Origin: Daucus carota subsp. sativus
Taxonomy: Eukaryota; Streptophyta; Magnoliopsida; Apiales; Apiaceae
Direction: 5' to 3'
DNA length: 64,000 bases
NCBI RefSeq assembly: GCF_001625215.2
Contig: NC_030385.2
Coordinates: forward strand, 31,087,598-31,151,597
In this document: positions 1-64,000 of the stretch, piece after piece
Numbering within the stretch: the stretch's first letter is position 1
How the letters are laid out: each line of letters starts with the position of its first letter
Program-made: the position numbers and the translations under genes
Notes under the pieces: generated by a model
Databases searched by the model: none
Told to the model about the DNA's origin: nothing
The model's input: the letters and a program-made list of their open reading frames with translations, nothing else

Positions 1-374
1 GCGAGAGAGATTCCAAGTGTGTTGAGTCCAGGAATTTGAGTAGCGGAAACCAGAGTGACCCTTGATCCAACTGCATTGCTTGTGTTGCCTGCTAAGTGAA
101 GTCCACTGAAGGAGAAATCACTGGCTTCAACCGTGCTTGCTTTCTTACACGCCAGACCATTCAGAAGAACTACAGTTTCCAAATATAGTGTTAAAGTTAA
201 GTCGACAGAAGTATATAATCGGAATAGTGGACATAAATATTAGTGATTTAGTATTGTGATACCTTGGCTATTGGATTCAGCAACGCAGAAATCTTGAAGA
301 GGACTATGGTCAGCAGCCATGGCCAATGAGGAGGAAAGAGCTATAAGCCCTACAAAGATGAGTAAACTTGCCAT
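1..374 (-). CDS. germin-like protein GLP-1 (5' part, cut by window edge)
   Basis: Germin-like proteins are secreted apoplastic cupins, often hexameric, with Mn-dependent superoxide dismutase or related activity. Exon 1 is 374..263 (37 codons plus one base). It encodes a hydrophobic signal peptide starting [10 protein letters not shown] and ending near SLAMAADH, then the family's LQDFCVA segment. The intron is 262..170 with GT and AG ends. Exon 2 starts at 169 and is open to the window edge, with [20 protein letters not shown] and [13 protein letters not shown], all germin-family blocks. The metal-binding cupin boxes lie outside the window but are visible in the tandem copy near 7.5-8.2 kb. 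The frame is intact as far as it can be seen, unlike that copy. A TATA box lies about 120 bp upstream. Family assignment is firm; the subfamily is not decided. Confidence 0.88.
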
Positions 375-492
375 TAATTAATTATATATTTCCCTTCAAA
401 TGAAATCCTGAGTAGTTTTTAAATGAGTATGAATGTTTAAGAAAATGAATGTGCAATGCTTGAAGCTATATCCAGTAATGAGTTGTGATGTA

Positions 493-502
493 GTATATAT
501 AC
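493..502 (-). promoter_or_regulatory. TATA box of GLP-1
   Basis: On the minus strand a TATATATAC run lies about 120 bp upstream of the GLP-1 start codon, at a normal plant TATA position allowing for a short 5' UTR. The same run is kept in the tandem copy. Further upstream, at 693..700, both GLP copies also hold CATGCATG, which matches the RY element known from seed-expressed promoters. Its role here is inference. Confidence 0.55.
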
Positions 503-702
503 ACGCAGCTTTGCAGCCTGCAGTGCAGGGAGATTTCCTTCCAGCTAATGCTTGCATGGACGCCGACTGCCGTCCTTTGATTATGTCACGAAAGGGTCAT
601 CCGGTTTTTTTACACATATATAGTATACTGCCGATCCAAATTAAATATTAGATAGCTTATTTCTGATCAAACTAATCTTCCCATTTGGTAATCATGCATG
701 AT

Positions 703-2373
703 GGGAGGGCGGATGAACGCATATATTTAGTTTACTTTAATTTTAAGTTAATTTACTCGTTGAGTCTTTACATTATAAACTACCATAAATACTTGTGTTG
801 GACACAGGGCTATATGGATGGCGATGAGAAGCCAGCTAGCTACAGACATCGTTAATAAATGTGAGAAATATCAAAAAATTGAATCCAGGCTTTACAAGCA
901 AGTGAAATATATTCTGAGAAGCAACGGAACCTGATAAAATTAGTAAGGGCAAAAAGTTAAAATGTAAAGAGAAACCGATCACAGTCAATTATACAGATCA
1001 ACCACAAAAATGTAAGAACAACAGCAGGTCCAACCAAAGAACTGCCGCTGACACGGTGATATATATGCTAAATAAAGCAGCTATTAACTCCTCCGATGCT
1101 CTGCCTGTAAGAAAAGAGGAGGATCATAGATTAATGGATATAAATTGGAATACAATGTCATTATCTACAGCTAACTGCGACGGTCTTCTTCCAAATTAAT
1201 TAATTTGGAATACATGTAAGGCTTAAAAACAAACAAGAAATAAGAATAGCTTCTTTATCAGATATTAATTAATTCAGTTGATTACATAGCCAATATTATT
1301 GACAGAAGTTAAATAGTAGCATACAAATATAAAAAAAAGTAAAAAAGTAATGATAGATGCTCAATAGTTGCAATACTGACACACACAATGTAAACATCAC
1401 AAATAAGATAGGGTTTATCTGAATCTAATTAAGAAGTACTAGATTACCCCATATGGTTTATCTTAAAGCGTGATAAAATGTGGGAAATAAAGGTTGTAGG
1501 AATATAATTATTGAGAAAAACAGTTCCATAATCAACCACCAAAATCAGCATTTATCCTAAGTAAATACTTTTCAATGGCGCTGGAGGGTCTTCACATAAA
1601 AATTATGATGCTTGTGTGCGACTGAGAAATACATAAATGTGTTATCCGAGCAGTAATCGTGTCAATGCTATCTTCGGTAAGCCTTGTTTTTAGCTTTTGT
1701 TATTGGATTCGAGCAATCCAGGCACAATCCACACTCACTATACAGTCATATTATCATAAATGCAAGGCTGAAAAACTAATAAGACGACATAAGAATATCT
1801 TCTTTATCAGAGACTAGGGATCAGGAGACATCAGTAGCACGAGTTTCAGTAAATGGAAAACGTTGAAGATAGAAGCTCAATAGTTGTCATACATCATAGA
1901 CATTCACAATGTAAAAAACACAGAATAGGCAGACTGAAATCGCATATTAATTACGTCAACTTATGCTAAGAAACATTGGATTACCCCACATGGTTTATCT
2001 TAAGGTCTGATAAAATAAGGGAAATAACTGTTGGAGGAATACAACTATTGAGAAAATCATCTCCATAATTAACCACCAAAGTCGGCGTTTATCCAAGTAA
2101 AACACACAAGACAACAATAAATCATGGAATTTGATACAAAAGCTCAATATGTCATAAAATTAACAGGAAACTAAGATTCATCAGTCATTACATCAAAAGA
2201 AATTCAAACGTTTCAAAACATAATAAAATTAAATGTCACAATTAATCAGAAATATATTAAGCAAAGACATTTAACTTAAACCACAAGGACCACATCATTT
2301 CCGACATCAAAACCTTCTTCTTGTCGCTCGCACTTTAGCCTGAGTTGGATGTTGCACCCTAATCATCATGACT
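703..2373. other. spacer between GLP-1 and F-box 1
   Basis: No gene seen. This AT-rich spacer is nearly collinear with 8540..10305 in the second unit, and blocks of it recur in both copies of the large duplication (for example around 15.4-16.2 kb, 22.1-22.9 kb and 29.0-29.7 kb). It is the best marker for the ancestral GLP plus F-box repeat unit. Unit 1 lacks a stretch of about 190 bp found at 9520..9705. Confidence 0.7.
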
Positions 2374-3540
2374 TTAATCATCATCAGTTGAGATACCTTC
2401 TTCATCCGTTTCCTCATTGTAGTCCCACTCAAGCTGCCTCCAAGGTGAAGCAGTCCACTTGACTGGTTTGGACCCTGCAACTGGAAAAAGGCTCTTTGTA
2501 TGGTTGGAAATCTCCGCCCAGGAGGTAGTAGGGCGAAGATTTGTTGGCGCTTGCTTGTAGGGGTTATAAAGAAACCGGTTCAAGTTATAATCAACCAGTA
2601 AGAACTCAACGCTGTTGAAAAGTCCCCGAGGACGATAAAAATTCTGATTACCTACATCAAAACTGAGCTTCATAGTCCACGATGCCTCTACTCCACCACC
2701 ACTAAGGCATGCTTCATCATCCAATGTCCACAATTTCACCTTATTTTCAGATTTTTCGCACATCATAACAGCAATTGAATCATAATATTCAGCAACGCAA
2801 GTGTCTTCAGGATCTACAGGGAGCTTAATATTATAAATAAACACCTCCTTGTTCAGATCAAAAGCCATCATACCTTTATGTCCCGTTGTCAGCAAAAATC
2901 CATGCAAGCATACTTCTAACGCTACAAAGGGAACATCAATGGGCAGATTTTGCTTAATTGGAAACATCTTCCGCCAAGCATTCCTGTTTGAAGAATACAC
3001 CGAAGTAGAGGAGGATTCAATTTCAACAACTTTACAATCAAAATCTTTCTGATCAAAACCAAAGCCTATAATCTGCCCCTCTAAGAGGCGACCTTCGATT
3101 TGAGAGGGAACGAGTTTGGAGAGTTTTGTAGCTGGGTTCCAAAGGTAAATATCATATCTCCTTCCACGCTCAACACGAGCACAAACAATGCCACAATCAG
3201 AACCCAAAATTCTACATAATGTTGGTCCAGAAGAATAGTAACGAGAAGAATAGTGACCTTCAGAGTAAGGACAGTCGAGTTGTTCTAAAACGTCGCCAGA
3301 AGTGAGGTGGGTGAGTGCAAAAGGGCCCCAGCCTTGTAGTTGTTGATTTACTAAATGATGAACGATGAGAGTTTCATCATCCTCCCCACTTGAGATTGAG
3401 CGACGGAGATGATCTGTGACGAAACGGCGGCTCGAAATGTTGGAAAGCCAGGATTTGCAAACACACTTGGATGCAAGTAGATCCTTCACCGGAAGGCGGA
3501 GGAAAATCTCAAACCAGAGGTCATCTGTTAAATTGCTCAT
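2374..3540 (-). CDS. F-box protein 1 with F-box-associated domain
   Basis: Single-exon gene, 388 residues. Residues 2 to about 45 form an F-box (MSNLTDDLWFEIFLRLPVK, then CKSWL), the part that binds SKP1 in SCF ubiquitin ligases. The rest matches the plant F-box-associated domain: DIYLWNPATKLSKLVPSQ, IIGFGFDQKDFDCKVV, a VYSSNRNAWRKM strand, CLHGFLLTTGHKGMMAFDLN, VKLWTLDDEACL and SWTMKLSFDV. The target protein is unknown. The tail is acidic (NEETDEEGISTDDD). The Met at the F-box is used because an in-frame TGA lies shortly upstream, where the paralog near 31 kb reads TCA. The paralog's 32-residue N-terminal extension is therefore lost here. It is closest to the genes at 29.7-31.0 kb and 48.0-49.2 kb. 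Confidence 0.9.
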   Translation of the reverse strand: MSNLTDDLWFEIFLRLPVKDLLASKCVCKSWLSNISSRRFVTDHLRRSISSGEDDETLIVHHLVNQQLQGWGPFALTHLTSGDVLEQLDCPYSEGHYSSRYYSSGPTLCRILGSDCGIVCARVERGRRYDIYLWNPATKLSKLVPSQIEGRLLEGQIIGFGFDQKDFDCKVVEIESSSTSVYSSNRNAWRKMFPIKQNLPIDVPFVALEVCLHGFLLTTGHKGMMAFDLNKEVFIYNIKLPVDPEDTCVAEYYDSIAVMMCEKSENKVKLWTLDDEACLSGGGVEASWTMKLSFDVGNQNFYRPRGLFNSVEFLLVDYNLNRFLYNPYKQAPTNLRPTTSWAEISNHTKSLFPVAGSKPVKWTASPWRQLEWDYNEETDEEGISTDDD

Positions 3541-3599
3541 CGCTGTTTCCGGACTTCTTTTCCTCCTATAATGATTTTCGTCCTGTGGGAATCATGGGA

Positions 3600-4380
3600 G
3601 AGTTGACGAAGATATATCAATATTATTTTTCGTAAATACCCAAGTCTAAATGAATTTTTGTGAAAAATACTGTCATTAACTAAAACAAACTGTAAAAATA
3701 TTATCTTTCAAAAAATATTTGCAAAAATGCGAAGATTGCATTTGCAACCATATCTGTAACTACCATATAAGCAACCACAAATGCAACTTAAAAAATCTAT
3801 TAAAAAGTATATTTATTTGAATAATAAGCTGCAACTGATGGCAAAGACAGAAAAATGAGTGCCCCTTTGGGGACAATACATAACACCAAAATAATCAAAA
3901 TATCAAAATCAACAAGAATTGCAACCAAAAATCAACTAAAACAACAAATTAGGAATGGACTCAAAAGCAATCAACTTAAAACAAACAAGAAAACAACTCA
4001 AAGCAACCAGCCAAGACTTACGGTCCATCTCTCTTTCTTGATTTTCTTTCTGCCTCCTCTGCCTAAGCAACTACAAAATCAAAATCAACAATCAGTGCAA
4101 CCAGCAATCAATCTCATCAATTTTTTAATTCAATCTTTGATTTACCCAAAATCTGAAACCCTAATTAATCAAAAAGTCATATTATTAACGAGATATGGGG
4201 AGAAGGAGAAGAGAGCGAGGATAAAGAGAGATATAAAGAAAGCACGGAGATAGAGGGGAGAAGGAGAAGAGAGGAGGATAAAGAGAGAGATAAAGAAAGC
4301 ACGGAGATAGAGGTAGATGAGAGAGAAATGAAGACAAAGAGACAAAGAGTTAGTGGGGCAAACATATAATATGACTGCAA
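3600..4380. other. upstream region of F-box 1 with purine-rich tandem tract
   Basis: No gene seen. The segment resembles the regions 5' of the F-box genes at 31.0 and 49.2 kb and the region near 10.6-10.8 kb and 12.2-12.4 kb. At about 4196..4318 it holds a purine-rich (GA-rich on plus) block that is itself tandemly duplicated with a period near 60 bp. Similar unduplicated blocks stand at 12280..12375 and 49810..49920. Open frames across it are low-complexity and not credible genes. Confidence 0.55.
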
Positions 4381-4383
4381 TTA

Positions 4384-4735
4384 GAGCATCTCCAATGGGC
4401 TCTTTACATGAGCTCTTAACTTGAAATTTGAAGAGCAAGTGAGAAAATGTTGCTCCAAGAGACTCTTAGTGGCTCTTTAAATCATTAAGAGTCTCTTCTC
4501 TCTCCTCTCTTATGAAGAGCTCTTAAAAGTTCTTAACTAATATTATATGATATATTCTCTTTCTCTCACCATTTTATTCTTGTATTCTTATGATTGCATA
4601 CTATGTTTAACCATAGAAAAATGGTTAAGGAGTAAATATGAAGAGTATTGTTGGAGATGAACACACATTAATCTACTAAGAATCAATATTTTATAATATA
4701 TTTAAGAGTGAACTAAGAGTTTATTGGAGATGCTC
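4384..4735. mobile_element. Tourist/PIF-Harbinger-like MITE
   Basis: A 352-bp element with terminal inverted repeats GAGCATCTCCAAT and ATTGGAGATGCTC, flanked on both sides by TTA, the 3-bp target duplication of PIF/Harbinger elements. It has no coding capacity. Two paralogous segments in this window (about 12435 and 49985) continue straight from CTGCAA to ATATGTTAAA without it, so the empty site is visible. Insertion therefore happened after the F-box upstream regions were duplicated. Confidence 0.85.
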
Positions 4736-4738
4736 TTA

Positions 4739-5446
4739 ATATGTTAAAGGGTGGTAGTTTTGTCAAATTCCCTTCTTTTTTCTTCTCATTTAATTGAGAA
4801 AATAATATTTGAAAGCAGTATTCTAAAATTGTTTTCAATTTATTAAAAAAATCTGATTAATTTTTATAAAAATTCACTAATTTATAGATTATAATTCACC
4901 GATTTGATGAAAACCCTCCAATTTATAAAAAAATCTCCGATAAATCTCCTATAAAATTTTGAATCAGTAGGTCGATCGATTTTCGATTCCCGATTTACAC
5001 AACCATGTATAAAGAGATATAAGCACGCATTTTGTCTTAAAAATCGATAATAAATAAATAGATTTGAAATATTTGCATATAAAGTAGATTCATATTAATC
5101 TCACGTTGATACTGATCTATACTATATCATTAAAGCCGAAACATTGAAAGTTTGGTCGGTCGGTACTTGGACCGAATTATAGGTCTACCTATATAATCAA
5201 TTATTCTCTTAGAAACCATCATTTTCTGCAACCAAAAGTCCAAAACAATACAAAATTTATTATATACAAGCATGATATATGATTATTTTATTTCATTAAA
5301 TCTTAAAAAAAAACACGGTATGTTTTGCAAGCTGGACATATTTTGCAGAGTCCATGTTTTCAATGTCCTGCTTGCAAAACATATACGATTCTTCAAGATT
5401 TTTACCTAAATAATGATTTTATGGAATATTATTATTAAAACTATAA
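4739..5446. other. AT-rich spacer with a short inverted repeat
   Basis: No gene seen. An imperfect inverted repeat of 21 bp (one mismatch) at 5319..5339 and 5363..5383 encloses a 23-bp loop. Related sequence recurs near 13790..13860 and 31935..32010, so it is part of a dispersed repeat. The segment up to about 5100 follows the same order as 12480..12650 and 50040..50310. Confidence 0.45.
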
Positions 5447-5790
5447 GTTTTGTTTATAATTTGACAAAAAAGGTCGAATCAATACATTCGACCAAATATG
5501 GTCGAAAATATAAATTCGAACAAAAACGGTCGACAAATACTGTAATCATTTTAAAGGTTTCAAATTCGAAAGTACTGCAGATTTCCGCTTTTTTCTAGTG
5601 AACCGGTCGAATATAATCCTCCAGTTTTTTCCCGTAAAAAATATCCAATTGGCGGGAAATTTCCCGCACTTTGGATCATAGAATTTTTCACGATTTCTGG
5701 TCGAAAATACAATTTCGACCGTTTCCAGTCGAATATATTGTTTCGACGGAGTCTAGTTGAAGATATAAACCAAACCAAACCAAACATACT
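5447..5790. mobile_element. degenerate transposon remnant rich in TCGAAA/TCGACC motifs
   Basis: Many copies of a (G)GTCGAAA or TTCGACC motif in both orientations surround an inner TTCCGCTTTTTTCTAGTGAACC. Copies at 13918..14290 and 32066..32438 read CTTTTCTTGTAGTG here, the inward end of a CACTA-like terminus. Sub-terminal motif arrays and a CACTA-type end suggest a decayed non-autonomous CACTA-like element or two abutting ends. No transposase frame is present. The class is an inference. Confidence 0.45.
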
Positions 5791-5794
5791 CAGT

Positions 5795-5899
5795 ATATCC
5801 CGCTTAGAGCAGGGTCTGAGGAGGGTAAGATGTACGCAGCCTTGCCCCTGCCCTTAAAACAGAGAGGCTGTTTCCGTGAAGACCCCCGGCTTAGTGCAC
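5795..5899 (-). mobile_element. Au-like SINE fragment
   Basis: The stretch contains AGGGTCTGAGGAGGG, GTACGCAGCCTTGCCC and GAGGCTGTTTCC in the order expected for the reverse complement of the tRNA-derived Au SINE family known from many flowering plants. It is short and lacks a clear intact polymerase III box B, so it is best read as a truncated copy. Recognition is by family pattern only. Confidence 0.5.
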
Positions 5900-6111
5900 A
5901 ATAAATAATATATTGTGTGATATAATATTAATATACCTTAGCCCATGGCATTCTTCACATGGGACTGACCTAAACGGTTCCCGTTTGTCGATGATGGGTG
6001 ACAATGATCTGAAACGGAGATATCAAACTGGATAAGAACTGCCACTATTTGCACACTTTTTTGAATTAACTTGATTTCTTCTTGTGTAATCCATCTATGT
6101 CGGTTCTGCTT

Positions 6112-6387
6112 CATCAAATCCGTCGACAAAACAACATCGGTGATGATCCATTAGTACGCACTAAACCTATCAAATCCTTCGACAAAACAACATCTGTGAT
6201 GATCCATTAGTACGCACTAAACCTTATCAAATCCTTCGACGAACCAACATCCGTGATGATCCATTAGTACGCCCTAAACCTTATCAAATCCTTCGACAAA
6301 CCAACATCCGTGATGATCCACCAGTACACACTATTTTACCAAATTCTTCGATGCACCAACATCCGTGATGATCCATTAATACGCACC
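6112..6387. repeat. 57-bp minisatellite, about five copies
   Basis: A unit of about 57 bp beginning GATGATCCATTAGTACGCAC and containing CAAATCCTTCGAC is repeated head to tail about five times. Middle copies are most alike; outer copies have more changes (for example GATGATCCACCAGTACACAC in the fourth). No other copy of the array was seen in the window. Confidence 0.85.
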
Positions 6388-6389
6388 GG

Positions 6390-7160
6390 TTAATGTAGAT
6401 ACAATGTTTGTGTCTATATCAACGAATAATAGAGAAGGAATCTTTGCGATGAAAACCGACTACAAAAGATGCTTGAAGAAGAAAGACAACAGAAAATTAT
6501 CCAGAAATTTAGCATACTCAAATCACATACACTGCTAAATTGTAGGGAGACACTCTAAATTGGGAGAGATAGCTAACTGACAGGGCAAAGTAAATCGGTG
6601 TTCAAACCCGGATGGTGGATTAAGATCATCGATCAGAATGGATTAATGCTACACAATTTCCGCGAAAATCGAAATTACGCTTGATAATCAGAGTTTTTTG
6701 AATAAAGATGACAGCGGAATCGAGATTCATGGGTGCGTATGATCCTTATTCTTGGCCTTGGTGATAGAATGTATGACTATACAATGAAACGACCGTCAAG
6801 TGATAAAGAATTTGCGTGTGCCTGTCAACTGTCAAACTACAGATTAAGTTACGCAGCGACATCTTTTGATTCGGAAATTTCTTGATAACCTCCATGTAAT
6901 TCACCATTCTGTATTGCGCGCAGTCTCTTTTTTGCTATTTGTTTTTCTCCCCAATTTCTCTCTCAATTGAATCTATGCACACATACATAACCGTGGCAAT
7001 GAAATCTAGTCGAAATCTGTTTTTGGCCGGAAAAATAGCTGCTTTTAATTCCTCTGGTGACTATTCCCCTTTTCTAAGAATATGGTGCTTTGGAGGAGGT
7101 ACTTAATTAGTTGATAATTCGGTCCTGTTACACAAAAATGGAACAAAAAAGTAATCATAA
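6390..7160. other. unassigned spacer
   Basis: No gene I can support. Its base composition is more balanced than the surrounding AT-rich spacers. Only the last roughly 140 bp (from about 7019) are shared with the paralogous segments near 14290 and 32438. Confidence 0.4.
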
Positions 7161-7170
7161 GCAACACCGA

Positions 7171-7290
7171 TTTCTGATACCGGAAGATGAAAGTGAACTA
7201 GCGTCTGATGACTAGAAGCTGAAGATCAGTGTAGTATTATCAGGAAGCCAAGCTCCTGGAGGACATAATGTTATCTCTGGTATTTTTGGA
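7171..7290 (+). pseudogene. fragment of PPi-fructose-6-phosphate 1-phosphotransferase beta subunit
   Basis: Forty codons read FLIPEDESELASDD, stop, KLKISVVLSGSQAPGGHNV, ISGIFG. This matches the region just before and including the substrate-binding glycine-rich loop of the plant PFP beta subunit (family form LKIGVVLSGGQAPGGHNVISG). An in-frame TAG sits where the family has an amino acid such as Gln, one loop glycine is Ser, and similarity ends after ISGIFG. The piece is far too short to work. It lies just 3' of the GLP-2 pseudogene and is copied, stop included, at 14424 and 32572, so it was captured before those duplications. Confidence 0.75.
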
Positions 7291-7464
7291 CAAGATGAAG
7301 AAAAGAACTGTAGGTAAGATTTCTTCCATTAAGAATTAAATTTAGGAACAGAACAATAGTAATGCATTATCAAAGAATTCAGGAGTACATAAAATTAACA
7401 GCGCAGGTGTAATATCAGTTTTACGACCAGTCTCTTCGGTGCATGAAATAATAAATGAAATTCA

Positions 7465-8207
7465 TTAAAACATAGCCTGGGTCCTGGTGATGATGCTCTT
7501 GTCCACCTGCAAAGCCCTGACGAGTATATCAGTTGATATGTCCGGCTTAGAACCGAACACTGCATTTGCGATAGTAATCACTCCTGGATTTTGGCTGCTA
7601 AGTCCGGCAATAGCCATTGCTTTACCATTTCCTACATTTTTCTGGTAATGTACGAGACCGATGGGGAACACAAAAACGTCACCCTTGTTCAGAATCTTTG
7701 AGATCAAACGATTGTCAGGATTGGAGGTGATGAATCCAACTTCAAGGCTGCCTTCCATGACGGTCAGGATTTCAGTGGCACGAGGATGGGCGTGAGGTGG
7801 GTTGATGCCCCATGGTGCATAGTCAATGCGGGCGAGAGAGATTCCAAGTGTGTTGAGTCCAGGAATTTGAGTAGCGGAAATCAGAGTTACCCTTGATCCA
7901 ACTGCATTGCTTGTGTTGCCTGCTAAGTGAAGTCCACTGAAGGAGAAGTCATTGGCTTCAACCGTGCTTGCAATTTCTTACACGCCAGACCATTCAGAAG
8001 AACTACAGTTTTCAAATATAGTGTTAAAGTTAAGTCGACATAAGTATATAATTGGAATAGTGGACATAAATCTTAGTGATTTAGTATTGTGATACCTTGG
8101 CTATTGGATTCAGCAACGCAGAAATCTTGAAGAGGACTATGGTCAGCAGCCATGGCCAATGAGGAGGAAAGAGCTATAAGCCCTACAAAGATGAGTAAAC
8201 TTGCCAT
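7465..8207 (-). pseudogene. germin-like protein GLP-2, frameshifted
   Basis: Same gene structure as GLP-1: exon 1 at 8207..8096, intron 8095..8003, exon 2 at 8002..7465 ending in TAA. Exon 1 encodes the same protein as GLP-1. In exon 2 two extra bases (AA on plus, 7972..7973) after the codons for LACKK shift the frame and give a stop after about 63 residues in all. Downstream, the original frame is still clean to the natural end: [13 protein letters not shown] is germin box 1 with its His, His and Glu metal ligands, and [16 protein letters not shown] is box 2 with the fourth ligand His. The fine state of the rest suggests a recent lesion. A sequencing error cannot be excluded from one read of the sequence. 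Confidence 0.85.
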
Positions 8208-8321
8208 TAATTAATTATATATATCCCTTCAAATGAAATAGTAGTTTTTGAATGAGTATGAATGTTTGAGAAAATAAATGTGCAATGCTTGAAGCTATAT
8301 CCAGTAATGAGTTGTGATGAA

Positions 8322-8331
8322 GTATATATAC
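8322..8331 (-). promoter_or_regulatory. TATA box of GLP-2
   Basis: Equivalent of the GLP-1 TATA run, about 115 bp upstream of the GLP-2 start codon, in an otherwise nearly identical promoter. The upstream CATGCATG (RY-type) site is kept at 8522..8529. Confidence 0.5.
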
Positions 8332-8539
8332 ACGCAGCTTTTGCAGCCTGCAGTGCAGGGAGATTTCCTTCCAGCTAATGCTTGCATGGACGCCGACTGC
8401 CGTCCTTTGATTATCTCACGAAAGGGTCATCCAGTTTTTTTTACACATATAGTATACTGCCGATCCAAATTAAATATTAGATAGCTTATTTCTGATCAAA
8501 CTAATCTTCCCATTTGGTAATCATGCATGATGGGAGGGC

Positions 8540-10305
8540 GGATGAACGCATATATTTAGTTTACTTTAATTTAAGTTTACTCGTTGAGTCTTTACATTAT
8601 AAACTACCATAAATACTTGTGTTGGACACAGGGCTATATGGATGGCGATGAGAAGCCAGCTAGCTACAGACATCGTTAATAAATGTGAGAAATATCAAAA
8701 AATTGAATCCAGGCTTTACAAGCAAGTGAAAAATATTCTGAGAAGCAACGGAACCTGATAAAATTAGTAAGGGCAAAAAGTTAAAATGTAAAGAGAAACC
8801 GATCACAGTCAATTATACACACCAACCACAAAATTGACTCCTCCGATGACACGGTGATATATATGCTAAATAAAGCAGCTATTAACTCCTCCGATGCTCT
8901 GCCTGTAAGAAAAGAGGAGGATCATAGATTAATGGATATAAATTGGAATACAATGTCATTATCTACAGCTAACTGCGACAATCTTCTTCCAAATTAATTA
9001 ATTTGGAATAAGGCTTAAAAACAAACAAGAAATAAGAATAGCTTCTTTATCAGAGATTAATTAATTCAGTTGATTACATAGCCAATATTATTGACAGAAG
9101 TTAAATAGTAGCATACAAATATCAAAAAAAGTAATGATAGATGCTCAATAGTTGCAATACTGACACACACAATGTAAACATCACAAATAAGATAGGGTTT
9201 CTCTTAATCTAATTAAGAAGTACTAGATTACCCCATATGGTTTATCTTAAAGCATGATAAAATGAGGGAAATAAAGGGTGTAGGAATATAATTATTGAGA
9301 AAAACAGTTCCATAATCAACCACCAAAATCAGCATTTATGTAAATGCTTGTCAATGGCGCTGGAGGGCCTTCACATAAAAATTATGATGCTTGTGTGCGA
9401 CTGAGAAATACATAAATGTGTTATCCGAGCAGTAACCGTGTCAATGTTATCTTTGGTAAGCCTTGTTTTTAGCTTTTGTTATTGTATTCGAGCAATCCAG
9501 GCACAATCTACACTCACTATACAGTCATGCTAATTAAGCAATGTCCAATATATAGAACCAGGACCTGTATTTTGCTTCATAATCCCCAAACATAATATAA
9601 CAGTATATATCTTACAAATAATACTACACTTGTCTAATCAAAACATAACTGCCGTTCCCAGATTATGAAAATCACAGAGTCACTATGGAATATGATAATT
9701 GCAAGGCTGAAAAACTAATAAGACATAAGAATATCTTCTTTATCAGAGACTAGTGATCAGTAGACATCAGTAGCATACGAGTTTCAGTAAACGGAAAAAG
9801 TTAAAGATATATAGAAGCTCAATAGTTGTCATACATCATAGACATTCACAATGTAAAAAACACAGAATAGGCAGACTGAAATCGCATATTAATTACGTCA
9901 ACTTATGCTAAGAAACATTGGATTACCCCACATGGTTTATCTTAAGGTCTGATAAAATGAGGGAAATAACTGTTGGAGGAATACAACTATTGAGAAAATC
10001 ATCTCCATAATTAACCACCAAAGTCGGCGTTTATCCAAGTAAAACACACAAGACAACAATAAAACATGGAATTTGATACAAAAGCTCAATATGTCATAAA
10101 ATTAACAGGAAACTAAGATTCATCAGTCATTACATCAAAAGAAATTCAAAAGTTTTAAAACATAATAAAAAGAAATGTCACAATTAACCAGAAATATATT
10201 AAGAGCATAGCACATTTAACTTAAACTACAAAAGGACCACATTATTTCCGACATCACTTCCCTCTTCTTGTCGCTCGCACTTTAGCCTGAGTTAGATGTT
10301 GCACC
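8540..10305. other. spacer between GLP-2 and F-box pseudogene
   Basis: No gene seen. Collinear with 703..2373 of unit 1, with small insertions and deletions. It keeps about 190 bp (9520..9705) that unit 1 has lost and that is also present at 28970..29120. Confidence 0.65.
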
Positions 10306-10581
10306 CTAATCATCATCATCATGACTTTCATCATTATCAGTTGAGATACCTTCTTCATCCGTTTCCTCATTGTAGTCCGACTCAAGTTGCAGCTGCCTCC
10401 AAGGTGAAGCAGTCCACTTGACTGGTTTGGACCCTGCAATTGGAAAAAGGCTCTTTGTATGGTTGAAAATCTGCCAGGAGGCAGTAGGGAGAAGATTTGT
10501 CGGCGCTTGCTTGTAGGGGTTATAAAGAAACCGGTTGTAGTTATGATCAACCAGTAAGAACTCAACGCTGTTGAAAAGTCC
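10306..10581 (-). pseudogene. F-box gene remnant (C-terminal third only)
   Basis: The reading frame starts abruptly inside the conserved GLFNSVEFLL block, runs through FLYNPYKQAP, HTKSLFPIAG and KPVKWTASPWRQL, and ends with an acidic tail (ISTDNDESHDDDD) and TAG. Everything 5' of this, including the F-box and most of the associated domain, is missing. At 10581 the sequence jumps to DNA that normally lies about 0.3-0.5 kb upstream of such a gene (compare 49496 onward). One deletion of roughly 1.2-1.4 kb explains this. It is the unit 2 counterpart of the gene at 2374..3540. Confidence 0.85.
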
Positions 10582-10833
10582 AAAAACAAAAACAATACAA
10601 CCACAATGAAAAAATCACAAAAACAATGAAAAAATCAAAATCAACAAGCATTGCAACCAAAAAATCAACTAAAACAACAAACTAGAACTCAACTCAAAAA
10701 CAACCAACTAAAACAAACAAGAAAACAACTCAAAACAAGTACCAGCTAATACTTACGGTCCATCTGTCTTTCTTGATTTTGCCTCCTCCGCCTAAGCAAC
10801 TACAAAATCAAAATAAAAAATCAATGCAACCAG

Positions 10834-11134
10834 TGTTGGAGTTTAATTCTATATTCATATGTTTAGTTATTTATTTATTTAGTTTGAATTTGTATTGACA
10901 CCAGTGCATGACTGGGTCAGGTAGGCTAGGAGAGTTTTTAGGAATTAGTGGTGAAATAAGCGTAGTGTAGGAAGTAGTTGTTTAGTTCCTAATTTTATGG
11001 CACCACGTTAGGTGGGTAATTTATTTATCTTTGCATGTAATCGTTAGTCAAAAGCGAATGAGAAGTACTGCATTTTCTCTCCATTTTCTCTCCAGAATTC
11101 ACAACAGAAGCATATATACATTTTATTCTCATCT
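10834..11134 (+). repeat. 5' LTR of the TRIM-like element
   Basis: Direct repeat of about 301 bp, matching 11875..12175 base for base as far as I could compare, except possibly the last base. Confidence 0.92.
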
Positions 11135-11365
11135 CTTGGTATCAGAGCTTGGGGGAGTATCAAGGCTTAACAGCCTTCCCTAGGGTTCCTTGGAGGGATA
11201 ACGATTCATATCGAGAAGAAGCTCCATGCTGGGATGAAGCTGAAGGCCAGGAAGAAGTCCCAAGAAAAGCATCAACATAGGAGCAGACAAGAAGAATCGT
11301 TTGTCATTTACAGGGGTTTAAAGGTGCAGAGGCCCATTCACCATATTTAACACTCACGTTGTAGC

Positions 11366-11439
11366 ACTGGAATGTGGTAGAATCTTGGAGGCAGAAATAG
11401 CGACTGGAATGTGGTAGAATCTTGGAGGCAGAAATAGCG
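11366..11439. repeat. 37-bp tandem duplication inside the TRIM-like element
   Basis: Two exact adjacent copies of a 37-bp unit beginning ACTGGAATGTGGTAG and ending AAATAGCG. Found only within the internal domain. Confidence 0.9.
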
Positions 11440-11600
11440 ATGTTTACTTGGTTATTTTTGGGCTGTATTAAAAGAAGTGCTGGGAGTGTCAATATTCAGT
11501 GTGTGAAGGTCGGGAAACAGGAGGAGGTTTGGATGGTTGGAACTGTCGACTTTGTGTGGACTGTGTGCATGCATGTAGGTGTTAACAGGCTGATGAACAG

Positions 11601-11834
11601 GATGCCAGACGGGCAAAACAAAAGGCCAGACGGGGCCAAGGCAAACAAAAGGCCAGACGGGCCAACCAGATCGGTTAAGTTGAAAGCCATACGGGCTTGT
11701 GAATAATAGCCATAAGGGCTGTTAAATGGATGCCATATGGGCAGGAAATAAATTGCCAGAGGGGCAAAAAAGGAAGCCTTTGCCATACGGGCATGAAGAA
11801 GCTGTTTCAGTTCAAGGAATGCCATACGGGTAGC
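11601..11834. repeat. degenerate GCCATACGGGC motif array
   Basis: About ten copies of an 11-bp motif, GCCAGACGGGC or GCCATACGGGC with variants such as GCCATATGGGC and GCCAGAGGGGC, at irregular spacing of roughly 15-35 bp. All are in one orientation in the 3' half of the element's internal domain. It is GC-richer than everything around it. Function unknown. Confidence 0.8.
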
Positions 11835-11874
11835 TGAAGAATTGCGATAGATAATATAGAATTAAGGGGGAGAT

Positions 11875-12175
11875 TGTTGGAGTTTAATTCTATATTCATA
11901 TGTTTAGTTATTTATTTATTTAGTTTGAATTTGTATTGACACCAGTGCATGACTGGGTCAGGTAGGCTAGGAGAGTTTTTAGGAATTAGTGGTGAAATAA
12001 GCGTAGTGTAGGAAGTAGTTGTTTAGTTCCTAATTTTATGGCACCACGTTAGGTGGGTAATTTATTTATCTTTGCATGTAATCGTTAGTCAAAAGCGAAT
12101 GAGAAGTACTGCATTTTCTCTCCATTTTCTCTCCAGAATTCACAACAGAAGCATATATACATTTTATTCTCATCA
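11875..12175 (+). repeat. 3' LTR of the TRIM-like element
   Basis: Second LTR copy, directly after the polypurine tract (about 11864..11874) and directly before the ACCAG target duplication. Confidence 0.92.
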
Positions 12176-12180
12176 ACCAG

Positions 12181-13045
12181 CAATCAATCGCATCAATTTT
12201 TTGATTCAATCTTTGATTTACCCAAAATCTGAAACCCTAATCAAAAATTCATCTTATTATTTGAAAATTCGAGAGAAAGAGGAGAGGGCTCGGAGAGAGA
12301 CAACAAGATATAGGGAGAAGAGAGCAAGGATAAAGAGAAAGAGAGAGATAAAGAAAGCAAGGAGATAGAGGTAGATGAGGGAGAAATGAAGACAAAGAGA
12401 CAAAGAGTTAATTAGTGGGGCAAACATATAGCATAACTGCAATTGATATGTTAAAAAGGGGTAGTTTTGTCAAATTCCCTTCTTTTTTCATCTCATTTAA
12501 TTGAGTAAATAATATTTGAAAGCAGTATTCTAAAAGTTTTAAATTTATTAAAAAAATTCTGATTAATTTTTATAAAAATTCACTAATTCATCGATAATAA
12601 ATAAATAGATTTGAAATATTTGCATATAAGTAGATTCATATTAATCTCAGGTTGATACTAATCTATACTACACTATTAAAGTCCAAACATTGAAATTTTG
12701 GTTGGTATCCATTACTCTTTTAATGGGTCTATATATATAATCAATTATTATTTTTTATATTTTCTAACAAAAAAACTCAATCTTTTAAAATAACATCGAG
12801 CAACATAATAATTTATCATTTTAACTAAAATACATCATCTTCTTAGATTTTATAACTTAAGAAACCAATCTTCTACGATTAACACGGGCGACATATATAT
12901 ATAATATAATATAATATAATATAATATAATATAATATAATATTATTATATTAATAAATAACCGGTGATATTTTTCAACCAAAATACACTAACATTATTTT
13001 TAAATATTTTAATGGTCACACTTCAAAAGTAATATTATAATCTAC
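12181..13045. other. AT-rich spacer with TATAA microsatellite
   Basis: No gene seen. Starts with the F-box upstream sequence interrupted by the TRIM insertion (purine-rich block 12280..12375). About 12892..12951 is a pentanucleotide run of type ATAAT/TATAA. Ends at the left edge of the large duplication. Confidence 0.5.
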
Positions 13046-13917
13046 ACTATATTATTTATTGTTATACTATTAAAGCCCTAACATGAAATAATCAGTTGGT
13101 CGGTCGATCAATCGAGTTTGGTGAGTGGTTAGTATTCGACCACCTCCTTGATTTATAACATGTTATATCATAATTTAATGTTATTTTTCATGAAAACACA
13201 TTTATATTAATAATAAGAAGACACTCTAGATTTTTTTGTAAAATTAAATTCTTAAATGAACTCATATTAAACTTTTCCAAAAATTAATATGAAATGTATT
13301 ATTTAATTAAAAAATTATTATTAAATATCAAAACTAAGTCTAAATTTTGATGTTACAAGTAATGGATAAAAATTGAATGACTTAATTTTTTATTTAATAT
13401 TTGAAGTAGTCATAGATTAATTATAAACTTCTATTGGCTATTCTTACTAAAAAGAGAATGAATATCACATAACTAAATCAGTTTATATGAATGAAAGCGG
13501 AGAATTAGATTGAGTTTAATCCAAGTTATATTTTTGAATATGTTTTCATAGATTTATATCGGCAGAGTTAATGCTAGAACAAGCAAGTCTTTTCTAAATT
13601 GACCTCATGATAGATGACTTTGCAGAGGCCAAACATATAACATATGTGTATATATGTGTGTATATAAATTCTATGATTTTTATGAGAAATCTTAGAAACC
13701 ATCATGTTCTGCAACCAAAATATTATAAAACTCATTTTACAAAGCTTGTTATATGATTATTGTTATTTCATTAAACCTTAAAAATAAAACTATATGTTTT
13801 GCGAGCGAACATATTTTGCAGAGAGTCTATGTTTTTAATGTCTTGCTTGCAAAATATGGAATATTTTTAACTAAATAATGATTTTTTATGGAATATTATT
13901 TTTAAAATTATAAGTTT

Positions 13918-14290
13918 TGTTTATAATTCGACCAAAAACGGTATTGAACCAATACATTCGACCAAATATGGTTGAAAGTATAATTCGACCAAAAAGGGTG
14001 GACAAATACTGTAATCATTTTAAAGGTTTCAAATTCAAAGTGAGGCAAATTTCCGCTTTTCTTGTAGTGAACCGGTTGAATATAATCCTCCAGTTTTTTA
14101 CGCCCATGGACTCGGTCGAAAATAACATCTCGTTGAAAATATCTATGTGGCGGGAAATTTCCGGCACTTTGGATCTCGAAATTTTTCACGGTTTCTGGTC
14201 GAAAATATAATTTCAACTGTTTCCATTCAAATATATTGTTTCGACGGAGTATAGTCGAAAATATATTTCAACCAAATCTAGTCGAGAACT
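13918..14290. mobile_element. CACTA-like transposon remnant (copy A)
   Basis: Same family as 5447..5790: arrays of TCGACC/TCGAAA motifs in both orientations around CTTTTCTTGTAGTG at about 14056..14070. Because of the inverted motifs both strands stay open for about 100 codons; these frames are not genes. Confidence 0.45.
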
Positions 14291-14423
14291 GTTTTTGGCC
14301 GAAAAAATAGCCGCTTTTCCTTTGGTGACTATTCCACTTTTCTAAGAATATGGTGCTTTGGAGGAGGTACTTAGTTCATAATTCGACCATGTTACACAAA
14401 AAAGTTATCATAAGCAACGCCGG

Positions 14424-14543
14424 TTTCTCATACCAGCAGATGGAAGTAAACTAGCGTCTGATGACTAGAAGCTGAAGATCAGTGTAGTATTATCAGGAAG
14501 CCAAGCTCCTGGAGGACATAATGTTATCTCTGGTGTTTTTGGA
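14424..14543 (+). pseudogene. PFP beta subunit fragment (copy A)
   Basis: Same captured piece as at 7171: FLIPADGSKLASDD, the same in-frame TAG, then KLKISVVLSGSQAPGGHNV, ISGVFG. The shared stop shows capture and decay before the units diverged. It lies just 3' of where a GLP gene should be. That gene is gone: at about 14625 the GLP 3' flank (like 7363) joins GLP promoter sequence (like 8357). Confidence 0.72.
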
Positions 14544-15046
14544 CAAGATGAAGAAACTAAAGAACTGTAGGTAAGATTTCTTCTATTAAGAATTAAATTA
14601 AGGAACGGAACAATAGTAATGCAGTGCAGGGAGATTGATTAGCTTGCATGGACGCTGACTGCCCATTTCTAATCAAACTAATCTTCCCATTTGGTAATCA
14701 TGCATGATGGGAGGGACGCATATATTTAGTTTACTTTAATTTAAGTTTACTCTTTGAGTCTTTACATTATAAACTACCATAAATACTTGTGCTGGACACA
14801 CGGCTATATGGATGGCGATGAGAAGCCAGCTAGTTGCAGACATCGTTAATAAATGTGAGAAATATCAAAAAATTGAATCCGGGTTTTACAAGCACGTGAA
14901 ATATATTCTGATTAGAAGCAACGGAACCTGATAAAATTAGCAAGGGCAAAAAGTTAAAATGTAAAGAGAAACCGAGGACAGTCAATTATACAGATCAACT
15001 TGTTTATCAATATAATACTGAAAACCACAAAATTGAATGTAAGAAC

Positions 15047-15387
15047 TGTTGATTATATATTTATCTGTATACAAATAAAGTTTACGATATAAAGGCTATG
15101 AGCAGTAAGCTACTGGGAACACTCTTGTATCACTGTATTTGTTCAACTAGCAACAAAATGCACGCAGATTACATATAGCTGCTCAATAGAGGTGGTGGCA
15201 ATAAAATAGGAGAAAAGATAGCTACTAAATAGATCTATTCAAACACTAACTCTAAATCTACTTATCTCCTAATAACACTCTACACCAGACTAATTCTATG
15301 CTGTGTATACACGTAATCAGCTATTTATTTAAAACATATTCAAATAAAACAAGTACTAAAGAATTAAGTTTAAGATTAATTCCAACA
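15047..15387. mobile_element. solo LTR (copy A)
   Basis: A 341-bp insertion starting TGTTGATTATAT and ending TTAATTCCAACA, flanked by the 5-bp direct repeat AGAAC (15042..15046 and 15388..15392). The paralogous site in unit 1 (about 1011..1025) reads straight through TGTAAGAACAACAGCAGG, so it is the empty site. TG...CA ends with inverted TGTTG/CAACA and a 5-bp duplication fit a solo LTR left by recombination between two LTRs. It is unrelated in sequence to the TRIM LTRs. Confidence 0.82.
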
Positions 15388-15655
15388 AGAACAACAGCAG
15401 GTTCAAGAAAGAACTGCCGCTGACACCGTGATATGCTAAATAAAGCAGCTATTATCCTCCGATGCTCTCCTGTAAGAAAAGAGGAGGATCGTCATAGATT
15501 AATGAATATAAATTGGAATACAATGTCAATATCTAGAGCTAACTGCGACGATCTTCTTTCAATTTAATTAATTTGGAATACATGTAAGGCTTAAAAACAA
15601 ACAAGAAATAAGATTAGCTTCTTTATCAGAGATTAATCAATTCAGTTGATGAGAT

Positions 15656-15709
15656 ACTACAATGATCGGTCGGTTTTGGCAGTCGGAAATGCTCGCTTTT
15701 CTTGTAGTG
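15656..15709. mobile_element. short CACTA-like end remnant (copy A)
   Basis: GATCGGTCGGTTTTGG, then AGTCGGAAATGCTCGCTTTTC and TTGTAGTG: the same terminal sequence as the right end of the element at 28059..28581, with nearly all of the body missing. The flanking DNA continues as it does at 28582 onward. Confidence 0.6.
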
Positions 15710-16277
15710 CTCTAAAGCATGGAAGGCGCGCGCAGTAGTATCTCATCCATTATTGCCACAATACTTGTTAATTTATTAAAAAAACATCATCCCCTGGAAT
15801 TGGAAAGCAATTAGATTGTGTTAGCCCTAAAAGCATGTATATATAAGCTTTGCATTAAGGCAACACACATATTATAACACTCAAGTCGCTTAATCTTTCC
15901 ATTTTAAAAAACTACCCAAGTGAAATACATTTAAATTTTGGCATCTTGGCATTAAGAGAGAAACACATTTTGGATTGCTAACTTTGTGTGCGACTGAGAA
16001 ATACATAAATGTGTTATCCGAGCAGTAATCATGTCAATGCTATCTTTGGTAAGCCTTGTTTTTAGCTTTTGTTATTGTATTCGAGCAATCCTGGCACAAT
16101 CCACACTCACTATACAGTCATAATATTATGATAGATGCAAGGCTGAAAAACTAATGACATAAGAATATCTTCTTTATCAGAGACTAGTGATCAGGAGACA
16201 TCAGTAGCACGAGTTTCAGTAAACGGAAAAAGTTAAAGATAGAAGCTCAATAGTTGTCATACATCATAGACAGTAGT

Positions 16278-17429
16278 TCAAATACTTTCTTCATCCTTTT
16301 CCACAATGTAGTCCCTCTCAAGTTGCAGCTGCCTCCAAAGTGAATTAGTCCACTTGACTGGTTCGGACCCTGCAATTGGAAAAAGGCTCTTTGTATGGTT
16401 GAAAATCTTCCAGGAGGTAGTAGGACGAAGATTTGCCGGCGCTTGCCTGTAGGGGTTATAAAGAAACCTGTTGTAGTTATGATCAACCAGTAAGAACTCC
16501 ACGCTGTTGAAAAGTCCCCGAGGACGATAAAAATGCTGATCACCTACATCAAAACTGAGCTTCATAGTCCACGATGCCTCTACTCCACCACCACTAAGGC
16601 ATGCTTCATCATCCAATGTCCACAATTTCACCTTTTTTTCAGATTGTTCGCACAACATCATAACTGCAATGGAACCATAATACTCAGCAATGCAAGTGCC
16701 TTCAGGATCTACAGTAGGGAGCTTAATATTATAAATAAACACCTCCTTGTTCAGATCAAAAGCCATCATACCTTTATGTCCCATTGTTAACAAAAAGCCG
16801 TGCAAGCATACTTCTAAAGCTAATTCAAAGGGAACATCAATGGGCAGAATTTGCTTAATTGGAAACATCTTTCGCCAAGAATTCCTGTTTGAAGAATATA
16901 CCGAAGTAGAGGCGGATACAACTTCAACAACTTTACAATCAAAATCTTTCTGATCAAAACCAAAGCCTATAATCTGCCGCTTTAAGGGGCGACCTTCGGC
17001 TTGAGAGGGAACGAGTTTGGAGAGTTTTGTAGCAGGGTTCCAAAGGTAAATATCATATCCCCTTCCATGCTCAACAAGAACACAAACAATTCCACAATCA
17101 GAACCTAAAATTCTACAAGATGTTGGTCTAGAAGAATAGTAACCTTCAGAGTAAGGATAGTCGAGTTGTTCTAAAACGCCGCCAGAAGTGAGGTGGGCGA
17201 GTGAAAAAGGGCCAACGCCTTGTAGCTCTAGAAATACTGAATTATGATGAACGATGAGAGTTTCATCATCCTCCCCACTTGAGATTGAGAGACGGAGATG
17301 ATCTGTGACGAAACGACGGCTTGAAATGTTGGACAGCCAGGATTTGCAAACACACTTGGATGAAAGTAGATCCTTCAGCGAAAGGCGGAGGAAGATCTGG
17401 AACCATAGATCATCTGGTAAATTGCTCAT
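16278..17429 (-). CDS. F-box protein 3 with F-box-associated domain (copy A)
   Basis: Single exon, 383 residues. N-terminal F-box (LPDDLWFQIFLRLSLKDLLS, CVCKSWL) followed by the associated domain: YDIYLWNPATKLSKLVPSQA, IIGFGFDQKDFDCKVV, SVYSSNRNSWRKM, CLHGFLLTMGHKGMMAFDLN and SWTMKLSFDVGDQHF. Expected to act as a substrate adaptor in an SCF ubiquitin ligase; the target is unknown. The C terminus (YIVEKDEESI) is shorter and less acidic than in the group at 2.4 and 29.7 kb. Sequence encoding the upstream extension of the 30-kb gene is still present but broken by an in-frame TAG, so the Met at the F-box is the likely start. The copy at 34426..35577 encodes an identical protein. Confidence 0.9.
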   Translation of the reverse strand: MSNLPDDLWFQIFLRLSLKDLLSSKCVCKSWLSNISSRRFVTDHLRLSISSGEDDETLIVHHNSVFLELQGVGPFSLAHLTSGGVLEQLDYPYSEGYYSSRPTSCRILGSDCGIVCVLVEHGRGYDIYLWNPATKLSKLVPSQAEGRPLKRQIIGFGFDQKDFDCKVVEVVSASTSVYSSNRNSWRKMFPIKQILPIDVPFELALEVCLHGFLLTMGHKGMMAFDLNKEVFIYNIKLPTVDPEGTCIAEYYGSIAVMMLCEQSEKKVKLWTLDDEACLSGGGVEASWTMKLSFDVGDQHFYRPRGLFNSVEFLLVDHNYNRFLYNPYRQAPANLRPTTSWKIFNHTKSLFPIAGSEPVKWTNSLWRQLQLERDYIVEKDEESI

Positions 17430-17801
17430 CGCTATTTCCGGACTTCTTTTCCTCCTGTTATGATTTTCGTCCTCTGGGAATGATGGGAGAGTTGACTAAG
17501 ATTTATCACTATTATTTTTCTGCATCAAGACCAGCTTATAATCAAAAACGAAAAAACCCTTGTTCAGTTGTTGTAGAACCTGCGATTGTTAATAAACTGA
17601 GCAGACGAAGAAGACAGACCTGAAACCCTTGTTCTAGATTGACTGTGGTTGTTTTTATAATCTTTACCGACAGAAACATTACTCGCCTCGTTTTTGTCAC
17701 CTCCTCCCAAGACCCTTCTCCTTATAGTTGGTAGGTTTGGTTTATTTAATTGAGTAAATAATATTTGAAAACAATATTTTAAAAGTTTTTAATTTATTTA
17801 T

Positions 17802-18020
17802 AGGGAATTTATCAAATATACTATTTTTTAGGATTTTATTTGCAAAAATACCATGTTCCTAAATTAATTGCATATTTACTAAACTAAGTTTCTAAATTGC
17901 AAATATACTACCCCTCCCCCTGCAACTAAATGCAACCTCATATGCAACTGAATGCCTGATTTCAAGTTCCACTTTTCAAATGTTATTTTCGACCTCATCC
18001 TTCGAGAATATATATATATA

Positions 18021-18057
<37 letters not shown>

Positions 18058-18766
18058 TGAAAATCTGGTCGAAAATGACATTTGGAGACTGGAACTTGAA
18101 ATCAGGCATTTAGTTGCATTCAGTTGCATTTGGTTGCATTCAGTTGATTCTATTTTGATCTAATGGCCCCGCCAGGGGCACCCATACATCAGTTGTAATT
18201 TACAGTTTTCAGTTGCATTTTGCTTATGAGATTGCATATTCAGTTGAATATTGCCCCTGCGGGGCCTGCAACCCAAATCCACCACATTATCACCCCACCC
18301 TAAAAAAATTCAGTTGCTCATGAGGTTGCATTCAGTTGATTCTATTTTGATCTAATGGCCCCGCCAGGGGCACCCATACATCAATTGTAACTTACAGTTT
18401 TCAGTTGCATATGAGATTGCATTCAACCATATGCAACCTCATATGCAACTGCAACTCCTGATTTCAAGTTCCAGTTCTCGAATGTCATTTTCGACCTCAT
18501 CCTTGGAATATATATGGATTCCAAGGATGAGGTCGAAAATGACATTCGAGAACTGGAACTTGAAATCAAGTATATATGGATTCCAAGGATGAGGTCGAAA
18601 ATGACATTCGAGAACTGGAACTTGAAATCAAGCATTCAGTTGCATGTGGTTGCATTCAGTTGCAGAATGGAGGGGTAGTATTTTTGCAATTTAGAAACTT
18701 AGTGTAGTAAAACTGCAAATAGCTATTCTTGAGAAAACTAAATTTGCAAAAATTTACTTTTTCCTA
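17802..18766. mobile_element. Mutator-like MITE with long TIRs and nested hairpins (copy A)
   Basis: About 965 bp. The outer roughly 110 bp at each end are imperfect inverted repeats; the best-matching inner part is ACTAAGTTTCTAAATTGCAA followed by A(T/A)ATACTACCCC. Flanks TTTATTTAT and TATATTTAT could be a 9-bp target duplication with one mismatch, but the AT-rich setting makes this weak. Inside are two inverted-repeat hairpins (17954..18107, 18459..18568), a direct repeat with GGCCCCGCCAGGGGCACCC, and many TGCAACT/AGTTGCA motifs. No transposase. Long TIRs and flank length fit a MULE-type MITE; the class is inference. Confidence 0.6.
18459..18568. repeat. perfect 51-bp inverted repeat (copy A)
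   Basis: Arm 18459..18509 is the exact reverse complement of arm 18518..18568, with an 8-nt loop. The right arm is repeated once more directly at 18580..18630 (62-bp period). A transcript through here would fold into a long perfect hairpin. Confidence 0.9.
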
Positions 18767-19097
18767 TATATTTATGAAAAAACCCCTTTATTTAAATGTT
18801 TTAATTAATTTTTAAAAAATCACCAAATTACCGTTTCGTCCACCGATTTAACTAAAAATCTTCAATTTATCCAAAACAATCCGATAGATCCTCTATAAAT
18901 GTTGAATAGGTGAGTCGATCGATTAGTTCTGATTCCCGATTTTTACAAACATATTTAAAAGGATATAAGCACTAATTTTGTTTTAGAAAAAAATGTTAAT
19001 AAATAGATAGGTTTAAAGTATTTGCATATAAAGTAGATTCATATAAATCCCACGTAGTTAATAATATTATTAACGAACCGATGAAAGAAATTTATAT

Positions 19098-19099
<2 letters not shown>

Positions 19100-19142
<43 letters not shown>

Positions 19143-19166
19143 ATACATATATATATATATATATAT
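19100..19166. repeat. AT/AC microsatellite (copy A)
   Basis: Dinucleotide run (AT)n with a short AC/CATA interruption. The equivalent run in copy B (37292..37371) differs in length and in the interruption, so it is one of the fastest-changing points between the copies. A second (AT)n run at 18008..18056 corresponds to a much longer one at 36156..36249. Confidence 0.9.
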
Positions 19167-19389
19167 CTCATAATTTAGTGCTATTTTTCACAAAAACACA
19201 ATTATATTAAATTAATAAAAAACACTAGATTTTTTTGTAAAATATATTCTTAAATTAACTCTAATTAAAAATTTTCAAAATCTAAGATGATATTTTATAT
19301 TAATTAAAATTATTATTGAATATAATAACTAAGTCTAAATTTTGATGATACCAGGTAATGTATACAAATTAAATGTGCATATATTCATT

Positions 19390-19625
19390 TCCGACCAAAA
19401 GTGTTGGTCGGTGGGCTCCCCCAGTGAATTCTGAAATTTATTTCCGACCGACTCATTTTTGACCTCCTTCAGTCGCTTTTAGGTCTATCGACGTGTATGC
19501 CAAGTCACAGGTGAGGCCAAGTTCTAAGAAAATGTTAAAACATTACCGACGGTAGATAGCGGTCTGTCGTCGGCCGGTTATAAGTATCATTTCCGACCGA
19601 TCAGTTATTTACGACCAAATTTTAA
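19390..19625. mobile_element. CACTA-like internal fragment (copy A)
   Basis: Contains repeated TTCCGACC/GGTCGG motifs, a GGTCGGTGGGCTCCC segment, and AAAGGACCAACG. These match, in opposite orientation, the body of the element at 28059..28581. No terminal CACTA end is evident here. The rest of 18767..19845 is AT-rich spacer without genes. Confidence 0.5.
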
Positions 19626-19845
19626 AGGACCAACGTAATAAGATAAGCATTTTCGTCATCACATATTTTAGCTTAGTGAGAAAATTAACAAAAGGTTAGT
19701 ATTAAGTGAATCTTGACACTGTTAAGAAAATTCAGTAATAAATTTACATAAAGGTAATATAAAAATCAATTTTTTAGGAGAATATATGCCATATGCTGGA
19801 GCTTTACATCTATCTTGTTGTTGATAGAAGTACTATGATACCTTT

Positions 19846-19925
19846 CACTCCAAATCTTCTACTATAGCAACAGTAACACCCATTGATATTATAGTAAGTG
19901 CAATCAGTGGAGAAGTCCCATTATA
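19846..19925 (-). pseudogene. nucleotide-sugar-transporter-like exon fragment (divergent)
   Basis: On the minus strand reads ALTIISMGVTVAIVEDLE then a stop. It aligns with ALTVISTGVAVAALADW of the better-preserved fragment at 52573..52745. That pattern resembles the GVAVATVTDL segment of plant DMT-type nucleotide-sugar transporters of the NST-KT/URGT kind. Only about 25 codons are left. Confidence 0.4.
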
Positions 19926-19999
19926 AAGAGTGTCCACGATGTCAAGGTGAAAGAACAACACTTCATCATTTGTGATCAGAAATGCGACATGTTCAAGAG

Positions 20000-21080
20000 T
20001 AAAGTACTTATAGTACTAACAATTTTAGCAGACTCTACGTACCATTACCAACATCCAATTATGGAGGCTATCACATGACCTAGAAGCTACCTAGCTAGCT
20101 CATTTAACAATCTAAGCATCACACAAGGTAAGAATTGAATAAGCATACAAATAATTATAAGACACTAAAAAAGTATTCAATAATTGTTAATGGAGATAAA
20201 AATCACTGTACTATAACTAGAGTAATGAAATAAACGGATGATTCTTTTTTCTCATTGCTGCAGTTATAAAAATCACAGTACTATAACTAATTAATGATAT
20301 CATATTTGTAATGTGTCTTTCTTACCCAAGTTCAATGATTTTTATAATGATAGATTCCAGTTAATTAATTAGTAACTTTTATATTGTCCAAAATTAATGA
20401 GATTTTCATAATTTGTGTTTGGATCACGAATACTGTGTGAGGGGTGTTTTCTATTCATATCATAACGGATTCTTTATATGTGATACATTTTAGTAAATTG
20501 TAGTTCGATTTTATATGCTATCGAAGTTGCGACAAATCGGTAAAATCTTATAGAGTATTAAGATTTTTTGGACAAAATGACTTTTACATCATGTAATTGT
20601 ATCAAAAGTCGAAATACAATATTCACATGATGGAGATTCTTTTGTTCAAAAATTTATCATCTAACCTAGAGACATGTAGAGATGTCCTCGTAAATTTAAT
20701 GACAGAGAAGTGAACATCCATAGAAGGTAAAAGCATAATGATCTATTATGAAAATTCATGAACTCCGTTCGGAGAATCTCCGGCTTGCAATTGTCTACCA
20801 CCAAAACATCTTTGATCCAAAAAAAAAAAAGGGATGCAATTCTGAAAAAAAATGTATTGATAAGCGTCCATTACACCATTTAAATTCTATTTTCTCCGGT
20901 CTTAATGGAAAACTACCATTAATAATGTATTATAACATATATATGTCCAAATCTAAACAAAAGAAAATCTTTTGATTGGATACTATATAATTTGATAACA
21001 CAATCGATAAATGTCTCACTACATTATCATTCATTGTTCGAGACATGAAAAAAGCCAACTTTCTTGACCCCTAATGAATC
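20000..21080. other. spacer without recognisable genes (copy A)
   Basis: AT-rich; blocks of it recur at 24960..25880 and 50820..52100, showing older duplication of the whole neighbourhood. I see no gene. Confidence 0.5.
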
Positions 21081-21088
21081 ATAAAATT

Positions 21089-21250
21089 CATGATACAAAT
21101 ACATTAACCTATAAAAACTAGAAAAAGTGCCCACACGAGCATGTGTAAAGATAATAGTAATTGATTTTATGATACAAATACATTAACCTGTAAAAACTAT
21201 AACATGAAAAAGTGCCCACACGAGCATGTGTAAAGATAATAGTAATTGAA
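21089..21250. repeat. tandem duplication of about 80 bp (copy A)
   Basis: Two adjacent copies containing GTGCCCACACGAGCATGTG followed by TAAAGATAATAGTAATTG. The paralogous site near 52320..52380 has a single copy. Also present in copy B near 39294..39455. Confidence 0.8.
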
Positions 21251-21474
21251 AGGATGATGTGTTTGTTTTATTTTCATACTAATATGAGAAGAATTTTCGT
21301 CATCACATATTCTAGCTTAGTGAGAAAGTTAACAAAAGGTAAGTATTAAGTGAATCTTGACATATATTGTTAAGAAAATTCAGTAAAATATTTACATAAA
21401 GTAAGGTAATTAATATAAAAAAAATTAGGGTTAATATGACAATGCTAGAGCTCTACATTTATCTTTCTGGTGAA

Positions 21475-21625
21475 GATTGGGCCATATCTTGTTGAAAACA
21501 GTGGCTATATATGATTCATGCCACAGCTATGCAAGCACTAACAAAGATAAATTGCCAATCTGCTACTGCAACAACGGCAGCACCAGTTTAAATTACAGTG
21601 AGTGCAAGCACTGGACAAATGGCAT
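21475..21625 (-). pseudogene. nucleotide-sugar-transporter-like exon fragment (copy A)
   Basis: Minus-strand frame ALTVI, stop, TGAAVVAVADWQFIFVSACIA, VA, stop, II. It is the same exon as at 52573..52745 but with two in-frame stops, so it cannot be coding. The plus-strand open frame over the same bases is incidental. Confidence 0.5.
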
Positions 21626-21639
21626 TATAAAGATTAGAG

Positions 21640-22911
21640 TCGACACTGTCAAGGTGACAAACAACAATTTATGAATTATGATTGGAATGCGATATGTTAA
21701 AGGGTGAAGTTTACACTAAGAACAATTTTAGTACACTTGTCCAATCAAAATATAACTCAAAATCCAGATTATGTAAATCATAGAATCATACATTTATTTC
21801 AGGGACTAATTGCTTCAGTTGATCATATAGCAAAACATTATTGACTGAAATTATATAGGAGAGACATCAGTGGCATACGAGATCAAGCAAACGAAAAGAA
21901 TTAAGCAAAGATAAAAGCTCAGTAATTATAATAGCTTATAACATTGACAATGTAAAAAAATTACAGAATAGGGACTGAAATAACATACCTTATAGATTTT
22001 ATCGGGCCAATGCAGAGCCAGTCATGCTAAGTAGTGACTACACTTATATGTGATATATACACAGCCAGGAACCTGTAATATGCCTCTAAATTTCAAAGCA
22101 TAAGAGAAGGGTATCCATCTTACAAACCATACTACACATGTTCAATTTGGAATATGATAATGCAAGGCTGAAATCTAATAAGAAATAAGAATTGCTTCTT
22201 CACCAGAGACTAATTGATCATATAGCAAACATTAAAGAATGAAATTATATAGTAGACATCAGTAGCATATGAGGTTCAGTAAAGGGAAAATAAAGTAAAG
22301 ATAGAAGCTCATTAGTTGTAAGACAGCTAGTCCAAAACAGTCAAATTAATGCTAGTAACATACATTCAACAGAGAGAAAAGCGCGGGACGAAATATCCCC
22401 TAAAATGAGTCAATTTTTCACCGGACAATCTTGTAGCTCCGTGTACATATGCATCAAAAACTACAGTTTTTTTCCCTTTGATAGTATACCCTAACTTACA
22501 CAGGGACCCCGAGCCTAGTTTTAATACATCATAGACATTTACAATGTAGAAAACACAGAATAGGGAGACTGAAGAAGCATATTAATTATGTCAACTTATG
22601 CTAATAAACATTAGATTACCCCAGATGATTTATCTTTCTTAAGGTTGATAAAATGAGTGAAATATATGTCAACATTCATCCCCAGTAGACATAAATCATG
22701 GAATATTATGATAACAAAAACTCAATAGTCATAAAATTAATAGGAAACTACTAAGATTCATCGGTGATTGCATATAAAGCAGTTCAAAAAAGTTTAAAAC
22801 ATAATAATTAGATGTCATAATTAACCTGATACATATTAAGCTTAACATTTAATTTAAACAATCAAGGACCATTATCTCCGACATGATCACTTTCCCCTAA
22901 TCATCTTGACA
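21640..22911. other. spacer 3' of F-box 4 (copy A)
   Basis: No gene seen. Contains diverged copies of the F-box 3' spacer (for example 22140..22330 and 22530..22900 resemble 9720..10200). A stretch at about 22380..22520 with CACCGGACAATCTTGTAGC is not shared with the other spacers and is unidentified. Confidence 0.5.
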
Positions 22912-24117
22912 TTAATCAGTATCACTTGGGATACTTTCTTCATCCGATTCCATACCCTTGACCAACTCAAGTTGCTGCCTCCAAGGTGAAGCAGTCCACT
23001 TGACTGGTTTTGACCCTGCAATTGGAAAAAGGCTCTTTGTATGCTTGAGAATTCCACAGTATGGGAGACGGCCACGAAGGGCTCTGGTTGCTTGCTTGTC
23101 GGGGTTATAAAAGAACCAGTCCGCCTCACTATCAACTAGTAAGAATTCAACGCTGTTAAAAAGACCCGCAACAAAATCAAACCGCTTACCTACAATATCA
23201 CAACTGAGCTTCATAGTCCAAGATGCTTCTACTCCACCACCACGAAGGCATGCTTCATCATCTAATGTCCACAATTTCACCTTATTTTCAGATTTTTGGA
23301 ACACTGAAGCAGCAACCGAACCATTATATTCAGTAATGCAAGTCGAAACAGGATCTCCAGGGAGCTCAATGTTAAATATAAACACCTCTTTGTTTAGATT
23401 AAAAGCCATCATACCATGACGTCCTGTTGTTAACAAAAATCCGTGCAAGCATACATAGAAGTCAGGAATCATGGGAACATCAAGGGGCATGGGCTCAATC
23501 TTTCGCCAAGCATTCCTGTTCGAAGAGAATACCTCGGCACAAGTAGAGGTGGATACAATATGAACAACTTTACAGTCAAAATCGGTAAGATCAAAACCAA
23601 ACCCTATAGCCTCCCACTTTACATGCCAACCTTGGGCAATGAGTTTGGAGACTTTCGTAGCCGGGTTCCAAAGGTAAATATCCTTTCCCCCTCCGTATTC
23701 AACAAGAACACAAACAATTCCACAATCAGATCCCAAAATTTTACAAGGCAATATCGGTTTCGAAAGATAGTCACCTTCAGAGTAAAAGAAGTCGAGTTGT
23801 TCTAAAATGTCACAAGTAGCAAGGTGGGAGAGTGAAAAAGGACCACAGCCTACTAGTTCTTGATTGTCGTCTTCGCCTTTTAATTGATGGTGAACGATCA
23901 GAGTTTCGTCATACTCACCACTTGAGATTGAGAGCTTGAGGTGAGTTCTGACAAAACTAGGGCTTGAAATGACGGACAACCAGGATTTGCAAACACATTT
24001 GGATGCAAGTAGATTCTCCACCGGAAGGCGGAGGAAGATCTTGAACCATAGATCATCTGGTAAACTGCTAATCGTCATTTCCAGACTTCTTTTCCGCTTG
24101 TTATGATTTTCGTCCAC
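22912..24117 (-). CDS. F-box protein 4 with F-box-associated domain (copy A)
   Basis: Single exon, 401 residues, the most divergent of the three intact groups. Starts MDENHNKRKRSLEM, a short basic leader, then the F-box ISSLPDDLWFKIFLRLPVEN and CVCKSWL. The associated domain shows DIYLWNPATKVSKLIAQG, AIGFGFDLTDFDCKVV, VFSSNRNAWRKI, CLHGFLLTTGRHGMMAFNLN, VKLWTLDDEACLRGGG and SWTMKLSCDI. Ends acidic (ESDEESIPSDTD). Likely an SCF substrate receptor; target unknown. The first Met is in frame with the conserved leader seen at 30997, so it is taken as the start. The copy at 41116..42321 encodes an identical protein. Confidence 0.9.
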   Translation of the reverse strand: MDENHNKRKRSLEMTISSLPDDLWFKIFLRLPVENLLASKCVCKSWLSVISSPSFVRTHLKLSISSGEYDETLIVHHQLKGEDDNQELVGCGPFSLSHLATCDILEQLDFFYSEGDYLSKPILPCKILGSDCGIVCVLVEYGGGKDIYLWNPATKVSKLIAQGWHVKWEAIGFGFDLTDFDCKVVHIVSTSTCAEVFSSNRNAWRKIEPMPLDVPMIPDFYVCLHGFLLTTGRHGMMAFNLNKEVFIFNIELPGDPVSTCITEYNGSVAASVFQKSENKVKLWTLDDEACLRGGGVEASWTMKLSCDIVGKRFDFVAGLFNSVEFLLVDSEADWFFYNPDKQATRALRGRLPYCGILKHTKSLFPIAGSKPVKWTASPWRQQLELVKGMESDEESIPSDTD

Positions 24118-24129
24118 TTTAAATTAAGG

Positions 24130-25435
24130 GGGTATTTGATGAAGGTTTATGATTAGTATATTTGGGCATTGAGACCAGCTTATAATGCAAAACTGGAGTT
24201 GCTGATTACACGAATTGGGAGGAATTGGGATTCTAAAATCGATGAAACCCTTGTCCTAGCTAGATTGACGGCGCTGCTGTTTTTATAATGTTTACTCAAC
24301 CTAGTTTGCTTACATTTTAATTGTTTTTTTTTTCTTTTCAATTTTATCATCTCATTTAAGAGAGGAAATATTGTTTAAAAGAGATATAAGCATATTTTCT
24401 TTATAAAACGGATATTATATACATAATTTTAAAATATTTGCATGTAAAAGTAGATTGGGTTTAATCTCACATTAAAAATAACGGTATTTTTAAAATGATG
24501 AAGAAATTTATATCACAAATGTATCATATCTTAGTGCTATATATTATGTGAAAACACATTAATATTAACTTAATAAAACACTCGAGAGTTTTTCATAAAG
24601 AAGGAGAAAGGAAAAAAGAATCAAGAACAAGAAAAAAAGTTTATCGCGTCATCGAAATAAAGTGAATTGTAATTTAGTTTGGAGTTCAATCATATATTAT
24701 ATTAGTATCTAATTTGAAATATGTAAGATTATGATAGTAATATACTAATATCATATAAACGGGTCACTTTTGCCGTAGTAGATTAAAACTAGTTAAGAAT
24801 TACATATTGATTAGAAGTAAATTTTTTGAAATTACAAACTTACTTGTCTGTTAACATTGTATATCCCCGGTTTTCGCATGAAGAAAAAAATAGAAGTAAC
24901 AAAGGAAAAGGATTAGAATTAATTTGAAAATATAGCAGAAAATGTAGCGAGGATACGATGAACTAATTAATGATATCATATTTATAACGTGTCTTTCTTA
25001 ATTACCCAATTTTAAAGGTTCCTATAATGGTGGATTTCAGTTAATTATTAGCAATCGTTTATATTTTCCAAAATTTATGAGATTTTCATGATTTGGGTCT
25101 GGATCACGAAAAATGTGTGAGGGGTGTATTCGATTCATAATCTAAATATGTAATACATTTTAATAAGTTGTAGTATGATTTCAATGCTATTGAAGTGGCA
25201 CAAATCTATAGAATCTTATAGAGTATTAGGATTTTTTTGACAAAATGACTTTAAAATCATGTAATTGTATCAGATGTCGAAATACAATATTTAAAGGATG
25301 GAGATTCTTTCGTTCAAAAAAAATTATCATCTAACCTAGAGACACGCGTTAATTTAATGATCGAGAAGTGACCATCCATAAAAGGTGAAAAATATAATTG
25401 AATTTTGTTCAGAGAATCTTGTGCTTGCACGTACA
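24130..25435. other. AT-rich spacer 5' of F-box 4 (copy A)
   Basis: No gene seen. 24960..25430 is a diverged repeat of 20300..20790. Confidence 0.5.
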
Positions 25436-25439
25436 TTAC

Positions 25440-25615
25440 AACAAAACAGGCTTTTTATGATGAAATTTTTACACTAGTTCGGTCATAAAGACATATAATT
25501 ATGACGAAAAGTTTCCGTCGTTTATATAGCCGTCTAAAGTTCATAATGTATAAAATTCGTCACAAGTTAACAATTCCATCATAACCAAATGTGAGTGGGC
25601 TCCACAAACTTACGA
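25440..25615. mobile_element. CACTA-like left-end remnant (copy A)
   Basis: ATTACAACAAAACAGGC, TTACACTAGTTCGGTCATAA and TACGACGGAAAAC follow the left third of the element at 51122..51896, and the flank (GCTTGCA) is the same. The right end is missing. Confidence 0.55.
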
Positions 25616-26043
25616 CGGAAAACTAAAGAAAACTAAAGCATGAATATCTATGGTTTATCTCTTGCAAGTAGACACTAGGTACCACCAAAGTCATCCAACC
25701 AGGGGTGCTGTCCCATACCGAGCTCATTTAAAAATCTAAGATCACACAAGGTAAGAAGTGAATAAGCATACAAATATTTGAGATACCAAAAAAGAATTAA
25801 ATAAATGTTGTAATAAACATAAAGATAACTGTACTTAAACTGTTGTAATGAAATCAATGTCTGATTCTTTTAAAAACCAATATGTAAGACAGGTAGTTAG
25901 TTCTTCTTAAATTTTTTATCGTCAAGAAGGCAAACAATGGCCACTAAGTATCAAGATATAAACATTAACAAGCTAGAGTGAATTATCATATTGCAAGTTA
26001 GGGACATCTTCAAGATACAAATTATTCAACCAGCACTAGTTAC

Positions 26044-26128
26044 CTTTACGAGCAAAATTCTTCTCCTGAGAAGAAATGAATTAAGCCACTGGTGTCACAG
26101 CAATCTTAGCCATCTGGTAAAATCCCTA
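26044..26128 (-). pseudogene. nucleotide-sugar-transporter-like exon, GFYQMAKIAVTP (copy A)
   Basis: Minus-strand frame GFYQMAKIAVTPVA, stop, FISSQEKNFARK, then a GT donor at 26043..26042. The GFYQMAKIAVTP block is a known conserved segment of plant KT-group nucleotide-sugar transporters and directly precedes, in that family, the GVAVATVTDL exon found as fragments at 19.8, 21.5 and 52.6 kb. The stop and the missing neighbouring exons make it a pseudogene piece. It supports capture of more than one exon of one transporter gene. Confidence 0.55.
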
Positions 26129-26649
26129 AAAAGAAAAGGAAACATATCTAACAGTAATTAAGAAGTCTTGATGAACCGTGGCTATCTTTTATCAGTACTG
26201 TATATATGTACAAGACCTGGGAGAATTTCAATGATTCCCCAATTAGACTGTAAGCTAACATTGGCAAGGCCAGTAGAAAGAGACATGCTTCAGTTTATCT
26301 GTCATTACCACGCGTCAATAACTATCTCTCAAAATATAATTCGTCTTTATAAACAGCTAAAAGATGCTGCAGTACTATACTTCGTCCATATTCCACCATT
26401 AGTTCTTGTAGTATAATCATCTCTATCTGGGGATGGAGGACATACACAAGTGTAAAATACTACTCTTACTAAAAAGCTAGTGCAAAAGCTTAATTTCCAA
26501 TCATCTTCACCTTCTTCATCATCAATTCCGAGCCATTCTTAATCCTTAGCCAAATCCTTGTCTGATCATCAAAACTAATTAGACTCGGTTCATCTGGCAA
26601 CCACAAAGAAGAGCACAATTGCGGTGTTAGTTGACTCTTAAACCCCGAC

Positions 26650-27930
26650 GATTGATTACAAATAGGCTATCCAGTTGAATAGTTTGGATCCTGCATCTGA
26701 AAGCAAACTCTGCGTTTACTTAAAAATTTCATTACATTTTAAAAAGGAGGATCGTCCCACATTCTTGTAGGAGTTATACAAGAACCTATCACCATATTTA
26801 ACTCTTAGAATATAACGCTTTCAACAAGGCCCTTGACAAACGGTAATGGGATGCCGGCCTGCATCAATACTGAGCTTCATAGTTTATGATGCGTTAAATC
26901 CACCGGCATGAAAGACATGCTTTATCATGTAAAGTCACTTTGGAATATGCATGATACATGTAAGGTTGAAAACAAACAAGAAATAAGAATAGCTTCTTTA
27001 CCAGAGATTAATTAATTCAGTTGATTACATAGCCAATATTATTGACAGAAGTTAATTAGTAGCATACAAATATCAAAAAATGGAAAAAAGTAATGATAGA
27101 TGCTCAATAGTTGCAATACTGACACATACAATATATATAAACATCACAAATAAGATAGGGCTTATCTTAATCTAATTAAGAAGCACTAGATTAGCCCATA
27201 TGGTTTATCTTAAAGCATGATAAAATGAGGGAAATAAAGGTTGTAGGAATATAATTATTGAGAGCATCAGTTCCACAATCAACCACCAAAATCAGCATTT
27301 ATCCTAAGTAAATGCTTGTCAATGGCGCTTGAGGGCCTTCACATCAAAATTATGATGCTTGTGACGTTCAAACGGTGCCCTTGACGTGTATATGTAAGAT
27401 ATTAGTTATTTATTTATGTATTACAATAAACACTAGATACTTAAAATTACTGATCCCGGTTTCTACAGAAAGGACTGCTAGCATCTTCAAAGGAATGGGC
27501 AGGGAGTTCAACATAAAATATAAACACCTGTGATAAACCATTAAACATGAAGGCATACATGGAAACTACAAGAAATATCAGTCATCCTATCTTTCGCTTG
27601 GTACTGTCCCTTTTTAGTAATAGAATTTGGCCGGAATAGTGTGCAACAAAATCCCAGCCCTGAAAGTTGAAACCAAAAACCACGTGATTAAAATCAAAGC
27701 CTAAAGTTACTTTCTTAGTTGCAGGGGTATATTTTTAGCAGCAGGATAAATATCATAAACACCACGGCAAACAGATATACAAAACATTTCACAATCAAAA
27801 TGAATGATACGAGAGGGATGCAATAAGAGATAATTACCTTAAGATATAAAATATTAGAGTGGTCAAAAGTAGACAAGCACCAACGTGGAAGAGTTAAAAA
27901 GGGTCGTCGTCCTCCCTTTCTTTGAGAATG
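26650..27930 (-). pseudogene. decayed F-box gene split by inserted spacer DNA (copy A)
   Basis: 26660..26936 aligns with the C-terminal part of the F-box genes (GTTTGGATCCTGCATCTGAA, TTGTAGGAGTTATACAAG, ACTGAGCTTCATAGT on plus). 27475..27930 aligns with the middle and N-terminal half (GGGAGTTCAACATAAAATAT, AAATCAAAGCCTAAAG, GGATAAATATCATAAACACC). Between them, about 26937..27470 is a copy of the GLP/F-box spacer (like 1205..1610). Many indels and stops; no F-box is readable. This is the oldest F-box remnant in the window. Confidence 0.75.
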
Positions 27931-28058
27931 AGGCTTCTAATTCCCTCTATTAGTCTACATGATCTCAGTGGAGACGATGACAAAGCAATGGTGGTGAGAT
28001 TTAGCATAAAGAGGGTTTAAAATATGGAAAACCAGATATTCGCTTAAATTGAAGTTAC

Positions 28059-28581
28059 TCCGGTACAAGAAAAGTGGGCATTTCCGACCGTCGCAATTGG
28101 TCGGAAATAAAGAGAGTTGGTCGGTTTTCATCTCATAACCGATCACCGACCGACCGATTGCGTTGGTCCTTTAAAACCTGATCATAAATAAGTGATCGGT
28201 CGGAAATGAAACTTATAACCAACCGACGACCAACCGCTACCTTTAGTAAGTGATGTTTTGCCATTTTCTTAGAACTTGGCCTCACCTGTGAGTCTGTGAC
28301 TTGGCATACACGTGGATAGACCTAAAAGAGACTAAAGGCGGTAAGATATGAGTCTGCCAGAAAAAAATTTCAGGGTTCATTTGGGGAGCCCTATTTAAAA
28401 ACCGACCCACACCCACTTATAATTGATCGATCCCTGCCGGTCAGTTGCATCTGTCATAAATAACCCAATCTTTTCTAACCGACTTCGTTTGGTCAATAGA
28501 TCCGCGGAAATGACCGCTTTCTTCTGACTACAATGATCGGTCGGTTTTTGACGGTTGGAAATGCTCTCTTTTCCTGTAGTG
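28059..28581. mobile_element. CACTA-like non-autonomous element (copy A)
   Basis: About 520 bp. Right end reads TTTTCCTGTAGTG (inverted CACTACAGGAAAA); left end CCGGTACAAGAAAA is a mutated CACTACAAGAAAA. Sub-terminal inverted blocks GCATTTCCGACCG and CGGTTGGAAATGC, with repeated GGTCGG motifs, are typical of En/Spm-type elements. No transposase frame and no clear 3-bp target duplication. Confidence 0.65.
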
Positions 28582-29734
28582 ATGATCTAAAGTATGGAAC
28601 GCGCAGTAGTATCTCATCGATTATTGCCCCAATACTTGTTAATTTATTAAAAAACATCATCCCCTGGAAGTTGGAAAGCATTTAGATTGTGTTAGCACTA
28701 AAAGCATGTATAAGCTTTTTATTAGGCAAAACACACATATTATAACACTGAAGTCGCTTAGTCTTTCCATTTAAAAAAACTACCCAAGTGAAATACATTT
28801 AAATTTTGGCATGATCTTGGCATTAAGAGAGAGAAACACATTTAGGATTGCTAACTTTGGGTGCGAATGACAAATACATAAATGTGTTATCCGAGCAGTA
28901 ATCGTGTACGTCAATGCTATCTTCATTCGAGCAATGCAGGCACAATCCACACTCACTATACAGTCCTGCTAAGTAGCAATGCCCAATATATAGAACCAGG
29001 CACCTGTATTTTGCTTCATAATCCCCAAACATAACAGAACAGTATATATCTCACAAATAATACTACACTTGTCTAATCAAGACATAACTGCCATTCCCAA
29101 ATTATGAAATCAGAGTCACTATGGAACATGATAAATACAAGGCTGAAAAACTAATAAGACATAAGAATATCTTCTTTATCAGAGACTATCAGTAGACATC
29201 AGTAGCAGAAAAAGTTAAGGTAGAAGCTCAATATATAGTTGTCATACATCATAGACATTCACAATGTAAAAAACACAGAATACGCCGACTGAAATCGTAT
29301 ATTAATTACGTCAACTTATGCTAAGAAACATTGGATTACCCCACATGGTTTATCTTAAGGTCTGATAAAATGAGGGAAATAACTGTTGGAGGAATACAAC
29401 TATTTAGAAAATCATCTCCATAATTAACCACCAAAGTCGGCGTTTATCCCAAGTAAAACACACAAGACAACAATAAATCATGGAATTTGATACAAAAGCT
29501 CAATATGTCATAAAATTAACAGGAAACTAAAATTCATCAGTCATTACATCAAAAGAAATTCAAACGTTTCAAAACATAATAAAATTAAATGTCACAATTA
29601 ACCAGAAATATATTAAGCAAAGACATTTAACTTAAACCACAAGGACCACATCATTATATTTCCGACATCAAAACCCTCTTCTTGTCGCTCGCACTTTAGC
29701 CTGAGTTGGATGTTGCACCCTAATCATCATGACT
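28582..29734. other. spacer 3' of F-box 5 (copy A)
   Basis: No gene seen. Collinear with 15710..16270 and with 9360..10300, that is, the standard 3' spacer of the F-box units. Confidence 0.55.
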
Positions 29735-30997
29735 TTAATCATCATCAGTTGAGATACCTTCTTCATCCGTTTCCTCATTGTAGTCCCACTCAAGCTGCCT
29801 CCAAGGTGAAGCAGTCCACTTGACTGGTTTGGACCCTACAACTGGAAAAAGGCTCTTTGTATGGTTGAAAATCTCCGCCCAGGAGGTAGTAGGGCGAAGA
29901 TTTGTCGGCGCTTGCTTGTAGGGGTTATAAAGAAACCGGTCGTAGTTATAATCAACCAGTAAGAACTCAACGCTGTTGAAAAGTCCCCGAGGACGATAAA
30001 AATTCTGATCACCTACATCAAAACTGAGCTTCATAGTCCACGATGCCTCTACTCCACCACCACTAAGGCATGCTTCATCATCCAATGTCCACAATTTCAC
30101 CTTATTTTCAGATTTTTCGCACATCATAACAGCAATTGAATCATAATATTCAGCAATGCAAGTGTCTTCAGGATCTACAGGGAGCTTAATATTATAAATA
30201 AACACCTCCTTGTTCAGATCAAAAGCCATCATACCTTTATGTCCCGTTGTCAGCAAAAATCCATGCAAGCATACTTCTAACGCTACAAAGGGAACATCAA
30301 TGGGCAGATTTTGCTTAATTGGAAACATCTTCCGCCAAGCATTCCTGTTTGAAGAATACACCGAAGTAGAGGAGGATACAATTTCAACAACTTTACAATC
30401 AAAATCTTTCTGATCAAAACCAAAGCCTATAATCTGCCCCTCTAAGAGGCGACCTTCGATTTGAGAGGGAACGAGTTTGGAGAGTTTTGTAGCCGGGTTC
30501 CAAAGGTAAATATCATATGATCTCCTTCCACGCTCAACAAGAACACAAACAATGCCACAATCAGAACCCAAAATTCTACAAGATATTGGTCCAGAAGAAT
30601 AGTAACCAGAAGAATAGTAACCTTCAGAGTAAGGACAGTCGAGTTGTTCTAAAACGTCGCCTGAAGTGAGGTGGGTGAGTGAAAAAGGGCCCCAGCCATG
30701 TCGTGCTCGATTTACTGAATGTTGAACTATGAGAGTTTCATTATCCTCCCCACTTGAGATTGAGCGACGGAGATGATCTGTGACGAAACGACGGCTTGAA
30801 ATGTTGGCCAGCCAGGATTTGCAAACACACTTGGATGCAAGTAGGTCCTTCACCGGAAGGTGGAGGAAGACCTGGAACCATAGATCATCTGGTAAATTGC
30901 TCATTGCTATTTCCGGACTTCTTTTCCTCCTGTTATGATTGTCGTCCTCTGGGAATGATAGGAGAGTTGACGAAGATTTATCACTATTATTTTTCAT
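29735..30997 (-). CDS. F-box protein 5 with N-terminal extension (copy A)
   Basis: Single exon, 420 residues. A 32-residue leader, MKNNSDKSSS through NHNRRKRSPEIA, is Ser-rich then basic (RRKR could aid nuclear import). Then the F-box MSNLPDDLWFQVFLHLPVKD with CVCKSWL, and the associated domain: YDIYLWNPATKLSKLVPSQI, IIGFGFDQKDFDCKVV, SVYSSNRNAWRKM, CLHGFLLTTGHKGMMAFDLN, VKLWTLDDEACL and SWTMKLSFDVGDQNFYRPRG. The tail is acidic. A short YYSSGYYSSG duplication lies near residues 130-140. Presumed SCF substrate receptor. The second Met at the F-box is conserved in all relatives, so either start could be used. It is close to the gene at 2374..3540; the protein at 47960..49222 is identical. Confidence 0.9.
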   Translation of the reverse strand: MKNNSDKSSSTLLSFPEDDNHNRRKRSPEIAMSNLPDDLWFQVFLHLPVKDLLASKCVCKSWLANISSRRFVTDHLRRSISSGEDNETLIVQHSVNRARHGWGPFSLTHLTSGDVLEQLDCPYSEGYYSSGYYSSGPISCRILGSDCGIVCVLVERGRRSYDIYLWNPATKLSKLVPSQIEGRLLEGQIIGFGFDQKDFDCKVVEIVSSSTSVYSSNRNAWRKMFPIKQNLPIDVPFVALEVCLHGFLLTTGHKGMMAFDLNKEVFIYNIKLPVDPEDTCIAEYYDSIAVMMCEKSENKVKLWTLDDEACLSGGGVEASWTMKLSFDVGDQNFYRPRGLFNSVEFLLVDYNYDRFLYNPYKQAPTNLRPTTSWAEIFNHTKSLFPVVGSKPVKWTASPWRQLEWDYNEETDEEGISTDDD

Positions 30998-32065
30998 AAA
31001 TACTCAAGTCTAAATAAATTTTTGTAAAAATACTGTCATTTCTAATGACAAATTGTAAAAAACCATCTTTCAAAAAATATTTGCAAAGATACGAAGATTG
31101 CATTTGCAACCATATCTGTAGCAACCATATCTATGACTAATGACAACCATTTAAGCAACCACAAATGCAAATTTGAAAAAATATGTTGAAAATTATACTA
31201 TTATTTATTATTATACTATTAAAGCCCTAACATGAAATAATCAGTTGGTCGGTCGATCAATCGAGTTTGGTGAGTGGTTAGTATTCGACCACCTCCTTGA
31301 TTTATAACATGTTATATCATAATTTAATGTTATTTTTCATGAAAACACATTTATATTAATAATAAGAAGACACTCTAGATTTTTTTGTAAAATTAAATTC
31401 TTAAATGAACTCATATTAAACTTTTCCAAAATTAATATGAAATGTATTATTTAATTAAAAAATTATTATTAAATATCAAAACTAAGTCTAAATTTTGATG
31501 TTACAAGTAATGGATAAAAATTGAATGACTTAATTTTTTATTTAATATTTGAAGTATTCATAGATTAATTATAAACTTCTATTGGCTATTCTTACTAAAA
31601 AGAGAATGAATATCACATAACTAAATCAGTTTATATGAATGAAAGCGGAGAATTAGATTGAGTTTAATCCAAGTTATATTTTTGAATATGTTTTCATAGA
31701 TTTATATCGTCAGAGTTAATGCTAGAACAAGCAAGTCTTTTCTAAATTGACCTCATGATAGATGACTTTGCAGAGGCCAAACATATAACATATGTGTATA
31801 TATGTGTGTATATAAATTCTATGATTTTTATGAGAAATCTTAGAAACCATCATGTTCTGCAACCAAAATATTATAAAACTCATTTTACAAAGCTTGTTAT
31901 ATGATTATTGTTATTTCATTAAACCTTAAAAATAAAACTATATGTTTTGCGAGCGAACATATTTTGCAGAGAGTCTATGTTTTTAATGTCTTGCTTGCAA
32001 AATATGGAATATTTTTAACTAAATAATGATTTTTTATGGAATATTATTTTTAAAATTATAAGTTT

Positions 32066-32438
32066 TGTTTATAATTCGACCAAAAACGGTATTGAACCAA
32101 TACATTCGACCAAATATGGTTGAAAGTATAATTCGACCAAAAAGGGTGGACAAATACTGTAATCATTTTAAAGGTTTCAAATTCAAAGTGAGGCAAATTT
32201 CCGCTTTTCTTGTAGTGAACCGGTTGAATATAATCCTCCAGTTTTTTACGCCCATGGACTCGGTCGAAAATAACATCTCGTTGAAAATATCTATGTGGCG
32301 GGAAATTTCCGGCACTTTGGATCTCGAAATTTTTCACGGTTTCTGGTCGAAAATATAATTTCAACTGTTTCCATTCAAATATATTGTTTCGACGGAGTAT
32401 AGTCGAAAATATATTTCAACCAAATCTAGTCGAGAACT
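32066..32438. mobile_element. CACTA-like transposon remnant (copy B)
   Basis: Duplicate of 13918..14290 at the constant offset of 18148 bp; nearly identical. Confidence 0.45.
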
Positions 32439-32571
32439 GTTTTTGGCCGAAAAAATAGCCGCTTTTCCTTTGGTGACTATTCCCCTTTTCTAAGAATATG
32501 GTGCTTTGGAGGAGGTACTTAGTTCATAATTCGACCATGTTACACAAAAAAGTTATCATAAGCAACGCCGG

Positions 32572-32691
32572 TTTCTCATACCAGCAGATGGAAGTAAACT
32601 AGCGTCTGATGACTAGAAGCTGAAGATCAGTGTAGTATTATCAGGAAGCCAAGCTCCTGGAGGACATAATGTTATCTCTGGTGTTTTTGGA
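32572..32691 (+). pseudogene. PFP beta subunit fragment (copy B)
   Basis: Duplicate of 14424..14543 with the same in-frame TAG before KLKISVVLSG. The adjoining GLP deletion scar is at about 32773. Confidence 0.72.
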
Positions 32692-33194
32692 CAAGATGAA
32701 GAAACTAAAGAACTGTAGGTAAGATTTCTTCTATTAAGAATTAAATTAAGGAACGGAACAATAGTAATGCAGTGCAGGGAGATTGATTAGCTTGCATGGA
32801 CGCTGACTGCCCATTTCTAATCAAACTAATCTTCCCATTTGGTAATCATGCATGATGGGAGGGACGCATATATTTAGTTTACTTTAATTTAAGTTTACTC
32901 TTTGAGTCTTTACATTATAAACTACCATAAATACTTGTGCTGGACACACGGCTATATGGATGGCGATGAGAAGCCAGCTAGTTGCAGACATCGTTAATAA
33001 ATGTGAGAAATATCAAAAAATTGAATCCGGGTTTTACAAGCACGTGAAATATATTCTGATTAGAAGCAACGGAACCTGATAAAATTAGCAAGGGCAAAAA
33101 GTTAAAATGTAAAGAGAAACCGAGGACAGTCAATTATACAGATCAACTTGTTTATCAATATAATACTGAAAACCACAAAATTGAATGTAAGAAC

Positions 33195-33535
33195 TGTTGA
33201 TTATATATTTATCTGTATACAAATAAAGTTTACGATATAAAGGCTATGAGCAGTAAGCTACTGGGAACACTCTTGTATCACTGTATTTGTTCAACTAGCA
33301 ACAAAATGCACGCAGATTACATATAGCTGCTCAATAGAGGTGGTGGCAATAAAATAGGAGAAAAGATAGCTACTAAATAGATCTATTCAAACACTAACTC
33401 TAAATCTACTTATCTCCTAATAACACTCTACACCAGACTAATTCTATGCTGTGTATACACGTAATCAGCTATTTATTTAAAACATATTCAAATAAAACAA
33501 GTACTAAAGAATTAAGTTTAAGATTAATTCCAACA
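33195..33535. mobile_element. solo LTR (copy B)
   Basis: Duplicate of the solo LTR at 15047..15387, with the same AGAAC flanks. The insertion therefore predates the 18.2-kb duplication. Confidence 0.82.
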
Positions 33536-33803
33536 AGAACAACAGCAGGTTCAAGAAAGAACTGCCGCTGACACCGTGATATGCTAAATAAAGCAGCTAT
33601 TATCCTCCGATGCTCTCCTGTAAGAAAAGAGGAGGATCGTCATAGATTAATGAATATAAATTGGAATACAATGTCAATATCTAGAGCTAACTGCGACGAT
33701 CTTCTTTCAATTTAATTAATTTGGAATACATGTAAGGCTTAAAAACAAACAAGAAATAAGATTAGCTTCTTTATCAGAGATTAATCAATTCAGTTGATGA
33801 GAT

Positions 33804-33857
33804 ACTACAATGATCGGTCGGTTTTGGCAGTCGGAAATGCTCGCTTTTCTTGTAGTG
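33804..33857. mobile_element. short CACTA-like end remnant (copy B)
   Basis: Duplicate of 15656..15709. Confidence 0.6.
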
Positions 33858-34425
33858 CTCTAAAGCATGGAAGGCGCGCGCAGTAGTATCTCATCCATTA
33901 TTGCCACAATACTTGTTAATTTATTAAAAAAACATCATCCCCTGGAATTGGAAAGCAATTAGATTGTGTTAGCCCTAAAAGCATGTATATATAAGCTTTG
34001 CATTAAGGCAACACACATATTATAACACTCAAGTCGCTTAATCTTTCCATTTTAAAAAACTACCCAAGTGAAATACATTTAAATTTTGGCATCTTGGCAT
34101 TAAGAGAGAAACACATTTTGGATTGCTAACTTTGTGTGCGACTGAGAAATACATAAATGTGTTATCCGAGCAGTAATCATGTCAATGCTATCTTTGGTAA
34201 GCCTTGTTTTTAGCTTTTGTTATTGTATTCGAGCAATCCTGGCACAATCCACACTCACTATACAGTCATAATATTATGATAGATGCAAGGCTGAAAAACT
34301 AATGACATAAGAATATCTTCTTTATCAGAGACTAGTGATCAGGAGACATCAGTAGCACGAGTTTCAGTAAACGGAAAAAGTTAAAGATAGAAGCTCAATA
34401 GTTGTCATACATCATAGACAGTAGT

Positions 34426-35577
34426 TCAAATACTTTCTTCATCCTTTTCCACAATGTAGTCCCTCTCAAGTTGCAGCTGCCTCCAAAGTGAATTAGTCCA
34501 CTTGACTGGTTCGGACCCTGCAATTGGAAAAAGGCTCTTTGTATGGTTGAAAATCTTCCAGGAGGTAGTAGGACGAAGATTTGCCGGCGCTTGCCTGTAG
34601 GGGTTATAAAGAAACCTGTTGTAGTTATGATCAACCAGTAAGAACTCCACGCTGTTGAAAAGTCCCCGAGGACGATAAAAATGCTGATCACCTACATCAA
34701 AACTGAGCTTCATAGTCCACGATGCCTCTACTCCACCACCACTAAGGCATGCTTCATCATCCAATGTCCACAATTTCACCTTTTTTTCAGATTGTTCGCA
34801 CAACATCATAACTGCAATGGAACCATAATACTCAGCAATGCAAGTGCCTTCAGGATCTACAGTAGGGAGCTTAATATTATAAATAAACACCTCCTTGTTC
34901 AGATCAAAAGCCATCATACCTTTATGTCCCATTGTTAACAAAAAGCCGTGCAAGCATACTTCTAAAGCTAATTCAAAGGGAACATCAATGGGCAGAATTT
35001 GCTTAATTGGAAACATCTTTCGCCAAGAATTCCTGTTTGAAGAATATACCGAAGTAGAGGCGGATACAACTTCAACAACTTTACAATCAAAATCTTTCTG
35101 ATCAAAACCAAAGCCTATAATCTGCCGCTTTAAGGGGCGACCTTCGGCTTGAGAGGGAACGAGTTTGGAGAGTTTTGTAGCAGGGTTCCAAAGGTAAATA
35201 TCATATCCCCTTCCATGCTCAACAAGAACACAAACAATTCCACAATCAGAACCTAAAATTCTACAAGATGTTGGTCTAGAAGAATAGTAACCTTCAGAGT
35301 AAGGATAGTCGAGTTGTTCTAAAACGCCGCCAGAAGTGAGGTGGGCGAGTGAAAAAGGGCCAACGCCTTGTAGCTCTAGAAATACTGAATTATGATGAAC
35401 GATGAGAGTTTCATCATCCTCCCCACTTGAGATTGAGAGACGGAGATGATCTGTGACGAAACGACGGCTTGAAATGTTGGACAGCCAGGATTTGCAAACA
35501 CACTTGGATGAAAGTAGATCCTTCAGCGAAAGGCGGAGGAAGATCTGGAACCATAGATCATCTGGTAAATTGCTCAT
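34426..35577 (-). CDS. F-box protein 6 (copy B duplicate of F-box 3)
   Basis: Single exon, 383 residues, with the same protein as 16278..17429: N-terminal F-box (LPDDLWFQIFLRLSLKDLLS) and F-box-associated domain. I saw no base difference inside the coding region, and the upstream in-frame TAG that removes the leader is also kept. Presumed SCF substrate receptor; dosage doubled by the segmental duplication. If both promoters work, transcripts cannot be told apart by coding sequence. Confidence 0.9.
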   Translation of the reverse strand: MSNLPDDLWFQIFLRLSLKDLLSSKCVCKSWLSNISSRRFVTDHLRLSISSGEDDETLIVHHNSVFLELQGVGPFSLAHLTSGGVLEQLDYPYSEGYYSSRPTSCRILGSDCGIVCVLVEHGRGYDIYLWNPATKLSKLVPSQAEGRPLKRQIIGFGFDQKDFDCKVVEVVSASTSVYSSNRNSWRKMFPIKQILPIDVPFELALEVCLHGFLLTMGHKGMMAFDLNKEVFIYNIKLPTVDPEGTCIAEYYGSIAVMMLCEQSEKKVKLWTLDDEACLSGGGVEASWTMKLSFDVGDQHFYRPRGLFNSVEFLLVDHNYNRFLYNPYRQAPANLRPTTSWKIFNHTKSLFPIAGSEPVKWTNSLWRQLQLERDYIVEKDEESI

Positions 35578-35949
35578 CGCTATTTCCGGACTTCTTTTCC
35601 TCCTGTTATGATTTTCGTCCTCTGGGAATGATGGGAGAGTTGACTAAGATTTATCACTATTATTTTTCTGCATCAAGACCAGCTTATAATCAAAAACGAA
35701 AAAACCCTTGTTCAGTTGTTGTAGAACCTGCGATTGTTAATAAACTGAGCAGACGAAGAAGACAGACCTGAAACCCTTGTTCTAGATTGACTGTGGTTGT
35801 TTTTATAATCTTTACCGACAGAAACATTACTCGCCTCGTTTTTGTCACCTCCTCCCAAGACCCTTCTCCTTATAGTTGGTAGGTTTGGTTTATTTAATTG
35901 AGTAAATAATATTTGAAAACAATATTTTAAAAGTTTTTAATTTATTTAT

Positions 35950-36155
35950 AGGGAATTTATCAAATATACTATTTTTTAGGATTTTATTTGCAAAAATACC
36001 ATGTTCCTAAATTAATTGCATATTTACTAAACTAAGTTTCTAAATTGCAAATATACTACCCCCTCCCCCTGCAACTAAATGCAACCTCATATGCAACTGA
36101 ATGCCTGATTTCAAGTTCCACTTTTCAAATGTTATTTTCGACCTCATCCTTCGAG

Positions 36156-36230
<75 letters not shown>

Positions 36231-36958
36231 ATATATATATATATATATTCTGAAAATCTGGTCGAAAATGACATTTGGAGACTGGAACTTGAAATCAGGC
36301 ATTTAGTTGCATTCAGTTGCATTTGGTTGCATTCAGTTGATTCTATTTTGATCTAATGGCCCCGCCAGGGGCACCCATACATCAGTTGTAATTTACAGTT
36401 TTCAGTTGCATTTTGCTTATGAGATTGCATATTCAGTTGAATATTGCCCCTGCGGGGCCTGCAACCCAAATCCACCACATTATCACCCCACCCTAAAAAA
36501 ATTCAGTTGCTCATGAGGTTGCATTCAGTTGATTCTATTTTGATCTAATGGCCCCGCCAGGGGCACCCATACATCAATTGTAACTTACAGTTTTCAGTTG
36601 CATATGAGATTGCATTCAACCATATGCAACCTCATATGCAACTGCAACTCCTGATTTCAAGTTCCAGTTCTCGAATGTCATTTTCGACCTCATCCTTGGA
36701 ATATATATGGATTCCAAGGATGAGGTCGAAAATGACATTCGAGAACTGGAACTTGAAATCAAGTATATATGGATTCCAAGGATGAGGTCGAAAATGACAT
36801 TCGAGAACTGGAACTTGAAATCAAGCATTCAGTTGCATGTGGTTGCATTCAGTTGCAGAATGGAGGGGTAGTATTTTTGCAATTTAGAAACTTAGTGTAG
36901 TAAAACTGCAAATAGCTATTCTTGAGAAAAGTAAATTTGCAAAAATTTACTTTTTCCA
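35950..36958. mobile_element. Mutator-like MITE with nested hairpins (copy B)
   Basis: Duplicate of 17802..18766. The AT run inside the first hairpin has expanded (36156..36249 against 49 bp in copy A). The perfect inverted repeat is kept at 36652..36702 and 36711..36761. Confidence 0.6.
36652..36761. repeat. perfect 51-bp inverted repeat (copy B)
   Basis: Arms and 8-nt loop as in copy A at 18459..18568, unchanged. Confidence 0.9.
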
Positions 36959-37293
36959 ATATATTTATGAAAAAACCCCTTTATTTAAATGTTTTAATTA
37001 ATTTTTAAAAAATCACAAAATTACCGTTTCGTCCACCGATTTAACTAAAAATCTTCAATTTATCCAAAACAATCCGATAGATCCTCTATAAATGTTGAAT
37101 AGGTGAGTCGATCGATTAGTTCTGATTCCCGATTTTTACAAACATATTTAAAAGGATATAAGCACTAATTTTGTTTTAGAAAAAAATGTTAATAAATAGA
37201 TAGGTTTAAAGTATTTGCATATAAAGTAGATTCATATAAATCCCACGTAGTTAATAATATTATTAACGAACCGATGAAAGAAATTTATATTGC

Positions 37294-37374
<81 letters not shown>

Positions 37375-38050
37375 ATAATTTAGTGCTATTTTTCACAAAA
37401 ACACAATTATATTAAATTAATAAAAAACACTAGATTTTTTTGTAAAATATATTCTTAAATTAACTCTAATTAAAATTTTTCAAAATTTAAGATGATATTT
37501 TATATTAATTAAAATTATTATTGAATATAATAACTAAGTCTAAATTTTGATGATACCAGGTAATGTATACAAATTAAATGTGCATATATTCATTTCCGAC
37601 CAAAAGTGTTGGTCGGTGGGCTCCCCCAGTGAATTCTGAAATTTATTTCCGACCGACTCATTTTTGACCTCCTTCAGTCGCTTTTAGGTCTATCGACGTG
37701 TATGCCAAGTCACAGGTGAGGCCAAGTTCTAAGAAAATGTTAAAACATTACCGACGGTAGATAGCGGTCTGTCGTCGGCCGGTTATAAGTATCATTTCCG
37801 ATCGATCAGTTATGTACGACCAAATTTTAAAGGACCAACGTAATAAGATAAGCATTTTCGTCATCACATATTTTAGCTTAGTGAGAAAATTAACAAAAGG
37901 TTAGTATTAAGTGAATCTTGACACTGTTAAGAAAATTCAGTAATAAATTTACATAAAGGTAATATAAAAATCAATTTTTTAGGAGAATATATGCCATATG
38001 CTGGAGCTTTACATCTATCTTGTTGTTGATAGAAGTACTATGATACCTTT

Positions 38051-38130
38051 CACTCCAAATCTTCTACTATAGCAACAGTAACACCCATTGATATTATAGT
38101 AAGTGCAATCAGTGGAGAAGTCACATTATA
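38051..38130 (-). pseudogene. nucleotide-sugar-transporter-like exon fragment (divergent, copy B)
   Basis: Duplicate of 19846..19925, with one substitution near its end (CACATTATAAAG for CCCATTATAAAG on plus). Confidence 0.4.
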
Positions 38131-39678
38131 AAGAGTGTCCACGATGTCAAGGTGAAAGAACAACACTTCATCATTTGTGATCAGAAATGCGACATGTTCA
38201 AGAGTAAAGTACTTATAGTACTAACAATTTTAGCAGACTCTACGTACCATTACCAACATCCAATTATGGAGGCTATCACATGACCTAGAAGCTACCTAGC
38301 TAGCTCATTTAACAATCTAAGCATCACACAAGGTAAGAATTGAATAAGCATACAAATAATTATAAGACACTAAAAAAGTATTCAATAATTGTTAATGGAG
38401 ATAAAAATCACTGTACTATAACTAGAGTAATGAAATAAACGGATGATTCTTTTTTCTCATTGCTGCAGTTATAAAAATCACAGTACTATAACTAATTAAT
38501 GATATCATATTTGTAATGTGTCTTTCTTACCCAAGTTCAATGATTTTTATAATGATAGATTCCAGTTAATTAATTAGTAACTTTTATATTGTCCAAAATT
38601 AATGAGATTTTCATAATTTGTGTTTGGATCACGAATACTGTGTGAGGGGTGTTTTCTATTCATATCATAACGGATTCTTTATATGTGATACATTTTAGTA
38701 AATTGTAGTTCGATTTTATATGCTATAGAAGTTGCGACAAATCGGTAAAATCTTATAGAGTATTAAGATTTTTTGGACAAAATGACTTTTACATCATGTA
38801 ATTGTATCAAAAGTCGAAATACAATATTCACATGATGGAGATTCTTTTGTTCAAAAATTTATCATCTAACCTAGAGACATGTAGAGATGTCCTCGTAAAT
38901 TTAATGACAGAGAAGTGAACATCCATAGAAGGTAAAAGCATAATGATCTATTATGAAAATTCATGAACTCCGTTCGGAGAATCTCCGGCTTGCAATTGTC
39001 TACCACCAAAACATCTTTGATCCAAAAAAAAAAAGGGATGCAATTCTGAAAAAAAATGTATTGATAAGCGTCCATTACACCATTTAAATTCTATTTTCTC
39101 CGGTCTTAATGGAAAACTACCATTAATAATGTATTATAACATATATATGTCCAAATCTAAACAAAAGAAAATCTTTTGATTGGATACTATATAATTTGAT
39201 AACACAATCGATAAATGTCTCACTACATTATCATTCATTGTTCGAGACATGAAAAAAGCCAACTTTCATGACCCCTAATGAATCATAAAATTCATGATAC
39301 AAATACATTAATCTATAAAAACTAGAAAAAGTGCCCACACGAGCATGTGTAAAGATAATAGTAATTGATTTTATGATACAAATACATTAACCTGTAAAAA
39401 CTATAACATGAAAAAGTGCCCACACGAGCATGTGTAAAGATAATAGTAATTGAAAGGATGATGTGTTTGTTTTATTTTCATACTAATATGAGAAGAATTT
39501 TCGTCATCACATATTCTAGCTTAGTGAGAAAGTTAACAAAAGGTAAGTATTAAGTGAATCTTGACATATATTGTTAAGAAAATTCAGTAAAATATTTACA
39601 TAAAGTAAGGTAATTAATATAAAAAAAATTAGGGTTAATATGACAATGCTAGAGCTCTACATTTATCTTTCTGGTGAA

Positions 39679-39829
39679 GATTGGGCCATATCTTGTTGAA
39701 AACAGTGGCTATATATGATTCATGCCACAGCTATGCAAGCACTAACAAAGATAAATTGCCAATCTGCTACTGCAACAACGGCAGCACCAGTTTAAATTAC
39801 AGTGAGTGCAAGCACTGGACAAATGGCAT
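39679..39829 (-). pseudogene. nucleotide-sugar-transporter-like exon fragment (copy B)
   Basis: Duplicate of 21475..21625, with the same two in-frame stops. Confidence 0.5.
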
Positions 39830-41115
39830 TATAAAGATTAGAGTCGACACTGTCAAGGTGACAAGCAACAATTTATGAATTATGATTGGAATGCGATATG
39901 TTAAAGGGTGAAGTTTACACTAAGAACAATTTTAGTACACTTGTCCAATCAAAATATAACTCAAAATCCAGATTATGTAAATCATAGAATCATACATTTA
40001 TTTCAGGGACTAATTGCTTCAGTTGATCATATAGCAAAACATTATTGACTGAAATTATATAGGAGAGACATCAGTGGCATACGAGATCAAGCAAACGAAA
40101 AGAATTAAGCAAAGATAAAAGCTCAGTAATTATAATAGCTTATAACATTGACAATGTAAAAAAATTACAGAATAGGGACTGAAATAACATACCTTATAGA
40201 TTTTATCGGGCCAATGCAGAGCCAGTCATGCTAAGTAGTGACTACACTTATATGTGATATATACACAGCCAGGAACCTGTAATATGCCTCTAAATTTCAA
40301 AGCATAAGAGAAGGGTATCCATCTTACAAACCATACTACACATGTTCAATTTGGAATATGATAATGCAAGGCTGAAATCTAATAAGAAATAAGAATTGCT
40401 TCTTCACCAGAGACTAATTGATCATATAGCAAACATTAAAGAATGAAATTATATAGTAGACATCAGTAGCATATGAGGTTCAGTAAAGGGAAAATAAAGT
40501 AAAGATAGAAGCTCATTAGTTGTAAGACAGCTAGTCCAAAACAGTCAAATTAATGCTAGTAACATACATTCAACAGAGAGAAAAGCGCGGGACGAAATAT
40601 CCCCTAAAATGAGTCAATTTTTCACCGGACAATCTTGTAGCTCCGTGTACATATGCATCAAAAACTACAGTTTTTTTCCCTTTGATAGTATACCCTAACT
40701 TACACAGGGACCCCGAGCCTAGTTTTAATACATCATAGACATTTACAATGTAGAAAACACAGAATAGGGAGACTGAAGAAGCATATTAATTATGTCAACT
40801 TATGCTAATAAACATTAGATTACTCCAGATGATTTATCTTTCTTAAGGTTGATAAAATGAGTGAAATATATGTCAACATTCATCCCCAGTAGACATAAAT
40901 CATGGAATATTATGATAACAAAAACTCAATAGTCATAAAATTAATAGGAAACTACTAAGATTCATCGGTGATTGCATATAAAGCAGTTCAAAAAAGTTTA
41001 AAACATAATAATTAGATGTCATAATTAACCTGATACATATTAAGCTTAACATTTAATTTAAACAATCAAGGACCATTATCTCCGACATGATCACTTTCCC
41101 CTAATCATCTTGACA

Positions 41116-42321
41116 TTAATCAGTATCACTTGGGATACTTTCTTCATCCGATTCCATACCCTTGACCAACTCAAGTTGCTGCCTCCAAGGTGAAGCAGTC
41201 CACTTGACTGGTTTTGACCCTGCAATTGGAAAAAGGCTCTTTGTATGCTTGAGAATTCCACAGTATGGGAGACGGCCACGAAGGGCTCTGGTTGCTTGCT
41301 TGTCGGGGTTATAAAAGAACCAGTCCGCCTCACTATCAACTAGTAAGAATTCAACGCTGTTAAAAAGACCCGCAACAAAATCAAACCGCTTACCTACAAT
41401 ATCACAACTGAGCTTCATAGTCCAAGATGCTTCTACTCCACCACCACGAAGGCATGCTTCATCATCTAATGTCCACAATTTCACCTTATTTTCAGATTTT
41501 TGGAACACTGAAGCAGCAACCGAACCATTATATTCAGTAATGCAAGTCGAAACAGGATCTCCAGGGAGCTCAATGTTAAATATAAACACCTCTTTGTTTA
41601 GATTAAAAGCCATCATACCATGACGTCCTGTTGTTAACAAAAATCCGTGCAAGCATACATAGAAGTCAGGAATCATGGGAACATCAAGGGGCATGGGCTC
41701 AATCTTTCGCCAAGCATTCCTGTTCGAAGAGAATACCTCGGCACAAGTAGAGGTGGATACAATATGAACAACTTTACAGTCAAAATCGGTAAGATCAAAA
41801 CCAAACCCTATAGCCTCCCACTTTACATGCCAACCTTGGGCAATGAGTTTGGAGACTTTCGTAGCCGGGTTCCAAAGGTAAATATCCTTTCCCCCTCCGT
41901 ATTCAACAAGAACACAAACAATTCCACAATCAGATCCCAAAATTTTACAAGGCAATATCGGTTTCGAAAGATAGTCACCTTCAGAGTAAAAGAAGTCGAG
42001 TTGTTCTAAAATGTCACAAGTAGCAAGGTGGGAGAGTGAAAAAGGACCACAGCCTACTAGTTCTTGATTGTCGTCTTCGCCTTTTAATTGATGGTGAACG
42101 ATCAGAGTTTCGTCATACTCACCACTTGAGATTGAGAGCTTGAGGTGAGTTCTGACAAAACTAGGGCTTGAAATGACGGACAACCAGGATTTGCAAACAC
42201 ATTTGGATGCAAGTAGATTCTCCACCGGAAGGCGGAGGAAGATCTTGAACCATAGATCATCTGGTAAACTGCTAATCGTCATTTCCAGACTTCTTTTCCG
42301 CTTGTTATGATTTTCGTCCAC
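41116..42321 (-). CDS. F-box protein 7 (copy B duplicate of F-box 4)
   Basis: Single exon, 401 residues, identical in protein to 22912..24117, with the basic leader MDENHNKRKRSLEM, the F-box (LPDDLWFKIFLRLPVEN), the F-box-associated domain and the acidic tail. Spacers around it show scattered single-base differences from copy A (for example in the 5' AT-rich region), while the coding region looks unchanged. Confidence 0.9.
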   Translation of the reverse strand: MDENHNKRKRSLEMTISSLPDDLWFKIFLRLPVENLLASKCVCKSWLSVISSPSFVRTHLKLSISSGEYDETLIVHHQLKGEDDNQELVGCGPFSLSHLATCDILEQLDFFYSEGDYLSKPILPCKILGSDCGIVCVLVEYGGGKDIYLWNPATKVSKLIAQGWHVKWEAIGFGFDLTDFDCKVVHIVSTSTCAEVFSSNRNAWRKIEPMPLDVPMIPDFYVCLHGFLLTTGRHGMMAFNLNKEVFIFNIELPGDPVSTCITEYNGSVAASVFQKSENKVKLWTLDDEACLRGGGVEASWTMKLSCDIVGKRFDFVAGLFNSVEFLLVDSEADWFFYNPDKQATRALRGRLPYCGILKHTKSLFPIAGSKPVKWTASPWRQQLELVKGMESDEESIPSDTD

Positions 42322-43644
42322 TTTAAATTAAGGGGGTATTTGATGAAGGTTTATGATTAGTATATTTGGGCATTGAGACCAGCTTATAATGCAAAACTGG
42401 AGTTGCTGATTACACGAATTGGGAGGAATTGGGATTCTAAAATCGATGAAACCCTTGTCCTAGCTAGATTGACGGCGCTGCTGTTTTTATAATGTTTACT
42501 CAACCTAGTTTGCTTACATTTTAATTGTTTTTTTTTTCTTTTCAATTTTATCATCTCATTTAAGAGAGGAAATATTGTTTAAAAGAGATATAAGCATATT
42601 TTCTTTATAAAACGGATATTATATACATAATTTTAAAATATTTGCATGTAAAAATAGATTGGGTTTAATCTCACATTAAAAATAACGGTATTTTTAAAAT
42701 GATGAAGAAATTTATATCACAAATGTATCATATCTTAGTGCTATATATTATGTGAAAACACATTAATATTAACTTAATAAAAACACTCGAGAGTTTTTCA
42801 TAAAGAAGGAGAAAGGAAAAAAGAATCAAGAACAAGAAAAAAAGTTTATCGCGTCATCGAAATAAAGTGAATTGTAATTTAGTTTGGAGTTCAATCATAT
42901 ATTATATTAGTATCTAATTTGAAATATGTAAGATTATGATAGTAATATACTAATATCATATAAACGGGTCACTTTTGCCGTAGTAGATTAAAACTAATTA
43001 AGAATTACATATTGATTAGAAGTAAATTTTTTGAAATTACAAACTTACTTGTCTGTTAACATTGTATATCCCCGGTTTTCGCATGAAGAAAAAAATAGAA
43101 GTAACAAAGGAAAAGGATTAGAATTAATTTGAAAATATAGCAGAAAATGTAGCGAGGATACGATGAACTAATTAATGATATCATATTTATAACGTGTCTT
43201 TCTTAATTACCCAATTTTAAAGGTTCCTATAATGGTGGATTTCAGTTAATTATTAGCAATCGTTTATATTTTCCAAAATTTATGAGATTTTCATGATTTA
43301 GGTCTGGATCACGAAAAATGTGTGAGGGGTGTATTCGATTCATAATCTAAATATGTAATACATTTTAATAAGTTGTAGTATGATTTCAATGCTATTGAAG
43401 TGGCACAAATCTATAGAATCTTATAGAGTATTAGGATTTTTTTGACAAAATGACTTTAAAATCATGTAATTGTATCAGATGTCGAAATACAATATTTAAA
43501 GGATGGAGATTCTTTCGTTCAAAAAAAATTATCATCTAACCTAGAGACACGCGTTAATTTAATGATCGAGAAGTGACCATCCATAAAAGGTGAAAAATAT
43601 AATTGAATTTTGTTCAGAGAATCTTGTGCTTGCACGTACATTAC

Positions 43645-43820
43645 AACAAAACAGGCTTTTTATGATGAAATTTTTACACTAATTCGGTCATAAAGACATA
43701 TAATTATGACGAAAAGTTTCCGTCGTTTATATAGCCGTCTAAAGTTCATAATGTATAAAATTCGTCACAAGTTAACAATTCCATCATAACCAAATGTGAG
43801 TGGGCTCCACAAACTTACGA
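43645..43820. mobile_element. CACTA-like left-end remnant (copy B)
   Basis: Duplicate of 25440..25615; one difference gives ACACTAATTCGG here against ACACTAGTTCGG in copy A. Confidence 0.55.
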
Positions 43821-44248
43821 CGGAAAACTAAAGAAAACTAAAGCATGAATATCTATGGTTTATCTCTTGCAAGTAGACACTAGGTACCACCAAAGTCATC
43901 CAACCAGGGGTGCTGTCCCATACCGAGCTCATTTAAAAATCTAAGATCACACAAGGTAAGAAGTGAATAAGCATACAAATATTTGAGATACCAAAAAAGA
44001 ATTAAATAAATGTTGTAATAAACATAAAGATAACTGTACTTAAACTGTTGTAATGAAATCAATGTCTGATTCTTTTAAAAACCAATATGTAAGACAGGTA
44101 GTTAGTTCTTCTTAAATTTTTTATCGTCAAGAAGGCAAACAATGGCCACTAAGTATCAAGATATAAACATTAACAAGCTAGAGTGAATTATCATATTGCA
44201 AGTTAGGGACATCTTCAAGATACAAATTATTCAACCAGCACTAGTTAC

Positions 44249-44333
44249 CTTTACGAGCAAAATTCTTCTCCTGAGAAGAAATGAATTAAGCCACTGGTGT
44301 CACAGCAATCTTAGCCATCTGGTAAAATCCCTA
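44249..44333 (-). pseudogene. nucleotide-sugar-transporter-like exon (copy B)
   Basis: Duplicate of 26044..26128 with the GFYQMAKIAVTP block, in-frame stop and GT donor. Confidence 0.55.
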
Positions 44334-44854
44334 AAAAGAAAAGGAAACATATCTAACAGTAATTAAGAAGTCTTGATGAACCGTGGCTATCTTTTATCAG
44401 TACTGTATATATGTACAAGACCTGGGAGAATTTCAATGATTCCCCAATTAGACTGTAAGCTAACATTGGCAAGGCCAGTAGAAAGAGACATGCTTCAGTT
44501 TATCTGTCATTACCACGCGTCAATAACTATCTCTCAAAATATAATTCGTCTTTATAAACAGCTAAAAGATGCTGCAGTACTATACTTCGTCCATATTCCA
44601 CCATTAGTTCTTGTAGTATAATCATCTCTATCTGGGGATGGAGGACATACACAAGTGTAAAATACTACTCTTACTAAAAAGCTAGTGCAAAAGCTTAATT
44701 TCCAATCATCTTCACCTTCTTCATCATCAATTCCGAGCCATTCTTAATTCTTAGCCAAATCCTTGTCTGATCATCAAAACTAATTAGACTCGGTTCATCT
44801 GGCAACCACAAAGAAGAGCACAATTGCGGTGTTAGTTGACTCCTTAAACCCCGA

Positions 44855-46136
44855 CGATTGATTACAAATAGGCTATCCAGTTGAATAGTTTGGATCCTGC
44901 ATCTGAAAGCAAACTCTGCGTTTACTTAAAAATTTCATTACATTTTAAAAAGGAGGATCGTCCCACATTCTTGTAGGAGTTATACAAGAACCTATCACCA
45001 TATTTAACTCTTAGAATATAACGCTTTCAACAAGGCCCTTGACAAACGGTAATGGGATGCCGGCCTGCATCAATACTGAGCTTCATAGTTTATGATGCGT
45101 TAAATCCACCGGCATGAAAGACATGCTTTATCATGTAAAGTCACTTTGGAATATGCATGATACATGTAAGGTTGAAAACAAACAAGAAATAAGAATAGCT
45201 TCTTTACCAGAGATTAATTAATTCAGTTGATTACATAGCCAATATTATTGACAGAAGTTAATTAGTAGCATACAAATATCAAAAAATGGAAAAAAGTAAT
45301 GATAGATGCTCAATAGTTGCAATACTGACACATACAATATATATAAACATCACAAATAAGATAGGGCTTATCTTAATCTAATTAAGAAGCACTAGATTAG
45401 CCCATATGGTTTATCTTAAAGCATGATAAAATGAGGGAAATAAAGGTTGTAGGAATATAATTATTGAGAGCATCAGTTCCACAATCAACCACCAAAATCA
45501 GCATTTATCCTAAGTAAATGCTTGTCAATGGCGCTTGAGGGCCTTCACATCAAAATTATGATGCTTGTGACGTTCAAACGGTGCCCTTGACGTGTATATG
45601 TAAGATATTAGTTATTTATTTATGTATTACAATAAACACTAGATACTTAAAATTACTGATCCCGGTTTCTACAGAAAGGACTGCTAGCATCTTCAAAGGA
45701 ATGGGCAGGGAGTTCAACATAAAATATAAACACCTGTGATAAACCATTAAACATGAAGGCATACATGGAAACTACAAGAAATATCAGTCATCCTATCTTT
45801 CGCTTGGTACTGTCCCTTTTTAGTAATAGAATTTGGCCGGAATAGTGTGCAACAAAATCCCAGCCCTGAAAGTTGAAACCAAAAACCACGTGATTAAAAT
45901 CAAAGCCTAAAGTTACTTTCTTAGTTGCAGGGGTATATTTTTAGCAGCAGGATAAATATCATAAACACCACGGCAAACAGATATACAAAACATTTCACAA
46001 TCAAAATGAATGATACGAGAGGGATGCAATAAGAGATAATTACCTTAAGATATAAAATATTAGAGTGGTCACAAGTAGACAAGCACCAACGTGGAAGAGT
46101 TAAAAAGGGTCGTCGTCCTCCCTTTCTTTGAGAATG
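44855..46136 (-). pseudogene. decayed, split F-box gene (copy B)
   Basis: Duplicate of 26650..27930, including the inserted block of spacer DNA at about 45142..45675. Confidence 0.75.
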
Positions 46137-46264
46137 AGGCTTCTAATTCCCTCTATTAGTCTACATGATCTCAGTGGAGACGATGACAAAGCAATGGTGG
46201 TGAGATTTAGCATAAAGAGGGTTTAAAATATGGAAAACCAGATATTCGCTTAAATTGAAGTTAC

Positions 46265-46787
46265 TCCAGTACAAGAAAAGTGGGCATTTCCGACCGTCGC
46301 AATTGGTCGGAAATAAAGAGAGTTGGTCGGTTTTCATCTCATAACCGATCACCGACCGACCGATTGCGTTGGTCCTTTAAAACCTGATCATAAATAAGTG
46401 ATCGGTCGGAAATGAAACTTATAACCAACCGACGACCAACCGCTACCTTTAGTAAGTGATGTTTTGCCATTTTCTTAGAACTTGGCCTCACCTGTGAGTC
46501 TGTGACTTGGCATACACGTGGATAGACCTAAAAGAGACTAAAGGCGGTAAGATATGAGTCTGCCAGAAAAAAATTTCAGGGTTCATTTGGGGAGCCCTAT
46601 TTAAAAACCGACCCACACCCACTTATAATTGATCGATCCCTGCCGGTCAGTTGCATCTGTCATAAATAACCCAATCTTTTCTAACCGACTTCGTTTGGTC
46701 AATAGATCCGCGGAAATGACCGCTTTCTTCTGACTACAATGATCGGTCGGTTTTTGACGGTTGGAAATGCTCTCTTTTCCTGTAGTG
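46265..46787. mobile_element. CACTA-like non-autonomous element (copy B)
   Basis: Duplicate of 28059..28581. The left end reads CCAGTACAAGAAAA here, one base nearer to the expected CACTACAAGAAAA than in copy A. Confidence 0.65.
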
Positions 46788-47824
46788 ATGATCTAAAGTA
46801 TGGAACGCGCAGTAGTATCTCATCGATTATTGCCCCAATACTTGTTAATTTATTAAAAAACATCATCCCCTGGAAGTTGGAAAGCATTTAGATTGTGTTA
46901 GCACTAAAAGCATGTATAAGCTTTTTATTAGGCAAAACACACATATTATAACACTGAAGTCGCTTAGTCTTTCCATTTAAAAAAACTACCCAAGTGAAAT
47001 ACATTTAAATTTTGGCATGATCTTGGCATTAAGAGAGAGAAACACATTTAGGATTGCTAACTTTGGGTGCGAATGACAAATACATAAATGTGTTATCCGA
47101 GCAGTAATCGTGTACGTCAATGCTATCTTCATTCGAGCAATGCAGGCACAATCCACACTCACTATACAGTCCTGCTAAGTAGCAATGCCCAATATATAGA
47201 ACCAGGCACCTGTATTTTGCTTCATAATCCCCAAACATAACAGAACAGTATATATCTCACAAATAATACTACACTTGTCTAATCAAGACATAACTGCCAT
47301 TCCCAAATTATGAAATCAGAGTCACTATGGAACATGATAAATACAAGGCTGAAAAACTAATAAGACATAAGAATATCTTCTTTATCAGAGACTATCAGTA
47401 GACATCAGTAGCAGAAAAAGTTAAGGTAGAAGCTCAATATATAGTTGTCATACATCATAGACATTCACAATGTAAAAAACACAGAATACGCCGACTGAAA
47501 TCGTATATTAATTACGTCAACTTATGCTAAGAAACATTGGATTACCCCACATGGTTTATCTTAAGGTCTGATAAAATGAGGGAAATAACTGTTGGAGGAA
47601 TACAACTATTTAGAAAATCATCTCCATAATTAACCACCAAAGTCGGCGTTTATCCCAAGTAAAACACACAAGACAACAATAAATCATGGAATTTGATACA
47701 AAAGCTCAATATGTCATAAAATTAACAGGAAACTAAAATTCATCAGTCATTACATCAAAAGAAATTCAAACGTTTCAAAACATAATAAAATTAAATGTCA
47801 CAATTAACCAGAAATATATTAAGC

Positions 47825-47863
47825 AAAGACATTTAACTTAAACCAAGACATTTAACTTAAACC
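47825..47863. repeat. 19-bp tandem duplication unique to copy B
   Basis: AAGACATTTAACTTAAACC occurs twice head to tail. Copy A has it once near 29619. It accounts for about 20 bp of the offset difference between the copies. Confidence 0.85.
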
Positions 47864-47959
47864 ACAAGGACCACATCATTATATTTCCGACATCAAAACC
47901 CTCTTCTTGTCGCTCGCACTTTAGCCTGAGTTGGATGTTGCACCCTAATCATCATGACT

Positions 47960-49222
47960 TTAATCATCATCAGTTGAGATACCTTCTTCATCCGTTTCCT
48001 CATTGTAGTCCCACTCAAGCTGCCTCCAAGGTGAAGCAGTCCACTTGACTGGTTTGGACCCTACAACTGGAAAAAGGCTCTTTGTATGGTTGAAAATCTC
48101 CGCCCAGGAGGTAGTAGGGCGAAGATTTGTCGGCGCTTGCTTGTAGGGGTTATAAAGAAACCGGTCGTAGTTATAATCAACCAGTAAGAACTCAACGCTG
48201 TTGAAAAGTCCCCGAGGACGATAAAAATTCTGATCACCTACATCAAAACTGAGCTTCATAGTCCACGATGCCTCTACTCCACCACCACTAAGGCATGCTT
48301 CATCATCCAATGTCCACAATTTCACCTTATTTTCAGATTTTTCGCACATCATAACAGCAATTGAATCATAATATTCAGCAATGCAAGTGTCTTCAGGATC
48401 TACAGGGAGCTTAATATTATAAATAAACACCTCCTTGTTCAGATCAAAAGCCATCATACCTTTATGTCCCGTTGTCAGCAAAAATCCATGCAAGCATACT
48501 TCTAACGCTACAAAGGGAACATCAATGGGCAGATTTTGCTTAATTGGAAACATCTTCCGCCAAGCATTCCTGTTTGAAGAATACACCGAAGTAGAGGAGG
48601 ATACAATTTCAACAACTTTACAATCAAAATCTTTCTGATCAAAACCAAAGCCTATAATCTGCCCCTCTAAGAGGCGACCTTCGATTTGAGAGGGAACGAG
48701 TTTGGAGAGTTTTGTAGCCGGGTTCCAAAGGTAAATATCATATGATCTCCTTCCACGCTCAACAAGAACACAAACAATGCCACAATCAGAACCCAAAATT
48801 CTACAAGATATTGGTCCAGAAGAATAGTAACCAGAAGAATAGTAACCTTCAGAGTAAGGACAGTCGAGTTGTTCTAAAACGTCGCCTGAAGTGAGGTGGG
48901 TGAGTGAAAAAGGGCCCCAGCCATGTCGTGCTCGATTTACTGAATGTTGAACTATGAGAGTTTCATTATCCTCCCCACTTGAGATTGAGCGACGGAGATG
49001 ATCTGTGACGAAACGACGGCTTGAAATGTTGGCCAGCCAGGATTTGCAAACACACTTGGAGGCAAGTAGGTCCTTCACCGGAAGGTGGAGGAAGACCTGG
49101 AACCATAGATCATCTGGTAAATTGCTCATTGCTATTTCCGGACTTCTTTTCCTCCTGTTATGATTGTCGTCCTCTGGGAATGATAGGAGAGTTGACGAAG
49201 ATTTATCACTATTATTTTTCAT
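47960..49222 (-). CDS. F-box protein 8 (copy B duplicate of F-box 5)
   Basis: Single exon, 420 residues, same protein as 29735..30997: Ser-rich and basic leader, F-box (LPDDLWFQVFLHLPVKD), F-box-associated domain, acidic tail. The one coding difference I noticed is silent: the codon for Ala in LLASKC is GCC here and GCA in copy A. Downstream flanks differ by the 19-bp duplication. Its 5' flank continues past 49423 into the original right-hand flank, whereas F-box 5 has the duplication junction about 200 bp upstream of its start. The two copies may therefore have different distal promoters. Confidence 0.9.
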   Translation of the reverse strand: MKNNSDKSSSTLLSFPEDDNHNRRKRSPEIAMSNLPDDLWFQVFLHLPVKDLLASKCVCKSWLANISSRRFVTDHLRRSISSGEDNETLIVQHSVNRARHGWGPFSLTHLTSGDVLEQLDCPYSEGYYSSGYYSSGPISCRILGSDCGIVCVLVERGRRSYDIYLWNPATKLSKLVPSQIEGRLLEGQIIGFGFDQKDFDCKVVEIVSSSTSVYSSNRNAWRKMFPIKQNLPIDVPFVALEVCLHGFLLTTGHKGMMAFDLNKEVFIYNIKLPVDPEDTCIAEYYDSIAVMMCEKSENKVKLWTLDDEACLSGGGVEASWTMKLSFDVGDQNFYRPRGLFNSVEFLLVDYNYDRFLYNPYKQAPTNLRPTTSWAEIFNHTKSLFPVVGSKPVKWTASPWRQLEWDYNEETDEEGISTDDD

Positions 49223-49429
49223 AAATACTCAAGTCTAAATAAATTTTTGTAAAAATACTGTCATTTCTAATGACAAATTGTAAAAAACCATCTTTCAAAA
49301 AATATTTGCAAAGATACGAAGATTGCATTTGCAACCATATCTGTAGCAACCATATCTATGACTAATGACAACCATTTAAGCAACCACAAATGCAAATTTG
49401 AAAAAATATGTTGAAAATTATATTTATTT

Positions 49430-50300
49430 GAATAATAGGTTGTAACTTATGGCAAAGACATAAAAATGAGTGCCCTATGAGGCCAATACTAATATCACAA
49501 AAACAATGAAAAAATCAAAATCAACAAGCATTGCAACCAAAAAATCAACTAAAACAACAAAATAGAAATCAACTCAAAAACAACCAACTAAAACAAACAA
49601 GAAAACAACTCAAAACAAGTACCAGCTAGTACTTACGGTCCATCTGTCTTTCTTGATTTTCCTTCTCGCCTCCTCCGCCTAAGCAACTACAAAAACAAAA
49701 TCAACAATCAATGCAACCAGCAATCAATCTCATCAATTTTTTGATTCAATCTTTGATTTACCCAAAATCTGAAACCCTAATCAAAAATTCATCTTATTAA
49801 TTGAAAGTCCGAGAGAAAGAGGAGAGGGCGCGGAGAGAGACAACAAGATATAGGGAGAAGGAGAGGAGAGCGAGGATAAAGAGTAAGAGAGAGATAAAGA
49901 AAGCAAGGAGATAGAGGTACATGAGGGAGAATAAAGACAAAGAGACAAAGAGTTAATTAGTGGGGCAAACATATAGCATAACTGCAAATAATATGTTAAA
50001 AGGGGTATACTTTTGTCAAATTCCCTTCTTTTTTTCATCTCATTTAATTGAGTAAATAATATTTGAAAGCAGTATTCTAAAATTTTTCAATTTATTAAAA
50101 ATTATCTGATTAATTTTTATAAAAATTCAGTAATTTATCGATTATATTCACCGATTTGATGGAAACCCCCAAATTATAAAACAAATCTCTTATAAATCTC
50201 TTATAAATTTTGAATCAGTAGGTCGGCCGATTTTCGATTCCCGATTTACAAAACCATGTTGAAGAGATATAAGCACGCCTTTTGTCTTAAAAAATCGATA
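49430..50300. other. original upstream flank of the F-box unit
   Basis: No gene seen. Continues as in 3820..4380 and 4739..5050 (purine-rich block about 49810..49920) without the MITE present at 4384, and as in 10590..10800 and 12180..12600. Confidence 0.55.
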
Positions 50301-50307
50301 ATAAATA

Positions 50308-50407
50308 AATATATTGGTAGGTAATTCTCTTTAGCCACCAATATTGCATTTTTACCTACGTAAAAATGCAATATTGGTGGCTAAAGAGAATTACCTACCA
50401 ATATATT
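50308..50407. repeat. perfect 48-bp inverted repeat (foldback)
   Basis: Arm 50308..50355 is the exact reverse complement of 50360..50407 with a 4-nt loop CTAC. The arms begin AATATATTGGTAGGTAA. Further single copies of ATTGGTAGGTAA follow at about 50418 and 50468. It starts exactly where this flank stops matching its paralogs (after GATAATAAATAAAT), so it is one end of an insertion. Confidence 0.9.
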
Positions 50408-50524
50408 ATTGGTAGAGATTGGTAGGTAAAAGATGGTAGAGAAAGACTCTTTACCTACACATGATATATTGGTAGGTAATTTATTGTATGGACCCATTTT
50501 ATTATTATTAATTAATAAATAGTC

Positions 50525-50795
50525 ACTAAATGACGTGTCACTAGCTTATGTGGCCCTCATACACATGTCGCCAACATGACATGCCAAAGTGGCACCACAT
50601 GGCACCACATTAATGCACCACATGGCATCTTGTTAATGCGCCACACGGCGCAACTCTATCTTGCCATTTGGCACCTCTTTGTCATTTCCATGTGGCACCT
50701 CCATATCTTGTCATTTGGTGTCTTTCTGTAGTACCACTTGGCACTTCTATTTTGTGCCTTATGGCATCACAAAAATGTGACATATGGCTTCCTCA
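50525..50795. repeat. degenerate CACATGGCACC motif array
   Basis: About a dozen variants of (C)CACATGGCA(CC), such as ACATGGCACCACAT, CACATGGCATCTT, CACACGGCGCAAC, CATTTGGCACCTC and CATGTGGCACCTC, spaced 10-25 bp. No reading frame. Probably the internal part of the insertion that begins with the foldback. Confidence 0.65.
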
Positions 50796-51121
50796 TTTCT
50801 TATAAAATAATATATATTCGATTCATATTCTAAATATGTAATACATTTTAATAAATTGTAGTATGATTTCGATGCTATTGAAGTTACCACAGATCTATAA
50901 AATCTTATTGAGTATTAGGATATTTTTGACAAAATGACTTTTACATCATGTAATTGTATGAGAACTCGAAATACAATATTCAAAGGAGGGAGATTCTTTA
51001 GTTCAAAAAAATTATCATCTAACCTAGAGACACGCATAAATTTAATGATCGAGAAGTGAACATCCATAGAAGGTGAAAATATAATTGAATTTTGTTCGGA
51101 GAATCTTGTGCATGCATTAAT

Positions 51122-51896
51122 CACTACAACAAAAAATGCTTCTTACGACGGAATTTTTACACTAATTCGGTCGTAAATACATGTAATTACGACGAAAAGT
51201 TTTTGTCGTTTTTACAGTCGTCTAAAGTTCATTTTTTGATCACATGTATAAAATTCATCATAAGTTAACAATTTTGTCATAACTAAATGTGAGTGGACTC
51301 CACAAACTTACGACGTAAAAACCGTCGTAATTTAGGGGTGGGTCCTACATGTAGATTTTTTTTAACTTACGACAGAAAATATTCGTCGTAACTTAAGATA
51401 CATGTTATTTTACCGTTCAACATAAATGCGGGAAGGTGGCAATTAAAGCAGGTAGGTTAACTTACGATGGAATCCGTCGCAAGGTTCATGCTACCGTATT
51501 TCTTTTCATTTATTTTCCATTATAAAATGCATATCATTATTTAAAAATTAACTTCCGACGGAATACTTACGACGGAATTCAAAAACATATGTTTTTCATT
51601 TATTTTCTGCTCTGACATGAATATATTTATTTTGCAAAATTAACTTCCGACGGAATACTTACGACAGAATACAGAAACATATGTTTTTCATTTATTTTCT
51701 GCTCTGAAATGAATATGTTTATTTTAAAAAATTAACTTCCGATGGAATACTTCGACGGAACCTAGCGCGGGAAAAATTTATTGTATATTACTCATTTGCG
51801 CCAGGAAATTGCCATATCTTACGACTAAAGCAGATTCTCCATCGTAAATTCTGCGCGCATCATTTTCCATCGTAAAAATCCCAGTTTGTTGTAGTG
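51122..51896. mobile_element. CACTA-like non-autonomous element
   Basis: 775 bp, bounded by CACTACAACAAA and TTTGTTGTAGTG in inverted orientation. Many internal TTACGACGGAA / TTCGTCGTAA motifs near both ends match the sub-terminal repeats of En/Spm elements. No transposase. A 3-bp target duplication is not evident. Truncated relatives lie at 25440 and 43645 in the same local context. Confidence 0.75.
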
Positions 51897-52262
51897 CTTG
51901 TCTTTCACCAAAACATCTTTAATGCAAAAAAGAGTGATGCAATTATGAAAACGTAATATGATAAGCTTCCATTACACCATTTAAATTCTATTATATTTAA
52001 ATTCTATTATCTCGATGGAAAACTATCATTAATAGTGTATTATAACATATGTACAAATCTAATCAAAGAATAATCTTTTGATTGGATATATACTATAATT
52101 TGATAACAAAGCCGATAAATGTCTCACTGCAAGCAATTTGAGTAACTATTACACATTAGTTCAAAATTAGTCTATAATTAAGTCACCATACATTATCATT
52201 CACGGTCTCTTCAAGACAGAAGAAAGCCAACTTTCATGGCCCTTAATGAATCATAAAATTCA

Positions 52263-52312
<50 letters not shown>
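52263..52312. repeat. AT dinucleotide microsatellite
   Basis: Uninterrupted (AT)n run of about 50 bp. In the paralogous places near 21089 and 39294 the run is absent. Confidence 0.95.
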
Positions 52313-52315
<3 letters not shown>

Positions 52316-52572
52316 CCTGTAAAAACTATAACATGAAAAAGTGCCCATATGAGCATGTGTAAAGATAATACTAATTGAAAGGACTGATATCTTTATTTTC
52401 TTTTCATACAAATATGAGAAGCATTTTTGTCATCATATATTTTTGCTCAGTGAGAAAATTAACAAAAGGTCAATATTAAGTGAATCTTGACATCTATTGT
52501 TAAGAAAATTCAGTAAAATATTTACATAAAACAAGGTAATTAATATTAAAAAAAATAGTAGAAAATATGACA

Positions 52573-52745
52573 TATGCTAGAGCTTTACGTTTATCTTTCT
52601 GTTGAAGATTGGACCATATCTTGTTGACAGCAGTGGGTATGATCCATGCCACAGCTATGCAAGCACTAGCAAAGATAGATTTCCAATCTGCTAGTGCAGC
52701 AACGGCAACACCAGTTGATATTACAGTAAGTGCAAGAGCACTGGA
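52573..52745 (-). pseudogene. nucleotide-sugar-transporter-like exon fragment (best preserved)
   Basis: Open minus-strand frame with SALALTVISTGVAVAALADW, IAVAWIIPTAVNKIWSNLQQ and KDKRKALA. In plant KT-group nucleotide-sugar transporters the sequence order is GVAVATVTDL, then WIIPSAxNKILWSNxQQ, so the match is ordered and extended. Two hydrophobic segments are visible. It lacks a proper start, the Leu before WSN is lost, and the rest of the protein is missing, so it is a gene piece even though about 80 codons stay open. Its relatives in copies A and B have stops. Confidence 0.55.
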
Positions 52746-52749
52746 CAAG

Positions 52750-53630
52750 TCCCATTATAAAGATTAGAGTCAGACAATGTCAAGGTGAAAAACAGCAATT
52801 CATGAATTATGATCGGAATGCGACATGTTAAAGAGTGAAGTTTACAGTAAGAACAATTTCAGTAGACTCTTTAGGTACCACCAAAAACATCCAACCAGGG
52901 AAGCTACCACATGACCTACAAGTTACCGAGCTCATCTAACCATCTAAGCATCTCACAATGTAAGAAATGAATAAGCATACAACTAATTGACAAACTAAAA
53001 CTGTATATAAATTATAATAAATGTTATATAAATATAAATATCATTGTACTTTAACTGCTATGATAAAATAAATATACGATTTTTGGAAAAACCAATATGG
53101 AGAACACGAGAGGATGGTCTCTATGTTACAAACCATACTACACTTGTCCAATCAAAATATAACGCAATTTTTATTTTTTTTTTGACATTATTTCACATTA
53201 ATCGGTTCAGTTATGCTTAAAAAGATATTTGATTCTTAACGGAAAGATGCACTTGTTCACATCTGAAACAAATTGTAGAGAATGGTTTGAAAAAGAATTT
53301 TCTTGTACTCAGGGGAAACTCATGTGAACAGGTCCACGCGAATAATTTGTATTCGCTGGAAGAGAAGAGAATTATTTACTTATACAAAGTGAGAGTTTAA
53401 AGGTTAAAAATGATAACCCTTATGCTATCAAGAGAGTAATATGTGGTGCCTTTTGCAGTTGTACTGATCAGACTGCAGAGATGTCACAGGAGAACGGGAT
53501 GCGTGAAATGGTGGTGATCGAGCCATGTAGTGGTACCACCAGGATAGACTCACAGCTCATTAGTTAGAATTAGATAAATAAGCACATACTGAGAAAGAAA
53601 GAAACATACAGTACAAAACTGACTGAAATT
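52750..53630. other. spacer without supported genes
   Basis: 52860..53060 is a diverged copy of 20020..20220 and 25670..25860. 53240..53630 is not repeated in the window; a short open frame MSQENGMREMVVIEPC near 53479 has no family I recognise. Confidence 0.45.
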
Positions 53631-53638
53631 CCAAAGAT

Positions 53639-53770
53639 ATGCCCCTGGTTGATAACATTAAGAACAAGTGGAAGGAACATGAACAAGCAGCAAAAGAAGT
53701 TAATATCGATTTATGGTCGGAACTTGATGACAATCTGTTGGGTGAAATTCTAAGCAGACTCTCTGTCTGA
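53639..53770 (+). pseudogene. F-box domain fragment, different family
   Basis: 43 codons from an ATG: MPLVDNIKNKWKEHEQAAKE, then VNIDLWSELDDNLLGEILSR, LSV, stop. The part from LWSELDDNLLGEILSRLSV fits the start of an F-box, in the WSELP..LL..I..RL form usual in plant F-box proteins with a DUF295/KIB-type domain. The expected continuation after the F-box is not readable. It is on the plus strand and unlike the minus-strand F-box genes, so it is an independent remnant or a truncated small gene. Confidence 0.55.
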
Positions 53771-53942
53771 CTGGCTAGGCTCGTCTTCGTGTTGTTTGCA
53801 AGAACTAGAAGCCTGCTCATCCATCAGTAATATAAAACCATTGTAACGGTATCTAACTTGTGATCGTTCACTTACACCTGCGACCAGAAAGTTTTAATCC
53901 CAACCTCATCTCCCTGTCTAGCTTATAATCAGCCAAGTAACA

Positions 53943-54186
53943 GGGCCGTTTGGGTGAGCTTAAAATAAGTGCTTATTGCTTAAAATAAATAAGTGGAGTA
54001 GAAGTTAGAAGCAAGATAAGACTTATAAGTGATTAAAGTGTTTGGGAAATAAGTAGAAGCCCTGAAACAAAAGCTAGCATTCCTAACTTTTTTTAAGTGC
54101 TTCTTGACTTCCTACACAAACGGTACGAAATAAGTGCTTCTAACTTATAAGTCGAGAAGTTCGGCTTAAAAGGGGAGCCAAACACC
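53943..54186. mobile_element. GTTTGG-type MITE
   Basis: About 244 bp. Ends GGGCCGTTTGGGTGAGCTTA and TAAAAGGGGAGCCAAACACC are imperfect inverted repeats. The inside is self-complementary around AAGTGCTT/AAGCACTT and ACTTATAAGT motifs. Typical of short foldback MITEs that start with a GTTTGG core. A target duplication is not clear, so the superfamily is left open. Confidence 0.6.
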
Positions 54187-54522
54187 AAGTATTCCATCTT
54201 CTCGTATGTATATTGCAGCTATGTCGACCACAACTGACCCATAAAAAAATTATCATTAGACTGCTTGTATGTATCTATGATCATTTTTTTTCTCTTTAAT
54301 TATTAGATCGTTAAACAGGCAATAAAAGCCGACCTTGGTGCTTATAATTCTCACATCCTTTGTTTGCTTCTAACTTCTTTGGTGATTTCTTGCATTGTTT
54401 TTGTTTTTCCTTTACTTTTGAGTATTTGAATGTGTATACAAAACAGATCAATGTGGACTTTCCTTAATAATGAGGAGAAGCCAGAATGAACTACTTGTGA
54501 TTTTACTGATACTAGCCTATAA

Positions 54523-54539
54523 CCCGTGCGAAGCACGGG
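54523..54539 (-). other. Helitron 3' terminal hairpin
   Basis: CCCGTGCGAAGCACGGG on plus: perfect 7-bp stem, 3-nt loop, seven bases inside the CTAG end. Next to it, about 54540..54645 holds two tandem copies of a 55-bp AT-rich block. Confidence 0.75.
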
Positions 54540-54649
54540 CGGCCATATAATTTTAATGTGATTATTTATAAGCTTAATATCATTTTACGCACGTGCGACC
54601 ATATAATTTTAATGTGATTATTTATAAGCTTAATATCATTTTATTTGTG

Positions 54650-56290
54650 TTTTTTTATTAAATAAATGAAATGGTATTAAATTATATTAGTCGATTCTAC
54701 ATGTGAATGTTTATTTATAAGCTTAATAGAATTTTTTTAGTTACTTCAGGTTCAAGCAGTTTGAAAAACATAAGGCCATATGCATTATAGGTATGTGGGA
54801 GCAAGAATTTAGTAGTGGGAATAAGTGATCATTGTCATTGTAAAAAACTTAGTGGAGTAGCAATTTCACATGTTTGTGTGAAAAAAAAAAGTGTGAGAAA
54901 ACAACTTAACCAAGTAAAATGAATCTCACCCAACTTCTTCCAATAAAATGAATGCACTTATGTTAATCTCATCTTGAACACTTTGTTTGAAGAGCTGCCC
55001 TACTTACCAAACAGAATTTACCAATCGACCCTGATAGTATATACGATTTGTATCAGGGAAACTGACAAGATATCGAAAGAGTCTGAAATCTGTCCCAAGT
55101 TAGAAAAATTAACAGAGTTGCAGCAAGGATAAAGACACATTTAGATCCTAAAACAAACCAAGACCTTCTTTAGTTTGTTTCATTTAGGAGAAATTGGAGA
55201 GCATTTAGGTAACCTGAGAAGACAAAGAGAGAATTAAGAAACAATAGTTTCTCTATAGATCCCTTCATTGGTGAATGGACCCTAGAGTAGAACGTAGAAC
55301 TTGTACCGAGGCCGACAAAGGAATCATGGGTGAACATAAAGAGTCGAGGCTCAGTTCCAACAGATAAATGTGTTACAAAAATGACAAATTTTTCTCATAT
55401 TGCTATCATATTGAAAAACATTTAATTCTTCCTTAAATCTTTAAATTTGAAATATAGAAACACCCTGATAATATTTCCAGTGGTTATCTACTGGATCAAA
55501 GTTATTGCAGGGGTCTATTAGACTATTACATATCAAGTGTTTGAGCAAAACACATATAGTATGTTCTTGCATGATGAAGTTGAACTCATATATAATGGTT
55601 TTCACAAGTGAGCAACACTAACTTAATAATTGCTTAAAAAGTATACCCAATCTTTTACTATAAATATACAGGCATGCAAGCATAAAGACCAACTCTATGG
55701 TCGAGTGTGCAAGAATTCGAAGTTACCATGAAACACGCGCAAAGATATTCTTGTAATTACACACTGATTATAATTCAGAGAATTCTAAGTTTACCAAGTT
55801 GCAATATTTAACTTAAAAATCTGCAATATTTTATTATCAGGCAGCGTAACTCTGCACACCGCACAGCAGTGGATTCAGTCTGCACTGCAATGGCTACATT
55901 GCAGCAGCAACAAAAGAGATTGCAGGATAAAAGATATGGGCAATCGGCATATTGCAAAATATAATGTGCAAACTACAGAGTACAAAATACAAAACTGCAG
56001 AAACAGAATTATAAAACTGTATACCGAAGTTTGAACAAACATTCTTCATTTTAATTAGTACAGTACAAAATAGAGCCGAAATATCAGATCACTGTGCAAG
56101 GCAAATAATTTAGACAGTAAGGTAAACTACAGAAAATCAGAGTATTTTTCAAGGCTCGGATCTTCGACCTCTTGTTATGGCCTTCGTCCCAATGAAGCAA
56201 AATTGAGTTTGGTTTTTAAATTAGCAATTCTTGTCAAAAAGAAAGAGACACAATAATTTTTTATAAGTAAGACTAAAAAGTTAGGTTTAA
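54650..56290. other. Helitron body without recognised gene pieces
   Basis: I found no coding similarity here. Contains several purine-rich and AT-rich stretches; short open frames are scattered. Confidence 0.4.
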
Positions 56291-56301
56291 CATATGATTA
56301 C

Positions 56302-56490
56302 CATGGATAAGAGCAGTCAAGTGCAACCAATTTCCATCCGAATAATCTTTCCTGATAGCCTCAGCATTCTGCAGAAGATGCTCGATCTACGGCTCATCCA
56401 AATCAGGATCACTATCATCCACCACATTGTTCAGTAGCTCACAGCATTCCCATATGCTCATTTCCATCTTGAATCTATGGCCCTTCCCCC
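56302..56490 (-). pseudogene. myo-inositol oxygenase (MIOX) exon fragment
   Basis: Minus-strand frame [27 protein letters not shown], stop, IEHLLQNAEAIRKDYSDGNW, LHLTALIH. It follows, residue by residue, the plant MIOX segment [49 protein letters not shown]. The Gln codon after DLDEP is TAG here. Similarity ends with a G split codon and GT donor at 56301..56300, which looks like the original exon end, so genomic DNA rather than cDNA was captured. MIOX oxidises inositol to glucuronate; this piece holds at most one or two of the iron ligands and cannot work. Confidence 0.82.
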
Positions 56491-56494
56491 AGGA

Positions 56495-56533
56495 TAAAAG
56501 TTGCAAGAGCAGATAAAACCTTTCCAGATTTTA
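56495..56533 (-). pseudogene. micro-fragment of the ABCC gene
   Basis: Minus-strand [11 protein letters not shown], nearly the same as SGKVWSALATF in the larger ABCC piece (about 57207..57243). It is a roughly 38-bp second copy placed between the MIOX and TM9SF pieces. Confidence 0.65.
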
Positions 56534-56621
56534 TTATTTAATGTTGTGATTTTGCACTCATGTCGATTAAATCTTTGAACAGAGTTGATGACCTCATTGT
56601 CGTTCAGTTTCTTTTTAACAG

Positions 56622-57120
56622 GTGAGGAATTCCTCAATACTGTTGCCATATTTTATAGCTCAACTGCAGAACTTCCTTTCGGCACAATTGTGGTTATAAC
56701 CCTTATATGGACTTTAGTGACCTCGCCTTTGCTTGTGATGGGTGGACTTGCTGGTAAAAATAGCAAAACTGAATTCCATGCTTCATCATTCTGCTTTCAA
56801 CTTGATGCTGAAGATCATGAATGGTGGTGGAGGTACAAAAGTTTCTTGATAAAACCAAGCTTTGTTGTTTTCGTTTTCTGTGTCAATATTTCGGCGCTGC
56901 CTCTATATATGGTCTTCTTCTTATTTTCAGCAAACTGTCAGTGAGTTTGATAAATATGCATTCATGAGTCAATATGAAATTGCAATTTGTGTTAATTTGG
57001 TGCAGGTCATTTCTTTGCGGTGGCTCAACTGGCATTTTTATATATGGCTACTGTTTGTACTACTACTATGCAAGATCTGATGGCTGGCTCCATGCAAATC
57101 TCATTCTTCTTCGGATATGC
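56622..57120 (+). pseudogene. TM9SF/EMP70 (transmembrane nine) gene fragment with intron
   Basis: Plus-strand exon 56622..56832: EEFLNTVAIFYSSTAELPFG, TIVVITLIWTLVTSPLLVMG, GLAGKNSKTEF, then FQLDAEDHEWWWR. Intron 56833..57005 has GT and AG ends and is in the right phase. The next exon, SFLCGGSTGIFIYGYCLYYY, YARSD, is followed by a shift into MQISFFFGYAA. These are successive landmarks of plant TM9SF endomembrane proteins. The segment expected between KNSK.EF and FQL.AEDHEWWWR is deleted. The fragment ends at about 57120, where it abuts the oppositely oriented ABCC fragment. Confidence 0.85.
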
Positions 57121-58726
57121 TGCAATTCTGTCAAGTGAAACTTTAGTTTGAATCATTACTGATATTGTATCAGGAAGATTATAAATAGGCTCCTGAAGTA
57201 TTCTAAAAGTTGCAAGAGCAGACCAAACCTTTCCAGATTCAAGTGGAATCCTGAGAATCATACATGTATTAAAAGTTACTACAGCCACAAACGTCGGAGT
57301 ACCCCAAAAAACAAATGTAACTACGGCATTAGTGTAGACAAACTTCTTTAACCACCCAGCCTCAATCTTTCTAAGATCCAAAATTTCAGACAAAAATCTC
57401 ATTTCCCAGCCCTGAAGCTTGAGAATCCTCATGTTTTTTAAGATTTCAGAAGTTGCCTTCATTCTATGATCTTTAGATTCCATTAGCTTAGTCTGATAAT
57501 TCTCCTGCAATTTCCCTAATGGTACATTTAGCAACATCACGATAATGGTTGTGACCAATGAAGCAACAGAAGCCAGCCCTAGATTTTTATATAAATCATC
57601 AACGCCAGACCAACTTCAAGGATGACCAGCCATAAATCATGCATGTACCAGCCAAGACACCAATCCTCTCAGCATCCACTGTCATGATATTTGTCATCTC
57701 CCCACTGGTGTGACCCTGCTTTGATTGACATGACAGGGTCAATCCCTTGTGATAGATCAATGCAATAAGAGCTGCCTTGCCCCTGGTTCCATTCTGCTGC
57801 ACCTTAAAGAACCAATGCCTTTGTGTCAAACACTCAATAAGCTTTGAAATGACAAATGCAGATACTAAAAGGTACCCTTCCTTCAAGTTCTTGCTTCCAT
57901 TTAGGTACTGAACAAATGAATCAATGAGGTATGGACCACCATAGGAGGCCACCGTGTTTATCATTGCAAGAAATGCTGTCAATAAGATATCTCTCCACAT
58001 GGAATAAAATAGTGCTTTCGCCAGCTTAAGCGTGGTCAAACTACTATTATCACCACCGCATTTATCTTTTAGAAGTGGAAAGGCACCTTTAACACTATCA
58101 ATACTTGCAAGCCGAGGAACATCCTCAATGTCTAACGTTTTCCTATATCCCAATGCAACTAAAGAACCGATCCAAGAGAAAGTAAGAAGACTGAATATAT
58201 TAGCACTTGCATAAGGGGTCACAGTTTCACCCCCTCTGGACTTTTTGCACTCTTCACCATCAGGTACCCTACTAATATCAGCACTTAAAAGGGGTTCTTG
58301 AAAAATACCATTTTCAGTTGGTTTAATATATCCTGAAAACCCCACCAAACATAGGAACAATCCTATAACTATATCTAAGGCATCTGAAATCACAAAATGA
58401 AGTGGCAAAGGCTGGCTTATATTGTAGTATACATAGTCTATAACAAGACAATAACAAGATGCCGAAAAGAAAACACACCACCACACCCTTAATAACAAAG
58501 GGTACTTAACATCACTTAAGTCTTGCACTTGGGTAAACAGATAAACTGAGATAGCTAGCCAGGAAAGTGCTTTACTGACTGAATCAAAAAGCACTATGAT
58601 TATCAATTCAGACCAGCCATTTGCATACCAATAAAATTTGTCCAGTATACACAAAACAAAATTAAGAAGCACCGGAACCGAAGGTGTAACAGATAAATAA
58701 TTATATATCACACTGATTTCATACAC
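57118..58726 (-). pseudogene. ABCC (MRP-type) transporter fragment, frameshifted
   Basis: The first part (58726..about 57690) holds the last TMD0 helices (CILDKFYWYANGW), the L0 linker (FQEPLL), TPYASANIFSLLTFSWIGSL, LDIEDVPRL, and TMD1 through GHTSGEMTNIMTVDAERIG. Two single-base deletions then break the frame, near 57680 (after ERIG) and near 57590. The frame resumes as LYKNLGLASVASLVTTIIVM, MKATSEILKNMRILKLQGWE, IPLESGK, LQEPIYNLPDTISVMIQTKV and SLDRIAAY. Both nucleotide-binding domains and TMD2 are absent. Intact relatives of about 1,500 residues are vacuolar pumps for glutathione conjugates and similar compounds. Closest by eye to the Arabidopsis ABCC3 type. Non-functional. Confidence 0.88.
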
Positions 58727-58739
58727 TTGGTTGAAAAGA

Positions 58740-59520
58740 TAACTAAAGCAACTTGCACAATTCTAATGATTTTAATTCTGTGATTATTCATTTGATCACA
58801 GTGAGTTAATTTTTCAAACAACTCTCAGATATAACACTTTACGTGCATGATTCATTCTTAGTTTTTTCATGGCTTGGAGGCAGCTGAAACTACTTACCAA
58901 TATAACAAGTTGAAGCAACTAAATTACTAAATTTAAGATAAATAAACAATGAACAACAAAGAAAGCTAGTTAATCAGAAGATATAGAACTCATATTCATA
59001 TATATGTATGACGAACAAACCTTCAGGGGGATGAAGTTCTTGAGAGATGGAATGAAAAGTAGAATCGTCGAGACGGAGAGGAAGACAGAGGTCCAGCTAC
59101 GGAGTTCGCTCGTCACTCGTTAAAACAACCAACCACTTTCCGCGTCTAGGTCAATAAAAATATAAACATCCCATTCACACAAGCATTGTAAGAAGATTTC
59201 ACATAAAAAGTTTGGATCATTAAAATAATCTCAATGATATACTGTTTATACAACTCCTCTAACAGGTATAATGCATACCACTTTTTTCAAAAGTCATTGT
59301 TCAACATACACATCAAATCGAGAAAACAAAGAAAACCAGATGTTTACCTTAAAGAAGACAAAATATGGTACAGCAGAAAATCATACGCACAGAGGTTTTC
59401 TGTAGTGTTTGCTTTAGTTTGGAAAACCAATGTCCAGCATGAGATAGAACTCTAACAGGAGCTGTTTTTTTAAGTAATAGTGTACTAATCGAAGAAAATA
59501 AAAAGACCAAACCAAAAAAC
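58740..59520. other. Helitron 5' part upstream of the ABCC piece
   Basis: A minus-strand open stretch at about 59020..59130 (WTSVFLSVSTILLFIPSLKN) ends in a GT donor and has no ATG. It could be a remnant of the ABCC gene's 5' exon, but I cannot confirm it. Nothing else recognised. Confidence 0.3.
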
Positions 59521-59599
59521 AATGACCAAACCAAAAAACGTGAACAAAAAGTAGGACTACAAATTATCCCTATGTTGGCTTATTATAGTATAGTATAGA

Positions 59600-59825
59600 T
59601 AGTATATAAATAGTATATAAATTATATTTAAAAGAATAATGGTAGAGTTTTTATCTTGTACTACATCACAAGTGTTCACAAGTGTTTGTAATTTGAACCG
59701 TATAAAACTCTTATAACATTGTAAGAGTAAGAGAAGTTTACATGTGACAGACTTGCAGTTATAAAGGAGATAGACCAAACCAAAATTTTGTACGACTACA
59801 AATTATACCTGTGTTGGCTTATTAT
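59600..59825 (-). mobile_element. truncated second Helitron copy (5' region)
   Basis: 59640..59825 resembles 61150..61370 of the small Helitron (a dACTTGCAGTTATA-type block, GACCAAACCAAA, GTACGACTACAAATTATACC, TTGGCTTATTATAATA). It lacks the TCTATACTA start and a 3' end, so it is a fragment abutting the larger Helitron's 5' end. Confidence 0.45.
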
Positions 59826-59915
59826 AATAACAATGAAAACCTGGTAAATAAATAAACTGGGCAACTACAGGGAGAACTAACTATCCAATACATATATATA
59901 TGTTCCTCTGTCAGT

Positions 59916-60125
59916 TTAGTTTTCCCTTAGATATTTTGGAGGGCTGCGAGGCCCGCCGCGATATCTCTTTATCACCTCACAACCTCTGTTATAGGGATTT
60001 GCTGGAGTGTCTGGTTCCATACAACCTCCAGGCCGGTTGCATATTGTCCCATCACCTTTTAATGCACCATTTGAAATCATCTTTGCATCAGCAACATCTG
60101 CCACTAGTGCAAGAAACACAATCAT
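59916..60125 (-). CDS. RALF-like secreted peptide, lacking the fourth cysteine
   Basis: 69 residues: a hydrophobic start MIVFLALVADVADA (signal peptide, short), then KMISNGALKGDGTICNRPGG, CMEPDTPANPYNRGCEVIKR, YRGGPRSPPKYLREN. The ISxGAL block, a spaced Cys pair and ANPYxRGC are hallmarks of RALF peptides, which bind CrRLK1L receptors such as FERONIA and alkalinise the apoplast. The size fits the short RALF class without an S1P site. In the family Cys3 is followed after five residues by Cys4; here that place is Tyr (TAT, one step from TGT), so the second disulfide cannot form. A TATA run lies about 165 bp upstream. It may be functional or freshly decaying. Gene assignment fairly sure, function not. 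Confidence 0.75.
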   Translation of the reverse strand: MIVFLALVADVADAKMISNGALKGDGTICNRPGGCMEPDTPANPYNRGCEVIKRYRGGPRSPPKYLREN

Positions 60126-60286
60126 GATGACGAAAAATACAACTCTGGTTTCGACAATTCCATTGTCGTTACTTTATTTTGATTTTTCACTTAAAACAGA
60201 TATTAAGCCAAACACCACCTCAAGAGAAAGCTTGTCTTTTGTAATTAGTATAATTAAAACAATGACGTTTTATTACCAAGGTTAAG

Positions 60287-60298
60287 GTATATATATAG
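60287..60298 (-). promoter_or_regulatory. candidate TATA box of the RALF-like gene
   Basis: CTATATATATAC on the minus strand, about 165 bp upstream of the start codon. In AT-rich DNA this could be chance; the position is plausible. Confidence 0.35.
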
Positions 60299-60299
60299 T

Positions 60300-60960
60300 T
60301 AGGCCTGTCAAGATTGATCAATCCCCAGTGGATATGGATTGATGTGTACGACTATGGATAAAGTTGAAAATTATCCGAACGCAGTTCGATAACAACGATA
60401 TCTAAATGATAAATATGATAAATAGATTGACATATAGTTAGGTTGATCCGACCTTTTATCATCGATTCTATCTGTTTAATCTATTTCCAAAACTCTTAAC
60501 CATTTCTAAACCTTTAAACTTTGACGTGTGTGCTATTGTTTAGATTATCATCTATTATCTTGCTATGTGTAAATGACTAAAAAAAACATGAACAAAATCT
60601 AGGATTACAAATTATACCCATGTTGCCTTATTATAGTATAGATAGATTTGAATTATTTTTATTTTTTTTGGTATAAATTGCATATTTTCCAATTATTTAT
60701 ATTTCAGTTCTGCAAATAAGAAAGTAGGTATATGAAAATATGGTATTTGTCAATAGAGGATAATCGGGACGAGAAGATAGAATTGGAAAGTGAAACAATG
60801 ACATTGAACAACTGAGTGGTGAGAACATAATTTGAAACAAGTCTTGAAATTATTATAATCAAAGTTAAAAATTTTATATTGACATATCAAATTTAGAATT
60901 TTCAAATCTTGGAAAAAATAATCGATTACACTAAAAAGTACGAAATTTTACATGTATTAA
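60300..60960. other. spacer with an orphan Helitron 5' end
   Basis: No gene. At about 60603..60642, GATTACAAATTATACCCATG, TTGCCTTATTATAGTATAGA is the Helitron 5' end of the same family (minus strand, TC at 60642 preceded by A). No matching 3' hairpin was found between here and 59900, so it is either an orphan end or an alternative 5' limit of the large element. Confidence 0.5.
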
Positions 60961-60965
60961 TTAAA

Positions 60966-61429
60966 ATAGCTTTTAACCCGTGCTTCGCACGGGCGAGTAT
61001 ATAATTCATAATTTATTGTTTATAATTTAAATTATAAAATTATTTTAGTATTTTAATAATAATGAATTGCAACATCTATTTATAAGTATTTTTAATATTA
61101 ATATATGTTATTAATAGTAGTTTCATTTTTATTTCAACTAATTATAAATTATTTTTAAGAAGATAATGATAAAGTTTTTGTTTTCTAATACATGATGAGT
61201 GTTTTTAGTATTTGAAATTGTTTAATAAAAAAAGAGTAATAGACCTCACATGTCGTAGACTTCTAGTTATAGTTATATAAGAAGAGTACTAAACCAAAAC
61301 GAACATGACCAAACCAAAAATTTAAAATTTGTACGACTACAAATTATACCCATGTTGGCTTATTATAATATAGTAAATTTGTATGACTACAAATTATACC
61401 CATATTGGCTTATTATAATATAGTATAGA
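60966..61429 (-). mobile_element. small non-autonomous Helitron
   Basis: On the minus strand it starts TCTATACTATATTATAATAA at 61429 (preceded by A). It ends past the hairpin CCCGTGC-GAA-GCACGGG (60977..60993) and TTAAAAG in CTAT near 60967. The CTAT end departs from CTRR, perhaps by mutation. About 460 bp, no genes. The 5' terminal block is duplicated (also at 61331..61375). Confidence 0.6.
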
Positions 61430-61439
61430 TAGTATAGAT

Positions 61440-63157
61440 AACTGGTTATTATATCAACTACAATTAATATGATAAATAATATATATAAATACAAATATAA
61501 TTAATTGTATGAACTTGTTTTAGGAGTCGTTTGGCGCCAAAATTAACAATTCTCACATATGTGCTTCGATACTTACATGCATACTTGTAGAAAATAGCCA
61601 ATTTCATCAAAGAACTTGTCTGGCACAGCTTAAATCGCCTCGAGTGAAGTGACTTTAAACTGGGAAGTATTTGTTTGGATGATAAATCAGACCCCCACTC
61701 TAAAAAGATTTAAAGTTTGATCGAAGTTAGTAATTAGGAGAATATATTTTTTTGAACAATGTATTTTATTTTTATAAGAAATACAACCTTTTAGTTCGGT
61801 TCAATTATAATTATTACCTAAATTTTAGTTAATTACAAAATACATCCCTTAACATATTTTAAGGCCACATGTTGAACTATTTGGCTCATTTTCGTCTATT
61901 TTGACCTATCAATTTGTTAGAGCCTATAACATTATATTTTAGTTAATTTTTAAATCTATTTCACTATTTTAATTTGCACAGTAATAGTTTAAAACATATA
62001 AAAGTAGATCAAACAAAGTCAACACTAGACACTAAAATATGTGAAAGGATGCCTTCGGTGGTTATCTAAAATTTAAGTAATAATTGTAATTGACCCGAAA
62101 TAGAGAGTGCATTTTTTAATCAACTCTTTTTCATATTAAACTCAATTTTATCACTAAAATGAATAATATATTAAATTTAAATTTATTATATAACTTTTTT
62201 ATAACTGTCACTTATAAAAAAAATCTGGTTCAATCCACTCTCCAAAAAAAATCCGAGTCAATTCCATTTTTATCGAAATAATTCTGCCAGACCGAATTGA
62301 CGGGATATATTAAGAGGAAAAATCCTCTAGAATGATAATTTAAAAACCGACGAACATTAGTACATTACCACCTAGAAAAGTTGTTTAAAAGGGTCAAGAG
62401 TTTGAAAGGGTTGAGAGTTAAATTGCACTTGATTATTCTTCAGCTGAATACGGTTCCGGACGGCAAGTTACAATATTCGGTGCAGGATAATGAAAGCCGT
62501 CACGTTTAGAAATTGTACAGTTCATTGCTGTAGTCAAAGCCTCAAAGGTCATGGAATTTTTAACACTGGGAAATAATTTCTTCTTTTTCGCTAGATAGTA
62601 CCCAGAAATTTTGGTTTGGTTGTTCAGCCCAGTTCGGGATTCCCCCAGACCGATTCACAGCCTATTAAAACTACGTCAGGAAAGTGAACTAGTTGGGGTC
62701 CTTCCAGGCTTTCACTACTTGTTAAGGAGAGTAACGTGCAAACACAATCAACAAAACTCTAAAATTCAAAAAATCACTAGTTTGAAACTCAATGCCATCA
62801 CTAAGATGCGACCACAACTTGGCAACATGCATAAACAAACTAGAAACCGATCACGCATAAAGAACAATCAGTATCCAGAGACCAATTCAACATACTACCA
62901 AGTGCAACGTTAAAATTTACGGGCAAATTGCCAGTCAAACACTACATATGTTTGTTAGTATAAGTTTCTGTACCATTCTGCACTACATGACGTTTTTACG
63001 TGTCTCTGCAAGCCTGTACACGTGGTCAATAGATGCGCAAAATTTAAAAAACCGCCTAATGCACGTCCACTCAAGCATGCAGGCTACCTCCTCTTCAACC
63101 TACAAATCCCCAGGAACGAAACAGTGCAACTGCGCTCTGATGTATAGTAAAATATTA
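61440..63157. other. spacer and 3' region of the Ca2+-ATPase gene
   Basis: 61440..62600 is AT-rich spacer with nothing recognised. Sequence from about 62600 to 63157 is less AT-rich and probably includes the Ca2+-ATPase 3' UTR; open frames on the plus strand there are incidental. Confidence 0.4.
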
Positions 63158-63840
63158 TCAGGTTTCTTGAAGACGGGGGGTTTGACTTTCACCTCTGGTA
63201 GTTCTACTTGTGGATTTTCTGGTGAAATACTCACTTAATGGCTTGTCAGGAACAGGTATCAACTTCCCAATTGCGGCAAGAGGCCAACTGGTTCAAAACA
63301 ATAAAATATTTTCAGCTTGAGTGGGATCGAAAGGAGCTTAGGCAAGAGCAGGCAATATTCTCAAATCTTAAGGCGAAAAGCTCAGTATATTAGTGCATGA
63401 CCATTACATTACACTTAGAGTGGGAAATTGGGAACCAGGTTAACTTGATGCTTGCCAAGAATAAAAATATGATATACAATCTTCATGCAATCAAATATAT
63501 TCTAAAATCAAACATATGCATACCTGATAAAGCCGATGGCTATTGACACGAGCCATAGCTTCCAGCTAAGCCTAACTGTTGAAGTAAATTTCCCAAGAAA
63601 CATTATGATAAGGACCTGGATAACAGAAAGAAGGAACAATATAGAAGTCAGATGAAAGTTTTGTTCTTCCTGTTACAGCTTACACTTCTATAACAATTAC
63701 CACAGTACATGTGAAGAGAGTAGGATAGTCACCTGAAGAAGCAGTGTTAATCCCACAATACCCATGAATAAACGATTCTTAGTAACACCTTTAAATACAT
63801 TAATCTCATCAGGCTTGCGTGCATTCAGTTCATTAAACAA
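63158..63840 (-). CDS. autoinhibited Ca2+-ATPase (ACA8/9/10-like), last three exons
   Basis: P2B-type calcium pumps export Ca2+ from the cytosol and are regulated by calmodulin at the N terminus. Three exons with matching phases are visible: 63840..63733 (LFNELNARKPDEINVFKGVT, KNRLFMGIVGLTLLLQ), 63615..63524 (VLIIMFLGKFTSTVRLSWKL, WLVSIAIGFI plus split Ser) and 63287..63158 (WPLAAIGKLIPVPDKPLSEY, FTRKSTSRTTRGESQTPRLQET, stop). They cover TM8 to TM10 and the C-terminal tail. FNE.NARKPDEINVFKG and FTSTVRLSWKLWLVSI..GFISWPLA are near-diagnostic of plasma-membrane ACA pumps. Acceptor AG before the first visible exon is at 63842..63841; upstream to 64000 is intron. The frame is intact. The gene continues beyond the window. 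Confidence 0.93.
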
Positions 63841-64000
63841 CTGCAGTCAAATGATCTATCATCAGATACTAATAAGGCTAAAAGAGAAAAGCTCAAAACA
63901 CAGAGCAATTATCTAAACTCCATCTCATTCCCTCACAGACTAGCATTCCACAATGAATGGTAATCTGGTCAAGAGCTTAACACAATACCAAATCTTTTTA
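63841..64000 (-). other. intron of the Ca2+-ATPase gene (partial)
   Basis: Ends in CTGCAG at the exon border. No coding similarity up to the window edge. Confidence 0.8.

Follow-up and report, generated by a model that had tools for sequence, protein, structure and literature searches.

A carrot Helitron that appears to have captured pieces of several unlinked genes, some nested within others

The window analysed here is a stretch of 64,000 nucleotides from Daucus carota subsp. sativus (NC_030385.2, positions 31,087,598 to 31,151,597), and all positions below are those of the window. Between 54512 and 59599 lies a 5.1-kb mosaic of gene pieces and noncoding stretches enclosed by Helitron-type ends (Table 1). 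Helitrons have a 5' TC end and a 3' CTAG end preceded by a hairpin, and they insert at A|T sites, duplicating no target bases. Read on the minus strand, the element begins at 59599 (TC at 59599-59598, with a T adjoining at 59600) and ends at 54512 (CTAG at 54512-54515, with an A adjoining at 54511). Directly before the CTAG is a hairpin of -10.3 kcal/mol, a stability equalled by none of 200 shuffles, and exact matches to both end motifs recur in the genome. A second copy, L009, lies on the same chromosome (C5:18.80 Mb); it matches the element at both ends, and the two differ by 28 substitutions over 4,979 aligned bases. Agreement between L009 and the window extends past the borders by three bases to the left and two to the right, after which the flanks are unrelated. 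Both copies are bordered by A and T and their flanks otherwise have nothing in common, as expected for insertion at an A|T site with no duplicated target bases.

Given the E-values of the genome searches and the ends common to L009, a chance resemblance is excluded. On sequence grounds, the element is a well-preserved example of a gene-capturing Helitron, a process already known in plants. A preliminary description had proposed these ends, limits and minus orientation, which the ends of L009, the motif counts and the hairpin bear out, and had predicted related Helitrons in the host genome, which were found (L009, a relative termed L010, and the end-motif matches). Pack-MULEs are defined by long terminal inverted repeats. 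A Pack-MULE was rejected as a candidate because such repeats are lacking: none of at least 25 bases was detected in 53500-62000, where a single weak internal pair was seen.

Table 1. Features of the Helitron in the window; L numbers denote loci elsewhere in the genome.
Feature	Positions	Strand	Supporting observation
Whole non-autonomous Helitron	54512..59599	-	L009 has the same ends and unrelated flanks
3' terminal region, hairpin and CTAG	54512..54741	-	363 exact copies of end motif in genome, none of reversed motif; hairpin; 54589-54741 at 86-94% in other elements
Captured noncoding stretch	55009..55763	-	L012 (C8:22.21 Mb), 54/712 substitutions; L013 (C6:12.78 Mb), 27/403
Captured stretch in two parts, 55790-55847 and 56034-56243	55790..56243	-	L015 (C4:42.91 Mb)
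Patch between the two L015 parts	55849..56034	.	L058-like (C8:20.33 Mb), 79% over 216 columns
MIOX piece: exon 56302-56471 and start of next intron	56271..56471	-	Pfam MIOX, E 7e-8; L014 (C3:57.28 Mb), 92%
ABCC micro-piece, 36 bp, second copy of 57204-57239	56495..56530	-	35/36 to L016, 34/36 to 57204-57239
TM9SF piece, intron 56833-57005	56533..57117	+	Pfam EMP70; L011 (C9:34.47 Mb)
ABCC transporter piece, frameshifted, limited to N-terminal membrane part	57117..58679	-	Pfam ABC_membrane; L016 (C5:11.35 Mb), 55/1563 substitutions
Helitron 5' internal region, common to family members	58688..59109	-	Found next to Rep-encoding genes as well (L060, L063)
Piece from between exons of a gene with three glutaredoxin domains	59112..59379	-	L019 (C1:49.63 Mb), 18/268 substitutions
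5' terminal region, TC end	59396..59599	-	421 exact copies of end motif in genome, none of reversed motif

The preliminary description had also named MIOX, ABCC (twice) and TM9SF as the sources of the cargo. These are confirmed by the Pfam matches and by donor-like loci, and the intact donors that it had predicted elsewhere in the genome have intact-looking counterparts. As a complete list, however, it fell short, having missed the noncoding stretch, the two-part L015 stretch, the patch within it and the glutaredoxin piece. Exon-intron borders read from the sequence are retained in the TM9SF and MIOX pieces; because introns persist, the pieces were acquired as DNA, as had been claimed. The TM9SF piece has lost 229 bases of donor exon at 56786/56794, and the large ABCC piece differs from L016 by one 9-bp and two 1-bp deletions. 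The stretch matched in L015 lies 1.4 kb from a chorismate-binding exon. For the noncoding stretch, L012 is the nearest long match and so a candidate donor, and L013 holds part of it. Among the 13 joins viewed, four overlap by 1-3 bases and nine have 1-27 unassigned bases.

The ends, the A|T target, the second copy, the unlinked donor-like genes and the relatives that encode Rep and have a 5' region of this kind together make it very probable that this is a non-autonomous, gene-capturing Helitron, presumably mobilised by a Rep-helicase that related autonomous Helitrons would supply. That enzyme would nick at the TC end; copying of the strand would then proceed to the hairpin-CTAG end, where it would stop, with insertion between A and T. 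The Rep domain PF14214 has 168 matches in the genome, five of them 2.7-3.6 kb from a stretch common to L010. Four stretches upstream of Rep genes were fetched, and two carry the same kind of 5' region and end; the other two (L061 and L062) lack a visible 5' region. The likeness to these Rep-encoding elements is thus one of 5' region and end. More widely, 18 of the 50 3' ends listed on C1 are accompanied within 15 kb by a listed 5' end that lies on the expected side and has matching orientation (two of these pairs overlap mutually in opposite orientation), compared with none on the wrong side, and 32 are without a listed 5' partner. An 8.2-kb element on C2 (L057) has the same kind of ends and other gene pieces, namely 40S ribosomal protein SA, above the Pfam cut-off, and a PLP-enzyme-like piece, below it. 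Its frames were read by eye and three of them scanned, and none was recognised as a Rep gene.

The arrangement of the pieces suggests how some of them were acquired. In L010, the order is ABCC (L016 5173-4978), TM9SF (L011 4294-4500) and ABCC again (L016 4698-3132). With ABCC on both sides, the TM9SF piece is a patch inside ABCC. Similarly, in the window the L058-like piece sits inside the L015 piece. In place of the glutaredoxin piece, L010 has 44 bases that are continuous with L028. Each patch thus replaces a stretch of its surroundings (TM9SF in ABCC, L058-like in L015, glutaredoxin intron in the Helitron 5' region), which argues that an internal break or gap in the element would have been filled with sequence copied from elsewhere. 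We consider such patching the best-supported, and a reasonably probable, route for at least three pieces. A broader version, in which capture was largely by patching, with breaks repaired over a short period from unlinked gene copies to give patches within patches, and the completed ABCC-TM9SF cassette later switched to another Helitron backbone, is put forward only tentatively.

A different account, with somewhat less than an even chance of being right, is that the pieces were gained over a long time, each with its own transposition, the stepwise course that PMC3288121 argues for in maize. Elements with fewer pieces do exist, since L010 has the ABCC-TM9SF part but lacks the glutaredoxin piece. 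However, L010 does not just represent an earlier stage, because its 5' region is more diverged from that of the window element (27/376, 7.2%) than is its ABCC-TM9SF cassette (38/1548, 2.5%; p 4e-5). The six pieces, moreover, are indistinguishable in neutral divergence from their donors, at about 7% (137/1949 pooled, p 0.91), although closely timed steps would look alike. The pooled count comprises introns, noncoding sequence and synonymous sites only, with ABCC synonymous changes entered as 20 (computed value 19.5). It leaves out MIOX (13/201; exon part 7/170), the TM9SF exon parts (14/253 for the left part, which may hold some noncoding sequence; 1/39 and 4/110 for the exon ends), the comparison of 55008-55412 with L013 as its second source (27/403) and those ABCC sites at which the protein is altered. 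An order of capture by age, with coding pieces younger (ABCC 3.5%), was rejected, as the difference is gone when neutral sites alone are compared.

The lower divergence of the cassette could also mean that the ABCC-TM9SF chimera formed in an ABCC gene copy outside Helitrons and was then taken up independently by two of them; the ABCC ends of the window element and L010 do lie 7 bases apart, at 58672 and 58679. We regard this as unlikely. A whole-genome search in which 40 of 1,656 candidates were scored gave no third chimera locus, and in both 5' stretches no sampled relative is closer to the window element than L010, which favours common descent.

The flanks raise a further question, that of the limits of the unit. 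To the right lies other Helitron debris, continuing as another Helitron fragment, so that a longer unit may once have occupied this locus. Sequence 59600-59829 represents one segment of a small family of Helitrons, of which L045, L046 and L048 have a 5'-like end just inside, and a RALF piece with a further 5'-type end occupies 59829-60643. One Helitron might therefore span 54512-60643 with two or three 5'-type ends, leaving 54512-59599 as a self-moving inner unit; PMC3288121 does describe maize Helitrons with several ends. This, too, seems improbable, as no copy of 54512-60643 was seen and the only other near-complete copy, L009, ends at 59599, as does L010 at the equivalent position (within 7 kb of L010 sequence, no 3' end was seen). 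The empty site that had been predicted did not come to light: when the joined flanks (53512-54511 and 59600-60600) were compared with eleven loci (L038-L048), no match ran more than 9 bases past the junction. On the left, a low-copy repeat (L049, L050) breaks 3 bases before the element border, and its sequence past the break, compared with four right-flank stretches, scored within the range of 200 shuffles.

Finally, it is most improbable that the element acts as a chimeric gene under selection, with a Helitron or captured promoter driving its expression: the MIOX, ABCC and glutaredoxin pieces do run in the element's direction (as had been noted for the first two, with the suggestion that a chimeric transcript would be possible), splice borders persist in MIOX and TM9SF, and there are open frames of 387 and 196 codons, but two 1-bp deletions shift two ABCC frames out of register, so a full fusion protein is not readable, and the dN/dS against the donor (0.50) does not fall below the value between donor-type genes (0.46).

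These results document a gene-capturing Helitron family in carrot. How Helitrons acquire gene pieces is still debated; with likely donors for most pieces, a near-identical copy and a relative sharing the cassette, the order and timing of capture become readable here. The nested patches, and a cassette less diverged than the adjoining 5' regions, are the more interesting parts of the case. In carrot, a Helitron is reported to have inserted into the coding sequence of one gene within a carotenoid-associated region (PMC10581907). Our search of the literature for gene capture by carrot Helitrons returned genome-assembly work only, which does not show the element to be undescribed.

Among known systems, Pack-MULE capture, named in PMC13317346, likewise encloses intron-bearing fragments of genomic genes within transposon ends, but the ends here are Helitron-type, without a terminal inverted repeat of at least 25 bases. 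The successive 5'-type ends to the right of the element recall the multi-end Helitrons from nested insertions described in PMC3288121; in contrast to those, only one 3' end of the element's orientation was found in the window, suggesting that nesting is incomplete or decayed. A further close likeness is to the gene-capturing non-autonomous Helitrons of maize (PMC3288121, PMC2575219), in which single elements hold several fragments from unlinked places, relatives carry different parts of one capture, and non-autonomous elements occur beside putative autonomous ones. The carrot element, from another plant, differs from what is described there in having patches nested in captured pieces and, where PMC3288121 argues for sequential steps, in having six pieces of indistinguishable neutral divergence.

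The preliminary description placed a minus-strand Helitron at 54512-59599, and comparison with a second copy bears out these limits. The window itself is C5:31087598-31151597, and the top match elsewhere in a whole-genome search lies on the same chromosome, at C5:18799927-18804955 on the minus strand (copy 2). When both loci were aligned with their flanks, they were alike across 54512-59599; three more common bases adjoin the left border and two the right one, past which the flanks are unrelated. The borders on the plus strand are the same in both copies (A/CTAG...TATAGA/T), and the hairpin preceding CTAG has a more stable fold than 200 of 200 shuffles. The copies differ by 28 substitutions over 4,979 aligned bases (0.56%); relative to the window element, copy 2 carries insertions of 39 bp and 11 bp and has lost 109 bp at 58679. 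The empty AT site predicted for these borders was looked for in the host genome, and none was found among eleven loci compared with the joined flanks.

Donors were sought across the whole genome, followed by fine mapping of candidate loci (see table). The MIOX, ABCC, micro- and TM9SF pieces recognised at the outset were all matched to donor-like loci in the host genome, as had been predicted, and the intron retained in the TM9SF piece confirms that genomic DNA was captured; the original list was incomplete, however, having missed four stretches. MIOX, ABCC and glutaredoxin pieces run along the element and TM9SF runs opposite.

Captured pieces and neighbouring features (window positions)
Feature	Position	Direction	Closest locus and remarks
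Captured stretch	55009-55763		L012, between exon-like frames; partly also L013; donor uncertain
Captured stretch, two parts	55790-55847 + 56034-56243		L015, 1.4 kb from chorismate-binding exon
Captured stretch	55849-56034		L058-like, 79%; donor uncertain
MIOX piece	56271-56471	element's (minus)	L014 (C3)
ABCC micro-piece, 36 bp	56495-56530		L016, 35/36
TM9SF piece	56533-57117	against element's	L011 (C9); intron 56833-57005 retained, 229 donor exon bases absent
ABCC piece	57117-58679	element's (minus)	L016 (C5:11.35 Mb), 55/1563 substitutions
Captured stretch	59112-59379	element's (minus)	L019, between exon frames of three-glutaredoxin-domain gene
RALF-type peptide gene piece	59829-60572		Pfam RALF; flanked by Helitron sequences
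Further 5'-type end	60573-60643		right of RALF piece
Small Helitron	~60969-61430		two 5'-type ends in succession

The next-closest genes to the ABCC piece are L017 (97/1563 substitutions) and L018 (347/1516). The micro-piece agrees marginally better with L016 than with its own element's large ABCC piece (34/36). The L012 frames lie near a match to the VARLMGL motif that falls below its cut-off, and the best match to 54742-55008 outside copy 2 in the whole-genome search reaches only 75%. L019 itself contains a Helitron 3'-type end (3072-3199; 75-78% to 54512-54689), 1.4 kb from the captured glutaredoxin-gene stretch.

The ABCC piece spans the N-terminal membrane part only. Compared with L016, it lacks 9 bp in one place and 1 bp in each of two others, and therefore the frames still open in it, 387 and 196 codons long, are out of register with each other. 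Its dN/dS against the donor is 0.50, as compared with 0.46 between the two donor-type genes, which settles nothing about selection on the piece.

A related element on C4 (L010, at 15.71 Mb) has the same TM9SF/ABCC join as that at 57117. Its order is ABCC (L016 5173-4978), 207 bases of TM9SF (L011 4294-4500), then ABCC again (L016 4698-3132), such that the TM9SF patch replaces 279 bases of ABCC. Since the far side of TM9SF in the window element is the micro-piece and not ABCC proper, the two elements have lost or altered different parts. Similarly, the 186-base L058-like piece replaces 98 bases of L015, and at the glutaredoxin piece (59110-59395) L010 instead has 44 bases, continuous in locus L028. 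Of the 13 joins viewed, four overlap by 1-3 bases and nine hold 1-27 bases matched to no piece. Simple read-through past the 3' end would fit these joins and replaced stretches less well than end joining or copying-in repair.

At sites taken as neutral, leaving out MIOX, TM9SF exon parts, L013 as second source and protein-changing ABCC sites, six pieces differ from their donors at 137 of 1,949 positions, with no heterogeneity (p 0.91). Between the ABCC part of the window element and that of L010 there are 38 differences in 1,548 sites, and both carry a 9-bp and a 1-bp deletion that L016 and L017 lack; their common TM9SF part differs at 6 of 205. If a grass substitution rate is applied (1.3e-8 per site and year), ages are ~2.8 My for donors to pieces, ~0.96 My for window element and L010 ABCC, and ~0.22 My for window element and copy 2. 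Because the 5' regions of window element and L010 are more diverged (27/376) than this ABCC-TM9SF cassette (Fisher p 4e-5, a comparison weakened by one of the two 5' stretches being short and gapped), cassette and 5' region may have different histories. Against this, L010 is the nearest sampled member except copy 2 in both 5' stretches (10.1% and 4.6%).

Related Helitrons had been expected in the host genome, and besides copy 2 and L010 there are hundreds of exact end-motif matches: 179 forward and 184 reverse for the 30-base 3' motif including the flanking A, and 190 and 231 for the 27-base 5' motif (reversed controls, 0 for each). Among the first 100 places per motif, C1 contributed 50 3' ends and 53 5' ends. 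Eighteen of these 50 have a listed same-orientation 5' end at most 15 kb away on the side where it should lie (331-8,475 bp), 32 have none, and wrong-side 5' ends number zero; two of the 18 paired elements overlap in opposite orientations. An 8.2-kb element on C2 (L057) has 3' and 5' end regions 90-95% identical to the window element's and holds other gene pieces, one above the Pfam cut-off (40S ribosomal protein SA) and one below it (PLP-enzyme-like). The Rep domain PF14214 has at least 168 matches, many in stop-free frames, with 150 of 344 candidates scored. L010 ~1324-1926 has matches of at least 250 bases at ten further places, five of which have a listed Rep domain at a distance of 2.7-3.6 kb. 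Of four stretches lying farther upstream of Rep domains, two (L060, L063) have the window element's 5' region, ending in TATAGTATAGAT; L061 and L062 show neither that region nor that end.

The locus is a Helitron cluster. On the right, 59600-59829 matches at least 30 places at 88-90%, and all four loci inspected (L045-L048) are small Helitrons; in L045, L046 and L048, ~415-425 bp long, a decayed 5'-type end lies ~230 bp inside the real one. The adjoining RALF piece differs from donor-like genes on C9 by 34/736 (L038) and 28/717 (L039) substitutions; it lacks the donor's start codon, keeps an internal ATG and retains an 85-codon frame in which one cysteine near the end is tyrosine. On the left are a MITE-like repeat (53943-54186, ~244 bp; at least 39 full-length matches at 95-98%) and a low-copy repeat that breaks off at 54508. 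By eye, a 47-codon frame there (53627-53770) resembles the start of an F-box. Matches to 52903-53167 recur in 20067-25884 and 38272-44089 at a constant offset of ~18.2 kb and equal identity, pointing to a putative 18.2-kb tandem duplication within the window.

The window element is a genuine gene-capturing Helitron, well bounded and recently copied, and belongs to a kind already known.
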